Shown in pieces: positions 1 to 64,000 of a DNA stretch of 64,000 nucleotides. The notes beneath the pieces are model-generated. The model made no database searches. It was not told where the DNA came from and saw nothing but the letters and a program-made list of their open reading frames with translations. Origin of the DNA: Croceimicrobium hydrocarbonivorans (GTDB taxonomy: Bacteria > Bacteroidota > Bacteroidia > Flavobacteriales > Schleiferiaceae); contig NZ_CP060139.1 of assembly GCF_014524565.1 (NCBI RefSeq), positions 186,001 through 250,000 of the forward strand, in the 5' to 3' direction. The position numbers and the translations under genes were made by a program. The first letter of the stretch is position 1, and every line of letters starts with the position of its first letter.

Positions 1-1
1 A

Positions 2-505
2 GAAGAACTGTTTTATTACAGTGAGGAAGAAGATCTTAAAAAACGCCTGGACCCCAAATCCTGGTCGGTTACCGAAGTGCTATTTCATATCAACCTCTTA
101 AATGAGAGCTACCTCAAGAACATGCCTAATATCGAAAGCTTAGCTGATGCGGATGGCAATCGCAGTCTTAAACGAAGCTTTGTAGGTCGTAAATTGGAGA
201 AGTCCATGGCTTTAAAGCCTGATGGTAGTATAGCAAAGAAGTATAAAACGCCTTCGCTTAGTGATCCCATTGCCGCTCAAAAACGTGGCCATGCAGCGGT
301 AGAACAAGTGATCTTCCGTGAAATTGTTGAGGATTTAAAAACCATCAAGCAATACATCGACATTTTAGATGGCAAGGCTCTGGAGAAAAGCAAGGTTCCT
401 ACCCTCTTCCCTATTTTAAAAGTAAATGCTGCGGATAGTCTTTTCATTTTACTAAAACATGAACTTAGACATATCGCCCAAGCAAAGCGCATAATGCAAG
501 GCTAG
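2..505 (+). CDS. DinB-like family protein, 5' end outside window
   Basis: The reading frame is open from base 2, so the true start lies upstream; the first ATG inside the window (77) falls within the conserved part. The segment WSVTEVLFHINLLNESYLKN resembles the first helices of the DinB/YfiT four-helix fold, where a His on helix 2 helps bind a metal, and the C-terminal LKHELRHIAQAKRI matches the usual family ending with another His. Such proteins are often metal-dependent thiol transferases or damage-associated proteins; the substrate here is unknown. The gene is convergent with the porin gene and separated from it by a strong hairpin terminator. Family assignment is reasonable, function is open. 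Confidence 0.65.
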   Translation, partial: EELFYYSEEEDLKKRLDPKSWSVTEVLFHINLLNESYLKNMPNIESLADADGNRSLKRSFVGRKLEKSMALKPDGSIAKKYKTPSLSDPIAAQKRGHAAVEQVIFREIVEDLKTIKQYIDILDGKALEKSKVPTLFPILKVNAADSLFILLKHELRHIAQAKRIMQG

Positions 506-525
506 TAGGCAAAATATAAAGGCAT

Positions 526-563
526 AAAAAAAGCCGTCTCGGTACTACCAAGACGGCTTTTCT
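526..563. terminator. Bidirectional intrinsic terminator
   Basis: Inverted repeat AAAAGCCGTCT (529-539) / AGACGGCTTTT (551-561) with an 11-nt loop, flanked by an A-run on the left and a T-run on the right. It therefore reads as a Rho-independent terminator on both strands, between the convergent DinB-like gene and the porin gene. Confidence 0.85.
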
Positions 564-584
564 ATTTTGCTAAAAGCTCGAGGC

Positions 585-2135
585 TTATTTTACAATCTTA
601 ATCCAAAGATCTCCAGTATAAGAACCATTCAGTCGGCTAGACTTAGCTTGGTCTGCTTGCTGATAGTTGGTAAACTTATACAGGTAAACATAGAAGAAAT
701 TATTGCTAGGATCTTGGAAGATCTGAGCGTCAATTCCTTGACTGTTTAAGCGGTTTTTCAAGCGAGTGGCATTGCCTTGCTCACCAAATACACCAGCAGT
801 AACATAGTATCCTGGTGAACCTGGGCTCACATTAGAAGCTCTGTTCTCAGGAGCATAATCCTGTGGATTGGTATTGCCGGTATTACCCGTATTCGGGTTG
901 TTGTTATCCGGCTGGTAATTGTTGTTCGGGTTGTTATTCATGTTCTGATCACGCTGATTCTGCAGATCGCGCATGGTATTTCCACCCTGATTACCACCTT
1001 GGTTTCCACCATTATTGGTTTGGTTGTTAGGAGCATTATTCTGAGCATCCTGACGCATACGTTCTAACTCGGCCTCCATTTTCTTTTTCTCTTCTTCCAG
1101 AGATTTGGCCAATTCGTCTTTGTAATTGTCTTTAAACTCTTTAATCTTCTCGTCAATAGTTTCTTCAGTTTCATCACGCTGACGACGAAGATCATGCTTA
1201 ATGCGTTTCACTTCATTCTCCAAACGCTCATTCTCCTTATTACTACCGAAGCGATAAGTCAACATAAACTCATGACTGGTACCAAAGCTACTAGCGTAGG
1301 TATTAGTAGAAAAGTCATAAGCATACCCAAGAGTTAATTGCTCAGATAAGTTTAAACCGATATTGGCAGTTACTCCATAGCTAGAACGATACATAGCACC
1401 TACATAACCGTATTCTACCATATTGTAAAGCAATCCTGCATCAATTTGTACGGGTACTCCTTCTGCAGCACGAACCATAGCCATGGGGCTAAGAATTTGC
1501 TTATCGCCAGCGAATTTGAAATCGTACTGAGCAGATACTACATAGTGACGAATCAAATTATAGTTGATATCACTAGGATTAGTAGCGTAAACAATGCTCT
1601 CACTAAAAATCTGAGGAGCGGCAAAACCCAAGGTAAAATCGCGAACCATTAAGCTTAAGCCCAGGTTCATATCGAAGGTACCACGGTTAGGTGCTACAAC
1701 GGTGAATACATCACCAGCATCGCGAGCTCTAACCCCACTTTGATCAATAGTCTGATTGATATAACCAGCACCTAAACCTCCAGAAAGGCTAATATCCTTA
1801 GTTAACTGTACGTGATAAGCATAATTACCATACACACCTAAACGGCTCAGGATATCGGTTTTATCGGAGAATCCATACACACTCCAACCAACACTTCCAT
1901 CATTCATGGCACCGTTTACAGCTAATGCAGAAGTTTCGGGAGAACCCTGGATTCCGCTCCACTGACGACGGTGTAAAATAGTGGCTTCGGTTACTCCTCC
2001 CGTTCCGGATAAGGCCGGGTTATAGATATAAGGAGTAAAGAAATAATTACTGTATAAAGGAATCTGTTGCGCTTGTGTATAAGTCGCCATCAGTCCCAGT
2101 CCAAGCAAAAGGATTAATTTCTTCATGATCTTCAT
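585..2135 (-). CDS. PorP/SprF family type IX secretion outer-membrane protein with C-terminal SPOR domain
   Basis: 516 residues. A signal peptide (about 1-22, ending TQAQ) is followed by a PorP/SprF beta-barrel domain (about 23-300; early motif YFFTPYIYNPALSG is typical), a charged coiled-coil stretch (about 305-370), an Asn/Gly-rich low-complexity linker, and a SPOR-like domain (about 440-516) that would bind denuded peptidoglycan. PorP/SprF proteins work with type IX secretion to anchor or deliver surface adhesins. Stop-to-start distance from the upstream large exported protein is one base, so the two are cotranscribed and this is probably the porin partner of that substrate. A second in-frame ATG at 2126 (MKKLILLLG) is an equally good start. 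The SPOR tail is unusual for plain PorP. Confidence 0.88.
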   Translation of the reverse strand: MKIMKKLILLLGLGLMATYTQAQQIPLYSNYFFTPYIYNPALSGTGGVTEATILHRRQWSGIQGSPETSALAVNGAMNDGSVGWSVYGFSDKTDILSRLGVYGNYAYHVQLTKDISLSGGLGAGYINQTIDQSGVRARDAGDVFTVVAPNRGTFDMNLGLSLMVRDFTLGFAAPQIFSESIVYATNPSDINYNLIRHYVVSAQYDFKFAGDKQILSPMAMVRAAEGVPVQIDAGLLYNMVEYGYVGAMYRSSYGVTANIGLNLSEQLTLGYAYDFSTNTYASSFGTSHEFMLTYRFGSNKENERLENEVKRIKHDLRRQRDETEETIDEKIKEFKDNYKDELAKSLEEEKKKMEAELERMRQDAQNNAPNNQTNNGGNQGGNQGGNTMRDLQNQRDQNMNNNPNNNYQPDNNNPNTGNTGNTNPQDYAPENRASNVSPGSPGYYVTAGVFGEQGNATRLKNRLNSQGIDAQIFQDPSNNFFYVYLYKFTNYQQADQAKSSRLNGSYTGDLWIKIVK

Positions 2136-2136
2136 C

Positions 2137-5094
2137 TTATTGTTGGTTGCGGATTATAGTGATGGCGTTTTGCATGCGAATATCTCCGCCACAATCCAGA
2201 ATATAATAGTAAGTACCATCAGGAAGCTCATTGCCTCCATTATCTGTACCACCCCAGGTTCCAGGGAAGTTTTCATCATCATATACAACAGAACCCCAAC
2301 GGTTCATAATGGTGATCGCACAAGCGTCTCCCGCCATCAATTCACGAATATCCCAAAGGTCATTCAGACCGTCACCATTAGGAGTAAAGATGTTGAAGGA
2401 CTGGTTTACCGCACTAATCTGATCAGGAATATTACTATTGATGATCAATACCAGAGAGTCGATTCCAGAACAACCACGAGCATTGGTAACCTCTACGTAA
2501 ATAGTAATGGTATCTGCCAATACTCCATTTTCGAGCACTTTAGAAACCTGAATACTCTGACTGAGGAAGTCGTTAAACTCAATCGGCTTATTAGCGAACC
2601 AACGGTAAGAAGATCCACCGAAGGCAGTTAAAGTTGCTACTTCACCTGACTTAATAGTCTGATCCGGACCGGCAGCTGCATTAACCGTTAAGGCATAAAT
2701 CTCAACCGTATCGCGAGTGATACATCCATTTATCCCCACTGCTCTGGCTGCATACAATCCAGGAGTATTAACATAGCGGGTAGCACCCATTACGGTTCCA
2801 TTATCCCAACTTACGCTATTGAAATTACCTTGCGCAATTAAGAGAATACTATCCCCTTCACAGAGTCCGATAGAATCACCAGGGAAGAAAGCTAAGTCTG
2901 GAGATTCGTAGAAGATTACTTCGATACTGTCGGTGAAGTAATCACAAGTCTGTAAACCGAAACGGTTAAAATAAGTAGTTGATAAGCGGAACCAGGCGGT
3001 ATCCTCATTTACTCTTTTTAAAGTTGTATCGATTTGAAGAGTAACTAAAGTGTCATTCAAGAGATTGGCCCACATATTAGTTTGTGGATTCCATTGCTGC
3101 CACTGATAGTTCCAAGGGCGTAAACCTAATACCGTGTCGGTGGCTGATACCAATGCTGAATCATACAAACAAAGGTTATAGCCGGTTAAACCAGAACTGG
3201 TTCCTGGGAACTCAATCTCCGCAGTAGAAGTTAATGGGATAGAGTCAACAAACACTTTGTAAACTTTAGAGGTATCAGTACAAATACCATCATCGATAGA
3301 AACCCAGTAATTACCACTTTCATGGACAATAAAGTCTCGGTTAATTTCACCGGTAAGTGGATATTTTACGCGAGCTCCTAAATTCTGATCTAAGGAATCA
3401 CTTAACCATTGGTAGCTATAGCTATATCCAAAGTTAATAAGACTGGTTGGAGTTGAAGGGGCCCGAATAATGGCCGAATCAACTTCGCAGAAGTTTACTG
3501 AATCCTGTCCTACGATAAAAGCATTAGGTGAATTCACAATAGAAAGATCGTAATCTGGGAACCAGCGCACCGCTACACTATCCGACTCAAAGAAACAAGT
3601 CTCGATATTGGTAAAGGTTGTACGCGTTGATATCCGAACTCGGAAATAACGCAATGCCGGTTTCGGATTTTGGAAATAAGGTTGTCCTGGATCACTCAAG
3701 CTCGTATCCACTACCAATTCAGGTAAAGTATCAAAACTTAAAGGACCACCGGAAACAGATTTCCATGGGTTAGCACCGGGAGGTACGCTTGGATCATACC
3801 ACTGCCATTCGTACTTCCAACCTGGATCTGGAACTGAAGGTAAGGTGGTAAGAAGTACCGAATCCTTCATACATATCTCGTTGAATACAGTTGGTCCGAC
3901 TAATCCTGGGAAAGGCACACCTACTACATCTGCTTGAGGAACGGTATCAATATTTACCCAGAACATATTACCCATTGGAGTAGTATCCTGGCAGTAGCCA
4001 TCAGAAACTACAATACGGTAGTGATTCCAACCTGGCTTTGAACTATTCTGATTGATTTGTAAGGTTCTTTGAGTTCCGGTAGGAGTAGTAATATCATACC
4101 AATCAAATTTACCCGTCACGGAATTAAATGAATCGGTGATCCATTGGTAAGAGAATACTAAACCAGTTGCAGGATTAACCAAAGGACCATCTAATAAAGC
4201 GATTTCATTCTCACAGAGTTCAATCGAATCTCGAGGTGAATTATTATTAGAGGGCTTATCTACACGATATGCAAAAGCATTTAATGCATTAGAAGCATTA
4301 AAAGTTACGGAGGTTGGTGTATTTAATTGGTTTACAATTACCTCATCCGAGAATATCGAACAAGGACCATCAATAACCTCACATTTATAAACTCCCGAAG
4401 AACCTACGATAATAGAATCATTGGTTTCACCAGGAATAGCAGCCGTACCATTGTACCACTGATAAGAATTACCATCATTAGCAACGCGTAAGAAAACGGA
4501 ATCTTTCTTACAGAAACCGATATCGACTACAGAGGTAGTGTATTTATTATCAAAAGTGTCCATGCGAGATTGATTGCGGATCAAAGCAATCGAATCGATC
4601 ATGGCGATGGTTGGAATACGGTTCACATTATAAAAGGCAGTATCACTAGCACCATTTGCAGTAATATTGCCTACTCCATCACGGTTGGTAATCCTTAAAC
4701 TGGAACCAAAGAGATTCGAATTACAAGGAATCGCCAGTACCGCCCATTTCAAACCCGGTCCGAAAGTATCTAAAACCGAAGTGGCTTGAGTTACAGGATT
4801 GTTATTCGTCCAAAGCTCCACTAAACTTAAATTGATACGTGCTGCCCAGTTGGGAGGACTAACGGAGTTTGTTAACTCGTAAAAGAAGTCGGATGTGCTG
4901 GAAAAGCTAGACCCGGCTTTAATTTCATACCGGACTGTGATTGTATCACATTGACAAATCCCTGTCGGGTTGCCTGGATTGTTACTCACTAGCTGTAGGT
5001 CGATATCTCCCACTGCTACTTGCCCAAAGCTAAAAGCAGGCAATAACAGAAGCAGGCTCCATAGACCAGAGAGCTTGTACAGGTTCTTCTTCAT
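2137..5094 (-). CDS. Large exported protein with gliding motility-associated C-terminal domain (type IX substrate)
   Basis: 985 residues from ATG 5094; the longer frame begins with TTG at 5112 and is less likely. Signal peptide about 1-25 (MKKNLYKLSG..., ending FSFGQ). The body holds several repeated Ig-like segments with spaced Cys residues and recurring phrases such as YQWL/YEWQWYDP and DSIELCENE, as in multi-Ig adhesins. The last about 90 residues (FNIFTPNGDGLNDLW, then IMNRWGSVVYD and DGTYYYI) are the gliding-associated CHU_C domain, the type B sorting signal for the type IX system. Probably a surface-exposed adhesin or cell-surface structural protein, delivered with the PorP/SprF protein encoded one base downstream. 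Ligand unknown. Confidence 0.88.
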   Translation of the reverse strand: MKKNLYKLSGLWSLLLLLPAFSFGQVAVGDIDLQLVSNNPGNPTGICQCDTITVRYEIKAGSSFSSTSDFFYELTNSVSPPNWAARINLSLVELWTNNNPVTQATSVLDTFGPGLKWAVLAIPCNSNLFGSSLRITNRDGVGNITANGASDTAFYNVNRIPTIAMIDSIALIRNQSRMDTFDNKYTTSVVDIGFCKKDSVFLRVANDGNSYQWYNGTAAIPGETNDSIIVGSSGVYKCEVIDGPCSIFSDEVIVNQLNTPTSVTFNASNALNAFAYRVDKPSNNNSPRDSIELCENEIALLDGPLVNPATGLVFSYQWITDSFNSVTGKFDWYDITTPTGTQRTLQINQNSSKPGWNHYRIVVSDGYCQDTTPMGNMFWVNIDTVPQADVVGVPFPGLVGPTVFNEICMKDSVLLTTLPSVPDPGWKYEWQWYDPSVPPGANPWKSVSGGPLSFDTLPELVVDTSLSDPGQPYFQNPKPALRYFRVRISTRTTFTNIETCFFESDSVAVRWFPDYDLSIVNSPNAFIVGQDSVNFCEVDSAIIRAPSTPTSLINFGYSYSYQWLSDSLDQNLGARVKYPLTGEINRDFIVHESGNYWVSIDDGICTDTSKVYKVFVDSIPLTSTAEIEFPGTSSGLTGYNLCLYDSALVSATDTVLGLRPWNYQWQQWNPQTNMWANLLNDTLVTLQIDTTLKRVNEDTAWFRLSTTYFNRFGLQTCDYFTDSIEVIFYESPDLAFFPGDSIGLCEGDSILLIAQGNFNSVSWDNGTVMGATRYVNTPGLYAARAVGINGCITRDTVEIYALTVNAAAGPDQTIKSGEVATLTAFGGSSYRWFANKPIEFNDFLSQSIQVSKVLENGVLADTITIYVEVTNARGCSGIDSLVLIINSNIPDQISAVNQSFNIFTPNGDGLNDLWDIRELMAGDACAITIMNRWGSVVYDDENFPGTWGGTDNGGNELPDGTYYYILDCGGDIRMQNAITIIRNQQ

Positions 5095-5242
5095 AATTAG
5101 GATTGTTTGCAAAATATTGGCAATTTACAGCATTCTTTAGGACTGGTCTTATGAAATTGACAAGGGATATTGACAATTTAGTTAACGACCTTTGCCTTAT
5201 GTACACTGCTCATTAAACCCATACGTAAAAAAACAGCAAAAG

Positions 5243-5596
5243 GTGGGGTATCTAAAAAAGCGAATTTTTGCCTTCCGTGTTGCATTTGAGGGACTTGGAC
5301 TCCTATTTAAAGAGTCAGCTCATGCACGTATACATTTACTGGCCATAGTACTCGTTAGCTCAAGTGCTATTTATTTAAATGTGAGTAATAGCGAGTGGAT
5401 CGTCCTGATTCTCTGTTATGGCGCAGTGCTTAGTCTCGAAGCGATGAACTCAGCCATAGAGTATGCAATTGACCTTAGCCATCCTGAAAAACATCCTTTA
5501 GCAAAAAAAGCCAAGGACATCGCTGCGGCAGCTGTTTTAATCGCTGCTATTTGCAGTGTGATTATCGCCCTGATTATTTTTGTACCCAAATTCTAA
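5243..5596 (+). CDS. dgkA: Diacylglycerol/undecaprenol kinase family protein
   Basis: Small integral membrane kinase of the DgkA family, phosphorylating diacylglycerol or undecaprenol in the inner membrane. Three hydrophobic segments are visible, with the signature EAMNSAIEYAIDLSHPE and the following KKAKDIAAAAVL holding the conserved Glu, Asn and Asp. The frame stays open back to a TTG at 5192 (134 residues), but the added N-terminus is not family-like and a possible -7 box (GACCTTTG, 5187-5194) would overlap it, so the GTG at 5243 (117 residues, normal length) is preferred. Three bases separate it from the next gene. Whether lipid specificity is undecaprenol or diacylglycerol cannot be told from sequence alone. 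Confidence 0.82.
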   Translation: MGYLKKRIFAFRVAFEGLGLLFKESAHARIHLLAIVLVSSSAIYLNVSNSEWIVLILCYGAVLSLEAMNSAIEYAIDLSHPEKHPLAKKAKDIAAAAVLIAAICSVIIALIIFVPKF

Positions 5597-5599
5597 TAG

Positions 5600-6082
5600 A
5601 TGCATCCATTGCTTTTAAGCAAAATCAAAGAAGAGCTAGAATCGATAGAGGATATTAGTCAAGGGCTCTTAAAAGTATGTGAACTGATTCACAGCGAAAT
5701 GGAGGCCTACGATTGGGTGGGTTTTTACTTCATGCATCATCCTAGTCGAAAATTACATTTAGGACCTTATGTAGGTGCTCCAACCGATCATACCCTTATC
5801 GACTTCGGGAAAGGCATTTGTGGTCAAGTTGCGGAAAGCGGGAATAGTTTTCTGGTAGAGGATGTTAATGCACAGTCTAATTATATCGCCTGCAGCATTG
5901 ATGTGAAATCTGAAATTGTAGTTCCGCTCTACCAAAACGGCGAATTAATCGCCCAAATTGATATTGACAGCCATTTAATAAATCGCTTTCAAGCAGAGGA
6001 TGAGCAATTTCTAGTAGCTGTAAATGAGCTATTAGCCCAAAGATACTCGGAGCTAAGCCGCTATATTGATACGCTGATTTAA
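5600..6082 (+). CDS. msrC: Free methionine-(R)-sulfoxide reductase (GAF domain)
   Basis: 160-residue single GAF-domain protein that would reduce free methionine-(R)-sulfoxide in the cytoplasm. The fRMsr features are present: YDWVGFYF near the N-terminus, GKGICGQVAE with Cys74, and NYIACSIDVKSEIVVPL with Cys98; the 24-residue spacing matches the resolving/catalytic pair (Cys94/Cys118) of the E. coli enzyme. The third redox cysteine (E. coli Cys84, ten residues before) is His64 here. Starts three bases after the lipid kinase stop and is probably cotranscribed. Function is likely, with the altered third cysteine noted. Confidence 0.85.
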   Translation: MHPLLLSKIKEELESIEDISQGLLKVCELIHSEMEAYDWVGFYFMHHPSRKLHLGPYVGAPTDHTLIDFGKGICGQVAESGNSFLVEDVNAQSNYIACSIDVKSEIVVPLYQNGELIAQIDIDSHLINRFQAEDEQFLVAVNELLAQRYSELSRYIDTLI

Positions 6083-6087
6083 AGGTA

Positions 6088-7344
6088 CTACTGTCCGCTG
6101 CGAATCGCTTCTACCGGATCTAGTCGGGAAGCACTTAGGGCTGGAAGAAATCCGGATACCAAGCCAATGACAATCGAAATACTTAGGCCTTGGATGACAT
6201 TCTTAAGGCTCACGTAGATTTCAAAATCCATTTCACCCATTATATAGGGTAAAGCTAATTGCGCACCGTAAACCATTGCAATTCCTAGGCTTCCGCCGAT
6301 GAGGCATAAAAGCACCGACTCCAACAAGAATTGGCTCAGAATAAAATGTCTTTTGGCACCCAAACTCATTTGGATTCCGATCTGGTTGGTTCTTTCCCGA
6401 ACGCTAACGAACATGATATTCGCGATTCCAAAACCGCCAACCAGAATACTAAAACCACCAATTACCAGGCCGGATAATCCTATCGCAGCAAAAAAAGAAT
6501 CCAGTCCATTAGAAATCACCGAAATTTCATTTAGAGAAAAATTATCATCTGCCTTTGGCTTTAAACGTCGAATGGCCCGCATGGCTCCGGTAATTTCATC
6601 TTTCATCGCACTCATCTCCACCCCTTCCTTGGCTTGAGCCATGATGGTCCCCCCATTTTGATTCTTTAGACTCATCAGGTTTCCCACATATTTTATAGGA
6701 ACCAGAATAGCTCCATCCATATTTTGCCCAACCAAACTTTGACCCTGTTTTTCTAAAACACCGATCACCCTCAGTTTACGACCCAGCACACTGAAATCTC
6801 TACCAATAGGATCAGCGCCACCGTAAAGCCCTTCTGCCACATCATGTCCTAAGATAGCAATGGGATTTCCTTTTCGAGATTCCAGGTCGGAGAAGTAACG
6901 ACCCTCGGATAATTCAAAATTCCAAATGCGATTGTAATTATGTGAGGCACACATCACGTTTACCCTTTCCACCGAATTCAATCCGTATTTAAGGGTCTGA
7001 TTGACCCCGAAAACATAAGCGATGTACTCAACCGTGCTAAGGCGCTCCTCCAATTTTTCCATTTCGTAAAAATCGGGTTCCGGGCGCTGGAAATATTTCC
7101 ACCATTTGTATTCGCCAGATCCTCCACCCCAAGGCCACTTTTGCACATAAACCACATTACTCCCTAAGCTCTCCACACTTTCGCGGATATTTCGCTCTAA
7201 AGAATCAACAATGGTAAAAACAGCAACAATGGTTAGGATACCAATGGTTACTCCAATCAAGGAGAGAAAAGTGCGCAAACGGTTTACTCGCAAGGCATGC
7301 AAAGCAAAGCGTAAACTCTCTTGAAAAAGGCGAAGGAAGACCAT
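6088..7344 (-). CDS. MacB/FtsX-type ABC transporter permease
   Basis: 418 residues from ATG 7344 (a TTG at 7359 would add five residues). One N-terminal membrane segment (about 17-40, LRTFLSLIGVTIGILTIVAV), a large MacB-type periplasmic core domain, and three C-terminal membrane segments with the FtsX motif VRERTNQIGIQMSLGAKR. This layout is that of MacB-like permeases that act with an ATPase on lipoproteins, peptides or toxins. No ATPase is adjacent, so the partner must be encoded elsewhere. Convergent with msrC with only five bases between stops. The end (ASRLDPVEAIRSGQ) is the typical family C-terminus. Substrate unknown. Confidence 0.88.
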   Translation of the reverse strand: MVFLRLFQESLRFALHALRVNRLRTFLSLIGVTIGILTIVAVFTIVDSLERNIRESVESLGSNVVYVQKWPWGGGSGEYKWWKYFQRPEPDFYEMEKLEERLSTVEYIAYVFGVNQTLKYGLNSVERVNVMCASHNYNRIWNFELSEGRYFSDLESRKGNPIAILGHDVAEGLYGGADPIGRDFSVLGRKLRVIGVLEKQGQSLVGQNMDGAILVPIKYVGNLMSLKNQNGGTIMAQAKEGVEMSAMKDEITGAMRAIRRLKPKADDNFSLNEISVISNGLDSFFAAIGLSGLVIGGFSILVGGFGIANIMFVSVRERTNQIGIQMSLGAKRHFILSQFLLESVLLCLIGGSLGIAMVYGAQLALPYIMGEMDFEIYVSLKNVIQGLSISIVIGLVSGFLPALSASRLDPVEAIRSGQ

Positions 7345-7411
7345 GATCTTGAATTGCAATTCAAAGGTAAATGAATTTTGTCCAAGGCCTTTCCATGCTT
7401 TTAAAAAGCAC

Positions 7412-7419
7412 TAATTTTG
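7412..7419 (+). promoter_or_regulatory. Bacteroidota -7 box for purH
   Basis: TAATTTTG fits TAnnTTTG exactly. No good TTG is found about 19-20 bases upstream, so the -33 box is weak. The ATG of purH lies 21 bases beyond the box. Confidence 0.5.
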
Positions 7420-7440
7420 CCCTTTAAAAAATTTTTCAGC

Positions 7441-8949
7441 ATGCCTTCAGTTTCCGGTGCACCTACCGCCTTGATCTCCGTATTTTATAAAGATGGCTTA
7501 GATAGCCTCGCCCAAGCCTTAGTTGATAAGGGTTATACCCTCTTATCTACTGGAGGAACTCGCAAATTCCTGGAAGATCTGGGACATAAAGTAGAAGCCG
7601 TAGAGGACTTAACCAGTTACCCTAGTATTTTAGGAGGAAGGGTAAAAACCTTACATCCCAAAGTATTTGGGGGCATTTTAGGTCGTCGCAATTTAGATAG
7701 CGATATCGCTGAAATGAATGAATTCGAGATTCCCTCCATCGATGTAGTGGTGGTGGATCTCTATCCTTTCGAAGAAACCCTAGCTTCAGGAGCTTCGCAT
7801 CAAGATATTATCGAGAAAATTGACATTGGTGGAATTTCCTTAATTCGCGCCGCTGCCAAGAATTATAATGACACTTGGATTATTCCCTCGCGTGAATATT
7901 ATGCTCAAGCGCTTGAAGTATTAACTTCTGATAGTCTTAATGAGGAAGTTCGCAAACAATTTGCAGCTGCGGCTTTCCGCATTTCTTCAGCCTATGACAC
8001 CCATATTCAAGCCTATTTAAGCGGTAATTATCAAAACCTTATTTTAGGTCAGGAACATCCTTTGCGTTATGGTGAAAACCCACATCAAAAAGGAAGCTTC
8101 TACGGTAATATGGAAGAGGTTTTCGAGCAACTACATGGAAAAGCTCTTTCCTATAATAACTTGCTGGATGCAGATGCAGCGGTAAATCTGATTCGCGAAT
8201 TTGATGAAACTACCGTAGCTGTATTAAAGCACAATAATGCCTGTGGTATCGCATCACGCGAAAGCGTTTTAGACAGCTGGACTGATGCCCTTGCTGGTGA
8301 TCCGGTATCTGCCTTTGGTGGCGTTTTGATTTCTAACCGTGAAATTGACAAAGCCACCGCGGAGGATATGCATAAAATCTTCTTCGAGATTGTTATTGCT
8401 CCTTCTTACAGTGCCGAAGCTTTAGAAATCTTGCAGCAAAAGAAAAACCGCATCATTTTAATTCTGAAGGATTTTGATGCGCCCAAAATGCAATACAGAA
8501 GCCTCTTAAATGGCATTCTGGCTCAAGAAAAAGATCATCATACCGACAGCCAGGAAGACTTAAAAGTGGTAACCAAAGTAAGTCCATCAGCAGAGGAGAT
8601 TGAAGATCTGCTTTTTGCCTCAAAAATTTGCAAGCATACCAAGTCAAATACCATTATCTTAGCCAAGAACAAACAATTGATCGCGGGGGGTACCGGCCAA
8701 ACTTCGAGAGTTGATGCTTTAAAACAAGCCATCACTAAGGCCAAGGCTTTTCACTTCGAATTAGAGGGAGCGGTTATGGCATCGGATGCCTTCTTCCCTT
8801 TCCCTGATTGTGTTGAGATTGCCAATGAGGAAGGAATCAAATCGGTAATTCAACCTGGCGGATCAATCAAAGATCAGCTTTCGATCGACTATTGCGATCA
8901 GGAGCAAATGAAAATGGTATTTACCGGCATACGCCACTTTAAACACTAA
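7441..8949 (+). CDS. purH: Bifunctional AICAR formyltransferase / IMP cyclohydrolase
   Basis: 502 residues from ATG 7441; the frame extends back to a TTG at 7417 but that lies on the -7 box. Catalyses the last two steps of IMP synthesis in the cytoplasm. An MGS-like IMP cyclohydrolase domain occupies about 1-190 (LLSTGGTRKFLEDLG, HPKVFGGILGRR) and the AICAR transformylase domain the rest, with the KHNNACGIA motif around Lys263-His264, PLRYGENPHQ, and a C-terminal SDAFFPFPDCVEIA and VIQPGGSIKD. Length is normal for the family (about 500-530). mreB starts five bases after the stop, so purine synthesis and cell-shape genes may share a transcript. Confidence 0.97.
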   Translation: MPSVSGAPTALISVFYKDGLDSLAQALVDKGYTLLSTGGTRKFLEDLGHKVEAVEDLTSYPSILGGRVKTLHPKVFGGILGRRNLDSDIAEMNEFEIPSIDVVVVDLYPFEETLASGASHQDIIEKIDIGGISLIRAAAKNYNDTWIIPSREYYAQALEVLTSDSLNEEVRKQFAAAAFRISSAYDTHIQAYLSGNYQNLILGQEHPLRYGENPHQKGSFYGNMEEVFEQLHGKALSYNNLLDADAAVNLIREFDETTVAVLKHNNACGIASRESVLDSWTDALAGDPVSAFGGVLISNREIDKATAEDMHKIFFEIVIAPSYSAEALEILQQKKNRIILILKDFDAPKMQYRSLLNGILAQEKDHHTDSQEDLKVVTKVSPSAEEIEDLLFASKICKHTKSNTIILAKNKQLIAGGTGQTSRVDALKQAITKAKAFHFELEGAVMASDAFFPFPDCVEIANEEGIKSVIQPGGSIKDQLSIDYCDQEQMKMVFTGIRHFKH

Positions 8950-8954
8950 GAGAA

Positions 8955-9980
8955 TTGGGACTTTTTGATTTTTTACGCGAAGACATTGCGATAGATCTGG
9001 GCACTGCCAATACCCTGATCATCCACAACGATAAGGTGGTGGTAGACGCTCCTTCGATCGTCGCAAAAGATCGCATCAGCAATAAAATCATCGCCGTTGG
9101 TCAAACTGCACGGCAAATGCACGGCAAGACCCACGAGGATATTAAAACTATTCGCCCCCTTAAAGACGGAGTTATTGCCGACTTTGAAGCTTCTGAGTCA
9201 ATGATTCGGGAGATGATTAAAAGCATTCCGGCTTTACAAAAGCGAATGATTCCCCCTGCCCTGCGCATGGTAATCTGTATTCCTTCCGGGATTACAGAAG
9301 TAGAAAAACGGGCGGTAAAAGATTCTGCTCAAAAAGCAGGTGCTCGTGAAGTATATCTCATTCACGAACCTATGGCCGCTGCAATAGGTACCGGTGTGGA
9401 TGTGCAGGAACCTAAAGGAAACATGATTATCGATATCGGTGGCGGTACCACGGAGATTGCGGTATTAGCCTTAGGGGGTATTGTTGCCGATAAGAGTATT
9501 AAAGTTGCGGGTGACGTATTCACCAACGACATTGCCTACTATATGCGCACGCAGCACAACCTCTTTATTGGAGAGCGCAGTTCGGAAGAAATTAAGATTA
9601 AGATTGGTTCAGCTTTGGATGAGTTGGAAAACCCACCTGAAGATATGCCGGTACAAGGTAGAGACCTGCTTACCGGTAAGCCCAAGCAATTGATCATTAC
9701 CTATAAAGAAATTGCCAAAGCTTTGGATAAGTCTATTATCCGAATTGAGGATGCGATTATGGAAGCCCTTTCCTTGACGCCTCCAGAACTGGCAGCTGAT
9801 ATTTACAATAGCGGTATTTACATGGCCGGCGGAGGTTCTATGCTTCGCGGTTTGGATAAACGAATTAGCATGAAAACGGATTTACCGGTATATGTGGCCG
9901 AAGATCCATTACGTGCAGTAGTTCGCGGTACGGGTATCGCCCTTAAAAATATCGGGAAGTACAATTTCTTGATGAGCTAA
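8955..9980 (+). CDS. mreB: Rod-shape actin homologue MreB
   Basis: 341 residues. Actin-like ATPase forming membrane-associated filaments that direct lateral wall growth. Phosphate motifs are visible: AIDLGTANTLI near the start, IIDIGGGTTEIAVL in the middle, and YMAGGGSMLRGLD near the C-terminus. The start codon is TTG at 8955 (giving MGLFDF, the standard MreB beginning); an in-frame TAA at 8940 excludes an upstream ATG and no ATG lies nearby downstream, so TTG is real. It begins five bases after purH and is followed by mreC after seven bases. Confidence 0.97.
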   Translation: MGLFDFLREDIAIDLGTANTLIIHNDKVVVDAPSIVAKDRISNKIIAVGQTARQMHGKTHEDIKTIRPLKDGVIADFEASESMIREMIKSIPALQKRMIPPALRMVICIPSGITEVEKRAVKDSAQKAGAREVYLIHEPMAAAIGTGVDVQEPKGNMIIDIGGGTTEIAVLALGGIVADKSIKVAGDVFTNDIAYYMRTQHNLFIGERSSEEIKIKIGSALDELENPPEDMPVQGRDLLTGKPKQLIITYKEIAKALDKSIIRIEDAIMEALSLTPPELAADIYNSGIYMAGGGSMLRGLDKRISMKTDLPVYVAEDPLRAVVRGTGIALKNIGKYNFLMS

Positions 9981-9987
9981 AAGCCTT

Positions 9988-10815
9988 ATGCGGTACTTCC
10001 TTATACTGCTGCATAGGAGCCGAATTCTTTTACTCTTTATTCTTTTGGAGGCCATTGCTGTATATTGGGTGGTCTCTGCCAAAAGCTATCCCCGTGCGCA
10101 ATTCAACAGCACTACCACGGAGATTAATGGTCGCATAAGTAATTTTCAGGATGACTTTCAGTCTTACCTCAATCTGCGCATTGAAAATGAGCAATTGGCC
10201 GAGGAGAATCGTAGGCTGAGGGAGCAGTTAAATGAGTCCTTATTGGTCCAGAATTATGGCGCCGATACGATTAATGATAGTGTGCTTAATCAGCGCTATA
10301 CCTATCTTCCGGCCAAAGTGATTCACAGTAGCCATTTGAAAGCCAGTAATTACTTGATAATCGATAAAGGCTCTCGCAGCGGAATCAAACCGCATATGGG
10401 GGTAATAGGACCTCTAGGAGTAGTGGGTATGGTATCCTCCGTAAGTGCCAATTTTGCAAGGGTTATCCCACTGATCAACAATAGCTTATCCATTAGCGCT
10501 GCCCTTAAACACGAAGGCTACTTTGGTCCTTTAAAATGGCCCGGTGAAGATTATTTAATGAGTCAGGTAACAGACATTCCTCGCTATTCCAAGGTGGAAG
10601 CAGGTGATACGCTGATTACCGATGGCCGCTCTCGCTATTTCCCTCCGGGGATCTCCATTGGGATCGTTCAATCTAAAACCTTGCAAGCCGATCAGAACTT
10701 TTTCAGCTTGGAAGTGGCCTTAAGCACCGACTTCGCAAATATCGCCGAAGTGTACGTTGTTAAGGATTTGTTTAGCGCGGAACTAGATACCCTTCAAAAT
10801 CCCACCGTGCAATGA
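9988..10815 (+). CDS. mreC: Rod shape-determining protein MreC
   Basis: 275 residues. One N-terminal membrane helix (about 10-30), then a coiled coil (about 50-85, IENEQLAEENRRLREQL) and the two beta domains of the periplasmic MreC fold (VIHSSHLKASNYLIIDKG, GVIGPLGVVGMVSSV, ITDGRSRYFPPGISIGIV). It connects MreB inside the cell to the PBP2-RodA synthase outside. It overlaps mreD by four bases (ATGA), which implies translational coupling. Confidence 0.95.
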   Translation: MRYFLILLHRSRILLLFILLEAIAVYWVVSAKSYPRAQFNSTTTEINGRISNFQDDFQSYLNLRIENEQLAEENRRLREQLNESLLVQNYGADTINDSVLNQRYTYLPAKVIHSSHLKASNYLIIDKGSRSGIKPHMGVIGPLGVVGMVSSVSANFARVIPLINNSLSISAALKHEGYFGPLKWPGEDYLMSQVTDIPRYSKVEAGDTLITDGRSRYFPPGISIGIVQSKTLQADQNFFSLEVALSTDFANIAEVYVVKDLFSAELDTLQNPTVQ

Positions 10816-11309
10816 AGACGCTCCGCGACATAGGGATCTTGCTGTTCATGATAGCGGTTCAGGTATTCTTTCTTAATGAATATCTCTTCAATCATTATCT
10901 CAATCCCTATTTATACATCTATCCTGTATTTAGCATCTTAATCTTTTATCCGCGGTTTTGGCAATTGGTGATTGCCTTTGCCTTAGGAGCCTCTATCGAC
11001 ATCCTGGAAGAAAGTGCAGGTGTGCACGCTGCTGCGACTGTCTTCTTAGCCTTCATTATGCCTATCCTTACCCGAATTTTTGGAACCGGTAGAGAAGATA
11101 ATCCGGATGTACCACAATTTAAGACTATGAGCCTGGAACGCAGATTAGGTCTGCTCTTTGTAGGTTTCTTCCTGCATCATTTAGTTTTATTTGGCCTAGA
11201 GAGTTTTCAGTGGAATCAATTCGGTATCTTGTTGCAAAGAAGTCTGTACAGCAGTCTTTTCTCTTTTATTTTTGTACTCCTGTATCAACTTTGGAATGCC
11301 CGTCGCTAA
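10812..11309 (+). CDS. mreD: Rod shape-determining protein MreD
   Basis: 165-residue, strongly hydrophobic protein with about five membrane segments. Sequence similarity to MreD is weak, as usual in this phylum, but size, hydropathy and its place between mreC and mrdA fix the call. The segment LVIAFALGASIDILEESAGVH resembles the conserved MreD stretch around a membrane-embedded Asp. It shares ATGA with mreC and its stop abuts the mrdA ATG. Confidence 0.88.
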   Translation: MKTLRDIGILLFMIAVQVFFLNEYLFNHYLNPYLYIYPVFSILIFYPRFWQLVIAFALGASIDILEESAGVHAAATVFLAFIMPILTRIFGTGREDNPDVPQFKTMSLERRLGLLFVGFFLHHLVLFGLESFQWNQFGILLQRSLYSSLFSFIFVLLYQLWNARR

Positions 11310-13175
11310 ATGCAGCGCAAATACCTTTTTTATTTTTTCTTCATTGCCATAGCCCTGGTATTTGCCGGGAGGCTTTTCTATATCCAGGTTTTACAGGAAG
11401 AGTATAAGTTATCGGCCCTCAACAATGTGGTTCGAATTGAAAAGGTGTATCCTGGGCGCGGTCTTATTTATGATCGCAATCAAAAATTATTGGTAGGAAA
11501 TCAAAGTGCCTACGATTTGATGGTGGTGCCTGCCCAGGTTCAGGTGAAGGACACCCTAGCCTTTTGTAGACTGGTAGGTTTGAGCAAAGAGGAGTATCGC
11601 AATAGAATGCTAGCGGCCAAGCGCTATTCCTATTTAAAGCCCTCCATCTTTGTAAAGCAAATTAGCAAAGAGGATTTTGCTCTAATACAAGAGCAATTAC
11701 ACTTATTCCCGGGTTTTTATCCGCAAAAGCGGATTCTCCGGGATTATATGACTCTGGCTGGGGCCAATGTTTTGGGCTTTATCGGTGAGGCGAATGAGCG
11801 TTATATCCAAGACCATCCTGAATATCAATTAGGAGACCTCATCGGGAAAACCGGAATTGAAAAAAGCTATGAAGATGTTCTTAAGGGGAAAATCGGTGTA
11901 AACTACCGCTTGAAGGATGTGCATAATCGGGTGATGGGTCCCTACCAAAATGGTGATTTCGACACCTTACCTGAGCCAGGATTGGATGTGCAGAGCACCA
12001 TCGACATTGTTATTCAAGCTTATGGTGAAAAACTGATGCAAGGTAAACGTGGCTCCATTGTAGCCATTGAGCCTTCTAGTGGAGAAATTCTGGCTCTGGT
12101 TACCAGTCCTTCCTATAAGCCCGACTTAATGGTAGGTCGTCAACGCTCGGTGAATTACAACCGCCTCTATCGCGATAGTATTAGCCTTCCCTTATTTGAC
12201 CGTGGACTATTAGCCGAATATCCTCCGGGATCTCCCTTTAAAGTGATAAATGCCTTGATTGGCTTGCAGGAAGGCACTTTGACTCCAAGCACCAGTTATA
12301 CTTGTCATCATGGCTTTCATTACGGTCGCTTGCATGTAGCCTGCCACTGCGGAACCAATTACCCAATTGCCCTGAGAACGGGGATTTCCAAAAGTTGTAA
12401 TAATTACTTCTGCCAGGTCTTTAAAAACATTATCGAAAAATACCCTACCGCTCAAGAGGGCATGAACGTTTGGAGTAATCATGTAAAGAGCTTCAATATT
12501 GGCCAGTTTTTAAATAATGATTTACCCACTGGAAGAAAAGGACTGGTACCGGATGCTGATTACTACGATCGCGCCTTTGGCTACAAAGGTTGGAAAGCGG
12601 TAAGTACCATTTCTTTGGCTATTGGTCAGGGGGAAATGCTTTTGACTCCTATTCAAATGGCGAATATGACTGCCGCCATTGCCAATCGAGGATACTATTA
12701 TACGCCTCATATTATTAAGAGTATTGGGGGTAAACCTATTGATAACAAGCAGTATACAGAGAAAAAACAAACTACTATTGACAGTATTCATTTTCCTGTG
12801 GTTATCGAAGGTATGTTCGATGTATTTGAAAGTGGTACCGCCCGAGGTGCACGGATGGAAAGCATCCAGATGTGCGGAAAAACCGGAACAGCGGAGAACC
12901 CTCACGGACAAGACCATTCCATTTTTGTGGCTTTTGCCCCCAAGGATAATCCCAAAATTGCCATTTCGATTATTGTAGAAAACGGCTACTGGGGCAGTCG
13001 CTGGGCCGCCCCTATTGCCAGCTTAATAATTGAGAAGTACTTAACTGGCGAGATTAGTCGGCCCGAAATGGAAAAACGCATGTTGGCTGGTGACTTAAGT
13101 GAAGAATACGCCAAACAATTAATTGAAAAATACGGCCTGGAGGTCATGGACACTACCGCAAATGCGTCAAGGTAA
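11310..13175 (+). CDS. mrdA: Penicillin-binding protein 2 (elongasome transpeptidase)
   Basis: 621 residues. Class B penicillin-binding protein that crosslinks lateral-wall peptidoglycan. One N-terminal membrane helix (about 6-25), a pedestal domain beginning PGRGLIYDRN, then the transpeptidase domain with catalytic Ser308 in SPFK, the SCN triad at 362-364, and CGKTGTAENP as the KTG box. A Cys/His-rich patch (TCHHGFHYG ... HVACHCG, about 331-348) between the first two motifs is as in other Bacteroidota PBP2 proteins. It follows mreD without a gap and overlaps rodA by 14 bases. Confidence 0.96.
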   Translation: MQRKYLFYFFFIAIALVFAGRLFYIQVLQEEYKLSALNNVVRIEKVYPGRGLIYDRNQKLLVGNQSAYDLMVVPAQVQVKDTLAFCRLVGLSKEEYRNRMLAAKRYSYLKPSIFVKQISKEDFALIQEQLHLFPGFYPQKRILRDYMTLAGANVLGFIGEANERYIQDHPEYQLGDLIGKTGIEKSYEDVLKGKIGVNYRLKDVHNRVMGPYQNGDFDTLPEPGLDVQSTIDIVIQAYGEKLMQGKRGSIVAIEPSSGEILALVTSPSYKPDLMVGRQRSVNYNRLYRDSISLPLFDRGLLAEYPPGSPFKVINALIGLQEGTLTPSTSYTCHHGFHYGRLHVACHCGTNYPIALRTGISKSCNNYFCQVFKNIIEKYPTAQEGMNVWSNHVKSFNIGQFLNNDLPTGRKGLVPDADYYDRAFGYKGWKAVSTISLAIGQGEMLLTPIQMANMTAAIANRGYYYTPHIIKSIGGKPIDNKQYTEKKQTTIDSIHFPVVIEGMFDVFESGTARGARMESIQMCGKTGTAENPHGQDHSIFVAFAPKDNPKIAISIIVENGYWGSRWAAPIASLIIEKYLTGEISRPEMEKRMLAGDLSEEYAKQLIEKYGLEVMDTTANASR

Positions 13176-14421
13176 TTTAGGAATACAAAAGATTGATTGG
13201 CTAACCGTGCTGCTTTATTTCAGCCTGGCTATTTTGGGCTGGCTAAATATCTATGCCGCGGTTTACGATGAGGCGCATTCCAATATCCTCGATTTTACCC
13301 AGCGTTATGGCAAGCAATTGTTGTGGATTGGCACCTCAGTCCTGATTATCATTTTCCTTTTTATTCTGGATGGCAGCGTCTTTCAAACCCTGGCCTATCC
13401 CATTTATGGGCTCAGTATGCTCTCGCTCTTAGCGGTTCTGTTTTTTGGAAAAGAGATTGCCGGTGCCCGTTCCTGGTTTGTGATTGGTGGCTTTAGTTTG
13501 CAACCCTCGGAGTTTGCCAAATTCGCCACGGCCTTGGCCTTAGCGGCCTTTCTGGGGAAACCGGAACGAAACCTCAGTTCCTGGCGTACTAAAATTGTGG
13601 CTTTCGGAATTATCCTTCTACCAGCGATTTTAATTGTACCTCAACCTGATCCAGGCTCCGGCTTAGTTTATTTTAGTTTAATCCTGGTGCTATACCGCGA
13701 AGGGCTTTCAAGCTCCTATATCATTGCCGGAATAAGCATCGCTGTGCTCTTTTTACTGAGCTTACTCATCCCTATTCTTTATCTGCAGTTAATCTTGGCC
13801 GCAGTAGCCCTCATCATCATATTCTTAGGGCGTAAAGTGCGAGGCTTTTGGCTCAGGGTAACCGCCATATTAGCGGTGGCTTTGGTTTTGGTGAATAGTG
13901 TGGATTATGCCTTCAATAATATACTCGAAGATCGGCACCGCAACCGGATCAATATCCTTTTAGGAAAGGCACATGATCCCAAGGGAATTGGCTATAATAC
14001 CACGCAATCCATGATTGCCATTGGTTCTGGAGGTTGGAGTGGCAAAGGCTATTTGCAGGGAACCCAAACTAAATTCGATTTTGTACCGGAACAGAGTACA
14101 GACTTTATCTTCTGTACGGTAGGTGAAGAATGGGGCTTTTTAGGCAGTGCCTTATTGATAGTGCTCTTTAGCCTCTTATTCTTTCGCTTGGTTCATCTGG
14201 CTGAAAGGCAAAAATCTAGCTTTGCCCGGGCCTATGCCTATGCCGTGGTGAGTATACTCTTTTTCCACTTTAGCATTAATATCGCCATGACCATTGGCCT
14301 GGCTCCGGTTATAGGCATTCCCCTGCCCTTCTTTAGTTATGGCGGATCCTCACTATGGGGTTTTACCTTTTTGCTTTTTATCCTGATAAAGCTGGACTCC
14401 TACCGCTGGCAGACCCTTTAA
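13162..14421 (+). CDS. rodA: Peptidoglycan glycosyltransferase RodA
   Basis: 419 residues from ATG 13162, overlapping the end of mrdA; a TTG at 13123 would add an implausible tail. SEDS-family polymerase with about ten membrane helices. The conserved WFVIGGFSLQPSEFAK, the loop VPQPDPGSGLVYF with the catalytic Asp, and the C-terminal GIPLPFFSYGGSS are present. Last gene of the mreBCD-mrdA-rodA operon. Its TAA shares the tetramer TTAA with the stop codon of the convergent DUF427 gene. Confidence 0.96.
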   Translation: MRQGNLGIQKIDWLTVLLYFSLAILGWLNIYAAVYDEAHSNILDFTQRYGKQLLWIGTSVLIIIFLFILDGSVFQTLAYPIYGLSMLSLLAVLFFGKEIAGARSWFVIGGFSLQPSEFAKFATALALAAFLGKPERNLSSWRTKIVAFGIILLPAILIVPQPDPGSGLVYFSLILVLYREGLSSSYIIAGISIAVLFLLSLLIPILYLQLILAAVALIIIFLGRKVRGFWLRVTAILAVALVLVNSVDYAFNNILEDRHRNRINILLGKAHDPKGIGYNTTQSMIAIGSGGWSGKGYLQGTQTKFDFVPEQSTDFIFCTVGEEWGFLGSALLIVLFSLLFFRLVHLAERQKSSFARAYAYAVVSILFFHFSINIAMTIGLAPVIGIPLPFFSYGGSSLWGFTFLLFILIKLDSYRWQTL

Positions 14422-14702
14422 TCCTCCTTTACTTCTACACCATTCCAAAAGGCCACATAGGATTTAATATGATTAGCCAAAGGTTTAGTTTGAGGATAAT
14501 ACCAGGCTGCATCCGGGTTTTCTTTCCCATCTACCGTTAAATGATAATAACTGGCCTCCCCTTTCCAAGGGCACCAGGTATGGGTTTCAGAATCTTTAAA
14601 GAATTCTTTCTTGATCGAATCTGCTGGGAAATAGTGGTTTCCCTCTACAACTATGGTTTCGTCGCTTTCGGCAACGACCACTCCATTCCAATAAGCTTTC
14701 AT
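14418..14702 (-). CDS. DUF427 domain protein
   Basis: 94-residue single-domain protein. The family pattern is clear: MKAYWNGVVVAES, then VVEGNHYFPADSIKKEFF, the invariant-type THTWCPWKGEASYYHL and AAWYYPQTKPLANHIKSYVAFW. DUF427 proteins are small beta-barrel proteins of unknown function. The gene lies after the terminator of the small gene upstream on the same strand, so it probably has its own promoter, for which I see no clear boxes. It shares its stop tetramer with rodA. Confidence 0.9.
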   Translation of the reverse strand: MKAYWNGVVVAESDETIVVEGNHYFPADSIKKEFFKDSETHTWCPWKGEASYYHLTVDGKENPDAAWYYPQTKPLANHIKSYVAFWNGVEVKED

Positions 14703-14715
14703 GGCTGCAAGGTCT

Positions 14716-14744
14716 AAAAAAAAGAGCCCCCGAAGGAGCTCTTT
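14716..14744 (-). terminator. Intrinsic terminator with UUCG tetraloop
   Basis: On the minus strand the RNA reads AAAGAGCUCC-UUCG-GGGGCUCUUU followed by a U-run: a 10-bp stem (one G-U pair) closed by an exceptionally stable UUCG tetraloop. It begins one base after the stop of the 48-residue gene and clearly ends that transcript before the DUF427 gene. Confidence 0.9.
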
Positions 14745-14745
14745 A

Positions 14746-14892
14746 TTAATTTTGGATCATCTCGAAATCCAGACCATTTTCCAATTTTTCATAGCGATAA
14801 GCCTTCGAAAAATTGAGGATGTTTTTAATGGTTTGCCGGTCTGGCCGTGCGTTCACTTGATGATCATTTCGTAAAGTAGTTGTTTTATCCAT
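14746..14892 (-). CDS. Small hypothetical protein, 48 residues
   Basis: Short frame read directly from the minus strand: ATG at 14892, TAA at 14748-14746. The product begins MDKTTTLRNDHQVNARP and contains the stretch RQTIKNILNFSKAYRYEK. I recall similar 45-55 residue proteins with an N-terminal polar part and a TIxNILxFSKA-type helix in Flavobacteriales, but cannot verify this. Its stop is followed within two bases by a strong terminator, and the ECF sigma gene ends 94 bases upstream, both supporting a real expressed gene. No cysteines, no signal peptide or membrane helix; function unknown. Confidence 0.68.
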   Translation of the reverse strand: MDKTTTLRNDHQVNARPDRQTIKNILNFSKAYRYEKLENGLDFEMIQN

Positions 14893-14986
14893 GTACCGTG
14901 TTTGAAAATAGACCTATCTATAACGGCAAGGAGAAAACGATTAGTATTTCATTTCAAAAAAAATTGCAGAAACACCGAAACATGTT

Positions 14987-15574
14987 TTAGGAAAGACTCA
15001 AACTCATATTATGTTCCTGCATCAATTTGCGAAGATTGATCAGTGCATAGCGCATCCGACCTAAAGCTGTATTAATGGATACTCCGGTTTGATCCGCAAT
15101 ATCTTTAAAGCTTAATCCGCTGAAATGACGCAGGCGTAATACCTCTAATTGCTCAGGGGGTAATTTTAAAATAAGCTTGTGTAAGTCTTTCTCAATTTGC
15201 TCGCGAATCATACCGGTCTCCGCATTTTCGGAACCATCCTTAATAATTTTAAAGATGTCGTACTCATCATTGGGAGTAACCGTAGGAATGCGCTTTTGCT
15301 TCCGGAAATGATCTATCACCAGATTGTGCGCAATTCGCAGTGCCCAATTCAGGAACTTACCTTCTTCGTTGTAATTGCCCTTGCGGAATGTTTTGATGAT
15401 CTTCACGAAAGTGTCTTGAAATACATCATTAGCGAGATCTCTGTTTTGAATCTTGCTAAGGATATAGGAAAAGATCCTTTGCTCGTGTTTATTGATCAGA
15501 AAAGAAAGGGCTTTCTCGTCTCCGTCGATGTAGAGCTTGATTAGCTCAGCATCTTTCATTGCAGTGTAATCCAT
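14987..15574 (-). CDS. ECF-type RNA polymerase sigma factor
   Basis: 195 residues. Region 2 (about 25-95: YILSKIQNRDLANDVFQDTF, FLNWALRIAHNLVIDHFRK) and region 4 (about 130-185: LPPEQLEVLRLRHFSGLSFK, then DIADQTGVSINTALGRMRYA) are clear. No anti-sigma gene is next to it. It is divergent from uvrA with about 205 bases between the starts, and a 48-residue gene with its own terminator follows. Regulon unknown; ECF factors of this length in Bacteroidota often respond to envelope or oxidative stress. Confidence 0.93.
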   Translation of the reverse strand: MDYTAMKDAELIKLYIDGDEKALSFLINKHEQRIFSYILSKIQNRDLANDVFQDTFVKIIKTFRKGNYNEEGKFLNWALRIAHNLVIDHFRKQKRIPTVTPNDEYDIFKIIKDGSENAETGMIREQIEKDLHKLILKLPPEQLEVLRLRHFSGLSFKDIADQTGVSINTALGRMRYALINLRKLMQEHNMSLSLS

Positions 15575-15745
15575 AGTTCACATGATTGGGGTTAATAAAT
15601 CAATCCTAAAAAACAATCAAGTAACTATGTATCTATAAGCAATGGGTATTTAGTTAATAGACGTTGGTAGCTCTGTTTGGTTGGCTACCCATGTCAACAA
15701 ATATATAATTTTTGTTTTCAATCCCACAAACGCAAGTGGGTTTGG

Positions 15746-15753
15746 TACTTTTG
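15746..15753 (+). promoter_or_regulatory. -7 box for uvrA
   Basis: TACTTTTG fits TAnnTTTG and ends 25 bases before the uvrA ATG. A TTTG at 15711-15714 is too far (31 bases) to be a normal -33 box. Confidence 0.45.
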
Positions 15754-15778
15754 CTTTTTGCTTTCTTTAACGTTTAGT

Positions 15779-18562
15779 ATGACAAAAAATTCCCCTTCCC
15801 ATAAGGATTGGATTGAAATAAAAGGTGCGCGCGTTCACAATTTGAAGAACATTAGCCTGCGCATCCCTCACGGAAAGCTAACCGTAATTACCGGATTATC
15901 AGGCTCTGGCAAATCTTCATTGGCTTTCGACACCCTCTACGCCGAAGGGCAACGACGCTATGTAGAAAGTCTATCTTCCTATGCCCGTCAATTTTTAGGT
16001 CGATTGGACAAACCCGAGGTAGATCAAATTAAAGGGATAAGTCCGGCCGTTGCCATCGAACAAAAGGTGATTTCACGTAATCCCCGCTCTACCGTTGGGA
16101 CGAGCACCGAGATTTACGATTACCTCAAAGTACTTTATGCCCGTATTGGCAGAACCTTCTCCCCGCTTAGTGGTGAAGAAGTAAAGAAGCATCATATTGA
16201 AGATGCCTTAGAATTTGTGAAAAGCCTCGCACCAGATACTCGAATTCTCTTAAAGGCTCCTTTGCATTTACATGATCGCAGTTTAAAAGATCAACTAGAG
16301 ATTTTAGAACAGCAGGGCTTTAGCCGATTATCCTGGAAGGGTGAAGTGGTTCTGATTAATGAACTGGATCCTAAAGAAGTAAAAGATCCAGAAAGCTTGG
16401 AGATTGTTGTGGATCGCCTTACGGCAGATATCAGCAGTGATGAGCAATTAAATCGTTGGACCGACTCCTTGCAAACCGCCTTCTTTGAAGGAAGAGGCTT
16501 ATGCCGGATTGAACTATTTGCTAAGAATGAGACCCGCGAATTCTCCAATAAATTTGAATTGGATGGAATTGAATTCGAAGAGCCAAGTCCCCATCTTTTT
16601 AGCTTCAACAACCCTTTTGGGGCCTGCCCAAAATGCGAGGGTTTTGGTAACATTATGGGAATTGATGAGGATTTGGTAATTCCCGATTCCAGTCTTTCCG
16701 TATATGAAGATGCCATTTATCCCTGGCGAGGAGAAAAGATGCAGGAATGGAAACTGCAATTGATTCAAGGTGCAGAGAAAGCCGGCTTCCCCATTCACCG
16801 ACCTATCTTCGAGCTTAAAACGGAAGAATATGACATGCTCTGGGATGGCAGCAAGCATTTTAAAGGTCTCAATGAATTTTTCGAATACCTAGAATCCAAA
16901 TCCTATAAGATTCAGTTTCGGGTAATGCTCTCCAGATACCGCGGAAAAACCCGCTGTACCTCCTGTAAAGGCAGTCGACTGCGCAAAGAAGCTACTTATG
17001 TTAAAGTTGGTGGATATGCCTTAACCGAATTGGTAAACTGGCCCATTGATAAGCTGCAAAGCCATTTCGAAAAGCTGGAACTTAGCGAGTCTGAACAGCA
17101 GATTGCGAAACGCCTCTTAATTGAGATCAATAATCGTTTGCGCTACCTCTGCGACGTGGGCCTTCCCTATTTAACGCTAAACCGTGTTTCGAATACCCTA
17201 TCCGGTGGTGAATCACAGCGAATTAACCTGGCTACCAGCCTGGGAAGTGCTTTGGTGGGATCCACCTATATTCTGGATGAACCAAGCATTGGCCTGCATC
17301 CACGTGATACAGAACGATTGATCCGAGTGGTGAAAAATCTGCGCGATCTCGGTAATACCGTTGTGGTGGTTGAGCATGATGAGGAAATGATGCTGGCCGC
17401 GGATTATATTGTAGACATTGGTCCGGATGCAGGTATCCACGGAGGAGAAATCCTCTTTGCCGGTACTCCTCAAGAATTGATTGCCAAAGAAGATACTTAT
17501 ACGGCCCGTTACCTGCGAGGTGACGCTAAGATTGAAGTTCCGGCTAAAAAAGAAGCTCGCAAATTCATCGAAATCTTTGGTGCTCGAGAGAATAACCTCA
17601 AGAATATCGACATCCAAATTCCCTTACATCGCTTTACGGTCGTTACCGGTGTTAGTGGCTCAGGGAAGTCGAGCTTAATTCGCAAGATTTTATACCCGGC
17701 CCTTAAAAAACGCTTAGGCGCTTATGCTGATAAAACAGGAAAATTTGGTCGCATAGGTGGCGCCATTAACGACATTGGCGATGTTGAGTTTGTAGATCAA
17801 AATCCTATTGGTAAGAGCTCTCGTTCCAATCCGGTAACCTATCTCAAAGCATACGACGATATCCGTGCCCTTTATGCATCGCAGCCTCTATCGAAAAGCC
17901 GTAAATACAAAGCGGGATATTTCTCCTTCAATATTGATGGCGGACGTTGTGAGAAATGCCAGGGCGAAGGCGAAATCACCATTGAAATGCAATTCATGGC
18001 CGATGTGCACTTAAAGTGTGATGAATGCCAGGGACAGCGCTTTAAGAAAGAAATTCTGGATGTGAAATTCGAAGGCAAGTCCATTTTCAATATCCTCGAA
18101 TTAACCGTAGATGAAGCAATTCCCTTCTTCCGCGAAAGCGGCCAGGAAAAGATTGCCGACAAAATTCAGCCTTTACAGGATGTAGGCCTGGGTTATGTTA
18201 GTATGGGTCAGAGCTCCTCTACCCTTTCTGGCGGTGAAGCCCAGCGGATTAAGTTGGCCACCTTTTTAGGAAAAGGCCAGAGTCAATCGCCGGTGCTTTT
18301 CATTTTTGATGAACCTACCACTGGATTGCACTTCCATGATATTCAAAAGCTATTGCAAAGCTTCTATGCCCTGCTTAAAAACGGACATAGCCTAGTGGTT
18401 ATTGAACACCATCCTGATGTGATGAAATGTGCCGATTGGATTATCGACCTCGGACCCGAAGGTGGCAACAAGGGCGGGAAATTGGTTTACCAAGGGGCCC
18501 CAGAAGGTTTATTAGAGGTAAAGGATTCCTATACCGGAAAATACCTGATCGATAAACTATAA
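15779..18562 (+). CDS. uvrA: Excinuclease ABC subunit A
   Basis: 927 residues from ATG 15779 (MTKNSPSHKD); the frame continues upstream but that part lies over the promoter and is not UvrA-like. DNA-damage recognition ATPase of nucleotide excision repair. Two ABC modules are visible: first Walker A GLSGSGKSSLAFDTLYAEGQ and signature LSGGESQRINLA, second GVSGSGKSSLIRK and LSGGEAQRIKLA. Zinc-binding Cys pairs occur as CPKCEGFG, CTSCKGSRL and, in the C-terminal zinc finger, CEKCQGEG ... CDECQGQRF. Length is normal. Likely monocistronic, or with the small gene that follows after 23 bases. Confidence 0.97.
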   Translation: MTKNSPSHKDWIEIKGARVHNLKNISLRIPHGKLTVITGLSGSGKSSLAFDTLYAEGQRRYVESLSSYARQFLGRLDKPEVDQIKGISPAVAIEQKVISRNPRSTVGTSTEIYDYLKVLYARIGRTFSPLSGEEVKKHHIEDALEFVKSLAPDTRILLKAPLHLHDRSLKDQLEILEQQGFSRLSWKGEVVLINELDPKEVKDPESLEIVVDRLTADISSDEQLNRWTDSLQTAFFEGRGLCRIELFAKNETREFSNKFELDGIEFEEPSPHLFSFNNPFGACPKCEGFGNIMGIDEDLVIPDSSLSVYEDAIYPWRGEKMQEWKLQLIQGAEKAGFPIHRPIFELKTEEYDMLWDGSKHFKGLNEFFEYLESKSYKIQFRVMLSRYRGKTRCTSCKGSRLRKEATYVKVGGYALTELVNWPIDKLQSHFEKLELSESEQQIAKRLLIEINNRLRYLCDVGLPYLTLNRVSNTLSGGESQRINLATSLGSALVGSTYILDEPSIGLHPRDTERLIRVVKNLRDLGNTVVVVEHDEEMMLAADYIVDIGPDAGIHGGEILFAGTPQELIAKEDTYTARYLRGDAKIEVPAKKEARKFIEIFGARENNLKNIDIQIPLHRFTVVTGVSGSGKSSLIRKILYPALKKRLGAYADKTGKFGRIGGAINDIGDVEFVDQNPIGKSSRSNPVTYLKAYDDIRALYASQPLSKSRKYKAGYFSFNIDGGRCEKCQGEGEITIEMQFMADVHLKCDECQGQRFKKEILDVKFEGKSIFNILELTVDEAIPFFRESGQEKIADKIQPLQDVGLGYVSMGQSSSTLSGGEAQRIKLATFLGKGQSQSPVLFIFDEPTTGLHFHDIQKLLQSFYALLKNGHSLVVIEHHPDVMKCADWIIDLGPEGGNKGGKLVYQGAPEGLLEVKDSYTGKYLIDKL

Positions 18563-18585
18563 AGCCATCTAAGGGTTTAGTAGCT

Positions 18586-18999
18586 ATGGGAAATCCCGAG
18601 CGACGTTTTCGACTTAGGCAAGATCATGAAATTGTGGGCTATATGCGCAAGCTTAGCGAACGCATGGTGCTCTTTTCCAAAGATGGTTTTTGGTGGCGAG
18701 GCTATAAACCCGAATACAATGAAGTGGACGAGTTTATTGGAATCCGTGACTGTAACAATCGCTATATCTACGAATGGGATATCCTCTATTTCAAGGTAGA
18801 TCCTGATGGACCCTACGAGGAAGGCGTAATTCTTTGGGAAGGAAATCAGCAAGTCTTTGGCATAAAAGCCATTCGACATGATAGCTTCTTCCCTTTAGAA
18901 TTGGAGGGCATCAGCCTTTTCAATCCAAGGGAATTACGCGTCTTTTCCCATCTCTGGTTAAACCCAGAATTAAAAAGACAATTAGGAGTTCAGGATTAG
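18586..18999 (+). CDS. YopX-like domain hypothetical protein
   Basis: 137 residues. The stretch DEFIGIRDCNNRYIYEWDIL followed by YFKV and GVILWEGNQQVFGI looks like the YopX fold (small beta-barrel, usual form YIGLKDKNGKEIYEGDIV), which is mostly known from phages. Here the gene is single-copy and chromosomal, 23 bases after uvrA, with no other phage gene around. No signal peptide or membrane helix. The stop codon shares TTAG with the stop of the convergent DUF389 gene. Function unknown. Confidence 0.62.
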   Translation: MGNPERRFRLRQDHEIVGYMRKLSERMVLFSKDGFWWRGYKPEYNEVDEFIGIRDCNNRYIYEWDILYFKVDPDGPYEEGVILWEGNQQVFGIKAIRHDSFFPLELEGISLFNPRELRVFSHLWLNPELKRQLGVQD

Positions 19000-20468
19000 T
19001 TTTTCAAACCCTTTACTTCAACTTCCATGGGTTTTAGCATAACCAGCTTACGCTGAACGGAAATAGTATCTACTTGCAAGCGGGCCTCCAACCATCGACC
19101 AATGGTTTTGCATTCTGCATCTAAACCATTGGTATCCGGAGCATTCCATTTCAATTCGGCCATCATTAGGGTATCGGTTGCGCCTTCGGTAAACTCAACC
19201 ATACGGGCCATGGAAACGCTGTATAAGCGCGGATACATCACCTGCAATTCCTTATGAATTTGCTGCAAGGGTAAATGCTGGCGTCGCTCCCCTTCTAGGG
19301 CTAATTTCAACTCTGCGATGGTGCGATCCTTATCCTGAATTTCCAATTGAGATTTCGAGAATACATCTACCAATTTGGTGACCTCTTCCGAATTCATCTG
19401 ATCCATACTTTGGGGCTGGACCACTTTTAAAACGGAACCTTCCAAATTATAGGCTCCCAATTTTGAACGCCAAGAATCAATGATCTTGGCAGGAATAGGT
19501 TCACCAAAAAAGACCAGGTTAATTTGAGTCTCTTTTCCTTCCTCATGCAACACTTCCTTCTTCACCAATTCAGCGCCATCGTACAAGACATTTTCAGCGA
19601 TAAAGGATTCTACCCGACGATTAAAGTAAGATTCGGTAACCACATTGTAAAAGGTATAGCCACTGGGAACTACGATAATTAAGATAACCGCTACGATATA
19701 GCGACGGGCACGTTTTGCTCTTACTTGATCTACAAATTCCTTAACCGGGAAGTTGAGGAAACGCACAATTACGAAGGTCGCCAGGCTAATAAAAATGGAG
19801 TTGATTAAGAAGAGGTAGAAGGCCCCCATAAAGAAGGACCACTGTCCGGTAGCCAAACCATAACCTGCGGTACAGAGTGGTGGCATCAGAGCGGTGGCAA
19901 TGGCAACACCGGGTACCACATTGGTTTTGATACGTCGGTTAGCCGCTAAGATACCCGCTAAACCACCGATAAAGGCCACAAATACATCTAATAAGGTAGG
20001 ACGTGTACGCGCTAATAATTCCGATTGTGCATCTACCAGCGGTGTAAGGCTAAAGTAAATAGTACTGGTAATGATACTCACCGAGAACATAATGGCGAAG
20101 TTGCGCAAGGAGCGCTTCATGGTGGCCCAGTCGTTAATTCCCATACTTAGCCCCATCCCCAAGATTGGACCCATTAAGGGAGAAATAAGCATGGCTCCAA
20201 TTACAACCGCTCCTGAGTTTACGTTCAATCCGATGGAGGCAATCAGAATACTGAAGATCAGAATCCAAACATTATAGCCTTGGAAATCAATATCCGCTTT
20301 AATCGATTCGATGGTATCTTGAGGATGCGCATTCCCTTCAATTCGAAGCGTTTGATTTAAAAACTTCCGAACATATCTAAAAGCAATCGCTAATGGATTA
20401 TGCTCAGGATGATGTGATTCCGGATTAGGACTTGGAGTATTAGTTTCGGTGTTTGAGTCGGTAGTCAT
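18996..20468 (-). CDS. DUF389 family membrane protein
   Basis: 490 residues. An N-terminal polar tail (about 1-25, Pro/Ser/His-rich) is followed by a membrane domain of six or seven helices with the hallmark GAVVIGAMLISPLMGPILG (about 83-101), and by a further conserved stretch NVVPGVAIATALMPPLCTAG. The C-terminal half (about 270-490) is soluble and mixed alpha/beta with a coiled-coil region (EIQDKDRTIAELKLALEGER). DUF389 proteins are uncharacterised inner-membrane proteins. A 15-bp palindrome with a T-run lies upstream (20506-20520). Confidence 0.88.
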   Translation of the reverse strand: MTTDSNTETNTPSPNPESHHPEHNPLAIAFRYVRKFLNQTLRIEGNAHPQDTIESIKADIDFQGYNVWILIFSILIASIGLNVNSGAVVIGAMLISPLMGPILGMGLSMGINDWATMKRSLRNFAIMFSVSIITSTIYFSLTPLVDAQSELLARTRPTLLDVFVAFIGGLAGILAANRRIKTNVVPGVAIATALMPPLCTAGYGLATGQWSFFMGAFYLFLINSIFISLATFVIVRFLNFPVKEFVDQVRAKRARRYIVAVILIIVVPSGYTFYNVVTESYFNRRVESFIAENVLYDGAELVKKEVLHEEGKETQINLVFFGEPIPAKIIDSWRSKLGAYNLEGSVLKVVQPQSMDQMNSEEVTKLVDVFSKSQLEIQDKDRTIAELKLALEGERRQHLPLQQIHKELQVMYPRLYSVSMARMVEFTEGATDTLMMAELKWNAPDTNGLDAECKTIGRWLEARLQVDTISVQRKLVMLKPMEVEVKGLKN

Positions 20469-20497
20469 GGGTTCAAATCAAAGAGGAAAGATATTCC

Positions 20498-20520
20498 AAA
20501 AAACAATTCCACGGTGGAAT
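20498..20520 (-). terminator. Palindrome plus T-run, likely terminator of the fhs-trmH-arsC-like operon
   Basis: ATTCCAC-G-GTGGAAT (20506-20520) is a perfect 15-bp palindrome. On the minus strand it can fold as a 6-bp stem with a CCG loop and is followed after two bases by TTTTTT. It sits 50 bases after the ArsC-like stop. The very small loop also allows it to be an operator for the DUF389 gene. Confidence 0.45.
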
Positions 20521-20569
20521 GTTCAGCTTGGGCTGTTTATTTTTTGATCCAGTAAATTAGAAACTATTC

Positions 20570-20929
20570 TTAGCTATTGGCTTCAAGAAATGCCTTTACG
20601 GTTTCTGCATTCGATTTGGAATTACCAATAAAAATCTGATCGTCCCAAACCAAAACCGGACGCTTTAGAAAACTGTAATGTTCCAAAATCAAATCCTTCA
20701 AATCGGCCTCAGTAAGATCGGCCTGAGCCAAATTGCGTTCCTTATACAATCGCGCACGCTTACTGAATAAAGCTTCATAAGTACCAGACAGTTTATACAT
20801 GGCGTCTAATTGATCTGCAGTAATGGCTTCTTTCTTAATGTCTTGCTGATACACAGATTCCGGTAGGTTCCAATCCTTCATCAATCGTTTGCAGGTATCG
20901 CAGGTACTGAGGTAAAATATTCGTTTCAT
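20570..20929 (-). CDS. ArsC/Spx-like thioredoxin-fold protein
   Basis: 119 residues from ATG 20929, which forms an ATGA overlap with the trmH stop; an ATG at 20950 is also in frame but longer than needed. ArsC-family fold with the CDTCK motif at the N-terminal active site (YLSTCDTCKRL), and FLKRPVLVWDDQIFIGN, the part that carries the conserved Arg/Pro. Either an arsenate-reductase-like enzyme or a Spx-like redox protein; no ars genes are nearby, so an arsenic role is not supported. Downstream member of an operon with fhs and trmH. Confidence 0.8.
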   Translation of the reverse strand: MKRIFYLSTCDTCKRLMKDWNLPESVYQQDIKKEAITADQLDAMYKLSGTYEALFSKRARLYKERNLAQADLTEADLKDLILEHYSFLKRPVLVWDDQIFIGNSKSNAETVKAFLEANS

Positions 20930-21621
20930 GCTTTGTTTTGAGCTTCCCATTCTTGTTCAATTTTTTCCCGCAGGGGCCAGGCTGAAGCTCCCAGGCGCTC
21001 CATCGTCCAATCCAATTCCAATTGCTGGCGTTCATCCTCTTCTAATTTCCAAGGATAGTCAGAGCTGCGTAAACTCTGACTTAATTGCTGTAGAATAAGT
21101 GCAGAGGCTACCGAAACATTAAAGCTTTGGGTAAAGCCATATTGAGGTATGCGAATCTTAGTTGCGGCTGCGGTGCGAGCTTGTTCTGATACACCATCCC
21201 ATTCGGAGCCCATCAATAAGGCCAATTTATTTCCCTGATATTGAAAGTCTGGGAGATCCACATCGCCATCTGGATCAGCCACCACTAATTGATAGTTCTC
21301 CTTTCTTAATTGCTCCAAGCAGAGCTCTAAATTATTCTGATTACGCTCTTGATAGCGATGAAGACTGATCCATTTGGTTGAGCCCTTTGCAATAGCTTTG
21401 GCCAGGCGAGCTTCATAACGTTGGCTTACCAAATGCACATCTTGGATACCAAGTATATCGGCTGTACGTAAGAGCGCACCAATATTATGCTCTTGGCGAA
21501 TATCCTCCAGCACCAAACATAGCTTACGGGTTCTTTGGGCAGCAACGCTTTCAATGCGCTCCACTCGCTCGGGAGTTAAATGTTGCTTTAACTCCTTCAA
21601 TAATTCGGATAAACTAATCAA
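20926..21621 (-). CDS. trmH: tRNA/rRNA 2'-O-methyltransferase of the SpoU/TrmH family
   Basis: 231 residues. SAM-dependent SPOUT methyltransferase; the three SpoU motifs are present as NIGALLRTADILGIQDVHLV, LLMGSEWDGVSE and IPQYGFTQSFNVSVASALIL. The short N-terminal extension and C-terminal tail fit TrmH, which makes Gm18 in tRNA, better than RlmB. The start is TTG at 21621: an in-frame stop at 21637-21639 and absence of a nearby internal ATG leave no alternative. Begins two bases after the fhs stop. Confidence 0.85.
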   Translation of the reverse strand: MISLSELLKELKQHLTPERVERIESVAAQRTRKLCLVLEDIRQEHNIGALLRTADILGIQDVHLVSQRYEARLAKAIAKGSTKWISLHRYQERNQNNLELCLEQLRKENYQLVVADPDGDVDLPDFQYQGNKLALLMGSEWDGVSEQARTAAATKIRIPQYGFTQSFNVSVASALILQQLSQSLRSSDYPWKLEEDERQQLELDWTMERLGASAWPLREKIEQEWEAQNKA

Positions 21622-21623
21622 GA

Positions 21624-23282
21624 CTAAAAGAGACCGCTAATATTTCCGTCTTTATCAATATCAATGTTTTGAGCAGCCGGAGCTTTAGGTAAGCCTGGCA
21701 TACGCATAATCTCGCCGGAAAGCGGAATTACAAAGCCTGCACCGGCAGCGATCTCAATACCACGAACTTGGAAATTAAAATCTTTAGGTCGCCCTTTTAA
21801 AGTCGGATCGTCACTTAAGGACTTTTGGGTTTTCGCAATGCAGATAGGCGCATCATCCATTCCTAATTCTTGAATACGCTTTAAATCTCGGCGTGCCGTG
21901 CTGGTAAAGCTCACCTTAGCGGCACCGTAAAACTGAGTGGCAATTTTCTCAATTTTTTTCTCCACGGGTAAATCAAGATTGTACAAGAAGCTAAAATCAT
22001 TTTCAGCTTCGTCGATGGTCTCCAAAACGGCTTTGGCTAAATCTACTGAGCCCTCGCCTCCATTGGCCCAAGCCGTGCTAGTTACCGCGCGAACACCTAA
22101 TTTTTCACATTCTTCAATTACGGCTGCAATCTCTGCTTCCGTGTCGGTGGGGAAACGATTTACCACTACCACTGCGGGTAGGCCAAATTGCTTCACATTT
22201 TCGAGATGCTTTTCCAAATTGCACATCCCCTTGCGCAAGGCATCTACATTTTCAGTTTGCAGTTCTGCCAATGGCTGCTCCCCATGATATTTTAATGCTC
22301 GCACCGTGGCTACTAAAACCACTACTTCCGGCGCCAGAGCTGCGGCACGACATTTAAGATCGAGGAACTTCTCCCCGCCTAAATCAAAGCCAAAGCCGGC
22401 TTCGGTGACAACATAATCAGCTAAACGTAAACCCGTTTGAGTGGCAATAATAGTATTAGTTCCCTGAGCAATATTGGCGAATGGACCACCGTGCATCAGC
22501 ACCGGATTGCCTTCTAAACTTTGCACTAAATTCGGTTTGATGGCATCTTTCAATAAAGCGGCCATTGCACCTTCGGCTTTCAGGTCACGAGCAAAGACAG
22601 GCTTGCGATCAAAGGTGTAGGCAACCAGAATATTTCCCAGTCTTTTCTTAAGATCATTAAGATCAAGAGCCATACACAGAATAGCCATAATTTCAGAAGC
22701 AGCGGTAATATCAAAACCGGTTTCACGGGGCATACCATGACTGCGACCACCCAAACCTACATTGATATGACGTAAGGCGCGATCATTCAAGTCCATCGCT
22801 CTTTTCCAAAGTACAGAGCGAGGATCTATCTGTGGTGATTGATTGAAATGAAGGTGATTGTCAATTAATGCGGAAAGTAAATTATGAGCGGATTCGATGG
22901 CGGAGAAATCTCCAGTAAAATGCAGGTTGATATCTTCCATCGGTACCACTTGGGCGTGACCACCACCAGTAGCTCCACCTTTAATACCAAATACCGGTCC
23001 CAAAGAGGGCTCGCGAAGAACGGCTAAGGAGCGCTTTTTAAGCTTGCATAATGCATCATGCAAACCAATACTCATGGTAGTTTTTCCCTCTCCGGCTGGA
23101 GTAGGGGAAATAGCCGAAACCAAAATCAGTTTACCCTGTTTGGCTTCTTTGGCAATATGGAGTGGTAGTTTGGCTTTGTATTTTCCGTAGAACTCGAGAT
23201 CCTCTTCTTTGATGTCTAATTTCGAGGCTATCTTATCAATGGTTGCTGGCTCGTAAGCTCTTGCAATATCTAAATCGGTCAT
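21624..23282 (-). CDS. fhs: Formate-tetrahydrofolate ligase
   Basis: 552 residues. ATP-dependent formation of 10-formyl-tetrahydrofolate, which feeds purine synthesis (including PurH, encoded in the same window). The nucleotide loop PTPAGEGKTTMSIGL (about 61-75), the GIKGGATGGGHAQVVPMEDINLHFTGD region and the C-terminal GEIMRMPGLPKAPAA are characteristic. Length is normal for the bacterial enzyme. First gene of an operon with trmH and an ArsC-like gene. Confidence 0.96.
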   Translation of the reverse strand: MTDLDIARAYEPATIDKIASKLDIKEEDLEFYGKYKAKLPLHIAKEAKQGKLILVSAISPTPAGEGKTTMSIGLHDALCKLKKRSLAVLREPSLGPVFGIKGGATGGGHAQVVPMEDINLHFTGDFSAIESAHNLLSALIDNHLHFNQSPQIDPRSVLWKRAMDLNDRALRHINVGLGGRSHGMPRETGFDITAASEIMAILCMALDLNDLKKRLGNILVAYTFDRKPVFARDLKAEGAMAALLKDAIKPNLVQSLEGNPVLMHGGPFANIAQGTNTIIATQTGLRLADYVVTEAGFGFDLGGEKFLDLKCRAAALAPEVVVLVATVRALKYHGEQPLAELQTENVDALRKGMCNLEKHLENVKQFGLPAVVVVNRFPTDTEAEIAAVIEECEKLGVRAVTSTAWANGGEGSVDLAKAVLETIDEAENDFSFLYNLDLPVEKKIEKIATQFYGAAKVSFTSTARRDLKRIQELGMDDAPICIAKTQKSLSDDPTLKGRPKDFNFQVRGIEIAAGAGFVIPLSGEIMRMPGLPKAPAAQNIDIDKDGNISGLF

Positions 23283-23347
23283 GTAATTTGGTTTGGAAAA
23301 AGTATGTACCTTTTCCCTGCAAGTTATAACCTAGATTCTAGATTCCC

Positions 23348-23971
23348 TTGAAGAATAAGCGCTTTTTTAGGTCAGACTTTAATGTCTGCTTACTTCTTTG
23401 TGTTCTCTTTATATACACTCCACAAGCCCATGCTCAGGAAGCATCTCCTTCCAAAGCTGAATATGGAAAAAAGGAATTTATACAGGATTTTCAGCAGGCC
23501 GTTTTATTGGTCCGTTTACAGGATAAAGATCTTAGCTTAAAACGCCTCGAAGAAGAAGGGCTAATGGAACAAGCAGAAAAAATTCGCGAAAAACAGCGAC
23601 GCGAAAACCGTGAAATTGTGCTCTCCTTCCGAAAGACCTTCGACTTTTGCCCGGTCTATTTCTTCTATGCTAAAGACAGTGAAGCTATTCGCAGCGGTGA
23701 TTATATAGGAAAGCTTTTCAATGCTGATCTCCAGAGTGTTAAGCTCTCTCCTGATCAAAAAGTTTTTACGGCCGAATTTGCGGAAACAGATGATTTAGGT
23801 ATCGATGGTTTAATTATCCGGGATGATCAGCTATTATCCTTTGAAGATCCCCTTCCCTACTTCCAAAGACGTTTTGTTTTCTTTGGTTTGATTGAGCGAT
23901 CCAAAGCTCGCATGGTAGAGACCTACAATAAGCGATTACATCAATACGCTGAAAAGTATCGTCAGGGCTAA
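23348..23971 (+). CDS. Exported hypothetical protein
   Basis: 207 residues. Signal peptide about 1-29 (CLLLCVLFIYTPQAHAQ). The mature part is charged, with a helical stretch KRLEEEGLMEQAEKIREKQR and a later segment FDFCPVYFFYAKDSEAIRSG; I recognise no named domain. The start is TTG at 23348, forced by an in-frame TAG at 23339 and the absence of any ATG before the signal peptide ends. Similar proteins of about 200 residues occur in other Flavobacteriales to my recollection. No obvious operon partner; katG starts 190 bases later. Confidence 0.7.
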   Translation: MKNKRFFRSDFNVCLLLCVLFIYTPQAHAQEASPSKAEYGKKEFIQDFQQAVLLVRLQDKDLSLKRLEEEGLMEQAEKIREKQRRENREIVLSFRKTFDFCPVYFFYAKDSEAIRSGDYIGKLFNADLQSVKLSPDQKVFTAEFAETDDLGIDGLIIRDDQLLSFEDPLPYFQRRFVFFGLIERSKARMVETYNKRLHQYAEKYRQG

Positions 23972-24051
23972 GCCCCTTTAAGCCCAGCTTATTTACTGAT
24001 TTAGAAACAGTCAGGCTTAGATCCAATGACTCGCTTTCTCATTTTCATATT

Positions 24052-24080
24052 GATTGATTTTAGCAATATAATTATCAATC
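24052..24080. promoter_or_regulatory. Inverted repeat upstream of katG
   Basis: GATTGAT (24052-24058) and ATCAATC (24074-24080) are perfect 7-bp arms around a 15-base AT-rich spacer, 82 bases before the katG ATG. This is a possible binding site for a peroxide-responsive regulator, but it does not match a PerR or OxyR consensus. Confidence 0.3.
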
Positions 24081-24155
24081 TAATTGTCATGCTCGATATT
24101 TAGCCGCAATTATTCTTAATTATGCTCTAAGAAAATTGGATCTAATCTTAATTAA

Positions 24156-26441
<2,286 letters not shown>

Positions 26442-26464
26442 GGGAAATTTCCCGATTTAACCCG

Positions 26465-26498
26465 AACCGCTTGTCTCCATAAGGCAAGCGGTTTTTTT
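26465..26498 (+). terminator. Intrinsic terminator after katG
   Basis: AACCGCTTG (26465-26473) pairs with CAAGCGGTT (26485-26493), 11-base loop, followed by a run of seven T. The end of the T-run is also part of the stop codon of the convergent YkgJ-family gene. Confidence 0.9.
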
Positions 26499-27105
26499 AT
26501 GCTGATTTCCTGAGGCGATATGGAAAGGGACGATACTGATAGTAGTTCTCTACCTCTTCAATAGCTCGCAGAATAGCCTTATTGATGGGCAGATATTCCT
26601 GACCTAAGCGAAAATCAATTTGCGCCAATTTCTGGTAATAGCTCATATAATGGGGGGCTCTCCCCTTTTGAATTAAGGCTTGGCTGGCTAATAAGGTATC
26701 CGCCTGGCTCCCTTTAATCCATTTGCAGGTAGATAATTGCCGATCGCCATTTTTATCGCGAATGGTGGCAAATCCGAATAAACGACAGATTAATCCACGA
26801 TCCTCGTAAATCGTACAACGACCTTTTAAATAAGGACTATTGGCAATGATCGGCTTAAAGCCATGGCAAAGACCAGTTGTATTGGCTTGAATTTGCTGTT
26901 TCGCCAGCTCATGTTGTCCCTCTAAAAACAAATGAAATGCATAGGGCAGAAACTCCAGTACTGCCGCTTCGATATCCGCTTTATTACAGCAATGACCACA
27001 GCCGCTTAAGCAAGCCAGGCCACTGACTTTTTGAAAAGCCTTAGTCTCCTCTTCAAGCTGTCCAAATACTTTTTGAACCTGCCTGACGCGAATTGCGATT
27101 GACAT
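26497..27105 (-). CDS. YkgJ-family cysteine-cluster protein
   Basis: 202 residues. The conserved cysteines of the family are present: CLSGCGHCC near residues 32-40, then CHGF, GRCTIYEDRGLICRLFG and a later TCKW. They probably bind zinc or an iron-sulfur cluster. Members are widespread and poorly characterised; some are proposed to act in protein or metal handling. No signal peptide. Its stop overlaps the katG terminator. Confidence 0.85.
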   Translation of the reverse strand: MSIAIRVRQVQKVFGQLEEETKAFQKVSGLACLSGCGHCCNKADIEAAVLEFLPYAFHLFLEGQHELAKQQIQANTTGLCHGFKPIIANSPYLKGRCTIYEDRGLICRLFGFATIRDKNGDRQLSTCKWIKGSQADTLLASQALIQKGRAPHYMSYYQKLAQIDFRLGQEYLPINKAILRAIEEVENYYQYRPFPYRLRKSA

Positions 27106-27201
27106 AAAAATCGAGCGAATTTAGATCAAATGCCAATCCCTAAAACACCTATAAAGAAATAAATAGGACCTGAATATCAAGATATTAGACCAAAATAGTA
27201 C

Positions 27202-27582
27202 TTAAGCCGTGGCTTTAGTCTCTGAAGAATTTCCCAGTGGTCGATTTCCCAGCCAGGCAAACAATATTCCGCCTATGGTATAAGCGAGGATATCATAAGG
27301 ATCGGAATAATGTCGTGCATCTATGGATGGAAAATACCACTCAAAAAGCACGGCATACCAAATAATGAAAATCAGAATCCAGTACTTCGGAATTTTAAAA
27401 TCCGGATCGGCCGGAAATACATTTTGGAAAAAGGCCAGGGCTAAACCCAATACTATGCAGGGAGCCAGTATATCATCCAAATAGGCATGAACCCAAGGAA
27501 TGGACCACCATTTCTCCACAATTTGATGAAGGCTAAAAAGAATGGAGCTAATCCAGAATAATCGGCTAAAGCGAAACCACAT
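27202..27582 (-). CDS. Small integral membrane protein, VanZ-like topology
   Basis: 126 residues with about four hydrophobic segments. The order of segments and the motif DPYDILAYTIGGILFAWLG resemble VanZ-like membrane proteins, where a conserved Asp precedes the last helix. Motifs LHQIVEKWWSIPWVHAYLDD and VLFEWYFPSIDARHYSD are probably conserved in Bacteroidota homologues. It starts two bases after the stop of the small zinc-ribbon protein, so they form a pair. Function unknown. Confidence 0.65.
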   Translation of the reverse strand: MWFRFSRLFWISSILFSLHQIVEKWWSIPWVHAYLDDILAPCIVLGLALAFFQNVFPADPDFKIPKYWILIFIIWYAVLFEWYFPSIDARHYSDPYDILAYTIGGILFAWLGNRPLGNSSETKATA

Positions 27583-27584
27583 CT

Positions 27585-27854
27585 TTAATGAACGGTACTG
27601 CTGGCCATTGCCGCCACCATGCTAATAATACTAAAGAATATCAATTGAATAAAACGAAGCACTTGTAAAAAGCCTTTCTTGATAAAGGGGGTATCCGGAT
27701 CAATTTTAATCAGAGGCAGACCCCGCATTTCAATGCTTTCGCGCGCTTCGATTTCGGAAAGATGACGGTCATTTAAACGCTTTCCGCAATTATTGCAGTT
27801 CTCCTGATGACCATCTGTCCAATCACTGCAATGTTCGCATTTGGTTTCTTTCAC
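27585..27854 (-). CDS. Small membrane protein with zinc-ribbon-like N-terminus
   Basis: 89 residues. Two Cys pairs near the start (CEHC at 5-8 and CNNC at about 20-23) form a likely zinc ribbon; a hydrophobic helix follows at about 65-85. The start is GTG at 27854 and no ATG is available at the N-terminus. It directly precedes the VanZ-like membrane protein gene. Resembles small zinc-ribbon membrane proteins of unknown function in Bacteroidota. Confidence 0.65.
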   Translation of the reverse strand: MKETKCEHCSDWTDGHQENCNNCGKRLNDRHLSEIEARESIEMRGLPLIKIDPDTPFIKKGFLQVLRFIQLIFFSIISMVAAMASSTVH

Positions 27855-27910
27855 TTTTTTAAGAAAAGATTTACAACAAAGAAACGAAACAGGGGTTAGG
27901 ATTGTGCTCG

Positions 27911-27918
27911 TATATTTG
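27911..27918 (+). promoter_or_regulatory. -7 box for HMG-CoA reductase
   Basis: TATATTTG matches TAnnTTTG and ends 19 bases before the ATG. No convincing -33 TTG. Confidence 0.45.
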
Positions 27919-27937
27919 AAAATTAATTTCCAGCAGC

Positions 27938-29287
27938 ATGCGCAAACCGATTAAAGGTTTTTCGAAACTCAGCAAGGAAGCCAAAATTGAATGGCTTAGT
28001 GATCAGTTTTTTGATAATTCAGAAGATGCGATCAATCTTTTAAAGCATTACTGGCACGAAGACCCAAAAGTGCAAAAGCTTCATGATGAGTTTATTGAAA
28101 ACACCCTAAGCAATTATTATATGCCCTTTGGTGTGGCTCCGAATTTTAAGATAAACGGAGAGCTCTACACCATTCCTATGGCCATAGAAGAAAGCTCGGT
28201 AGTTGCTGCTGCGGCTAAAAGTGCCACTTATTGGTTAGAGCGTGGTGGTTTTAAAACCAGCATTATCTCTACTAAGAAAGTAGGTCACGTGCATTTTATC
28301 TATCAAGGAGATGCTCAGAAATTGCAAAGCTTTTTTGAAGATTTAAAGCCTGCTCTTTTAAAGGATACTGAAGAACTCACCGCCAATATGCGTGCTCGAG
28401 GTGGCGGTATTATCGACCTCAAATTGGTAGATAAGCGTTCGGCCATGGAAGATTACTGGCAGATTGAAGCCCTTTTCGAAACCTGTGATTCCATGGGGGC
28501 CAATTTTATTAACTCTTGTTTGGAGCAATTCTCCCAAACTCTGCAGCGTGAAATTAAAGCTCAGGATCATTTTAATGAAGCCGAGAAGGCCATTCAGGTG
28601 GTGATGTGTATTTTATCCAATTACACTCCCGAATGTGTGGTACGCTCCGAGGTATCCTGTAAAGTAGAAGAACTCAATGGCGATGCTGGAATTAGCCCTG
28701 AGGAGTTCGCTCAAAAATTTCAACGCGCGGTACGTATTGCAGAGGTTGAACCCTATCGGGCCACGACCCATAATAAGGGCATTATGAATGGTATTGATGC
28801 CGTGATTATAGCTACCGGAAATGACTTTAGAGCCGTAGAAGCTGCTTGTCATACCTATGCCAGCCGCAATGGTCAATACAGTTCCCTCACCCATTGTGAG
28901 GTAAAAGATGGTATTTTCCGCTTTTGGATTGAAGTTCCTTTAGCTCTGGGAACCGTAGGTGGTTTAACTCGCTTGCATCCCATGGTGAAGTTTTCTTTAG
29001 ACCTATTACAACAGCCCAATGCTGAGGAGTTGATGGGAATTGTAGCCAGTTCAGGCTTGGCCCAAAACTTCGCTGCCCTGCGCGCGCTAACTACTACCGG
29101 AATTCAGAAAGGTCATATGAAAATGCATCTCCTGAATATCCTGAATCAATTGGAAGCTACCGATGCAGAAAAAGAAAGCATCGTAAACTATTTTAAAGAT
29201 AAAGTAGTATCACATTCTGCTGCTGTAAATAAGTTCTGCGAAATCCGTGGTATTAAAAGCCCTTCTGAGATTAAGAAGGAAAACTAG
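27938..29287 (+). CDS. mvaA: Hydroxymethylglutaryl-CoA reductase (class II)
   Basis: 449 residues. Reduces HMG-CoA to mevalonate, the committed step of the mevalonate pathway. Class II catalytic residues are visible: Glu84/85 in PMAIEESSVVAA, Lys280 in TTHNKGIMNG, Asp296 in ATGNDFRAV, and the C-terminal His in GIQKGHMKMH. The DSMGAN motif is at 184-189 and GTVGG follows. It is followed without a gap by a GHMP kinase. In this phylum class II enzymes serve biosynthesis. The isoprenoid units would supply menaquinone and the carotenoid operon at 40-43 kb. Confidence 0.95.
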   Translation: MRKPIKGFSKLSKEAKIEWLSDQFFDNSEDAINLLKHYWHEDPKVQKLHDEFIENTLSNYYMPFGVAPNFKINGELYTIPMAIEESSVVAAAAKSATYWLERGGFKTSIISTKKVGHVHFIYQGDAQKLQSFFEDLKPALLKDTEELTANMRARGGGIIDLKLVDKRSAMEDYWQIEALFETCDSMGANFINSCLEQFSQTLQREIKAQDHFNEAEKAIQVVMCILSNYTPECVVRSEVSCKVEELNGDAGISPEEFAQKFQRAVRIAEVEPYRATTHNKGIMNGIDAVIIATGNDFRAVEAACHTYASRNGQYSSLTHCEVKDGIFRFWIEVPLALGTVGGLTRLHPMVKFSLDLLQQPNAEELMGIVASSGLAQNFAALRALTTTGIQKGHMKMHLLNILNQLEATDAEKESIVNYFKDKVVSHSAAVNKFCEIRGIKSPSEIKKEN

Positions 29288-30160
29288 ATGAAGCATTTTT
29301 TTGCCCCAGGCAAATTACTTCTCAGTGCAGAGTACAGCGTTCTTGAAGGCGCCAAGGCTATTGCTGTGCCAACCATTAAGGGTCAGCACCTGAGGGTGGA
29401 AGCTCAAGATCAGAAAGCCCTGCAATACCGAGCTCTGGACGAAAAAGGCGAGCCTTGGTTGGATTTTCAATTAGGCAAGGCCCAAAGTCCTGAGGAGAAA
29501 TTAGTTGAGGCCATTCTACTTGACGCCTGTGGATCGCAGCTCCCGGAATATTGTAAAATTGAGAGTCGTTTGGATTTTCCACGCGCCTGGGGATTGGGCA
29601 GCAGCAGCACCTTCATCAGTTTAATGGCGCAATGGTTGGAGGCCGATGTTTGGAAGCTGTTTTTCAAGCACCTTAAAGGCAGTGGTTACGATGTAGCGGT
29701 GGCTGAAGCTGCCCATGCTATTCAGTACCAATTAGTAGAATCACAAAAACCCACTTGGGAGGAAGTGCAAATTCCGGACTTCTTTAAAAACACCTATCTA
29801 CTCTATTTAGGGAAGAAGCAAAATTCAGCGCGCGAGGTAGATCGCTACTTACAGGAAAAGCGCTCATCTGATTTAGTACAGAAAATTTCCGACTTAAGTG
29901 AAGAGCTTCTGAAACTATCGGATATCCCCTCTTTGGCCAATTGGATGGAGGTGCATGAAGCTTATACCTCAGAATTAATCGGGCGCAAGCCCATGCCTTT
30001 GCAAATCTTGCCAAATTTTAAAGGACAGGCAAAATCCTTAGGTGCCTGGGGAGGCGATTTCTTATGGCTCAGCCAAGCGCCAGAAACTGAAGAACTAAAG
30101 GCTGCAGGTCTTAATGAAGTCTTCTCTTTTTCAGAATTAGTTCCCTTTACACATTCCTGA
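29288..30160 (+). CDS. GHMP kinase family protein (mevalonate pathway, GYDIA type)
   Basis: 290 residues. GHMP fold: the N-terminal APGKLLLSAEYSVLEGAKAIA, the phosphate loop PRAWGLGSSSTFISL (about 98-112) and GSGYDVAVAEA. The last motif is what defines the GYDIA subgroup in Bacteroidota. The start overlaps nothing: its ATG follows the HMG-CoA reductase stop directly. Phosphorylation of mevalonate or phosphomevalonate is likely from context; which of the two cannot be decided. Confidence 0.85.
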   Translation: MKHFFAPGKLLLSAEYSVLEGAKAIAVPTIKGQHLRVEAQDQKALQYRALDEKGEPWLDFQLGKAQSPEEKLVEAILLDACGSQLPEYCKIESRLDFPRAWGLGSSSTFISLMAQWLEADVWKLFFKHLKGSGYDVAVAEAAHAIQYQLVESQKPTWEEVQIPDFFKNTYLLYLGKKQNSAREVDRYLQEKRSSDLVQKISDLSEELLKLSDIPSLANWMEVHEAYTSELIGRKPMPLQILPNFKGQAKSLGAWGGDFLWLSQAPETEELKAAGLNEVFSFSELVPFTHS

Positions 30161-30207
30161 AAAATCCACCCGTCATTTTTGTTAACTTGCTGTTCGATTG
30201 ATGGATT

Positions 30208-32394
30208 ATGCGGCGCATTGGCCTTTTTTTACTCCTCCTGCTAGGATTTGGGATGCAGGCTGCTCACTTGGTTGGTGGGGAGCTGAGCTATCGCTGTTTG
30301 GGAGGTAGCAATTATGAGCTTCGTTTAATCATTTATCGCGACTGCGCCTCCAATGGTGCACCTTTCGATGATCCGGCCATTATCACCATTTTTAATGGCT
30401 CTAATCAGGTGGTTCACAATCTCCAGGTTCCTCTGCATCAAAGTAGTTTCTTACCCATTAATGCCCCCAACAATTGCACCGCTCTGCCCAGTTTTGTGTG
30501 CACTCAGGAAGGTATTTATTTGGATACTGTAAACCTACCTGCTGGCGGTGGCCCATATACTGTAAGTCACCAGCGTTGCTGTAGAAACAACAGTATTGAC
30601 AATATTCCCAATCCCCGACTTTGGGGAAACACCTATACCATTAATATTCCGGCTAGTCCAGCCTGTAATAGTAGTCCCCGATTTTCCGCTGCGCCTCCGG
30701 TGGCTCTCTGTTTAAATGTTCCCGTTAATATTGATATGGGTGCCATTGAAACGGATGGCGACAGTTTGTACTATTTCCTATGCTCGCCTTTACATGGAGG
30801 TGGTAATCAGGTTAATACTACCGGTCCCAATTCGCCTCGACCCGACACCGCTTCAGCACCGCCCTACGCCTTGGTGCCCTTTTCCAATACTTATTCCACA
30901 TCTTACCCGATTGCCAGTTCACCAGCCTTCAATTTGGATCCCCAAACCGGAATGCTAAGTGGGAAACCCAACCAAGTTGGGCAATATGTATTTGCGGTAT
31001 GCGTGCAGGAATGGCGTAATGGTGTTTTATTGAGCACTTTAAGACGTGACTTCCAATTTAATGTAACTGCGGCCTGCGTGCGCACTACTGCCGATTTCGA
31101 TGAACAAGACCTGGACCCCTATACTCTTTGTTCAGGTAAAACCATCCAGTTTAATGAGGACTGTATAAATACCAGTCGCTACTTCTGGGATTTTGGCGTC
31201 CCGCTCACCAATTCGGATACCAGTAATTTGCCCAATCCGGTTTATACCTTTCCGGATACCGGGGTATATCAGGTAATGCTTATTGCCGAACCAGGTTCTT
31301 CTTGTGCTGATACCATGATTCGTGAGTTCAAAGTATTTGAAGGTTTAAATGTAGGTTTCGATATTGGTGGACAGGCTTGTTTTGATCAACACAGTTTTAA
31401 TTTCACGCCTACCGGAAATTTTGGTCCGGACGCTCAGTTTAACTGGAATTTCGGAGGGAATACTACTTCTGGAAGCAATACCTCCACGCTGAAAAATCCC
31501 AGTGGAATTGTATATGCCCAATCCGGATCCTATTTAGTTACTTTAGAAATTGAAGACGGAGATTGTAAAGACAATTATAGCGATAGTGTGCATTTGTATC
31601 CCAGGCCCATTCTTAAACATCGCTTGGACGCCAATTCAGGCTGTGTACCTTATGCCGTAAGCTTTCGAGATAGTTCGGAATACGCAGGAACTGCCATTCA
31701 TTTTTGGGATTTTGGGGATGGTTTTACATCCAGCCAGCAGAATCCAGTGCACCTGTATGAAAACCCAGGCGATTACTTTGTTTACCATCGTTTAATCACC
31801 ACCAGCGCTTGTAAGGACACGCTGGAAGAACAATCTAGCACCGCCATTCGCATACACCCCACTCCTTTCCCGGGAATGATTATTATGCCAGAGGAAACCA
31901 CCATATTCAATCCGGAATTTGAAATCACCCTCACTTCAGAAAATTACAGCACTTCCAGCTTGCTATTTCCTGATGGACGTAAAGTAATTGATCCAGGTAA
32001 TAATCTGGTTTACACCGCTCGGGACACAGGTATACAGCGCTTTGTTCATATCGTTGAAAATGAATTTGGCTGTAGTGATACGGTTCAGGTAGAAACCTAT
32101 GTGCAACAGCCCTTCCGACTCTATATCCCCAATGCCTTTACACCTAATGGTGATGGTTTAAATGATCGTTTTAGCTATTCGATTTTAGGGGTTCAAGAAT
32201 TTAAAATCCGCATCTTAAATCGCTGGGGACAATTGGTTTTTCAAACCGGTGATCCCTCCTATTTCTGGAATGGTCGCATGAATAATATGGGCGATGTACT
32301 TCCCGGTGGAGTATATACCTATGTGATTGAGGTGATTCAGAAAGAGGATCTCACCTCGGTAGTGAAAAGAGGCACTGTAAGTTTGATTCGCTAA
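30208..32394 (+). CDS. PKD-domain exported protein with gliding-associated C-terminal domain
   Basis: 728 residues. Signal peptide about 1-18 (MRRIGLFLLLLLGFG...). The N-terminal region AAHLVGGELSYRCLGGSNYE and LIIYRDC and the Cys-rich QRCCRNN segment are a recurrent arrangement in Bacteroidota surface proteins. Two or three PKD-like repeats follow (YFWDFGVPL, FNWNFGG, HFWDFGDGFTSSQQNPVHLY). The C-terminal FTPNGDGLNDRF ... RILNRWGQLVF ... VLPGGVYTYV is the CHU_C type B sorting domain for type IX secretion. Surface protein of unknown ligand. It shares its stop tetramer CTAA with crcB. Confidence 0.9.
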   Translation: MRRIGLFLLLLLGFGMQAAHLVGGELSYRCLGGSNYELRLIIYRDCASNGAPFDDPAIITIFNGSNQVVHNLQVPLHQSSFLPINAPNNCTALPSFVCTQEGIYLDTVNLPAGGGPYTVSHQRCCRNNSIDNIPNPRLWGNTYTINIPASPACNSSPRFSAAPPVALCLNVPVNIDMGAIETDGDSLYYFLCSPLHGGGNQVNTTGPNSPRPDTASAPPYALVPFSNTYSTSYPIASSPAFNLDPQTGMLSGKPNQVGQYVFAVCVQEWRNGVLLSTLRRDFQFNVTAACVRTTADFDEQDLDPYTLCSGKTIQFNEDCINTSRYFWDFGVPLTNSDTSNLPNPVYTFPDTGVYQVMLIAEPGSSCADTMIREFKVFEGLNVGFDIGGQACFDQHSFNFTPTGNFGPDAQFNWNFGGNTTSGSNTSTLKNPSGIVYAQSGSYLVTLEIEDGDCKDNYSDSVHLYPRPILKHRLDANSGCVPYAVSFRDSSEYAGTAIHFWDFGDGFTSSQQNPVHLYENPGDYFVYHRLITTSACKDTLEEQSSTAIRIHPTPFPGMIIMPEETTIFNPEFEITLTSENYSTSSLLFPDGRKVIDPGNNLVYTARDTGIQRFVHIVENEFGCSDTVQVETYVQQPFRLYIPNAFTPNGDGLNDRFSYSILGVQEFKIRILNRWGQLVFQTGDPSYFWNGRMNNMGDVLPGGVYTYVIEVIQKEDLTSVVKRGTVSLIR

Positions 32395-32756
32395 GCGCTC
32401 AATCTGCTCATCCCCATCATAATCGAAATCCCAAGGCCCAGACTAACTAAGATATTAGCAGCTACAAAAGGCCAGGCTTTTTGCTCTATTAATATCCAAT
32501 TCTCCAAGCTAAAAGTGGAGAAGGTTGAAAAGCCACCACAAACCCCAACTATCCAGAATAAGCGATGATTCTCCGTGAGTTTATCAGGAATACTGTAAAC
32601 AAAAAAGGCCAGGAGACCACAAGCCACAGTATTGGAAATTAAGGTCGCCCAGGGGAAAAATGTAGCCTCTTTAAAAAGATGTAAGCTGCCTTTGCTAATG
32701 GCATATCGGGCCATAGAGCCCAAACCTCCTCCTAAAAAGACCCAGAGCCAGTTCAT
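32391..32756 (-). CDS. crcB: Fluoride channel CrcB/Fluc
   Basis: 121 residues, four membrane helices. Fluc signatures are present: GGGLGSMARYAISKG with the conserved Arg, ATLISNTVACGLLAFF with the key Asn, and VGVCGGFSTFSTFSLENW with the paired Phe and TFS motif. It functions as a dual-topology dimer exporting fluoride. Shares ATGA with the upstream PAP2 gene. No fluoride riboswitch is seen because the gene is internal to an operon. Confidence 0.94.
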   Translation of the reverse strand: MNWLWVFLGGGLGSMARYAISKGSLHLFKEATFFPWATLISNTVACGLLAFFVYSIPDKLTENHRLFWIVGVCGGFSTFSTFSLENWILIEQKAWPFVAANILVSLGLGISIMMGMSRLSA

Positions 32757-33337
32757 GCTTTCGGCTTTCTATAATCCAGCGGAATCCATCGATCCATAAT
32801 CAGATAGAGGGCAGTACCACAGAGAGCACCAAATAAGGCACCGCCAATTATATCACCCGGATAGTGAACCCCCAGATATACTCGTGAATAGGCCACCATA
32901 GAAGCCCAGGCAATTAGTGCATAGTACAACCAAGGAAAGCGACGTCGAAAAAGAAGTCCCAGAAAAAAAGCCAAACCGAAGGTATTGCTGGCATGGGAAC
33001 TCACAAAGCCATAGGCACCGCCGCAGTGACCTTTCACCAAGCGAATTTGATCCTGCAAATGCTCCTCATGGCAAGGTCGTGAGCGCTGGAATTTTTCTTT
33101 GAATAATTGAACCGAACCCTGATCGGTTGCAAAAATATTAAGCACTAAAAACAAGCTGATCCATAGGCCACTTTTCCAATGGAAAAGCCAAAATACCAGG
33201 GCCAATAAAGCAGCATACAAGGGAATCCAAATTGCCACTTCCGACACCCTGAGCCAAAAGGGGTCCCAAAATTCAGTTCCCTGTTGATTCAAGAGCAGAA
33301 AAAGCTGCTCATCCCATTGCATGATTTGTTCAAGCAT
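32753..33337 (-). CDS. PAP2-family phosphatase
   Basis: 194 residues, about five membrane helices. The three acid-phosphatase motifs are visible: KEKFQRSRP, the SSHAS (PSGH position), and [12 protein letters not shown]. Probably dephosphorylates undecaprenyl pyrophosphate or another lipid phosphate on the outer face of the inner membrane. The ATG at 33337 overlaps obgE by eight bases; an ATG at 33322 (MQWDEQL) is an alternative that would leave a seven-base gap. Confidence 0.92.
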
Positions 33338-34337
33338 CTTTATTCATTAATTGCCATAAGCGGTCTTTGAGACCTTGAAGATTCTTTCCACTTACCGAAG
33401 AAAAGAAAAGGAAATCCAAATCTTCGGGTAATTCCTGCTTTAATTGTTCAGTCATTTCCACTTCCAGCTCATCATCCAGCATATCGCTTTTACTGATCGC
33501 CAAAAGCCTTTGTTTGTCGAGCAATTCGGGATTAAAACGCTCCAACTCCTTGAGGAGGATGTCATATTCCTTGCGCATATCAGCACAGTCGGCCGGAATT
33601 AAAAAGAGCAACATCGAATTTCGCTCGATATGCCGCAGGAAGCGATGTCCTAAACCTTTCCCCTCACTTGCGCCTTCAATAATCCCAGGGATATCGGCCA
33701 TTACAAAAGAGCGATAATCACGGTATTGAACAATACCTAATTTGGGAGTTAAGGTGGTAAATGGATAATCGGCAATCTCCGGCTTGGCAGCCGAAACCAC
33801 AGAAAGCAAGGTCGATTTACCGGCATTGGGGAATCCTACCAAACCTACATCAGCAAGAACCTTAAGTTCCAGAATGTTCCAGCCTTCTTCACCCGGCTCA
33901 CCAGGTTGGGCAAAGCGTGGTGTTTGAAAAGTGGAAGATTTAAAGTGGGTGTTCCCTAAGCCTCCACGACCGCCCTGGCGCAAAACGCGCTCCTCACCAT
34001 TTTCAGTGATTTCAAAAAGCACCTCTCCGGTTTCGGCATCCTTAGCAACGGTACCTAGTGGCACATCTATAATTTCGTCGTCTCCTTTAGCTCCGAAACT
34101 TTGATTTTGCCCGCCGTTCTCTCCGGCCTTGGCCTTAATATGTTTACGGTATTTCAGATGTAAGAGGGTCCACATCTGATTATTGCCACGTAAGATTACG
34201 GAACCTCCAGCTCCACCATCACCACCATCAGGGCCACCTTTAGAGGTAATCCTGGAGCGGTGCAAATGCGCAGAGCCTGCTCCTCCTTTCCCGGATTTGC
34301 AGTAAACTTTTACGTAGTCGACGAAATTTTCTTGCAT
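33330..34337 (-). CDS. obgE: GTPase ObgE/CgtA
   Basis: 335 residues. Essential ribosome-associated GTPase. Glycine-rich Obg fold about 1-158 ([26 protein letters not shown]), then the G domain with G1 [11 protein letters not shown]3 [16 protein letters not shown] and G4 SKSD. No OCT domain beyond the G domain, which is common in this phylum. Three bases separate it from adk. Confidence 0.97.
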
Positions 34338-34340
34338 AAA

Positions 34341-34913
34341 TTAAAGTGCGTCAATCGTAGCAAATAAGCGCTGGGTAATTTCTTCAATGCTACCGATACC
34401 ATCAATAACCTGAAGTTTATTTTGAGCAGCATAAAAATCTTTAACCGGAGCAGTTTCACGGTTGTAATTGTCAATTCTGGCTTGAATAATCGCGGGATCA
34501 GTATCATCCGAACGACCGGAAGTTTTACCGCGCTCTAATAAGCGAGCTTTGAGTTCATTCTCCTCTACTTCCAAAGCCAGCATAATGGAAATTTGCGTTC
34601 CACGGCTTTCTAATAATTGATCTAAGGCTTCTGCCTGAGGAGTAGTACGTGGAAAACCATCGAAGATGAATCCCTTGGCATCGGGAGCTTTCTCTAGTTC
34701 CGATTTCAACATATTAATGGTTACCTCATCAGGTACCAGGTCGCCTTTATCGATATAGGATTTAGCAAGAAGGCCTAATTCAGTTTCACCTTTAATATTA
34801 GCACGGAAAATATCTCCGGTACTCAGATGCTTTAGTTGATATTGTTCAATGAGTTTTTCAGACTGAGTTCCTTTACCGGCTCCGGGAGGGCCGAATAGTA
34901 CAATATTGAGCAT
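34341..34913 (-). CDS. adk: Adenylate kinase
   Basis: 190 residues. P-loop GPPGAGKGTQSEKL at 7-20, GFIFDGFPRTTPQAEAL, and LLERGKTSGRSDD with a short LID, no zinc cysteines (short-form enzyme). Interconverts AMP, ADP and ATP. First gene of the adk-obgE-PAP2-crcB run; divergent from the mannose-1-phosphate guanylyltransferase gene. Confidence 0.97.
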   Translation of the reverse strand: MLNIVLFGPPGAGKGTQSEKLIEQYQLKHLSTGDIFRANIKGETELGLLAKSYIDKGDLVPDEVTINMLKSELEKAPDAKGFIFDGFPRTTPQAEALDQLLESRGTQISIMLALEVEENELKARLLERGKTSGRSDDTDPAIIQARIDNYNRETAPVKDFYAAQNKLQVIDGIGSIEEITQRLFATIDAL

Positions 34914-34947
34914 TTGATTCTAAATGAGGTTAGAAGATGAAAAGCCA

Positions 34948-34955
34948 CAAAAGTA
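34948..34955 (-). promoter_or_regulatory. -7 box for adk
   Basis: On the minus strand TACTTTTG (complement CAAAAGTA), 34 bases before the adk ATG. No clear -33 box. Confidence 0.45.
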
Positions 34956-35002
34956 GCAATTTATTAACCTCTAAGGCCTGAGGTGATCGCTAAGTATAAT
35001 CG

Positions 35003-35010
35003 TAGATTTG
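35003..35010 (+). promoter_or_regulatory. -7 box for mannose-1-phosphate guanylyltransferase
   Basis: TAGATTTG matches TAnnTTTG; 16 bases before the ATG. No clear -33 box. Confidence 0.45.
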
Positions 35011-35026
35011 CGGCAAATATTCGAAT

Positions 35027-36112
35027 ATGGCTTCAACCTATTGTGTAATCATGGCTGGCGGCATTGGAAGTCGCTTTTGGCCGATGAGTACCGCCGAAAA
35101 CCCCAAGCAGTTCCACGACATTTTAGGCACTGGAGAATCTTTACTTCAACAAACTTTCCGAAGATTATCACTACTCACAGACCCAGAAAAAATTCTGGTT
35201 GTGACCCATCGTAAATATGAAGCGCAAGTTGCGGAGCAATTGCCCGCCATGCCGCATCGCAATATTATCCTCGAACCCGCTCGTCGTAATACAGCTCCTT
35301 GTATTGCCTACGCCGCCTACCGCATTCAGAGCGAAGATCCCGAGGCCAATATCTTAATCGCCCCTTCTGATCACTTAATCAGCAATGAAAGTGAATTTGT
35401 ACGCATCGCGAAATTAGCTTTGAATACCGCAGAAAATAGCGACTTCTTACTCACCCTGGGAATTAAGCCTCATCGTCCTGATACTGGATATGGCTATATT
35501 CAATTTGAAAGCCAAACGGAAGTAGATCAGGAAGTGAAAAAGGTGAAAACCTTTACTGAGAAACCGAATCTTGAAATTGCCCAACAGTTTTTGGATAGTG
35601 GCGATTTTCTTTGGAATGCCGGCATCTTTATCTGGTCCTTGAAAACCTTTAAAACGGAATTAGCCCTGCATCAGGCTGATTTATTCCAAAACTTTGAGCA
35701 AGGCAGTGCGCTTTTTGGAACCGAAGAAGAAAACAGCTTTGTAAATAAGATTTACCCTTCTTGCGAAAATGAATCCATCGACTACGGTTTGATGGAAAAA
35801 TCAAGTAAGGTATTTGTTATCCCCGCCGATTTTGGTTGGAGCGACCTCGGGACCTGGGGCAGCTTATATGAGCATAAAGAACTGGACAACAAAGGAAATG
35901 CCTTGATTGGCTCCAAGATCTTGAGCTACGAAAGCGAAGGAAATATCGTTCGTATGCCCAAAGACAAAATTGCGGTAATCGAAGGTTTAAAGGAGTATAT
36001 CATTGTGGATACACCCGAAGCTTTGCTGATTTGCAAAATGCAGAATGAGCAATTGATCAAGACCTTCGTTAGCGATGTGAAACTAAGTTTCGGCGACGAT
36101 ACCGGAATTTAA
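35027..36112 (+). CDS. manC: Mannose-1-phosphate guanylyltransferase
   Basis: 361 residues. Makes GDP-mannose for glycans. The nucleotidyltransferase signature MAGGIGSRFWPMSTAENPKQF (8-28) carries the conserved Gly, Arg and Lys; further PSDHLI, FTEKPN, GDFLWNAGIFIW, and FGWSDLGTWGSL. The C-terminal isomerase domain of bifunctional enzymes is absent, as usual for this short type. Monocistronic. Its stop shares TTAA with the stop of the convergent photolyase gene. Confidence 0.95.
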   Translation: MASTYCVIMAGGIGSRFWPMSTAENPKQFHDILGTGESLLQQTFRRLSLLTDPEKILVVTHRKYEAQVAEQLPAMPHRNIILEPARRNTAPCIAYAAYRIQSEDPEANILIAPSDHLISNESEFVRIAKLALNTAENSDFLLTLGIKPHRPDTGYGYIQFESQTEVDQEVKKVKTFTEKPNLEIAQQFLDSGDFLWNAGIFIWSLKTFKTELALHQADLFQNFEQGSALFGTEEENSFVNKIYPSCENESIDYGLMEKSSKVFVIPADFGWSDLGTWGSLYEHKELDNKGNALIGSKILSYESEGNIVRMPKDKIAVIEGLKEYIIVDTPEALLICKMQNEQLIKTFVSDVKLSFGDDTGI

Positions 36113-37413
36113 TCCGACTTTAAAGCGGACTTATAACGATCCAAAGCTCGCTCCCGAGCATTTTTATGATCTACAATGGGTTGAGGATAGGCATCAGTAC
36201 CATATTCCTCAACCCATTTTTTAACGTATTTCAATTCCGGATCAAACTTCTTCAGTTGCAAGGCAGGATTAAATACTCGGAAATAAGGAACGGCATCTAC
36301 CCCACAACCAGCAGCCCATTGCCAACCTCCAACATTGCTGGCCGCATCATAATCCAAAAGCTTTTCCGCGAAGTAAGTTTCCCCCAATCGCCAATCCAGT
36401 AAAAGGTGTTTGCTTAAAAAACTAGCCACCACCATGCGTACCCGATTATGCATAAAGCCAGTTGCGTTTAACTCACGCATTCCGGCATCCACTAAGGGAT
36501 AACCGGTCTTCCCCTCACACCAGGCCTTAAAATGAGCCTCATTGTGCTCCCATTTAATTTGATCGTATTCCTTACGAAAGCTATCTTTAAAAGAATGGGG
36601 GAAATGATATAATACCTGCTGGTAAAAGTCGCGCCAGATCAATTCATTAAAATACTTGTCGTTCCATTGCTTCGCCTCTTTAGCTAAAGCTCGGATGGAG
36701 ATAGTTCCAAAACGTAAATGAATACTTAGTCGACTAGTTCCCCTTATGGATGGGATATCGCGGGTTTCATGGTAATTTTCAATCAAGGATTTACGCCAAT
36801 CACGATTGGGATATTCAAAATCAAAAGCTTCAAAACCCATGGATTCCAAATCGGGAAAATCCAAGCCTTTGAGCTGCGCATAATGATTGGAATCAGCGGA
36901 TGCATAGGGCTCCAAATGTGAGTCCTTAAGTAAGTGCTTATACTTTCGCATATAGGGAGTGTATACCACATAGGGCTCGCCATTATCCTTAAGCACCTCC
37001 CCTTTTTCAAACAAAACCTGATCTTTAAAACCTTTGAAAGGTATCTCTTGCGCCTTTAAGGTTTCATAAATCTTTTTATCCCTTTCCCTTGCTGGTGGCT
37101 CATAATCGCGATTTGCATACACAGCCTTAATGGAATAGGATTTCAAAATTTCCTTCCAAATTTCTGTTACCTCACCATACTTCACTAGGAGATCTGAGCC
37201 TTTGGCCTGCAATTGTTCTTTGATCTGCTTTAACTCTTGCCAAATAAATTGCACCCGGGCATCGCGGGGAGGTAATTGATCCAAAATGGCCCGATCAAAA
37301 ATAAAGAGCACCAGCACCGGATAATCCCCTTCCAGGGCCTTTGCCAGTCCATGATTATCCTCCAGGCGCAAATCTCTGCGCATCCAAAAAATTGCTAGTT
37401 CTTTTTGGGCCAT
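36109..37413 (-). CDS. phrB: Deoxyribodipyrimidine photolyase (class I-like)
   Basis: 434 residues. Light-driven repair of cyclobutane pyrimidine dimers. The N-terminal Rossmann domain (about 1-130, LAIFWMRRDLRLEDNHGL) would bind an antenna chromophore; the FAD domain has GTSRLSIHLRFGTISIR, ELIWRDFYQQ, TGYPLVDAGMRELNATGFMHNR and the Trp-rich LLDYDAASNVGGWQWAAG. The antenna could be a folate or other pterin, which is notable because pterin genes precede it. Last gene of the nine-gene putative light operon, overlapping the flavin reductase gene by 19 bases. Confidence 0.95.
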   Translation of the reverse strand: MAQKELAIFWMRRDLRLEDNHGLAKALEGDYPVLVLFIFDRAILDQLPPRDARVQFIWQELKQIKEQLQAKGSDLLVKYGEVTEIWKEILKSYSIKAVYANRDYEPPARERDKKIYETLKAQEIPFKGFKDQVLFEKGEVLKDNGEPYVVYTPYMRKYKHLLKDSHLEPYASADSNHYAQLKGLDFPDLESMGFEAFDFEYPNRDWRKSLIENYHETRDIPSIRGTSRLSIHLRFGTISIRALAKEAKQWNDKYFNELIWRDFYQQVLYHFPHSFKDSFRKEYDQIKWEHNEAHFKAWCEGKTGYPLVDAGMRELNATGFMHNRVRMVVASFLSKHLLLDWRLGETYFAEKLLDYDAASNVGGWQWAAGCGVDAVPYFRVFNPALQLKKFDPELKYVKKWVEEYGTDAYPQPIVDHKNARERALDRYKSALKSD

Positions 37414-38057
37414 GCTTTCTCTTTAGGTTTCGAATTGGATTCTGGATAGGCCAGGCGTTTTAAAGGCTTGGGTAAATAATACGTATCCAGTCCATTTACA
37501 GAAACCGTATTCAGGCGATGCTGTTCAATAAATCCATCATTTAATAGGGCCTCCGGTTTATTAAGATGCACTTCTAGGATCGAAGCCACCACCATAAGGG
37601 TATTATTTGCATGAATCTTTTGTTCAGAAACCCATTGCAGGCCTATCCCAAGATGGCTTTCCTTAAGAAAGGGAATCGAAAAATCTCTTTGAACCGCATT
37701 TAAACCTACTGCCTCTAACTCGGATACCTCTCGTGGGTATTTGGCTGCCGCCTGATGCGCCTGATCCACAATTTCGGCCGAAACGGCATTGATCGTAGCG
37801 AGGCCGGAAGCACGGAAATTCTCCAAACTATGGCGTTCCACCGTATGAGGACGGAATATCAAACTCAATAATGGAGGATTGGAACCTATATGCTGCACCG
37901 AAAAGAAAGGTGCGGCATTGAGTACACCCTCCGAATTGCGGCTAATCAGCAGATTAAAGCTTTTATAACCTCCTAGGCTATTAAAAAAATTTGCCCGATA
38001 ACGGGATTCCCAAGCCTCAAAATCGGCGCTTTTGAAATGTAAGCCTTCTCCAGCCAT
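37395..38057 (-). CDS. Flavin reductase-like domain protein
   Basis: 220 residues. The flavin reductase fold (split beta-barrel) is recognisable from NFFNSLGGYKSFNLLISRN, then NAAPFFSVQHIGSNPPLLSL and a later TINAVSAEIVDQAHQAA. It would bind FMN or FAD and NAD(P)H. Starts at ATG 38057, overlapping the SDR stop by one base, and overlaps the photolyase start by 19 bases, so its expression is coupled to both. Supplying or reducing flavin for the photolyase is a guess from context. The C-terminus is Lys/Pro-rich. Confidence 0.8.
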   Translation of the reverse strand: MAGEGLHFKSADFEAWESRYRANFFNSLGGYKSFNLLISRNSEGVLNAAPFFSVQHIGSNPPLLSLIFRPHTVERHSLENFRASGLATINAVSAEIVDQAHQAAAKYPREVSELEAVGLNAVQRDFSIPFLKESHLGIGLQWVSEQKIHANNTLMVVASILEVHLNKPEALLNDGFIEQHRLNTVSVNGLDTYYLPKPLKRLAYPESNSKPKEKAWPKKN

Positions 38058-38752
38058 TAGCGAATAGCCGACATTCCTCCATCCACTTTCAGAACTTGAC
38101 CGCTTATCCAGCTCGATTTTTCACTTAAAAGGAAAAGCGCCATTTCGGCCATATCCTCTGGCTGACCAACACGTTTTAGAGGATGCCTATCAGCATTAGC
38201 TTCTCGCTTGCGATCATTGGATAATAAGGCTTGTGCCAATGGGGTATCGGTTAATGATGGGGCAATCGCATTAAAGCGAATTTTAGGAGCATATTCTGCC
38301 GCTAAGCTTCGGCATAAGCCTTCAACCGCCCCTTTTGCTCCCGAAATAGAACTGTGAAATGGCAAACCATTTTGAACAGCGACAGTTGAGAATAAAACCA
38401 CCGAAGCCGAATCACTCTTCTTTAATAAGGGCAATGCTTGTTGTAAGACCTTTATAGCGCCGAGATAGTTAATTTCCAGATCAGCCCGAAAAGCGTCTAA
38501 GCTAATCCGCTCAAAAGGCTTTAATTGAATGGAACCCGGACAATAAACCAAACCATCGATGACTTCCCCTATATCCGGTAAGCCCTCATCATTGAGTACA
38601 TCAAAATTGCGGCTTATTATCCCCAATCGGCGCTCAGACTCTTCAATCGAGCGACTGAAAGCCCATACTTGATTTCCTTCGGCGGCTAGCCGCTCTGCAA
38701 TTACTTTTCCAATGCCACTTCCTCCACCAACAATCAAGTAATTCTTAGCCAT
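38057..38752 (-). CDS. SDR-family protein lacking the catalytic tyrosine
   Basis: 231 residues. NAD(P)-binding GGGSGIGKVIAERLA at 9-23, Asn95 in EINYLG, Ser122 in LFSTVAV, Lys140 in GAKGAVEGL, and the C-terminal WISGQVLKVDGG are all as in classical short-chain dehydrogenases. The residue four before the lysine, normally Tyr, is Ile136 (HSSISGAK, codon ATT confirmed on the minus strand). It may therefore be an atypical reductase or a non-catalytic member. Its place after PTPS and folE suggests a pterin reductase similar in role to sepiapterin reductase; this is inference. Confidence 0.85.
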   Translation of the reverse strand: MAKNYLIVGGGSGIGKVIAERLAAEGNQVWAFSRSIEESERRLGIISRNFDVLNDEGLPDIGEVIDGLVYCPGSIQLKPFERISLDAFRADLEINYLGAIKVLQQALPLLKKSDSASVVLFSTVAVQNGLPFHSSISGAKGAVEGLCRSLAAEYAPKIRFNAIAPSLTDTPLAQALLSNDRKREANADRHPLKRVGQPEDMAEMALFLLSEKSSWISGQVLKVDGGMSAIR

Positions 38753-38753
38753 T

Positions 38754-39479
38754 TTAGGATATCATTTTCAAAAATTCGTTGCGATAGGCCTCCTCTTTGA
38801 ATTTACCGGAATAATGCACGGTAATGGTATTTGAAGAAGCATCTTCCACTCCCCGCGTTGCCACACACATATGCTCAGCATCAATATATACTGCCACATC
38901 CTCCGTTTGAAGGGCATTCTTTAATTCGGCACCAATCTGCTCGGTAAGGCGTTCTTGCACTTGAGGGCGCTTGGCGAAATAACGCACTAGGCGATTAATC
39001 TTACTCAAGCCAATTACTTTACCGGATGAGATATAAGCCACATGGGCCTTCCCGATAATAGGTACTAAATGATGCTCGCAATAGGTATGCACAGTGATGT
39101 TCTTTTCCAGTAACATCTGACCGTAGCGGTACTTATTATCAAAGAGCTTAGCCTGCGGTTTATTTTCCGGTAATAAGCCCTGGAAAATCTCATTCACATA
39201 CATTTTGGCCACCCTTCTGGGGGTACCACTTAAGCTATCATCACTAAGATCTAAGCCTAGTATTTGCAGGATATCGGCAAATTTTTCTTCAATGCGATTT
39301 ACCTTTTCTTCTGGGCTGAGCTCAAATGCATCCTTGCGTAAAGGGGTTTCCAGATCACTCATTAAATGAGCATCTCCAATGGATTCTACTTTATGTAAGA
39401 TTTCATCCGCGTTTTGCTCCAAATCCCGTCGCAGCTGGCCATTAGCCTTCATATTCAACGAAGTTTCGCGGAGTTTCAT
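38754..39479 (-). CDS. folE: GTP cyclohydrolase I
   Basis: 241 residues. First step of pterin synthesis: GTP to 7,8-dihydroneopterin triphosphate. Zinc ligands Cys134 and His137 in TYCEHHLVP, and Cys205 in HMCVATRG; the conserved SKINRLVRYFAKRPQVQERL is present. The start at 39479 overlaps PTPS by 38 bases; an internal ATG at 39452 (MKANGQ) would reduce this to 11. The N-terminal 50 residues are variable, as usual. A member of the light operon, so this copy may be the regulated one. Confidence 0.95.
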   Translation of the reverse strand: MKLRETSLNMKANGQLRRDLEQNADEILHKVESIGDAHLMSDLETPLRKDAFELSPEEKVNRIEEKFADILQILGLDLSDDSLSGTPRRVAKMYVNEIFQGLLPENKPQAKLFDNKYRYGQMLLEKNITVHTYCEHHLVPIIGKAHVAYISSGKVIGLSKINRLVRYFAKRPQVQERLTEQIGAELKNALQTEDVAVYIDAEHMCVATRGVEDASSNTITVHYSGKFKEEAYRNEFLKMIS

Positions 39480-39849
39480 AGAGAGTTATTTTTAAATGGT
39501 AGCGCGCCTCTAATTCGGGACGAAGTAGATTGTAAATCACTACCGCAATATTTTCGGCACTGGGATTCAGGTTTTTAAACTCAGCTACCTGGGTATTGAG
39601 GTTTTTATGATCAAAACGCTCCTCTACCTTGCTGCGAATTAAATCCTTCAGCACCTTTAAATCAATCACATAACCAGTTTCAGGGTCCACCTCTCCCTTC
39701 ACGCTCACAATCAATTCGTAATTGTGACCATGATACTCGGGGTTACTGCATTTCCCAAAAATGGCTTCATTCTTTTCATCGCTCCAATCCGATCGATATA
39801 AACGATGAGCTGCATTAAAATGCGCCTTTCGACTTACCGTAACCTTCAC
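39442..39849 (-). CDS. 6-pyruvoyl-tetrahydropterin synthase family, eukaryote-like (PTPS-II) type
   Basis: 135 residues. Zinc ligands His15 (FNAAHRL), His40 and His42; catalytic Cys34 in FGKCSNPEYHGHNYEL; later FDHKNLN with Asp80-His81 and ITLYETPRNFV with Glu125. The Cys is five residues from the HGH motif, as in the mammalian PTPS of tetrahydrobiopterin synthesis, while QueD has three. The whole middle section (GEVDPETGYVIDLKVLKD) also resembles the animal enzyme. Usual automatic annotation would be 6-carboxy-tetrahydropterin synthase (QueD); I prefer PTPS-II, with no queuosine genes around. The start is GTG (GTGA overlap with idi). Confidence 0.85.
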   Translation of the reverse strand: MKVTVSRKAHFNAAHRLYRSDWSDEKNEAIFGKCSNPEYHGHNYELIVSVKGEVDPETGYVIDLKVLKDLIRSKVEERFDHKNLNTQVAEFKNLNPSAENIAVVIYNLLRPELEARYHLKITLYETPRNFVEYEG

Positions 39850-40367
39850 GAGAGCTGATTTACGTGCGCTTCAAATTGTTTCCAGATAATCTTGAACCAC
39901 GCGGTATAGTTTTCCGGATGCAATTCAATGTCCTGGGATAAAGCTTCAATGGAAACCCATTTCCAACTCATTACTTCGGCTGGATTAATTTGGGGTTCAC
40001 CATCAAAGTGACCGATAAAGAGATGATCGTATTCATGCTCAATCATGCCCTTATCCAAATCGGCACGATAGGTAAACTCCAATACTTTTTCAACCGGGCA
40101 ATCAAATCCCATTTCCTCCATTAAGCGACGATGCGCTGCTTCTTCTGCGGTTTCACCTTTGCGGGGATGCGAGCAACAAGTGTTGGTCCAGAGGGTTCCG
40201 GAATGGTACTTCTCTGCAGCACGTTGTTGCAACATGAGTTCACCTTTAGCATTAAGGACAAAAACGGAAAAGGCACGATGCAATAGTCCTTTGCGGTGGG
40301 CTTCCATTTTCTCCATCAGTCCGAGCTCTTGATCCTGAGCATCGACTAGGATAACTTCTTCTGCCAT
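39846..40367 (-). CDS. idi: Isopentenyl-diphosphate delta-isomerase, type I
   Basis: 173 residues. Nudix-fold metal enzyme converting IPP to DMAPP. Active-site Cys in TNTCCSHPRKGE, the Nudix-like stretch EEAAHRRLMEEMGFDC, and EHEYDHLFIGH with metal ligands; MSWKWVS with the catalytic-region Glu upstream (NPAEVMSW). It lies between crtB and the pterin genes; ATG is three bases after the crtB stop. Fits a mevalonate-pathway organism, where IPP is the only direct product. Confidence 0.95.
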   Translation of the reverse strand: MAEEVILVDAQDQELGLMEKMEAHRKGLLHRAFSVFVLNAKGELMLQQRAAEKYHSGTLWTNTCCSHPRKGETAEEAAHRRLMEEMGFDCPVEKVLEFTYRADLDKGMIEHEYDHLFIGHFDGEPQINPAEVMSWKWVSIEALSQDIELHPENYTAWFKIIWKQFEAHVNQLS

Positions 40368-40370
40368 TGA

Positions 40371-41210
40371 CTATAAGATGTTAAAACTGTGTTTAAGATA
40401 TGAGCTTACTAATAAACGATATTTATTGTGGTTGGGGATACGTACCCTTTGATTTAATATCGTGCTACTAGGCGTCGCCTTGATTTTCAGGAATAAGCGA
40501 TAATAGTACATATAGGCTACATAAACGCCAAATCGGGCTTGCTTGGGCAAGGCAATAATTCCTTCATAACCGGCTTTGAAATCCTTCTCAATGTCTTCCT
40601 CAATTTCACGCTTTACCTGATCATCAAAAACCTGCATATTCACTCCCGGGAAATACACCCTTCCTAATTGTTGATAATCGGCATTGAGGTCGCGAAGGAA
40701 ATTGATTTTTTGGAAAGCCGAACCTAATTTCATGGCGTTCCAGCGCAAGCGATCGTATTGTTCTTGATCGCCATAGCAGAATACCTTTAGGCACATTAAT
40801 CCAACCACCTCGGCACTTCCTAAAATGTACTCCTCATACTCTTCTTCGGACTGCACCTTGCTTAGGTCGAGATCCATTTCCATCGACTTCAGAAAAGTAT
40901 CAATCAGCTCTCGATCAATATTAAACTGATTAACGGTATGCTGAAAGGAATTCAAAATGGGATTTAAGCTAATCCCCTGATCTATGGCCTTATGGCATTG
41001 TATTTTAAAGTCTTCCAATAAGGCCTTTTTATCATAATCATGAAAGGTATCTACGATCTCATCTGCGAAGCGCACAAAACCATAGATCGCATAAATATGC
41101 TGATGCAGGGTGCGATCCAGAAACAAAATACCCAAAGAAAAAGAAGTGCTGTACTTCTTAGTCACCATCGCGGAAGTGCGATAGGAAATTCGATCAAACA
41201 ATGCTTTCAT
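40371..41210 (-). CDS. crtB: Phytoene synthase
   Basis: 279 residues. Condenses two geranylgeranyl diphosphates into phytoene. Two aspartate-rich motifs are visible: D50-E-I-V-D54 in FVRFADEIVDTFHD and D174-L-N-A-D178 in LRDLNADYQQLGRVYFP. YSTSFSLG near the N-terminus is typical. It overlaps the crtI stop by 17 bases, so translation is coupled. Confidence 0.95.
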   Translation of the reverse strand: MKALFDRISYRTSAMVTKKYSTSFSLGILFLDRTLHQHIYAIYGFVRFADEIVDTFHDYDKKALLEDFKIQCHKAIDQGISLNPILNSFQHTVNQFNIDRELIDTFLKSMEMDLDLSKVQSEEEYEEYILGSAEVVGLMCLKVFCYGDQEQYDRLRWNAMKLGSAFQKINFLRDLNADYQQLGRVYFPGVNMQVFDDQVKREIEEDIEKDFKAGYEGIIALPKQARFGVYVAYMYYYRLFLKIKATPSSTILNQRVRIPNHNKYRLLVSSYLKHSFNIL

Positions 41211-42693
41211 GCCTCCGGTTTTTTAAGGTGTCTTTTTCAATTTCAGCAGCTGCTACCAAGCCTGAGATTAGGGATGGAGGCACTCCGGGACCAGGCGTGG
41301 TTAATTGCCCGGCATAATAGAGATTAGCTACTTTTTTACTCTTGAGAGAAGGTTTGAGGATTGCGGTTTGACTTAAGGTATTGGCCAATCCATAGGCATT
41401 ACCTTTAAAAGCGTGGTAATCGTTTTTAAAGTCCTGCATGGCATAAGACCGTTTGAAATGAACATGAGGTCGGATTTCAGCACCAATATGCGCTTCTAAT
41501 CGATCCATCATGAGGTGGTAATACTTTTCTCTTTGCTCCGGATCATCTTTCAAGCCTGGAGCTAAGGGCATCAATAAAAATAAATTTTCTTGTCCTTCCG
41601 GGGCCGCCGCCGGATCAGTTTTGGAAGTAGCCGAAACGTAAAAGAGAGGTTTAGAGGGCCACTGCGGGTTTTCGTAGATTTCACGAGCATGCTGATCAAA
41701 ATCCTCATCAAAAAATAAGGTATGATGCAATAGACCCGGAACCTTTTTATCTACAGCCAAATAAAAGAGTAAACTAGAAGGAGCCATGGCGCGGCTATCC
41801 CAATACTTAGGACTGTACTGACGAAATTCCTCAGGAAGAATTCTCTGTTCGAAGTGATGGTAATCCGCTGCATTCAAAATCACATCAGCCTCAAAATAAG
41901 CTTGATTGGTTTGCAGGCCAATTATTCGATCACCATCAAATTTTGCTGAAATCACTTCCTGATCGGTAAGGATTTCTACTCCTTGCTCTTCGGCCACAGC
42001 CAGCATGGCCTTTACAATTTCATACATGCCTCCTCGTGGAAACCAGGTTCCGCCTTCGATGTCGGCATAGTTCATTAGCGAATAAAGCGCGGGGGTATTT
42101 TGAGGAGTAGCACCCAGGAATAAAATGGGAAACTCCATAATTTGCTGAAGGCGAGGGTTTTTAAAATGCGCCTGTACATAGCGACGCATACTCTTTAAAA
42201 GATCCAACTGAATGAGACCTCTGGCAATCCGCCAATCTGCAAATTCGAGTAGAGAGCGACCCGGCTTATAGACCAAATCATTAATGCCAACCTCATATTT
42301 ATAAGCCGAGTCCTGAATAAATTTCTTCAGTTTCGCTCCACTTCCCTTTTCAATTTTTTCGAAGAGTTGAATTACCGCTTCGGTTCCGGCTGGAAGATCA
42401 ATAAAGTCATTGCTTCCAAAATAAACCCGATAACTGGGATCCAATCGATCCAAGGTATAATAGTCGGAAACCTTTTTACCAAAAGTTTGAAAGTAGGCTT
42501 CAAAAACATCGGGCATCCAGTACCAACTGGGCCCCATGTCGAAATGAAAACCTTCGTGCTTAAAGGCCCGGGCTCTTCCCCCTGCCTGCTCGTTTTTCTC
42601 GAGGATTTTTACTTGAAAACCCTTCTGTGCGAGGGAGCTTGCAGCCGATAATCCTGCAAATCCGGCTCCGACTACAATTGCCGTTTGGCCCAT
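41194..42693 (-). CDS. crtI: Phytoene desaturase (CrtI type)
   Basis: 499 residues. FAD-dependent desaturase making lycopene-type products from phytoene. Dinucleotide motif VVGAGFAGLSAASSLAQKG near residue 7, GGRARAFKHEGFHFDMGPSW, and the C-terminal LYYAGQLTTPGPGVPPSLIS with GLVAAAEI. Length is normal. It starts 11 bases after the sigma gene. No lycopene cyclase (crtY) or hydroxylase (crtZ) is in the window, so the end product cannot be predicted. Confidence 0.95.
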   Translation of the reverse strand: MGQTAIVVGAGFAGLSAASSLAQKGFQVKILEKNEQAGGRARAFKHEGFHFDMGPSWYWMPDVFEAYFQTFGKKVSDYYTLDRLDPSYRVYFGSNDFIDLPAGTEAVIQLFEKIEKGSGAKLKKFIQDSAYKYEVGINDLVYKPGRSLLEFADWRIARGLIQLDLLKSMRRYVQAHFKNPRLQQIMEFPILFLGATPQNTPALYSLMNYADIEGGTWFPRGGMYEIVKAMLAVAEEQGVEILTDQEVISAKFDGDRIIGLQTNQAYFEADVILNAADYHHFEQRILPEEFRQYSPKYWDSRAMAPSSLLFYLAVDKKVPGLLHHTLFFDEDFDQHAREIYENPQWPSKPLFYVSATSKTDPAAAPEGQENLFLLMPLAPGLKDDPEQREKYYHLMMDRLEAHIGAEIRPHVHFKRSYAMQDFKNDYHAFKGNAYGLANTLSQTAILKPSLKSKKVANLYYAGQLTTPGPGVPPSLISGLVAAAEIEKDTLKNRRHESIV

Positions 42694-42704
42694 GTGCTTT
42701 TAGA

Positions 42705-43208
42705 TTAACGGTAATCTTTGAGTTTATCCATCATTTTGCGGCGCGCTAAGAAGATACGACTCTTAACTGTACCTAATGGAATATCGAGGATCTCTGAAAT
42801 CTCCTCATACTTATAACCATTGTAATACATCATGAAGGTTTCCAGATAAGTCTTGTCGATAGAATTTACCTGCTTCATAACATACTTATGATCTACAATA
42901 CTGTCTGTGCTTACTGATTTCTCAGTTTCGCGCATATTGATGAAATACTTGTTTTCGGATTCATCAATAAATGTGTTCTGATTTTTGCGCTTGCGGTAGG
43001 CATTAATAAAGGTATTCTTCATAATGGTATACAACCATCCTTTGATATTGGTACCTTCTTGAAACTTCTCGCGATTCTTAAGCGCTTTGAACAAGGTTTC
43101 TTGCATCAGATCATCACTGTCATTATTGCTCTTGGTCAGTTTTAAGGCCAGTTGACGTAAGAAATCTTGGTGACCAATGATCATAGAACTGAATTCTGCC
43201 TGAGACAT
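42705..43208 (-). CDS. ECF-type sigma factor heading the carotenoid/photolyase operon
   Basis: 167 residues. Region 2 (about 15-80: FLRQLALKLTKSNNDSDDLM, GWLYTIMKNTFINAYRKRK) and region 4 (about 110-165: YLETFMMYYNGYKYEEISEI, LDIPLGTVKSRIFLARRK). First gene of the putative light operon, directly downstream of the cobalamin-dependent MerR-type regulator. The pairing parallels LitR-LitS in Streptomyces, where a light-released ECF sigma drives crt genes. No anti-sigma factor is evident. The target promoter of this sigma is not identifiable here. Confidence 0.93.
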   Translation of the reverse strand: MSQAEFSSMIIGHQDFLRQLALKLTKSNNDSDDLMQETLFKALKNREKFQEGTNIKGWLYTIMKNTFINAYRKRKNQNTFIDESENKYFINMRETEKSVSTDSIVDHKYVMKQVNSIDKTYLETFMMYYNGYKYEEISEILDIPLGTVKSRIFLARRKMMDKLKDYR

Positions 43209-43243
43209 GCGTGCTGATTTTTTTTGTTCAACTTATAACACCC

Positions 43244-43274
43244 CAAACTTAAACAAATCACTTCGGTTTCACAA
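43244..43274 (-). promoter_or_regulatory. Promoter of the sigma-crt-pterin-phr operon
   Basis: On the minus strand TTG (43274-43272), 20-base spacer, TAAGTTTG (43251-43244): a full match to the Bacteroidota TTG / TAnnTTTG promoter. Start of transcription would be near 43240, leaving a leader of about 30 bases before the sigma ATG at 43208. One TTTGTTTAA copy overlaps the spacer and the TA of the -7 box. Confidence 0.75.
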
Positions 43275-43315
43275 GTATTTTGTTTAACCTTAACACTAAT
43301 TTGATTAAACAAAAT
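43249..43315. promoter_or_regulatory. Triple TTTGTTTAA-type repeat, candidate operator of the B12-MerR regulator
   Basis: Three copies in alternating orientation: TTAAACAAA at 43249-43257, ATTTTGTTTAA at 43277-43287 and TTAAACAAAAT at 43305-43315. The last two are perfect 11-bp inverted arms around 17 bases. The first overlaps the -7 region of the operon promoter and the second lies just upstream of the -33 box, an arrangement suited to repression that is relieved by light. Confidence 0.65.
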
Positions 43316-43358
43316 CTTAAAGGACTGATTTAGTCGATGTTACAACTCTGAGATATAA

Positions 43359-43378
43359 TATACGTCGATTAACGTATA
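43359..43378. repeat. Inverted repeat at the end of the MerR-type gene
   Basis: TATACGT (43359-43365) and ACGTATA (43372-43378), perfect 7-bp arms with a 6-base spacer, straddling the stop codon of the regulator gene. It has no T-run, so it is a weak terminator or a protein site. Confidence 0.35.
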
Positions 43379-44262
43379 AAGGTTTTCTTTAAAGACTCAA
43401 TATCAGGGGATATCTCCACTTGGGCTGGGACATCTTGCGTTTCATAATTGCGAAACTGCATCCCGGTAAGGAAGAATCGGTAATTGTCTTTGTTGAACAT
43501 TTCCCCGATTTTCTGAAAATAAACGTCGATTTCCTCGAAATGAGGATTGGTGGTGAAAATGGAAATGAATTGATCCACCTTAGTCTTTTCAGCAACTTCT
43601 TTCAAATACTCTATAGGAACAGATTGCCCCAGATAAATAACCCGATTACCCAGTTTCTTTAGATAATAGTACAGGTAAAGCAAGCCCAGTTCATGCAATT
43701 CGTCTGCAGGTAAATACAGTACATAGCTTTTCCTTTTCTCGGATTTTTGAGGAATTATGGTTTGATCAATAATCGCAAAAAGCTTCTGCTTTACCAGATT
43801 GCTAATGAAATGCTCATTACTAACGCTTATTGCACCGGCTTGCCACAGAAGCCCTACTTCCTGAATAAACTTCCCCATGATGCGGGAAAGCGTTTCTTCG
43901 GTTCCAAACTGAATGAGACACTTATTAAATATGCTGTCGAAGAGATACTCATCATATTCCAGCATGGCAATCTTGAAAGCATTAATCTGACTTTCGTAGT
44001 TGCCCTGGTAACGACCTGCATCAATCACTGCCGCTCTTAGCTCTTCCGGACCTAGCTCTGCTACTTTGCTAATCCGCATACCACTCTTTACCAATACAGC
44101 AATATTGAGGATCTTCTTAAGATGCTCATCTATATAGTATCGGATATTGGTATCGGTGCGTTTGGGCTCAATTAGCTGATAACGCTGTTCCCAGGCACGC
44201 AGGGTATGCGCCTTAATTCCTGAAAGCTTTTCCAGATCTTTTATCGAATACTTAGATTCCAT
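43369..44262 (-). CDS. MerR-type regulator with B12-binding domain (LitR/CarH-like light sensor)
   Basis: 297 residues. MerR winged helix 1-70 (YSIKDLEKLSGIKAHTLRAW, EQRYQLIEPKRT), a helical cap (about 80-170) and a cobalamin Rossmann domain (about 178-297). The cap motif W-x9-EH is intact: Trp140, Glu150, His151 in LLWQAGAISVSNEHFISN. The cobalt lower-ligand motif ExHxxG is intact: E188-L-H190-E-L-G193. These are the residues of CarH/LitR photoreceptors, which bind DNA with adenosylcobalamin in the dark and release it in light. The residue after Trp140 is Gln, whereas in Thermus CarH I recall a His that becomes the second cobalt ligand after illumination. A TTTGTTTAG half-site (44300-44308) lies before its own start, suggesting autoregulation. 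Confidence 0.9.
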   Translation of the reverse strand: MESKYSIKDLEKLSGIKAHTLRAWEQRYQLIEPKRTDTNIRYYIDEHLKKILNIAVLVKSGMRISKVAELGPEELRAAVIDAGRYQGNYESQINAFKIAMLEYDEYLFDSIFNKCLIQFGTEETLSRIMGKFIQEVGLLWQAGAISVSNEHFISNLVKQKLFAIIDQTIIPQKSEKRKSYVLYLPADELHELGLLYLYYYLKKLGNRVIYLGQSVPIEYLKEVAEKTKVDQFISIFTTNPHFEEIDVYFQKIGEMFNKDNYRFFLTGMQFRNYETQDVPAQVEISPDIESLKKTFIR

Positions 44263-44299
44263 GTATAGTCTATTACCAAAGAAACCCTATTCTCGGCTA

Positions 44300-44308
44300 T
44301 TTGTTTAG
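44300..44308. promoter_or_regulatory. Single TTTGTTTAG half-site upstream of the MerR-type gene
   Basis: Differs by one base from the TTTGTTTAA repeats at 43249-43315 and lies 38-46 bases before the regulator ATG. Possible autoregulation site, in the 119-base region shared with prfC. Confidence 0.3.
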
Positions 44309-44365
44309 CTTTTAGATGAATAAAGTTGCACGAAAATAGACACTTTTTTTAAAGTCGGGATTGGC

Positions 44366-44373
44366 TACTTTTG
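44366..44373 (+). promoter_or_regulatory. -7 box for prfC
   Basis: TACTTTTG matches TAnnTTTG and ends only eight bases before the prfC ATG, so the mRNA would have a leader of only a few bases. No clear -33. Confidence 0.5.
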
Positions 44374-44381
44374 CGGCGACT

Positions 44382-45965
44382 ATGAGTAGCTTAAAACAAG
44401 AGATTGCCAAGCGCCGAACTTTCGGCATTATTTCCCACCCCGATGCGGGTAAAACGACCCTAACGGAAAAACTCCTGCTATTTGGTGGAGCCATTCAGGA
44501 AGCGGGTGCGGTAAAGAGTAATAAGATTAAGAAAACCGCCACCTCCGACTTTATGGAGATTGAGCGGCAGAGAGGAATTTCCGTTGCCACCTCGGTAATG
44601 GGATTCGATTATAAGTCGAAGAAAATCAATATCCTCGACACCCCTGGTCACCAGGATTTTGCCGAAGACACCTATCGCACCCTTACAGCGGTAGATAGTG
44701 TTATTGTGGTAATTGATGTGGCCAAAGGAGTAGAAACCCAAACCGAAAAACTGGTTGAAGTTTGTCGGATGCGGAATACACCTATCATCGTATTCATTAA
44801 TAAGCTGGATCGCGAGGGTAAAGATGCCTTTGATCTTTTGGATGAAATCGAATCCAAATTAGGTCTGAATATTTGTCCCTTGAGCTGGCCTATCGGCATG
44901 GGACAGCGCTTTAAAGGCGTATACAACCTCTGGGAAAAGCAATTGAAGCTCTATACGGAAGTCAATAAGCAAAAGATTGCCAACAGTATAGAGATTGAAA
45001 ATATTGAAGATCCTAAAATGGCGGAAATGGTTGGTGATGAAGCCGCCGCCACGCTAGTAGAAGAACTCGGCCTCTTACAAGGGGTTTATGATGATTTTGA
45101 TCGGGATACCTATTTGGCCGGAAATCTTTCCCCGGTATTCTTCGGTAGTGCCTTGAACAACTTTGGCGTTCAGGAATTGCTGGATTGCTTTATTGAAATC
45201 GCCCCTCCACCCCAGCCCAAAGATGCCAATGGGGTTATGGTAAAACCCGATGAAGACTTCTTCAGTGGTTTTGTATTTAAGATTCACGCCAATATGGACC
45301 CCAAGCACCGGGACCGTTTGGCCTTTATGAAGATTGTTTCCGGGACCTTTGAGCGCAATAAGAACTACAAGCATACTCGCATAGGCAAGAGCATGAAGTT
45401 TAGCAACCCTACCGCTTTTATGGCCTCAAAAAAATCGGTGGTAGATCAAGCTTTCCCCGGTGATATTATCGGCTTACACGATACGGGCAACTTCCGCATT
45501 GGTGATAGTGTGAGTGAGGGTCCTGATTTAGAGTTTAAAGGAATCCCCAGCTTCTCTCCGGAGCATTTCCGCTTTATCAATAATGCTGATCCTATGAAGG
45601 CTAAGCAATTAAATAAGGGAATTGATCAATTAATGGATGAAGGGGTTGCACAGCTCTTTACCTTGGAAAGTAATAACCGTAAGATCATTGGTACGGTGGG
45701 CGCCCTGCAGTACGAAGTAATCCAATACCGTTTAGAGCACGAATACGGCGCTAAATGTAGTTATGAGAACTACCCTGCATATAAAGCTTGTTGGATTGAA
45801 AGTTCTGATGAAGCCCAGCTGGAAGAATTCAGCAAATTAAAATACCGCTATTTAGCTCGCGATAAATTCGATCGTTTGGTGTTCTTAGCCGATTCCTCTT
45901 TCAGCCTAAGCATGGCAAGAGAGAAATTCGATAAGATTCAGTTTCACTTTAAATCAGAGTTCTGA
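44382..45965 (+). CDS. prfC: Peptide chain release factor 3
   Basis: 527 residues from ATG 44382; the frame reaches back to TTG 44361 but this overlaps the -7 box. Translational GTPase that recycles RF1/RF2. G1 ISHPDAGKTTLTEKLL, the switch region ERQRGISVATSV, G3 DTPGHQDF, G4 NKLDREGKD. C-terminal ALQYEVIQYRLEHEYGA is specific for RF3. Overlaps the 3' end of the convergent response-regulator gene by 22 bases. Confidence 0.96.
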   Translation: MSSLKQEIAKRRTFGIISHPDAGKTTLTEKLLLFGGAIQEAGAVKSNKIKKTATSDFMEIERQRGISVATSVMGFDYKSKKINILDTPGHQDFAEDTYRTLTAVDSVIVVIDVAKGVETQTEKLVEVCRMRNTPIIVFINKLDREGKDAFDLLDEIESKLGLNICPLSWPIGMGQRFKGVYNLWEKQLKLYTEVNKQKIANSIEIENIEDPKMAEMVGDEAAATLVEELGLLQGVYDDFDRDTYLAGNLSPVFFGSALNNFGVQELLDCFIEIAPPPQPKDANGVMVKPDEDFFSGFVFKIHANMDPKHRDRLAFMKIVSGTFERNKNYKHTRIGKSMKFSNPTAFMASKKSVVDQAFPGDIIGLHDTGNFRIGDSVSEGPDLEFKGIPSFSPEHFRFINNADPMKAKQLNKGIDQLMDEGVAQLFTLESNNRKIIGTVGALQYEVIQYRLEHEYGAKCSYENYPAYKACWIESSDEAQLEEFSKLKYRYLARDKFDRLVFLADSSFSLSMAREKFDKIQFHFKSEF

Positions 45966-46360
45966 TCGATCCCTTCGCGGAGTAAGGAAGGAATTAAGGG
46001 CTTGCGAAGTAATCGGATAATATGACGGTTTTCGCGGGCCCTTTTTAAATCGCGGTCATCCTCTGTAGAACTTACCATAAAGAGATAGGGACGCACTTTG
46101 GAGCGTTGAACCCACATCTCATAGTGCTTTAAGAATTGAAAGCCGTCCATTTCCGGCATCATCAAATCCAGCAAGATTAAATCGGGCATCGGCTTTTTGC
46201 CTTCCAGCGCATCATTTAAAAACTCCAGTGCTTCTTTTCCACTGTCGATTTCAACAATTTCGCGAGCAATTTTATGGTGTTGTATGAGTCTGCGGTGAAC
46301 AAAACGATCCACCACATTATCGTCAATCAGTAAGCAATATTCCACCTGGAACTCACTCAT
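45944..46360 (-). CDS. Single-domain response regulator
   Basis: 138 residues. CheY-like receiver: acidic pair at 13-14 (LLIDDNVVDRF), phosphoacceptor Asp65 in LILLDLMMPEMDG, conserved Thr/Ser in MVSSTEDD, and Lys in LLRKPL. No output domain. It is the last gene of the five-gene ThiF-GNAT-kinase operon and overlaps the upstream kinase by eight bases and the prfC end by 22. Probably a phosphorelay shuttle or protein-protein output. Confidence 0.93.
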   Translation of the reverse strand: MSEFQVEYCLLIDDNVVDRFVHRRLIQHHKIAREIVEIDSGKEALEFLNDALEGKKPMPDLILLDLMMPEMDGFQFLKHYEMWVQRSKVRPYLFMVSSTEDDRDLKRARENRHIIRLLRKPLIPSLLREGIDQNSDLK

Positions 46361-47468
46361 CGGAGTCTTTGCTTACATTAGGAATGCAGATGTGAAACTC
46401 CGCACCCTCTCCGGGACTGGATGTCACGTCTATTGAACCGCCCATTTTGGCCAAGGCCTCTTTTACGATATACAGTCCCAGTCCGGAACCCGCCATTTGA
46501 TCTTTTCCTCGGAAGAACATTTTAAAGATTTGCTCAACATGTTCATGAAGAATTCCAACACCATGGTCCTTCACCCGAATATGAATTTCCTCGGCATCAA
46601 TGGCAAATTTGAGATCCACCCGAGCACGATCTTGATCCGGTTTCTTAAACTTAATTGCATTGGCAATCAAGTGACTTAATACGATCCGAATTCGGAAATA
46701 ATCGCCGAAGAAACGTGCATTTTGATTTACGCTCTTCTGAATATTTACATTCTCGCGACTCTCTCCTGAATGCAGATGATTGAGAACATCATCTACAAGG
46801 TTTTCAATATTTACCTCTACAAACTCCTCGGCAGCCTTAGAGTTTTTATAATAATCGATAATATTATTTACCAGTAAATCAAGCTTGTGAACACTTTGAT
46901 CTACTTTATTGAATAAGCTTACTGCTTGTTCTTCTTTAACATCAAGATGCGCCACTTTAACCAAACCTAAAACACTGGCGATGGGTGCTCTTAAATCGTG
47001 GGAAACACTATAAACAAATCGATTGAGCTCATTATTGGTTTTCTCCAAATCCTCAATCTTAGTGCGCAATTGTTTACGCGTATGGTAGAGGTCATAGGCA
47101 TTTTCAATAGCCACCTTAATCTCTGCCTCACTCCAGGGCTTAGTAATGTAGCGATATACATGGCCTTTGTTAATGGCATCGATGATATCATTAACATCGG
47201 TAAAGCCGGTAATCAATATCCTTACGGGATCCGGAAATACTTGGCGTACGGCATTAAAGAACTCTACCCCACTGGTCACGGGCATTCTTTGATCCGAGAA
47301 AATAACCTGAGGTTTATGCGTTTTCAGGATACTAAAAGCGTCTTCCGTATTATTAGCGGTATACACTTCATAATCCCTGCGAAAAGCAGCTTTAAAAGAT
47401 CGAAGGTTATTATCCTCGTCATCCAGGTACAGGACCCGAATCAATTTAGTCGAATTTCTGGGTGTCAT
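46353..47468 (-). CDS. Receiver-histidine kinase hybrid (soluble)
   Basis: 371 residues. Receiver domain at 1-125 (VLYLDDEDNNL, Asp59 in FSDQRMPVTSG, Lys in YRYITKPW), a short coiled coil (about 127-150), then HisKA with His157 in VSHDLRAPIAS and a HATPase domain with DHGVGI and MAGSGLGLYIVKEAL. No membrane segment. The receiver closely resembles the one encoded divergently at 52671. Receives signal from, or acts with, the 7TM kinase upstream (four-base overlap). Confidence 0.93.
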   Translation of the reverse strand: MTPRNSTKLIRVLYLDDEDNNLRSFKAAFRRDYEVYTANNTEDAFSILKTHKPQVIFSDQRMPVTSGVEFFNAVRQVFPDPVRILITGFTDVNDIIDAINKGHVYRYITKPWSEAEIKVAIENAYDLYHTRKQLRTKIEDLEKTNNELNRFVYSVSHDLRAPIASVLGLVKVAHLDVKEEQAVSLFNKVDQSVHKLDLLVNNIIDYYKNSKAAEEFVEVNIENLVDDVLNHLHSGESRENVNIQKSVNQNARFFGDYFRIRIVLSHLIANAIKFKKPDQDRARVDLKFAIDAEEIHIRVKDHGVGILHEHVEQIFKMFFRGKDQMAGSGLGLYIVKEALAKMGGSIDVTSSPGEGAEFHICIPNVSKDSDE

Positions 47469-49558
47469 GCAAATTCGTTTGGCTGACGAATGGGTAAAAA
47501 TAAGATAAATTCAGTGCCTTTGCCAAGTTCGCTATTTACTTCTATTCGCCCACCATGTTTATCAATAATTTTAAAAACAATACTCATACCTAGCCCTGTT
47601 CCTTCTCCCACCTCTTTTGTGGTAAAGAAAGGCTCGTATAACTTTTTCTTGGTTTCCTCACTCATACCGATACCATTATCGATTAAGTGCACGGCTACCA
47701 TTTCGGAATCTACCATGCGGGTTTTCAAGGTTAAGGTAGGTTCTTCCCCCTCCTCATAACGCTTGGCATTCACCGCATATATTCCATTGTTCAGGATATT
47801 CATGAAGGCCTGATTCAGTTTACCCGGGAAACAATCAATGTCCATCAGGTTATCATCATAGTCCCTCACTACCTCAATGAGGTCTTTTGTTTTATTTCGA
47901 AGCAGGATCATGGTACTATCCAAACCTTCATTAAGATTTGCTTTTTTCACCACATCCTCATCCAATCTAGAGAAATTCCGCAGCCCCAGCACGATTTCAG
48001 AAGTTCGCACGGCTCCGTCGGAAATACCGCTTACCAGCGATTCGATTTCCTCTTTTAAGAAATCATAATCAAACTCCTGCAAGCTTGCTTTGGCTTGTTT
48101 CAACTGCTCTGGATTGCAATCCTCCGGCAATTGAGAGAAACGGTCAACAATGGTATATACCTCATCTAAATCCAATTTCAAAGGCTTGATATTGGAAGTA
48201 ATAAAGTTGATCGGATTATTAATCTCATGTGCAATACCCGCGGTTAACTGTCCCAGGGATGCCATTTTCTCTGCATCGACCAGCTGAGTTTGGGTTTCCT
48301 TCAAATTATCCAAGGTAACCTGAAGTTCCTCATTGGCCTCTTGCAATTCCATGGTGCGAGCCTCTACCCTTTTCTCCAGCTCTATGTTTTGCTCTTTAAT
48401 AATTCTCTCGTTTTCACGAGCCATTTCCAGAGCACGGGCTTGGGAATATTCTTTTTCCCTTCGCAATTGGTTTATTCTATCAGCCAGGGCGACCGAGAGG
48501 AGTACGACTTCAACACTGGATCCGAAGAGCATAGAACGACGGAATACCGGGTTATAAGGAATAATATCAAAGTCTTTTAAAGCGAATATCACCACCGAAG
48601 TGAGGAATACCGACCAAGCCAAAAGGAAGAAGTTAGCTGGCTTAAAGCCTGATTGCGCCAATTTCACCGCCGCTACAATGGCAATAATGGATCCCACCAG
48701 AGACACCATATTCACCATTTTATAGGAGAAGGACTCATAGCCCATCAGCAATAAAACAATGGCTAGCACATCTAAAGGAACTACCGAAAAGAGCAGCTTC
48801 CTAAAGAAGGGAGCTTTGGTCTTTAGGCGTAAAAAGTTATTGATGAAGAATATCGAGGCAATAGCCACCAGGGCCCCAGACAGAACAGCGAAAATTCGGT
48901 TGAAAGCCGGAAAAGCTTGGAATAGGAAACGATCGGTATATCCAAATAAAGCTGCTTGCGCCAATCCTAAGGTGAGGAGATACAGGATGTAAAATAGGTA
49001 ACTGCGATCGCGGGTAAGGAAAAAGATCACCAAGTTGTACAAGAACATCACGGCGATTAATCCCACATAGGTCCCAAAGAAAAAGTCGTTATTACTTAAA
49101 GTAGCCGATAAGGACTCTCTTTCCACTAATTGAAAGGGTAAAACTACCGGCTTATGGCTGTAAATTTCGAAATAATACTCTTGCACTCCATTTTTAACCG
49201 GGAATACAAAATCCGAAGATTCATACGCTCGTGTATTAAAGTCAAAAGCCTGACCGGTTTCCAAAATTAAATGCAAGCCGTCGGCTTCACGACGATAGAA
49301 ACGAATGGTGTCTAATAAGGCGTAGGACAGGAAAATGCGGCGATCCTCATGGGCATATTCGGCATCAACCACCAACTTTACATAGGCAACATTGCCATTA
49401 TCAAAGTTTGCTACTCCCTTTTTCTCGGTTACATAGTCTAAACCAATTACCTCCGACTCGGTATGCGTTTTTCCATCACTGAAGGTCGCAATACTCAATT
49501 GAGCATGGGCCGTCCAACTCAAGAGGATTAAAAGGTTTATCAGAAAAATCCTTTTCAA
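47465..49558 (-). CDS. 7TM-DISM sensor histidine kinase
   Basis: 697 residues. Signal peptide 1-19; periplasmic 7TMR-DISMED2-like beta domain (about 20-155), seven membrane helices (about 160-358), coiled coil (about 365-430), then HisKA with His444 in AGIAHEINNPINFI and HATPase with DNGIGMSEETKKKL and GEGTGLGMSIVFKI. Starts with TTG at 49558, four bases after the GNAT stop; an in-frame TAA at 49571-49573 leaves no ATG. DISM extracellular domains often bind carbohydrate-like or other small ligands. Ligand unknown. Confidence 0.92.
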   Translation of the reverse strand: MKRIFLINLLILLSWTAHAQLSIATFSDGKTHTESEVIGLDYVTEKKGVANFDNGNVAYVKLVVDAEYAHEDRRIFLSYALLDTIRFYRREADGLHLILETGQAFDFNTRAYESSDFVFPVKNGVQEYYFEIYSHKPVVLPFQLVERESLSATLSNNDFFFGTYVGLIAVMFLYNLVIFFLTRDRSYLFYILYLLTLGLAQAALFGYTDRFLFQAFPAFNRIFAVLSGALVAIASIFFINNFLRLKTKAPFFRKLLFSVVPLDVLAIVLLLMGYESFSYKMVNMVSLVGSIIAIVAAVKLAQSGFKPANFFLLAWSVFLTSVVIFALKDFDIIPYNPVFRRSMLFGSSVEVVLLSVALADRINQLRREKEYSQARALEMARENERIIKEQNIELEKRVEARTMELQEANEELQVTLDNLKETQTQLVDAEKMASLGQLTAGIAHEINNPINFITSNIKPLKLDLDEVYTIVDRFSQLPEDCNPEQLKQAKASLQEFDYDFLKEEIESLVSGISDGAVRTSEIVLGLRNFSRLDEDVVKKANLNEGLDSTMILLRNKTKDLIEVVRDYDDNLMDIDCFPGKLNQAFMNILNNGIYAVNAKRYEEGEEPTLTLKTRMVDSEMVAVHLIDNGIGMSEETKKKLYEPFFTTKEVGEGTGLGMSIVFKIIDKHGGRIEVNSELGKGTEFILFLPIRQPNEFA

Positions 49559-49562
49559 GTTC

Positions 49563-50252
49563 CTAGAGCTTTAAATCCAATTGATACTGTACATCCACCA
49601 TGCGGCGGCGCGATTGTTCTTCAAATCTTTGATTAGGTTCCTGACGTAAGGATCCCACCCGATCGAGCTCAAGTTCTGAGGCTCCATCCAATATTGAGGT
49701 ATCGGGTAATTTCATGGCCGTTGCCAGTAGATCCAGTTTAGGATAATAAAAAGTACCATCATTACCCACCTCATGCATCACCTTATAACCGAAACTCTCT
49801 GCGGTAGCTATGGTATAGGGTGCACACAGGGCAAATAAGGATTTTACATTAATTTGGGTTGTAATGGCTACCGCCGCTCGAGTAAGGAATAAGCTTCCAA
49901 ATCCCAATCCGGCTACCTTTCGAGAATTCCAAAGACCACAAATTTCGCCGGTTCCTTCGGTAGCGGCATCGGCAATATGATCATGGATAGTAGGGTCCAT
50001 ATATCCCGTGGCAGAGGCAATGGGTAATTTGCTATTACCGTAGGAGGTATCCACACGAGCGCCACCCAATACTTCTAAGCTATCGGGGTCTTCGACCACC
50101 AGCACATAGGTACCTGGATTTTCCACCCATGTAGCTTTATTGGAAGTCACTTTATTAACCCCAATACTGCTTAGGATGTCACCATGGCCTTTTAAAAATT
50201 TCTGACAGCTTTCGGGATCGTCCACTGCCTTAAACGCTCTAAGTCTAAGCAC
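49563..50252 (-). CDS. GNAT-like acyltransferase-fold protein
   Basis: 229 residues, GTG start, overlapping the ThiF gene by eight bases. An acyl-CoA N-acyltransferase-like order of elements is seen: VEDPDSLEVLGGARVDTSYG, then EICGLWNSRKVAGLGFGSLF, and FALCAPYTIATAESFGYKVM. The last two resemble the cofactor-binding strand-helix and the final beta-alpha of GNAT proteins, and the layout recalls N-acyl-amino-acid or autoinducer synthases. No closer family recognised. A possible substrate-modifying partner for the ThiF-nitroreductase protein. Confidence 0.55.
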   Translation of the reverse strand: MLRLRAFKAVDDPESCQKFLKGHGDILSSIGVNKVTSNKATWVENPGTYVLVVEDPDSLEVLGGARVDTSYGNSKLPIASATGYMDPTIHDHIADAATEGTGEICGLWNSRKVAGLGFGSLFLTRAAVAITTQINVKSLFALCAPYTIATAESFGYKVMHEVGNDGTFYYPKLDLLATAMKLPDTSILDGASELELDRVGSLRQEPNQRFEEQSRRRMVDVQYQLDLKL

Positions 50253-52584
50253 GGTTTTCCATTAAATTTTTAAACACTTCAGTGATAGGTTTGCGTAAAG
50301 ATTTAATACTTGGTTCCCTGGCATAAAAAAGTCTGCAAAGGAATAAATCATTTACGTCTTCCCCTAGACCTAAGAGGTCTAAATAAGCTTTCCTCAGCTC
50401 TTTTAATTTTTCTCTAAGATAAGGACTGGTACTGACATCCTCACCGGATAAGCGAGCAAACATAAAGGTAGCTGGCGAAACCGGCTGATAGGATATTCCC
50501 TGATCATTTAAATACAACCATATTCTTTCTACCCATTTCCCACCTTCTAATACGGTAGCTGCATCATGCTTTGAACTATGTAAAATGGCTAAGGCGGAGC
50601 AGTTCTTCATGGCATCCGTGCTCATCTTTATTAAGGCAGTACCCTTATCCCATTCTCTTAAATTGGCCATGGCCTCTGCATCTTGAATAAGCTTAAAGCC
50701 TACCTTATCGGCTTCGGAAAGCTCGAGGGTGCGTAAATCCACACCATTTCTGCTTCCTTCTGCTTGCTCTTTAGTCCAGCGTGCCTCATGAATAAAATCA
50801 CGATGACCCCAGGGATCTAATATCCTCTGACGTTCAACCTTACCAATAATCTCGGCCAGCTCCTCAATTTTATTGCGATCCTCTAGCCAATTCATGGCAA
50901 AGGAGCTATCGGCTAAGGCTAAGCCAATTTCAGATTTCACCGCCTCGGGGATTGCCTTGTATTCCGGAGCCTTTAAGCGATTGGTCATTCGAATATCGAG
51001 GCGATCACCAAAATCTTGGAAAGGAGCTTTGGGACTTAATATCTTAGAAAAGGAGTAAACAGCAACTAAGTCTGCACCAAAGGTGTCCATTCTATACAGC
51101 TCTTGGGCCTGATAGCCCATTGCCAAAGCTCTTTGCTCCAAGTTTTCCATAGCCGCACCCAAACCTATATAGCTACCTCTATGACGGTAATCCAAAAAGC
51201 TCACCGAATAGTGTTTATCATGACAAAGGGCTAGCATGGAGTCCTTCCAAATCCATTTCCAAGGCTGAACGTTTCCACCGGTAGGCGCTAAGCAAGCCTT
51301 TTCAACTAGATCATCAATTTCCTCAGAATTGAGCTCTATTGCATCGGCAGAAGCCTTCACCCCACTTTGCGCCAATAATTGAGAACAATAGTCGAAACTT
51401 AATTCTTCAGGACTACTAGTCACATTTGTAGTAGCCTGTTCATCATTTTTCTTTGCCTCGAGGTACATCTCATCGGCATCTAAATAGAAGCGCCCCGATT
51501 GTACCGGCTTTCCCAAAAGGATATTGCGACTTACAATGGTGCTCAGTGCACCACCAAGACTTACGGAAGAGGCCAATTGAGGCCAGGTGGTTAAAGACTC
51601 CTCAACTTCGAGTAAAGAAGCTTTTAAACGCGAAGAAATATTCTGCGCTCCAACCATATCCATCACCAGAGCCAAACGTTCTTTGGCAGTCCATTGATCG
51701 ATCGATTTAGCGCCTTCTTCCGAAACCATCCCATGCATTAAAGCACGACTAGGCTCCAGATCAAAACGTTCAATATCCATCATACCTCGATCGCTGGTAT
51801 CCATAATAACTGGAATACCTTTCGCCCGTGCCTTTACTCTAGCCTTTATCTTAATGGCTAAGGAATCACATTCCTCAATCAAAAGGTCTAATTGATTGTC
51901 GCCCTCACCTAAAAATTCATCGAGATTGTCTTCAGTAATGCCTTCGTCAAAGACTTCCACTTTTAAAAAGGGATCAATCTCGGCTATTTCCCGAGCCACA
52001 ATTGTGGTTTTAGGCAAGCCCAATTCTGCCACTCCGGCACGAATACGATTGAGATTACTTAAGTCAAGATGATCGAAGTCGGCAATCCGCAAAGTTCCGT
52101 AGACCCTTTCCATACTTAAGGTGAGCGCCACTGACTGACCTACCGAGAGACCAATCACGCCCACTTTCTTATTCATTAATGAATCTTGCTCTTCGGGATG
52201 AATCTTATATTGATTCCTCGAAGTCCTAAGACGAATAAAATCCTCTTTAGGCACTAAATGAACCAGCGAATTGCTCCAGGGATAAAAAACCCATACCCCA
52301 TAATAGTCAGGGTCTTGCTGGGCGCACCATTCAGACCAGTAATTTTTAAGCGAATTAGCGTCTGGCTTAAGCTTCGGATTGTCAATTTTATACAACTCCA
52401 AAATCTGATTTTCAATGGAGTTATAAACATTTAATTGTGAATTATTTTTATCTAGAAATACTTCTAATTTCGTTCTATCATCTTCCTTAGACATGTCGTA
52501 AATAAATGGAATAAATGTATTTTTATTCGCACTCAAACTTGCTGGAGATGAGTTTTTTAGCTTGGAGTTTATTGCATTTTCCAT
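50245..52584 (-). CDS. ThiF (E1-like) - nitroreductase fusion protein (Rv1355c/MoeY-like)
   Basis: 779 residues from ATG 52584 (MENAINSKLK); a TTG at 52614 would add ten. An N-terminal helical section (about 1-130) is followed by an E1/ThiF adenylation fold (about 140-350): GVIGLSVGQSVALTL (142-156), the adenylate region DFDHLDLSNLNRIRAG, and DTSDRGMMD; then a nitroreductase fold (about 420-770) with CLAPTGGNVQPWKWIW and a C-terminal FYAREPSIKSLRKP. This architecture is known as the Rv1355c family, of unknown function. It probably adenylates a carboxyl group and carries out a flavin redox step. First gene of an operon with a GNAT protein and a histidine kinase relay. Confidence 0.9.
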   Translation of the reverse strand: MENAINSKLKNSSPASLSANKNTFIPFIYDMSKEDDRTKLEVFLDKNNSQLNVYNSIENQILELYKIDNPKLKPDANSLKNYWSEWCAQQDPDYYGVWVFYPWSNSLVHLVPKEDFIRLRTSRNQYKIHPEEQDSLMNKKVGVIGLSVGQSVALTLSMERVYGTLRIADFDHLDLSNLNRIRAGVAELGLPKTTIVAREIAEIDPFLKVEVFDEGITEDNLDEFLGEGDNQLDLLIEECDSLAIKIKARVKARAKGIPVIMDTSDRGMMDIERFDLEPSRALMHGMVSEEGAKSIDQWTAKERLALVMDMVGAQNISSRLKASLLEVEESLTTWPQLASSVSLGGALSTIVSRNILLGKPVQSGRFYLDADEMYLEAKKNDEQATTNVTSSPEELSFDYCSQLLAQSGVKASADAIELNSEEIDDLVEKACLAPTGGNVQPWKWIWKDSMLALCHDKHYSVSFLDYRHRGSYIGLGAAMENLEQRALAMGYQAQELYRMDTFGADLVAVYSFSKILSPKAPFQDFGDRLDIRMTNRLKAPEYKAIPEAVKSEIGLALADSSFAMNWLEDRNKIEELAEIIGKVERQRILDPWGHRDFIHEARWTKEQAEGSRNGVDLRTLELSEADKVGFKLIQDAEAMANLREWDKGTALIKMSTDAMKNCSALAILHSSKHDAATVLEGGKWVERIWLYLNDQGISYQPVSPATFMFARLSGEDVSTSPYLREKLKELRKAYLDLLGLGEDVNDLFLCRLFYAREPSIKSLRKPITEVFKNLMENRA

Positions 52585-52634
52585 GTGTAGGACACCCTGA
52601 AATCTATCAGCCAAATTACGGCATAGTATTGAAA

Positions 52635-52654
52635 TTTACCTTACTTTTACCTTA
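52635..52654. repeat. Two 9-bp direct repeats between divergent genes
   Basis: TTTACCTTA at 52635-52643 and 52646-52654, one helical turn (11 bp) apart, 17 bases before the response-regulator ATG and 51 before the ThiF gene start. A likely site for a regulator of the divergent pair. Confidence 0.4.
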
Positions 52655-52670
52655 GATTTTTGATTTAGAG

Positions 52671-53132
52671 ATGAACGAAAATGTGAAAATCTTGTATGTC
52701 GACGATGAAGCCCACAACTTGCAGGCTTTTAAAGCCAATTTTCGTCGAGATTTCACCTTATTCACCGCAGAATCAGGGGCTGAGGGTCTAGAGATTTTTA
52801 AAAGGGAAGAGCTCAATATTATTCTCACTGACCAAAGAATGCCAAATATGACTGGGATTGAATTTTTGGTAGAGGTGCAGAAGATCAATCCTGAGCCCAT
52901 GCGAATTTTGATCACCGGCTATTCTGATATCAATGCGGTAATTGATGCTATTAACCGCGGACAAGTATATCGCTACCTTAATAAGCCCTGGCATTACGAC
53001 GATTTGAAGGCCACTATTTTGTCGGCTCATGAAGTATTTCGTCTGAGAAGAGAAAACCGAGACCTTATTGATCAGCTCGAAAGAGCCAATGAGCAATTGG
53101 AATTCTTACTGCGCCAGAAACTACTTTCCTAA
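52671..53132 (+). CDS. Response regulator with C-terminal coiled coil
   Basis: 153 residues. Receiver domain 1-120 with VDDEAHNLQAF, Asp54 in ILTDQRMPNMTG, and YRYLNKPW; the last about 30 residues (RRENRDLIDQLERANEQLEF) form a coiled coil. No DNA-binding domain. It is divergent from the ThiF operon and its receiver is very like that of the hybrid kinase there, so the two probably arose by duplication and belong to the same system. Confidence 0.93.
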   Translation: MNENVKILYVDDEAHNLQAFKANFRRDFTLFTAESGAEGLEIFKREELNIILTDQRMPNMTGIEFLVEVQKINPEPMRILITGYSDINAVIDAINRGQVYRYLNKPWHYDDLKATILSAHEVFRLRRENRDLIDQLERANEQLEFLLRQKLLS

Positions 53133-53187
53133 GGTCACAGCATCCCCTTTATTCTTTTAACTTCGAAGCCTTCTAAAATTTCATTTT

Positions 53188-53676
53188 ATGCGAGGCTTTT
53201 CTTCTTTGGCCCTAATCGGTATCTTATTTCTGGGTGCTTGCGGTTCTAAAAAATCTACTTCTCAAGAAAAGGCAGTTCCCTCCAGCGCAGTACCTCAGTC
53301 TAAGATTAAAATGCAAGACTTAGAGCCCTACGAAATACAAGGTGATGTAGCCATAGCATGTATGGAACTAGAGAAAGCAAGCGAGCATTCGGATAGCAAT
53401 CTGAGAATGGTAGTTATTCAAGACCTTAAGAATTTCGATGGCTGTTTAGTTGTCCAATTTCAATACAGTGGTTGTTCCAGCACAGAAGCACATCTGAGAT
53501 GGATTAGCACTGATACTAATAATCATCAATTGGCACTATACGTTGATAATCCCGGTGATTGCGAAATGCTAATTGAGGAAAGATGGCATTTTGATCTCCA
53601 AGTTTTAGGTCCGAACCCAAATGACATGATTCTTGAATTCAAGAATGATTTTAGCGCTGATTTTTCAGCTAATTAA
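53188..53676 (+). CDS. Hypothetical lipoprotein
   Basis: 162 residues. Lipoprotein signal peptide with lipobox LGAC (Cys18) followed by GSKKSTSQ. The mature part contains five more cysteines in a beta-rich pattern (IACMELEKA, DGCLVVQFQYSGC, NPGDCEMLIEERW). No named family recognised. Stop codon shares TTAA with the convergent CoA-binding gene. Function unknown. Confidence 0.75.
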   Translation: MRGFSSLALIGILFLGACGSKKSTSQEKAVPSSAVPQSKIKMQDLEPYEIQGDVAIACMELEKASEHSDSNLRMVVIQDLKNFDGCLVVQFQYSGCSSTEAHLRWISTDTNNHQLALYVDNPGDCEMLIEERWHFDLQVLGPNPNDMILEFKNDFSADFSAN

Positions 53677-54035
53677 GAATCATACTGCCCCGTACTCAAT
53701 AAAACCAAAGTACAGGCTTGCTCATATTCAATCCCGGCCGCATCTAACTTATCATAGAATTCAGGATTTTCAGTTCCCGGATTGAAGATCACTCTGCGGG
53801 GTTTTAAAGCCAGGATATAATCATAATAGACTGCTTGATTTTTAGGTCCCACATACAGGCTTACTGTATCGATATCCTCATATTTTGGAAATCCGGCATC
53901 GATACTTCCAAAAGCATAAGTACATTCGCGTAGACCCAAGGCTTCCGTCTCAAAACCATGCTCATGAAGCATCAGCAATGCACGATTCGAATAGCGTTCT
54001 GGTTTGGGGCTTGCGCCGATGACTAATGTTCTCAT
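53673..54035 (-). CDS. CoA-binding domain protein
   Basis: 120 residues. Rossmann-like CoA-binding fold: VIGASPKPERYSNRALLML at the nucleotide loop and ALKPRRVIFNPGTENPEFYD near the C-terminus, typical of the YccU-type family. Cytoplasmic; ligand in vivo unknown. Monocistronic and divergent from the ABC transporter genes with 29 bases between. Confidence 0.88.
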   Translation of the reverse strand: MRTLVIGASPKPERYSNRALLMLHEHGFETEALGLRECTYAFGSIDAGFPKYEDIDTVSLYVGPKNQAVYYDYILALKPRRVIFNPGTENPEFYDKLDAAGIEYEQACTLVLLSTGQYDS

Positions 54036-54051
54036 GACCCTATTTCTTAGC

Positions 54052-54059
54052 TAAATTTG
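54052..54059 (+). promoter_or_regulatory. -7 box for the ABC transporter operon
   Basis: TAAATTTG matches TAnnTTTG and ends five bases before the ATG at 54065, so the transcript may be leaderless. Confidence 0.45.
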
Positions 54060-54064
54060 CTTTT

Positions 54065-54694
54065 ATGATTCTACAAAGTTCCGAACTAAAGTACTCCTAC
54101 CCTACAACGGAGACCTTTAGTTTTCCTGACATCGGGATCAACAAAGGTGAAGCCGCACTACTACTAGGGCCTTCTGGCAGCGGTAAATCTACCCTCTTGC
54201 ATTTATTAGCTGGATTGCTAAGTGCCCAAAGTGGTTCTGTAAGTATCATGGGGACTGATCTTAAACGCATGGGAGAAAGGGAGAAGGAAAAATTTCGGGC
54301 CCAGCATATTGGTTTGGTATTTCAACGTCCCTTCTTTTTACCCTATCTCAATCTGGAAGAAAACCTTCAACTCAGTGCGCGCTACCAAGGTTCTAAAGTC
54401 GATCAAGATTGGATCAATCACCTTTTTGAGCAATTGCAGATCAGTCATCTTAAATTCAAGAAACCCGCTGATTGCAGCCTGGGAGAACAACAAAGAGCTT
54501 CCATTGCGCGCTCCCTCTTGCAAAAGCCAGCTCTAATCTTAGCCGACGAACCCAGCTCGGCTCTTGATGATCATAATGCCTCCAAAGTGGGTGAACTCTT
54601 ACTATCCGTAGTAGAAAATTTTGAAAGTGCCTTATTAGTGGTTACCCACGATCAAAGGCTTAAGGACCGAATCCCTAAAAGTTATTCGCTATGA
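54065..54694 (+). CDS. LolD-like ABC transporter ATP-binding protein
   Basis: 209 residues. Walker A LLGPSGSGKSTLLHLLAG, Q-loop GLVFQRPFFLPYL, signature SLGEQQRASIARSLL (first residues SLGE rather than LSGG), Walker B LILADEPSSALD. Works with the FtsX-type permease encoded next (four-base overlap, ATGA). Family of MacB/LolD ATPases. Start at 54065 lies just after the -7 box. Confidence 0.93.
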   Translation: MILQSSELKYSYPTTETFSFPDIGINKGEAALLLGPSGSGKSTLLHLLAGLLSAQSGSVSIMGTDLKRMGEREKEKFRAQHIGLVFQRPFFLPYLNLEENLQLSARYQGSKVDQDWINHLFEQLQISHLKFKKPADCSLGEQQRASIARSLLQKPALILADEPSSALDDHNASKVGELLLSVVENFESALLVVTHDQRLKDRIPKSYSL

Positions 54695-55860
54695 ATCAAT
54701 GGAAAGCGGCCTGGAAAAGCATTCGCTACCGAAGCTTACATCATAGCCTGAGTGTTATTCTCCTGGCTATCAGTACGGGATTAATCCTACTATTGCTTAA
54801 TAGTCGCAATAGTTTCGAGGACTCCTTCCGCAATAATATCAAGGGTATTGATATGGTAGTGGGAGCCAAAGGCAGTCCCCTGCAAATTATCTTGAGTAGT
54901 GTTTATCATATTGATCCACCTACCGGAAACATTCCCTTAGATGAGTACAAGAAATTAATCAAGCACCCCTTAATCGAAGCTGCCGTTCCCCTGTCTTATG
55001 GCGACAACTTCCGTTCCTGGCGCATTGTGGGTACCGATAGCAATTATGCCCAATGGTACTCTATGCAATTAGCGGAAGGGCGCGGTTTTCAGAAATCCAT
55101 GGAGGTAGTCTTAGGATCAGCTGTAGCGGATGCCACCGGATTACAAGTGGGAGATACTTTTGAAGGTTCCCATGGCCTTAATCAAGAAGCTGAAGAACAT
55201 CATCACCATCCCTTTAAAGTAGTTGGGATTTACCAAAGCAGTGGCACCGTGCTGGATGAATTGATCCTATGCCCCACCGCATCTTTATGGGATGTGCATG
55301 AGCATGGCGACGGACCCAAAGAAATTACCGCCGCCTTAATTCGCTTTAAAAGCCCCATGGCCAATATCATGTTGCCCCGCATGGTTAATGAGAAAACACC
55401 CATGCAAGCTGCCTTACCTGCCATTGAGGTAAACCGCCTTTTTAGCCTGGCTGATTCCTTTGTGCAATTCCTTAATATTTTGGCTTACCTCCTCATTGGC
55501 ATCGCGGCACTTTCGGTGTTCTTGGCTTTATTTCAAGGACTTAAGGATGATGAACCCCAGTTTGCCTTCCTTCGGGCCATTGGCAGTCCGCCCTCTCGCA
55601 TTCTGAAATTCATCTTGGTTAAAGGCCTGATCATTGGATTGATCTCCTTTATTATAGCCCTTATCCTCAATATTATTGCCTTCCAATTTATTGGCACCTT
55701 AGTAAGCCCGGCCTATCAATTATCTACTTCTGAAGTCCTCTTCAATTGGAACAGTATTTACACCCTGCTTGCCTTAATTGGCGTGGTAATTATCGCATCC
55801 GTCTTGCCAGCCTGGCATGCTTATCGCATCAACATTATTAAAACTCTGGCCCATGCCTAA
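54691..55860 (+). CDS. FtsX-type ABC transporter permease
   Basis: 389 residues. One N-terminal helix (about 17-37), a periplasmic domain, and three C-terminal helices typical of LolE/MacB-like permeases. Distinct motifs: MVVGAKGSPLQIILSSVYHI, DPPTGNIPLDEY, and a histidine cluster in EEHHHHPFKVVGIY (about residues 170-175). Together with the ATPase and DUF3299-type proteins this resembles the Zur-controlled PA4063-PA4066 operon of Pseudomonas aeruginosa, which suggests a link to zinc or metal stress, not proven here. Overlaps the next gene by eight bases. Confidence 0.9.
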   Translation: MNQWKAAWKSIRYRSLHHSLSVILLAISTGLILLLLNSRNSFEDSFRNNIKGIDMVVGAKGSPLQIILSSVYHIDPPTGNIPLDEYKKLIKHPLIEAAVPLSYGDNFRSWRIVGTDSNYAQWYSMQLAEGRGFQKSMEVVLGSAVADATGLQVGDTFEGSHGLNQEAEEHHHHPFKVVGIYQSSGTVLDELILCPTASLWDVHEHGDGPKEITAALIRFKSPMANIMLPRMVNEKTPMQAALPAIEVNRLFSLADSFVQFLNILAYLLIGIAALSVFLALFQGLKDDEPQFAFLRAIGSPPSRILKFILVKGLIIGLISFIIALILNIIAFQFIGTLVSPAYQLSTSEVLFNWNSIYTLLALIGVVIIASVLPAWHAYRINIIKTLAHA

Positions 55861-56275
55861 GTATCTCTTTCTGGCGCTTAGCCTCTTTTTTGGATTTAAT
55901 GTTCTGGCTCAAAAAAATCTGGCCTGGCCGGTTTTAGCCATGACCAATTACAGTCAGGATCCTGCTACCGGACTTTATACGCCTCAGTTCCCAAAGATTT
56001 TAGAAGATCAATTTGAAGGTCAGGAAGTGATCATTGCGGGCTACTTAATACCGGTAGATGTAGAAGCCAACACTTATGCCTTAAGCAAAAATCCTTTTAG
56101 CTCCTGTTTCTTCTGTGGCAATGCCGGACCCGAAACGGTAATCGAATTAAAATTCACCGCCGATCCCGGGCGATTTGCCACCGATAAGTACCTACCTATA
56201 AAAGGAACCCTCAAACTCAACCGTAATGGTTCGGGTCTCTTTTTCACCCTTGAAAATGCCGAAATCTCCGGATAA
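55853..56275 (+). CDS. DUF3299-like exported protein with CxxC (copy 1)
   Basis: 140 residues from ATG 55853 (MPKYLFLALSLF); the longer frame begins inside the permease gene. Signal peptide about 1-20. Core: GQEVIIAGYLIPVDVEANTY, SSCFFCGNAGPETVIELKF, IKGTLKLNRN. The CFFC pair could bind metal or haem, or take part in redox chemistry. Similar to DUF3299 in size and strand pattern. It has a clear paralogue directly downstream. Confidence 0.75.
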   Translation: MPKYLFLALSLFFGFNVLAQKNLAWPVLAMTNYSQDPATGLYTPQFPKILEDQFEGQEVIIAGYLIPVDVEANTYALSKNPFSSCFFCGNAGPETVIELKFTADPGRFATDKYLPIKGTLKLNRNGSGLFFTLENAEISG

Positions 56276-56715
56276 TGAAAAAGCTAGTATTCTTTGCATT
56301 CTTTTTAAGTGGCTGGGGCCTGATGGCTCAAAATGAAGCTAAGGTTATTGATTGGAAATTATTGGCCAAAGTGGATTTCGTCGATCAATATTTCGAAGAA
56401 TTTGAAGCCTGGTATTTAGTTCCGGATTTCAGTGATGAAGTTGAAAATTTGAATGGAAAAAAGGTGCTCATCAAAGGCTATGTTATTCCTTTGGATGTAG
56501 ATGGAGGAAAATATGCCTTATCCGCCTATCCCTTCAGCGCCTGCTTTTTCTGTGGTGGTGCCGGGCCCGAAAGCGTGATGAGCCTGCATTTCGAAGAAAA
56601 ACCACCACGCTTGGAAACGGATGATTACCTCAATTTCGTAGGTACATTAAAACTCAATAAAACTGATACGGAAGATTTCAATTACATCCTGGTAGATTGT
56701 AAATTGATGAAATGA
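56275..56715 (+). CDS. DUF3299-like exported protein with CxxC (copy 2)
   Basis: 146 residues. Signal peptide about 1-18. Shares with copy 1 KVLIKGYVIPLDVDGGKYAL, FSACFFCGGAGPESVMSLHF and VGTLKLNK. ATG overlaps the copy 1 stop by one base, and its own stop overlaps the hydrolase ATG by four. Tandem duplication of an exported CxxC protein served by the adjacent LolD/FtsX-type transporter. Confidence 0.78.
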   Translation: MKKLVFFAFFLSGWGLMAQNEAKVIDWKLLAKVDFVDQYFEEFEAWYLVPDFSDEVENLNGKKVLIKGYVIPLDVDGGKYALSAYPFSACFFCGGAGPESVMSLHFEEKPPRLETDDYLNFVGTLKLNKTDTEDFNYILVDCKLMK

Positions 56716-57698
56716 AAAAAGGTCTTCTAATCAGTATCCTAATTATAGGTTTACTTACGGCATTTTACTTTGCCGGCCCCCGCCCCGAAGTTATTAGCCT
56801 TGACACTTCCCTTCCGGAAATCGAAGCATCCATAGAGGAACTTGACCATTATTTAGCGGTCCGTGAAGCCGCTTTTGAATTGCGAAAAGACAATGAGGCG
56901 CGCATCATATGGGCCGATAGTATTCGCCAAACCGAATGGGTAGTTCTCTATTTACATGGTTTTTCTGCCAGTCAAGGAGAGGGAGCCCCACTCCATCAGC
57001 ATATCGCCGAAAAGCTAGGTGCCAATTTACTTTTAGCACGCTTAGCCGGACATGGTTACCAAAAGGAGCAATTAGGAGAATACACTGCCTTAGGCGCTTG
57101 GGAGGATGCGAAAGAATTTCTGGCTTTAGCCGAAAAACTGGGGCAGAAAGTCCTAATTATGGGCACCAGCACAGGCTGCAGTTATGCTTTAAACCTGGCT
57201 GCCGAATTCCCCAGCAAGGTGAAGGCCCTCATTAATTTATCTCCTAATATCAGGGTAAAAGACCCCAATGCCCTCCTATTAGATGATCCTTGGGGCGAGC
57301 AAATCGCCCATTTGGTCCTAGGAAATCAGCGCCGAGTAGTATCCGATTCAGCCGGTCATGCTCTTTATTGGGATACCCTATATACCGTGCACGCCCTGGT
57401 TGAATTAGAAAATTTACTAGAAAGCACTTTAATTCCCGAAACCTTCGCCAGGGTGAAACAACCCGTATTAAACCTCTGCTATTATAAGTCGGAAACCGAG
57501 CAAGATCCAGTAGTCTCGGTGGCAAAAATTGAATGGATGCACGAACTTTTAGGCACGCCTGAAAATCAAAAGAGATTAGTGAAACTGGATAAGGTGGGGA
57601 ACCATGTATTGGGCTCCCCCGTTAAATCTAAAGACCTTCCGGGAACCGAAAAAGCCATCTCAGATTTCCTGGATGAAATTCTGTTGAGCGAAAATTAG
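56712..57698 (+). CDS. Alpha/beta hydrolase with N-terminal membrane anchor
   Basis: 328 residues. A hydrophobic N-terminus (about 4-21) anchors or exports it. Oxyanion-region LHGFSASQGE (81-90) and nucleophile Ser153 in MGTSTGCSYAL; a later His in KVGNHVLGS and Asp further upstream complete the probable triad. Esterase or lipase-like; substrate unknown. Cotranscribed with the DUF3299-like genes. Confidence 0.85.
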   Translation: MKKGLLISILIIGLLTAFYFAGPRPEVISLDTSLPEIEASIEELDHYLAVREAAFELRKDNEARIIWADSIRQTEWVVLYLHGFSASQGEGAPLHQHIAEKLGANLLLARLAGHGYQKEQLGEYTALGAWEDAKEFLALAEKLGQKVLIMGTSTGCSYALNLAAEFPSKVKALINLSPNIRVKDPNALLLDDPWGEQIAHLVLGNQRRVVSDSAGHALYWDTLYTVHALVELENLLESTLIPETFARVKQPVLNLCYYKSETEQDPVVSVAKIEWMHELLGTPENQKRLVKLDKVGNHVLGSPVKSKDLPGTEKAISDFLDEILLSEN

Positions 57699-57729
57699 TT
57701 TTCGTGCTCGGCTATTCTCTCCAATCCAC

Positions 57730-57737
57730 TACTTTTG
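57730..57737 (+). promoter_or_regulatory. -7 box for the BatA-glycosyltransferase operon
   Basis: TACTTTTG fits TAnnTTTG and ends seven bases before the ATG at 57745. Leader would be only a few bases. Confidence 0.5.
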
Positions 57738-57744
57738 TGCTTTG

Positions 57745-59757
57745 ATGAATTTTGGCTTTCCTCAATTCTTTTGGGCTCTCTTCGCCCTGAGCATACCACT
57801 GCTCATCCACCTCTTCAATTTACGAAGACCAAAAACCGTTTTCTTTTCTAACACGCGCTTTTTAAAGCAATTAGAAGAAGAACGAAAATCGGTTAAACGT
57901 CTACGATATTGGTTAATACTGCTTATGCGGGGATTAGCATTGGCCGCCCTGGTAAGTGCATTTACCCTTCCCTATTTTAATAGCACGGAAAATACCGGTG
58001 AGCAAAAAAAGCAGTATCTGCACCTTTATGTAGATAATTCCCTGAGCATGAAAAGGGATGGCAGCCAGGGCCCGCTTTTAAATCAAGCGCGACTTTTTGC
58101 CTCGCAATTCTTAGGTTCCTTAGGTGAAGACATCGAGGTTCAGGTTCTCAGCAATGATTTTGACAGCAAGTATCAACGCTATTATCCAGCTTCTGAAGCC
58201 AAAGATTTAGCCGAGCAATTGGATTACAGTTCCGAGTTTCGCAGTCTGGAAGAAGTTCTCAATCGCATTCGGAACCTCAGCTCCCAAAACCCTGAAGCAA
58301 ATCATCAGATTCTCTTCTTAAGTGATTTCCAAGCCGGAATACTAAATTCCGAAGCTCTGGAAAGTACCGATAATGAAGAAATTAAATTATTGGCCTTAAG
58401 CAGCGATGTGGGCACTAATAATGCTGCAATTGATTCCCTGGCCTTTAAAGCACCGGTATTTGTACCGGGCTTGGTACAGGATATGGAAGTTTTCCTGCAT
58501 AACTATTCTCAAGAGGAGCTCAGTGGGGTGAGCCTAGAATTTTGGTTAAATGACACCTTGCAAAATGCGCGCGTGGTTGACCTAATTGCCCAAGAAAGTA
58601 CCGCCTTCCCCATTAGCTTTATTCCACAAAAAGCAGGTGCCTATCGCGGTCGAATTAGTATTTCTAAGGGCGAACCTAATTTTGATAATCAATTCTATTT
58701 CAGCTTTCAAACCCTGGCTAAGCAAAAGGTTTATTATCTCTCAGAACAAGAGGAAACCGCACTACCATTAAACATCTTTCGCGACCCTTATTTTGAATTT
58801 AAAAAGAGTAGTAGCCAGGATTTGGATTACGATTATTTAGCAGAATCCCGACTGATCATTATGGCAGGTAATCAAGCCATCAGCGAAAGCTTGAAGCAAA
58901 GACTGGAAGAACATTTACAGAAAGGCAAGAATATTTGGTTTTTCCCTGGCTCAGATGCCCAGATGTATCAACAGCAATTGCAAAGTATAGGTATTAAGCT
59001 TGAAGGAAAATGGATTGTAGATAGCCTGATGGCCCAGGAGCTCAATCAAGTGGATCCCTACCTGGAAAACACCTTCGTTGAAAATCGAAAAGCCCCCCTT
59101 CTTCCCTATTCAAAATCGCATCTTCAAAGTTTGGACCGGAGTTCCATCAACCTTTTGAGTTTTGGCAAGAATCGACCATTAATCGCCCGCAAGCCTTTGG
59201 CCAATGGACAGGTGTTTTATGCCTTAAGCAGCATTGATCCAGATCAAAGCAATTTAGCTTCACACCCTATATTAATTCCGCTTTTAGCCAATGCTTCTTT
59301 TTACGCCGGTGGCAAGGCAAAGTCTTATGTACAGGCTGGAAATGCTAAGGATTATCAAATTGTGGAAGCTCCACAAATGGAAGAAGCTTTAAAGATTACG
59401 GTTCAAGGTGGGGAGCTTATTCCCTACCAGCGCTATCTAAATGATCATTATGAATTGCGTTTGGGCGCTCAGAAATTGGAAGCCGGAAATTATCCGGTTC
59501 AAAGAAAAGAGCAAAACATCGCCTACTTCTCTGTTAATCTAGATCCGCGGGAAAGCTTATTGCAAGGATCCGAGCTCAAGCTAAATGAACTTTTCAAGCC
59601 TGAAGCGCAAATCATTGACCCTTCTTCCAATCAAGAACAAGCCCAGCTCAAAGCCAGCATCCTAATGGAAAATACGGCCCTGTGGCCCTGGTTCGTGATG
59701 CTCACCTTATTATTTCTATTCCTCGAAATGTTATTCTTAAAGTCCGGCCGAAGATGA
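57745..59757 (+). CDS. BatA-domain (aerotolerance-type) membrane protein with vWA-like region
   Basis: 670 residues from ATG 57745. N-terminal BatA module (about 1-80) with two membrane segments around FGFPQFFWALFALSIPLLIH and the motif NLRRPKTVFFSN, then a vWA-like domain containing the MIDAS-type DNSLSM (about 98-103) and a long periplasmic part ending in a C-terminal membrane helix (WPWFVMLTLLFLFLEMLFL). Such proteins are frequent in Bacteroidota and poorly known. It heads an operon with a dihydroorotase-like gene (ATGA overlap) and glycosyltransferases. Confidence 0.88.
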   Translation: MNFGFPQFFWALFALSIPLLIHLFNLRRPKTVFFSNTRFLKQLEEERKSVKRLRYWLILLMRGLALAALVSAFTLPYFNSTENTGEQKKQYLHLYVDNSLSMKRDGSQGPLLNQARLFASQFLGSLGEDIEVQVLSNDFDSKYQRYYPASEAKDLAEQLDYSSEFRSLEEVLNRIRNLSSQNPEANHQILFLSDFQAGILNSEALESTDNEEIKLLALSSDVGTNNAAIDSLAFKAPVFVPGLVQDMEVFLHNYSQEELSGVSLEFWLNDTLQNARVVDLIAQESTAFPISFIPQKAGAYRGRISISKGEPNFDNQFYFSFQTLAKQKVYYLSEQEETALPLNIFRDPYFEFKKSSSQDLDYDYLAESRLIIMAGNQAISESLKQRLEEHLQKGKNIWFFPGSDAQMYQQQLQSIGIKLEGKWIVDSLMAQELNQVDPYLENTFVENRKAPLLPYSKSHLQSLDRSSINLLSFGKNRPLIARKPLANGQVFYALSSIDPDQSNLASHPILIPLLANASFYAGGKAKSYVQAGNAKDYQIVEAPQMEEALKITVQGGELIPYQRYLNDHYELRLGAQKLEAGNYPVQRKEQNIAYFSVNLDPRESLLQGSELKLNELFKPEAQIIDPSSNQEQAQLKASILMENTALWPWFVMLTLLFLFLEMLFLKSGRR

Positions 59758-61037
59758 ACCAAGCCACCTACCTCCTTAAAAATGTAAGGATCCTCGATCC
59801 TTCTTCACCCCACCATCAGGAAGTACTAGATGTACTTTTAAAAGAGGGGAAAATTGCCGCCCTGGGAAACAATCTTCAAGCAGAAGGGGCCCAATTAATC
59901 GAAGGAAAGAATTTGCACTTAAGTCCGGGTTGGGTAGAGCTAAGAGCCAACTTTAATGATCCGGGTCATGAAGATCGGGAAACCCTAAAAAGTGGAGCCG
60001 CTGCTGCCCAATGGGGAGGATTTACCGCGGTAGCTTTATCTCCGCAAACCGATCCGGTAGTTGACACTAAATCGGCCGTAGAATACCTACGCTCCCATTC
60101 CCGAAAAAGTCCGGTAGAGTTTTTACCCATTGCGGCCTTCAGTAAGGGTCTTAAAGGGGAAGAACTAAGCGAAATGTACGATATGCGCGAGGCCGGCGCC
60201 CTGGCTTTTAGTCATGGAACCAAAGCGGTAAGCAATGCCGCCTTAATGCGTCTGGCCCTACTCTACCATCGCGAGTTGCCTGGAGCTTTGCAAGTATTAT
60301 CATACGATACGGCCATGACGGCAGGCGGACAAATGCATGAAGGAAGCAAAAGCACTTGGTTAGGCTTAAAAGGCATTCCTGAATTAGCGGAAAGTCTTAC
60401 TATGGCGCGTGATATCTCACTGGCAGAATATACCGAAAGCGCGATTCACTTTCAAGGAGTAAGTAGCAAAATAGGCGTAGATTTAATTCGTCAGGCCCAA
60501 GCCAAAGGACTCAAAGTTAGTGGCGATGTAAACCTCTTCAATCTGGTTTGGACTGATGAGGCTTTGGATCAATACGATAGTAATCTTAAGTTATACCCAC
60601 CGCTTCGTTCGGAGGATGATCGCCAAACCTTAATTGCCGCTTTAAAAGATGGTACCCTTAAAGGCATTGCTAGTGATCACCGTCCTCGCACCATCGAAGA
60701 AAAACGCTGCGAATTTGACTTGGCCCAGTTTGGTGCCGCCAGTTTAGAAGCCAGTTTTGCCCTTCTTAACACAGAGTTGGGAAGCGAATTGGGCTTGGAA
60801 AAAATAGTACAGTGCCTGAGTCACGAAAACCGTGAAATCATCAATTACCACATTGATAGTAGTATTGCGGAAGGCGGCACCATGGACCTTACGCTATTCG
60901 ATCCGGAAATGGAATGGAACTGGAAAGACCATCGCAAAAAAAGCAAAGCAGCAAACTATCCATTTACAGATTATACCTTTAAAGGCAAGGCCCTGGCTAC
61001 CTATCAAAAGGGCCAGTGGCATAGTATTTCAGAATGA
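59754..61037 (+). CDS. Dihydroorotase-like pseudoenzyme
   Basis: 427 residues from ATG 59754. Clear overall match to class I dihydroorotase (VLLKEGKIAALGNNL, GVSSKIGVDLIRQAQAKGLK, ASDHRPRT). The metal-binding HxH of the family (usually LHVHLREPG) is LRANFNDPG here, the DDG loop is SHGTK, HAED is SYDTA, and the HxxH near HVST is HFQGVSS. Only the last Asp (ASDH) remains. Catalysis is therefore unlikely; some organisms use inactive copies as scaffolds for aspartate transcarbamoylase, but no pyrB is nearby. Confidence 0.9.
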   Translation: MNQATYLLKNVRILDPSSPHHQEVLDVLLKEGKIAALGNNLQAEGAQLIEGKNLHLSPGWVELRANFNDPGHEDRETLKSGAAAAQWGGFTAVALSPQTDPVVDTKSAVEYLRSHSRKSPVEFLPIAAFSKGLKGEELSEMYDMREAGALAFSHGTKAVSNAALMRLALLYHRELPGALQVLSYDTAMTAGGQMHEGSKSTWLGLKGIPELAESLTMARDISLAEYTESAIHFQGVSSKIGVDLIRQAQAKGLKVSGDVNLFNLVWTDEALDQYDSNLKLYPPLRSEDDRQTLIAALKDGTLKGIASDHRPRTIEEKRCEFDLAQFGAASLEASFALLNTELGSELGLEKIVQCLSHENREIINYHIDSSIAEGGTMDLTLFDPEMEWNWKDHRKKSKAANYPFTDYTFKGKALATYQKGQWHSISE

Positions 61038-62143
61038 TCATCGGATACGAAGCAAAGCGCATTTACCACAACCATAGTGGCCTGGGAAACTATGGCCGCA
61101 ACTTAATTCGTGCCCTCGCTGCAGATTATCCCGATTCTGAATTTCGCCTTTACAATCCCTGGCCAGGCAGTGTAAGCTTTCCAGCGCCCAGCAATGTTGT
61201 TGAACAATTACCGGCTTTAAAATCGAAGCTTTACGCTCAACTTTGGCGCCGACGATTTATCAGCAAACAAGCCCAAAGAGAAGGCGTAGAAATTTTTCAT
61301 GGCCTTTCGGCTGAATTGCCCCAAGGATTATCCCGACTGGGCATAAAATCCATCGTGAGTATTCATGATCTGATTTTCCTACGCTACCCCGAATTATACA
61401 AGGCCATCGATCGTAAGATCTATAAGCGTAAGGCCCTCGCGGCTTGCCAAAGAGCCGATTTGGTGGTAGCCATTAGTCATCAAACTCGAGAAGACCTCAT
61501 CAAACTTTTGGGCATAAGCCCGAGTAAGATTAAAGTAATTGGTCAAGGTTGTGCGCCTGAATTTTGGGAAGATCATCAAGACTTAGGAGAGGCCCTCATT
61601 AAAAGAGAGACCTTACCCGAACGCTTTGGTTTGTTTGTTGGAACTTTAGAACCGCGTAAAAATCCGGTTGCCTTGGCGCAAGCTTGCTTGGCAGAGAATA
61701 TACCCTTGGTGCTGGTGGGCCGTCCTAAAAAATATTGGGCCGATTTTTACAATAGCCTTTCGGCAGAAGAAAAGAAACTCATTCGCCCTATTAAAGTGGG
61801 GCCTAATGCCGAATTAGCGGGGCTCTATCAAAAGGCCACCTTTATGGCCTATCCCTCCAATTTTGAAGGATTTGGTATTCCCTTGGTCGAGGCAATGGCC
61901 TGTAATACGGCCTTAATAAGCAGTGCCAATTCTGCCCTAAAAGAAGTGGCCGGCCCCGGAACCTTATTGGTAAAAGAAAATTCTCCTGAACAATTAGGGG
62001 CAGCCATTCGCAAATTCTGGGAGGACGAAAACCTTCGTCAAAAATCCATTAAGCAGAACCGTAATTTTGTAGCCCAGTTTAAAGATCAGGTAATTGCCCG
62101 TCAATGGATGGACACTTACCGCGAACTTGCAGGACATGATTAA
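61034..62143 (+). CDS. GT4-family glycosyltransferase (1)
   Basis: 369 residues. GT-B fold: N-terminal GLGNYGRNLIRALAADYP, C-terminal FVGTLEPRKNPVALAQACLA, and the donor-binding EGFGIPLVEAMACNTALI with the EX7E motif. Acceptor and donor unknown; probably extracellular glycan or lipopolysaccharide assembly. Overlaps the upstream gene by ATGA and the next by eight bases. Confidence 0.92.
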   Translation: MIIGYEAKRIYHNHSGLGNYGRNLIRALAADYPDSEFRLYNPWPGSVSFPAPSNVVEQLPALKSKLYAQLWRRRFISKQAQREGVEIFHGLSAELPQGLSRLGIKSIVSIHDLIFLRYPELYKAIDRKIYKRKALAACQRADLVVAISHQTREDLIKLLGISPSKIKVIGQGCAPEFWEDHQDLGEALIKRETLPERFGLFVGTLEPRKNPVALAQACLAENIPLVLVGRPKKYWADFYNSLSAEEKKLIRPIKVGPNAELAGLYQKATFMAYPSNFEGFGIPLVEAMACNTALISSANSALKEVAGPGTLLVKENSPEQLGAAIRKFWEDENLRQKSIKQNRNFVAQFKDQVIARQWMDTYRELAGHD

Positions 62144-62888
62144 AATTTCGGCGGTCATTATCACCTACAACGAGGAAAAGAATATTGCTCGCTGTCTGGC
62201 TTCTTTGCAAAAGGTAGCTGATGATATTGTTGTAGTAGACTCCTTTAGTTCGGATCGCACCGAAGAATTGGTTAAAGCCGCTGGTGCTCGCTTTGTACCT
62301 CATGCTTTTGAAGGGCATATTCAACAAAAGAATTGGGCCATTTCCCAAGCTAAATATCCTCATGTTCTTTCGCTGGATGCAGATGAAGCCCTGGACGAAG
62401 AACTGGAAGCGGCTATTTTGACCATCAAAGAAAACTGGAAGGCCGACGGCTATCGTTTAAATCGCCTGACCAATTATTGCGGTAAATGGATTCGTCACGG
62501 GCTTTGGTATCCCGATCGGAAACTAAGACTCTGGGACAGCCGCAAAGGCGCTTGGGGTGGGCAAAATCCACATGATACCTTTATCATGGAAAAGGGATCT
62601 ACAATTCAGGATTTACCCGGACATTTACTTCATTACAGCATTTACAGCTTTGAAGAGCATATTGCCCAAATTCGAAAGTTCACGGATATATCCTCCAAAG
62701 CTGCTTTTGATAATGGCAAACGCTCCAGCTACTTCAAATTGCTCTTCTCCCCTTTCTTGAAATTCATTCGAGCATATGTTTTCCGTCTAGGTTTTTTAGA
62801 TGGTAAGGAAGGCTGGATGATCGCACGCTGGAGTGCTCATGCCACCTATCTTAAGTATCGGAAGCTCATGAAATTGCAGAAGTCCTGA
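62136..62888 (+). CDS. GT2-family glycosyltransferase, WaaE/KdtX-like
   Basis: 250 residues from ATG 62136. GT-A fold with ISAVIITYNEEKNIARCL, DDIVVVDSFSSDRT, and DADEAL (metal-binding). The later GKWIRHGLWYPDRKLRLW is characteristic of the WaaE/KdtX group that adds sugars to the lipopolysaccharide inner core. The stop overlaps the start of the next glycosyltransferase by one base. Confidence 0.92.
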   Translation: MIKISAVIITYNEEKNIARCLASLQKVADDIVVVDSFSSDRTEELVKAAGARFVPHAFEGHIQQKNWAISQAKYPHVLSLDADEALDEELEAAILTIKENWKADGYRLNRLTNYCGKWIRHGLWYPDRKLRLWDSRKGAWGGQNPHDTFIMEKGSTIQDLPGHLLHYSIYSFEEHIAQIRKFTDISSKAAFDNGKRSSYFKLLFSPFLKFIRAYVFRLGFLDGKEGWMIARWSAHATYLKYRKLMKLQKS

Positions 62889-63985
62889 TGCAGGTTCCCA
62901 TATTACATATATCAACCGCAAGGTCATGGCGCGGAGGCGAACAACAAATAGCCTACCTCTGCCTCGAACTGCAAAAATTGGGTATTGAACAGCATATTGC
63001 TTGCATTGCCAATGCTCCTCTACACCAATGGGCGCTGGAGAATAAATTCCCGGTGCTTGCCTTGGCCAAAGCCAGTTCTGTAGACTTGCGATTTTCCGCA
63101 GGCTTAAGTCGCTATCACAAGCTAAACCAAATAGGACTGTGGCATGCCCATGATGCCCATGCCCATGGTTTTGCGGTTTATGCCCAGCAATTTTTCTCTG
63201 CCTCTTGTCCTTTGCTGGTATCTCGCCGGGTAGATTTCCCGGTGGCCCGATCGCGGATGAGCGCCTTTAAATACAATCATCCTTCGGTTTCTCGCTACCT
63301 CTGTGTAAGTGAGGCTATTGCAGATATACTCAAAAAGAGCCTTAAGGATCCCAATCGCATATTCACTGTACACAGCGCCATTGAACCCTCTCGCTTTGAA
63401 GGCGTAAAAAAAGGAAAGCTTCGGGCCGAATTCCCGCAATTCGCTCAACAAAAATGGATAGGCAATGTGGCCGCTTTAACGGGCCATAAAGATCTATTCA
63501 CTTTTATGGATACGGCTAAAATATTGCTAACCGAGCGCAAGGATTTGCATTTCTTCCTTGCCGGAACTGGCGAATTGGAAACGGAATTAAAAGCCTATCA
63601 GCAGAAGCTGGGATTGGAGAAGCAATTGACGTTTTTGGGATTTCGTGAGGATGTCCCTGAAATATTAGCTGATCTGGATTGTTTCCTCTTTAGTTCTGAA
63701 ATGGAAGGATTAGGAACTTCGGTTTTAGATGCCTTTGCCAGCGGCACTCCAGTAGTCGCTACCAATGCTGGAGGAATTCCGGAAATGGTAAAGGATCAAA
63801 AAAGCGGTATTTTATGCAAGGTGAAGGATGCTACCGCTCTGGCTCAAGGAGTTTTACAAGTTTTAAATGACTCTACTTTGGCTTCCAAATTGACTAAGAG
63901 AGCCACGGAAATTCTACAAGATTTTACCCCATCAAAAATGGCGGCCAAAACCCTGAAACATTATCAGGAAGTTTCAGTTTCTTAA
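62888..63985 (+). CDS. GT4-family glycosyltransferase (2)
   Basis: 365 residues. GT-B fold; RGGEQQIAYLCLELQKLGI near the start, HDAHAHGFAVYA, and the C-terminal SSEMEGLGTSVLDAFASGTP with the donor-binding EX7E-like motif and TNAGGIPEMV. Third glycosyltransferase in this operon, consistent with a lipopolysaccharide-core or lipid-glycan cluster. The last 15 bases of the window after its stop show no feature. Confidence 0.92.
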   Translation: MQVPILHISTARSWRGGEQQIAYLCLELQKLGIEQHIACIANAPLHQWALENKFPVLALAKASSVDLRFSAGLSRYHKLNQIGLWHAHDAHAHGFAVYAQQFFSASCPLLVSRRVDFPVARSRMSAFKYNHPSVSRYLCVSEAIADILKKSLKDPNRIFTVHSAIEPSRFEGVKKGKLRAEFPQFAQQKWIGNVAALTGHKDLFTFMDTAKILLTERKDLHFFLAGTGELETELKAYQQKLGLEKQLTFLGFREDVPEILADLDCFLFSSEMEGLGTSVLDAFASGTPVVATNAGGIPEMVKDQKSGILCKVKDATALAQGVLQVLNDSTLASKLTKRATEILQDFTPSKMAAKTLKHYQEVSVS

Positions 63986-64000
63986 GCTTGAATAAAGCCT

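Follow-up and report, generated by a model that had tools for sequence, protein, structure and literature searches.

A gene cassette of Bacteroidota that appears to make a fatty-acyl amino-acid molecule and to carry a candidate membrane receptor for it

In regard to the systems closest to the locus described here, several pathways leading to the recently discovered acyl-oxazolones have been published, namely TrzA/TrzS (Rv1356c/Rv1355c) of mycobacteria and Rhodococcus, OxzAB and TyzACB. In the TrzAS case, an acyltransferase gene lies next to a gene for a ThiF cyclase fused to a flavin-dependent oxidase (FDO), the reactions of TrzA and TrzS have been reported, neighbouring cyclic di-GMP genes are mentioned, and the physiological role is called unresolved (PMC12856293). 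A different kind of locus, phcBSRQ of Ralstonia, governs quorum sensing and joins a signal-making methyltransferase gene to a sensor kinase, a protein with a receiver and a histidine kinase, and a protein with a receiver similar to that of PhcR and an uncharacterised C-terminal part (PMC8578825, PMC6989110). In the comQXPA pherotypes of Bacillus, signal-making and receptor genes are jointly polymorphic among close relatives (PMC4408185). The polymorphism there covers only the sensor part of the receptor, and staphylococcal agr is a comparable case.

The locus studied here lies in a window of 64,000 nucleotides of the Croceimicrobium hydrocarbonivorans genome (NZ_CP060139.1, positions 186,001 to 250,000), and its genes are listed in Table 1. 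A first-pass annotation of the sequence had described a five-gene operon, joining a ThiF-nitroreductase fusion and a GNAT-fold protein to a 7TM-DISM kinase, a receiver-kinase hybrid and a receiver, with a further receiver transcribed divergently. This observation was confirmed, as all six ORFs were found at the positions given for them. On the minus strand, the ThiF-nitroreductase ORF overlaps the GNAT ORF by 8 bases, a gap of 4 bases separates the GNAT and 7TM-DISM kinase ORFs, the kinase ORF overlaps the receiver-kinase ORF by 4 bases, and the latter overlaps the single receiver by 8 bases. The divergent ORF lies 56 bases from the first codon of the listed ThiF-nitroreductase ORF, which is a TTG, although an in-frame ATG ten codons in is an alternative start. 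A promoter scan of this divergent gap gave two sigma-70-like sites against 1.4 expected, and was not informative. The arrangement is not due to chance, since the gene set recurs in loci of many genera.

Table 1. Genes of the locus in the window, with predicted products and the supporting evidence (RR-HK, receiver-histidine kinase; L numbers denote loci).
Position (strand)	Predicted product	Length	Evidence
50245..52614 (-)	trzS-like: E1/ThiF-type ATP-dependent cyclase fused to an Acg-type flavin-dependent oxidase	789 aa (start codon uncertain)	NCBIfam NF005901 "Rv1355c family protein" E 1.3e-215, 717.9 bits against cut-off 476, residues 30-781; Pfam ThiF E 2e-17, nitroreductase match below its cut-off; ADFD, SNLNR and ECD motifs and FDO Arg/Gln positions shared with Rhodococcus and Mycolicibacterium members
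49563..50252 (-)	trzA/FeeM-like GNAT: probable N-acyl-amino-acid synthase	229 aa	No Pfam match; AlphaFold2 model pLDDT 88.6; best PDB match FeeM 2g0b
47465..49558 (-)	Membrane sensor kinase: DISMED2 ectodomain, 7TM-DISM, linker helix, HisKA + HATPase_c (His444)	697 aa	Pfam 7TMR-DISM_7TM E 5.9e-43, DISMED2 and HATPase_c over gathering scores, HisKA below its cut-off; His444 in IAHEINNP conserved in at least 93% of 98 aligned kinases; ectodomain resembles RetS periplasmic domain, E 2.1e-4
46353..47468 (-)	RR-HK, PhcR-like architecture (Asp59, His157)	371 aa	Pfam Response_reg + HisKA + HATPase_c; Asp16, Asp17, Asp59, Thr87, Lys110, His157 conserved in at least 90% of 96 aligned
45944..46360 (-)	Single-domain receiver, variably present in relatives	138 aa	Pfam Response_reg E 4.5e-13; Asp13, Asp14, Asp65, Lys120 conserved in at least 85% of 50 aligned; near the GNAT in 34 of 80 loci
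52671..53132 (+)	Separate receiver, PhcQ-like architecture, with a conserved C-terminal tail ending QLEFLLRQKLLS in the window	153 aa	Pfam Response_reg E 9.4e-20; near-identical copy in L068 matches the RR-HK receiver at 47%; tail residues conserved in at least 85% of 100 aligned; near the GNAT gene in 73 of 80 loci

The interpretation offered in that annotation is partly supported. The production and sensing of a small modified metabolite is the reading that the comparative data favour, and a lack of conservation outside close relatives, which had been named beforehand as the result that would speak against it, was not observed, as the linkage spans many families of Bacteroidota. However, the enzyme pair is not of unknown chemistry, because the ThiF-nitroreductase protein is above the curated cut-off for the Rv1355c/TrzS acyl-oxazolone synthase family, and its nitroreductase half is an Acg/FDO-type flavin oxidase that is optional in relatives. 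The alternative proposed there, control of a modification by phosphorylation, found nothing pointing to it in our analyses, which bear on it only indirectly.

In an alignment with two actinobacterial members, the likely equivalents of Asp217, Arg540 and Gln651, residues shown to matter in TrzS of M. smegmatis, are Asp250, Arg597 and Gln710, although this mapping was inferred from numbering offsets and the Gln is His in some members, among them the Rhodococcus one. The identification of the GNAT as a FeeM-like protein rests on its predicted fold alone. No Pfam family, including the autoinducer-synthase family, matched the window protein, a search with Pfam FeeM (PF21926) gave no match in it and a hit in only 1 of 21 relatives at E 0.28, and no PDB entry was matched by sequence. 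The predicted structure, on the other hand, gave FeeM 2g0b as the best PDB match, with E 1e-8 and VIA Z 17.6 over 173 residues at 2.5 A, followed by general GNATs at Z 16.0 and below, with LasI at Z 15.6, BjaI at Z 15.3 and TofI at Z 14.9 among them. The FeeM/LuxI-like structures are the same nearest ones that PMC10404671 reports for TyzA. In the sensor kinase, the 7TM part gave only weak, generic 7TM structure matches, from which nothing could be concluded.

Among 80 loci from a collection of genome contigs, the 7TM-DISM kinase was found near the GNAT gene in 75, and the RR-HK in 73. These are the best 80 of 385 confirmed relatives, and therefore lean towards the GNAT of the window. In a class-wide sample the GNAT was found in 55 of 295 genomes, and a DISM kinase follows in 40 of the 43 loci with a called GNAT ORF, while 3 of the 46 loci inspected gave no GNAT ORF. 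Some loci lack the kinase genes nearby (L077, L079, L196). The position beside the GNAT, here called the slot, is exchangeable. In the 80 loci it held a methyltransferase (MT) in 31, ThiF alone in 24, and ThiF with FDO in 23, with 2 loci left unassigned. An FAD_binding_4 protein, an FAD oxidase, was found in 3 loci, and Methyltransf_2 and ICMT proteins in one locus each. Methyltransferases of three Pfam families occur in the slot. The common MT type was confirmed by Pfam in 4 loci and assigned in the others by BLAST. A separate FDO elsewhere in the genome was not found in 12 of 12 genomes with ThiF only, while the two genomes with a fusion gave it.

The 7TM sensor of the kinase tracks the common difference between MT and ThiF. 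Over 92 loci, the changes of slot type needed were 6 on the 7TM tree, 10 on the ectodomain tree, 15 on the linker, 19 on the kinase-core, 17 on the GNAT and 17 on the RR-HK tree, against about 44 with shuffled labels. For MT against ThiF, a single change with support 100 was sufficient on the 7TM tree, while holding MT kinases together on kinase-core data was rejected (p-AU 3.5e-6). In a later sample, 4 further MT loci (two pairs, from two families) fell in the same 7TM group, and over 131 loci MT against the rest needed 1 change for the 7TM, 2 for the ectodomain, 12 for the kinase core and 12 for the GNAT. Related to this, two Sphingobacterium species (loci L109 and L120), whose flanks show 96-100% DNA identity, carry different enzyme-plus-sensor halves. 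Identity between them is 89% in the GNAT, 25% in the ectodomain, 29% in the 7TM, 84% in the linker, 89% in the kinase and 93% in the RR-HK. Across gene orders, 30 of 30 GNAT-ThiF-DISM loci have 7TMs closer to ThiF loci of the other gene order than to MT loci of their own order, compared with 0 or 1 of 30 for the other segments, yet this effect is small (36.5% against 33.5% mean identity) and the 30 loci are not independent.

There are also observations that do not fit a simple match of sensor and enzyme. Within loci of the order X-GNAT-DISM, the presence of FDO shows no association with the 7TM (5 changes on the 7TM tree, 5-6 on the others), and over all ThiF-class loci the 5 changes on the 7TM tree against 8-9 on the others are only a weak sign. 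Within the ThiF class, the correlation between sensor and enzyme is weak (7TM with ThiF 0.146, with GNAT 0.099), and over all 92 loci the sensor also correlates with the GNAT given kinase and RR-HK (0.29). Sensors diverge without a change of slot class too, as 49 same-class pairs have kinase identity of at least 75% but 7TM identity below 50%. The 7TM of the FAD-oxidase locus L056 lies nearest to MT-type sensors, and those of the Methyltransf_2 and ICMT loci lie nearest to ThiF-type sensors, so the sensor does not sort by chemistry in a simple way.

Of the 112 loci numbered L056 to L167, 111 had a GNAT (all but L058), and the set of 92 keeps those with an assigned slot and complete GNAT, kinase and RR-HK genes, so that 19 were dropped. 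Some loci are the same genome met through two collections (for example L068/L088, L069/L090, L070/L091 and L074/L160), but identical rows do not change the counts of label changes. The set of 131 adds 37 of the 46 class-sample loci and 2 FAD-oxidase loci, with slot labels for the added loci set by hand, while 9 (L177, L183, L193, L196, L203, L204, L209, L210 and L217) were dropped for missing ORFs, contig ends or unclear slots. The trees are quick ones, made with FastTree for the 92-locus counts and for FDO presence, and with IQ-TREE (quick, LG+G4) for MT against ThiF and for the 131 loci, with long-branch warnings in the test of MT against ThiF, and the p values of partial Mantel tests do not allow for relatedness of the loci.

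With moderate confidence, we consider the locus a self-contained cassette for the synthesis and sensing of a signal, similar to quorum sensing, which makes and senses a carboxyl-capped N-acyl amino acid, here probably an acyl-oxazolone. According to this model, the GNAT would join an acyl group to an amino acid, probably aromatic, after which the ThiF domain would adenylate the carboxylate and close an oxazolone (azlactone) ring, and the fused flavin oxidase would desaturate it. The neutral, AHL-like product would then reach the 7TM-DISM sensor of the cognate kinase, and the kinase, the receiver-kinase and the separate receivers would form a relay that passes on the state, probably through the conserved tail of the divergent receiver. 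In relatives the ThiF-FDO enzyme is replaced by ThiF alone or by a methyltransferase, and with the common methyltransferase type the sensor half of the kinase is replaced too, as in quorum-sensing pherotypes. While the operon, its recurrence and the co-segregation in relatives come directly from the sequences, every step of this model is inferred: the two enzymatic steps from family membership, fold and the published biochemistry of homologues, the sensing of the product from linkage and co-segregation without direct evidence of binding, and the relay from domain content and conserved phospho-acceptor residues. No dedicated output regulator was identified.

It is also possible that the co-segregation is a by-product of physical linkage, in which non-homologous slot genes and diverged sensor halves cannot recombine apart and are inherited as a block without being matched. 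In the 30 MT loci analysed the order is GNAT-MT-DISM, and enzyme and sensor could travel as one such block, while in the other gene order several same-class sensor replacements go with low identity of the adjacent GNAT instead (L060/L059: GNAT 46%, ThiF 63%, 7TM 37%, kinase 82%; L126/L094: 62%, 76%, 40% and 86%, respectively). Linkage could explain part of the pattern, but as the full explanation it seems doubtful, since 7TMs of ThiF loci group across gene orders, though weakly, MT-type 7TMs stay together across families whose GNAT and kinase do not, and a second kind of slot change, from ThiF-FDO to Methyltransf_2 (L176/L184), also goes with sensor divergence (7TM 50%, kinase 88%). Alternatively, the enzymes could make an acyl-oxazolone or acyl-amino-acid metabolite, such as an antimicrobial or a stress lipid, with the relay only controlling its production in response to an unrelated cue. 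Regulators often sit beside the genes they control, N-acyl tyrosine relatives have antimicrobial activity, and oxazolones are induced by subinhibitory antibiotics in some Proteobacteria (PMC12856293). We find this unlikely, because it predicts neither that the sensor half follows the MT/ThiF difference while kinase core and GNAT do not, nor the enzyme-plus-sensor mosaic at one site in close relatives.

The kinase could also sense the product as feedback control of a membrane-lipid level inside one cell, and not as communication between cells. In line with this, tryptazolones were found mainly in cell pellets, with acyl-tryptophan intermediates mainly in the supernatant (PMC12856293). The exchange of enzyme-plus-sensor types between close relatives resembles communication groups more than lipid homeostasis, which makes this reading improbable as well, although a lipid-metabolism context beyond the cassette is not excluded. 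Finally, that the ThiF domain is a true E1 activating a ubiquitin-like or sulfur-carrier protein, with molybdopterin- or thiamine-type chemistry, was rejected as very unlikely on profile scores alone, since matches to MoeB/ThiF models fall far below their cut-offs while the Rv1355c model is passed by over 240 bits.

In its broadest form, which we regard as about as likely as not, this reading describes a family of quorum-sensing systems of Bacteroidota in which a FeeM-like synthase makes an N-acyl amino acid, an exchangeable carboxylate-capping enzyme (oxazolone-forming ThiF with or without desaturase, or methyltransferases of several families) sets the "language", and the matching 7TM-DISM sensor half is exchanged with it. 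Acyl-oxazolones would then be signals, and 7TM-DISM receptors would be paired with synthases of their lipid-like ligands, which would represent a new kind of bacterial chemical communication. For most 7TM-DISM receptors no ligand is known, although glucose-6-phosphate is reported for SagS. A conserved operon with its own sensor kinase would make the role of acyl-oxazolones directly testable in Sphingobacterium and Pedobacter species, and the natural enzyme-plus-sensor swaps supply ready-made pairs for mapping specificity. We found no report of the coupling of these enzymes to a 7TM-DISM kinase, a receiver-kinase and a separate receiver, nor of a small-molecule quorum-sensing family of this composition in Bacteroidota, in a search of the open-access literature.

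Compared with the described systems, the locus shares with TrzAS an acyltransferase gene next to a ThiF-FDO fusion of the same NCBIfam family, and ATP-site motifs and FDO positions with actinobacterial members, with about 34-35% identity to the actinobacterial members found on plasmids, while we are aware of no histidine-kinase relay described for TrzAS in PMC12856293. The kinase, RR-HK and separate receiver match the organisation of phcBSRQ in domain content, and the MT variants even have a methyltransferase, but that the genes here make a signal is inferred. The window has a GNAT and ThiF-FDO in the place of the methyltransferase, phc has no GNAT in the descriptions cited above, and its signals are 3-hydroxy fatty acid methyl esters. 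In three neighbourhoods inspected among the plasmid hits to the RR-HK, no phc-like operon was seen in the annotation. Likewise, the joint exchange of enzyme and sensor half against the rest of the locus, observed in relatives for the MT/ThiF difference, resembles the comQXPA pherotypes, although the signals there are peptides, whereas here a small acyl amino acid and a swapped tailoring enzyme of a different enzyme class would be involved. With the AHL synthases and FeeM the GNAT shares its predicted fold at about 8-16% identity, but AHL synthases close the lactone themselves, while here a separate ThiF protein would do the ring closure.

With regard to the composition of the locus, the five minus-strand genes and the divergently transcribed receiver were found at the positions given in the first-pass annotation, whose observation is confirmed. 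Pfam searches gave ThiF with a weak nitroreductase match, 7TMR-DISM with DISMED2 and a kinase core, a receiver joined to HisKA and HATPase, and two single receivers, while the 229-aa GNAT has no family match. NCBIfam places the 789-aa ThiF protein in the Rv1355c family (717.9 bits against a cut-off of 476). The genome of the window (G000:C1) holds four 7TMR-DISM matches over the Pfam cut-off, of which only one is in this locus. Further features of the window and of related loci are collected in the table below.

Coordinates of features in the window and in related loci (L, locus).
Locus	Coordinates	Feature	Observation
Window	52671-53132	Separate (divergent) receiver	Highly conserved C-terminal tail (QLEFLLRQKLLS in the window) outside the receiver domain, possibly the partner-binding surface
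Window	44361-45965	Release-factor-3-like gene (prfC by sequence reading only)	Converges on the operon and overlaps its last gene by 22 bases; the neighbourhood persists in several relatives of the family
Window	42705-44262	ECF-like sigma factor beside a MerR-type regulator (by sequence reading only)	Regulator with a long C-terminal part resembling B12-binding light regulators
L087	7393-8562	Relative of the GNAT	Fused to an Mrr-type restriction endonuclease domain (Pfam Mrr_cat, E 5.2e-27)
L172 (Streptomyces plasmid)	6128-9042	ThiF relative	Followed by a beta-ketoacyl-ACP synthase 3 gene; no GNAT annotated beside it
L073	6347-7963	Gene next to the divergent receiver	Trypsin-like protease with a Por secretion tail; genes of 526-556 aa lie there in several relatives (ORFs of like size in L072, L076, L078 and L080); could be an output of the system or a chance neighbour

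In regard to the enzymes, Rv1356c (TrzA) has been shown to N-acylate tryptophan, and the TrzS fusion to cyclise (with ATP) and then desaturate (with O2 and FMN) the product to a tryptazolone (PMC12856293). The same study describes OxzAB of Pseudoalteromonas rubra and TyzACB of M. tuberculosis as related pathways, calls the physiological role unresolved, and notes cyclic di-GMP genes beside trzAS; a member on a Rhodococcus plasmid also has a GGDEF gene nearby. When aligned with two actinobacterial members, the window protein keeps the ATP-site motifs and the FDO Arg and Gln positions, although the mapping to the M. smegmatis numbering is inferred and the Gln is His in some members. The structure of the GNAT was predicted from an alignment of 49 sequences (pLDDT 88.6), and the best PDB match of the model is FeeM. 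AHL synthases (LasI, BjaI, RpaI, TofI) also rank high, but general GNATs are interleaved, as two of them lie between FeeM and LasI by Z and GCN5-type structures follow FeeM in the Foldseek list. Likewise, FeeM and BjaI were reported as the nearest structures of TyzA (PMC10404671).

Relatives of the GNAT were found in 22 of 196 genomes of the order of the window, one of them (genome G009) being a marginal match inside another gene, and in 55 of 295 genomes and 37 of 156 genera of the class. Two genomes carry a second relative at another place: in G173 one copy occurs with and one without kinase genes (L079/L085), while in G145 one is part of a full cassette cut by a contig end and one is fused to Mrr (L072/L087). 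On a Streptomyces plasmid (L171), a ThiF-GNAT pair is followed about 0.9 kb on by a gene annotated as restriction endonuclease. A scan of genome contigs gave 385 confirmed relatives, of which the best 80 were kept. Within 9 kb of the GNAT, 75 of these 80 have a DISM kinase, 73 a receiver-histidine kinase (RR-HK) and 73 the separate receiver, and all three are present in 69; the 5 without a called DISM kinase (L104, L108, L110, L149, L167) lie near contig ends. In the order/phylum set, 31 of 32 loci had a GNAT, 27 of them with DISM, while L077, L079 and L087 lack it and L057 is cut. In the 46 loci of the class sample, 43 had a called GNAT ORF, and 40 of those have a DISM kinase after it or one gene on, the exceptions being L196, L209 and L217. 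Phospho-acceptor residues are conserved, namely His444 of the kinase, Asp59 and His157 of the RR-HK, and receiver Asp54 and Asp65.

The gene beside the GNAT is variable. In the 80 loci this slot holds a methyltransferase (MT) in 31, ThiF alone in 24 and ThiF+FDO in 23, with 2 loci unassigned; the MT was identified as Methyltransf_25/11 in the 4 loci scanned with Pfam and by BLAST in the others. Three loci have a FAD_binding_4-type oxidase, while single loci have a Methyltransf_2 protein and a protein of the isoprenylcysteine carboxyl methyltransferase (ICMT) family, so that the methyltransferases belong to three Pfam families, and one locus (L206) has no slot gene. No FDO was found elsewhere in genomes with ThiF alone (0 of 12). 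As ThiF activates a carboxylate and ICMT enzymes methylate carboxylates, the simplest inference is a common task, the capping of the free carboxylate of an N-acyl amino acid, although for the MT, Methyltransf_2 and FAD types this is only a guess.

The sensor of the kinase follows the slot. On 92 complete loci, slot type requires 6 changes on the 7TM tree, 10 on the ectodomain, 15 on the linker, 19 on the kinase core, 17 on the GNAT and 17 on the RR-HK tree, while shuffled labels require about 44. Resampling to 110 columns keeps this order (7TM 7.3, ectodomain 9.7, kinase, GNAT and RR-HK 17.7-18.5), the linker being too short for it. The signal comes from loci of the order GNAT-X-DISM, where X is the slot gene (3 and 4 changes for 7TM and ectodomain, 11-12 for kinase, GNAT and RR-HK), and is absent in X-GNAT-DISM loci, which hold no MT. 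The partial Mantel correlation of 7TM with slot type given kinase and RR-HK is 0.52 (p 0.001), and that of GNAT with slot type 0.005 (p 0.39), but the sensor also correlates with GNAT (0.29). MT against ThiF is a single change on the 7TM tree with SH-aLRT 100, and holding the MT kinases together is rejected on kinase-core data (p-AU 3.5e-6). A set of 37 loci added later, found by GNAT profile without regard to slot, brought 4 MT loci, two pairs from two families (coded f80 and f89), and all of them fell in the MT 7TM group, while their GNAT and kinase did not group with the other MT loci (over 131 loci, 1, 2, 12 and 12 changes for 7TM, ectodomain, kinase and GNAT, respectively). Within the MT class, 7TM distance follows MT distance (0.805 given kinase and GNAT) and not GNAT (0.046), whereas kinase follows GNAT (0.863).

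A natural swap is presented by L109 (Sphingobacterium paucimobilis, MT) and L120 (S. tabacisoli, ThiF). Their flanking DNA is 96-100% identical on both sides in 150-base windows, with a diverged stretch from mid-GNAT to beyond the separate receiver, and inside it a slot gene and sensor that no longer align meaningfully (46-62% in the forced DNA alignment). L120 and L121, both with ThiF, are alike through the cassette (7TM 99%). L176 (ThiF+FDO) and L184 (Methyltransf_2), which share a genus code, show 88% identity in the kinase and 50% in the 7TM.

Several points speak against a functional match between slot and sensor. The match could be maintained by block inheritance, as the slot gene lies beside the kinase gene in the MT loci. 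A test across gene orders favours function, since for the 7TM 30 of 30 GNAT-ThiF-DISM loci are closer to ThiF loci of the other gene order than to MT loci of their own, and 0 or 1 of 30 for the other segments, but the difference is small (36.5 against 33.5%) and the loci are related. Among pairs with kinase identity of at least 75%, 138 of 139 different-class pairs (ThiF with and without FDO counted as one class) have 7TM identity below 50%, yet so do 49 of 246 same-class pairs, several of which, among those checked, have a diverged GNAT instead. Within the ThiF class, the correlation between sensor and enzyme is weak. Furthermore, the 7TM of the FAD locus L056 is nearest to MT types, while those of the Methyltransf_2 and ICMT loci are nearest to ThiF types.

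Taken together, a known biosynthetic pair is embedded in an apparently undescribed, widely conserved signal-and-receptor cassette with pherotype-like exchange of tailoring enzyme and sensor. Gene content, conservation and the co-segregation of slot and sensor are results of the sequence comparisons, while the reactions of the enzymes and the sensing of their product are inferred. Synthesis of an N-acyl amino acid derivative is likely, and its sensing by the adjacent kinase is the best explanation but remains unproven. The interpretation of the first-pass annotation is partly supported, and its proposal that the locus produces and senses a small modified metabolite is the reading that the comparative data favour. 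Literature searches, judged from listings and covering few subscription papers, gave no report of the signalling link.

Among described systems, stieleriacine clusters combine N-acyl amino acid synthase, ThiF, nitroreductase and methyltransferase genes (PMC12479983), and the term histidine kinase does not occur in the main text of that paper. The pherotype comparison is with comQXP of Bacillus, whose signal-making and receptor genes are jointly polymorphic among close relatives (PMC4408185). The closest architecture, judged by gene composition alone, is phcBSRQ of Ralstonia, with a signal-making methyltransferase, a sensor kinase, a receiver + kinase protein (PhcR), and PhcQ, whose receiver resembles that of PhcR, whose C-terminal part is uncharacterised (PMC8578825, PMC6989110), and which binds and stabilises the regulator PhcA (PMC13320629).
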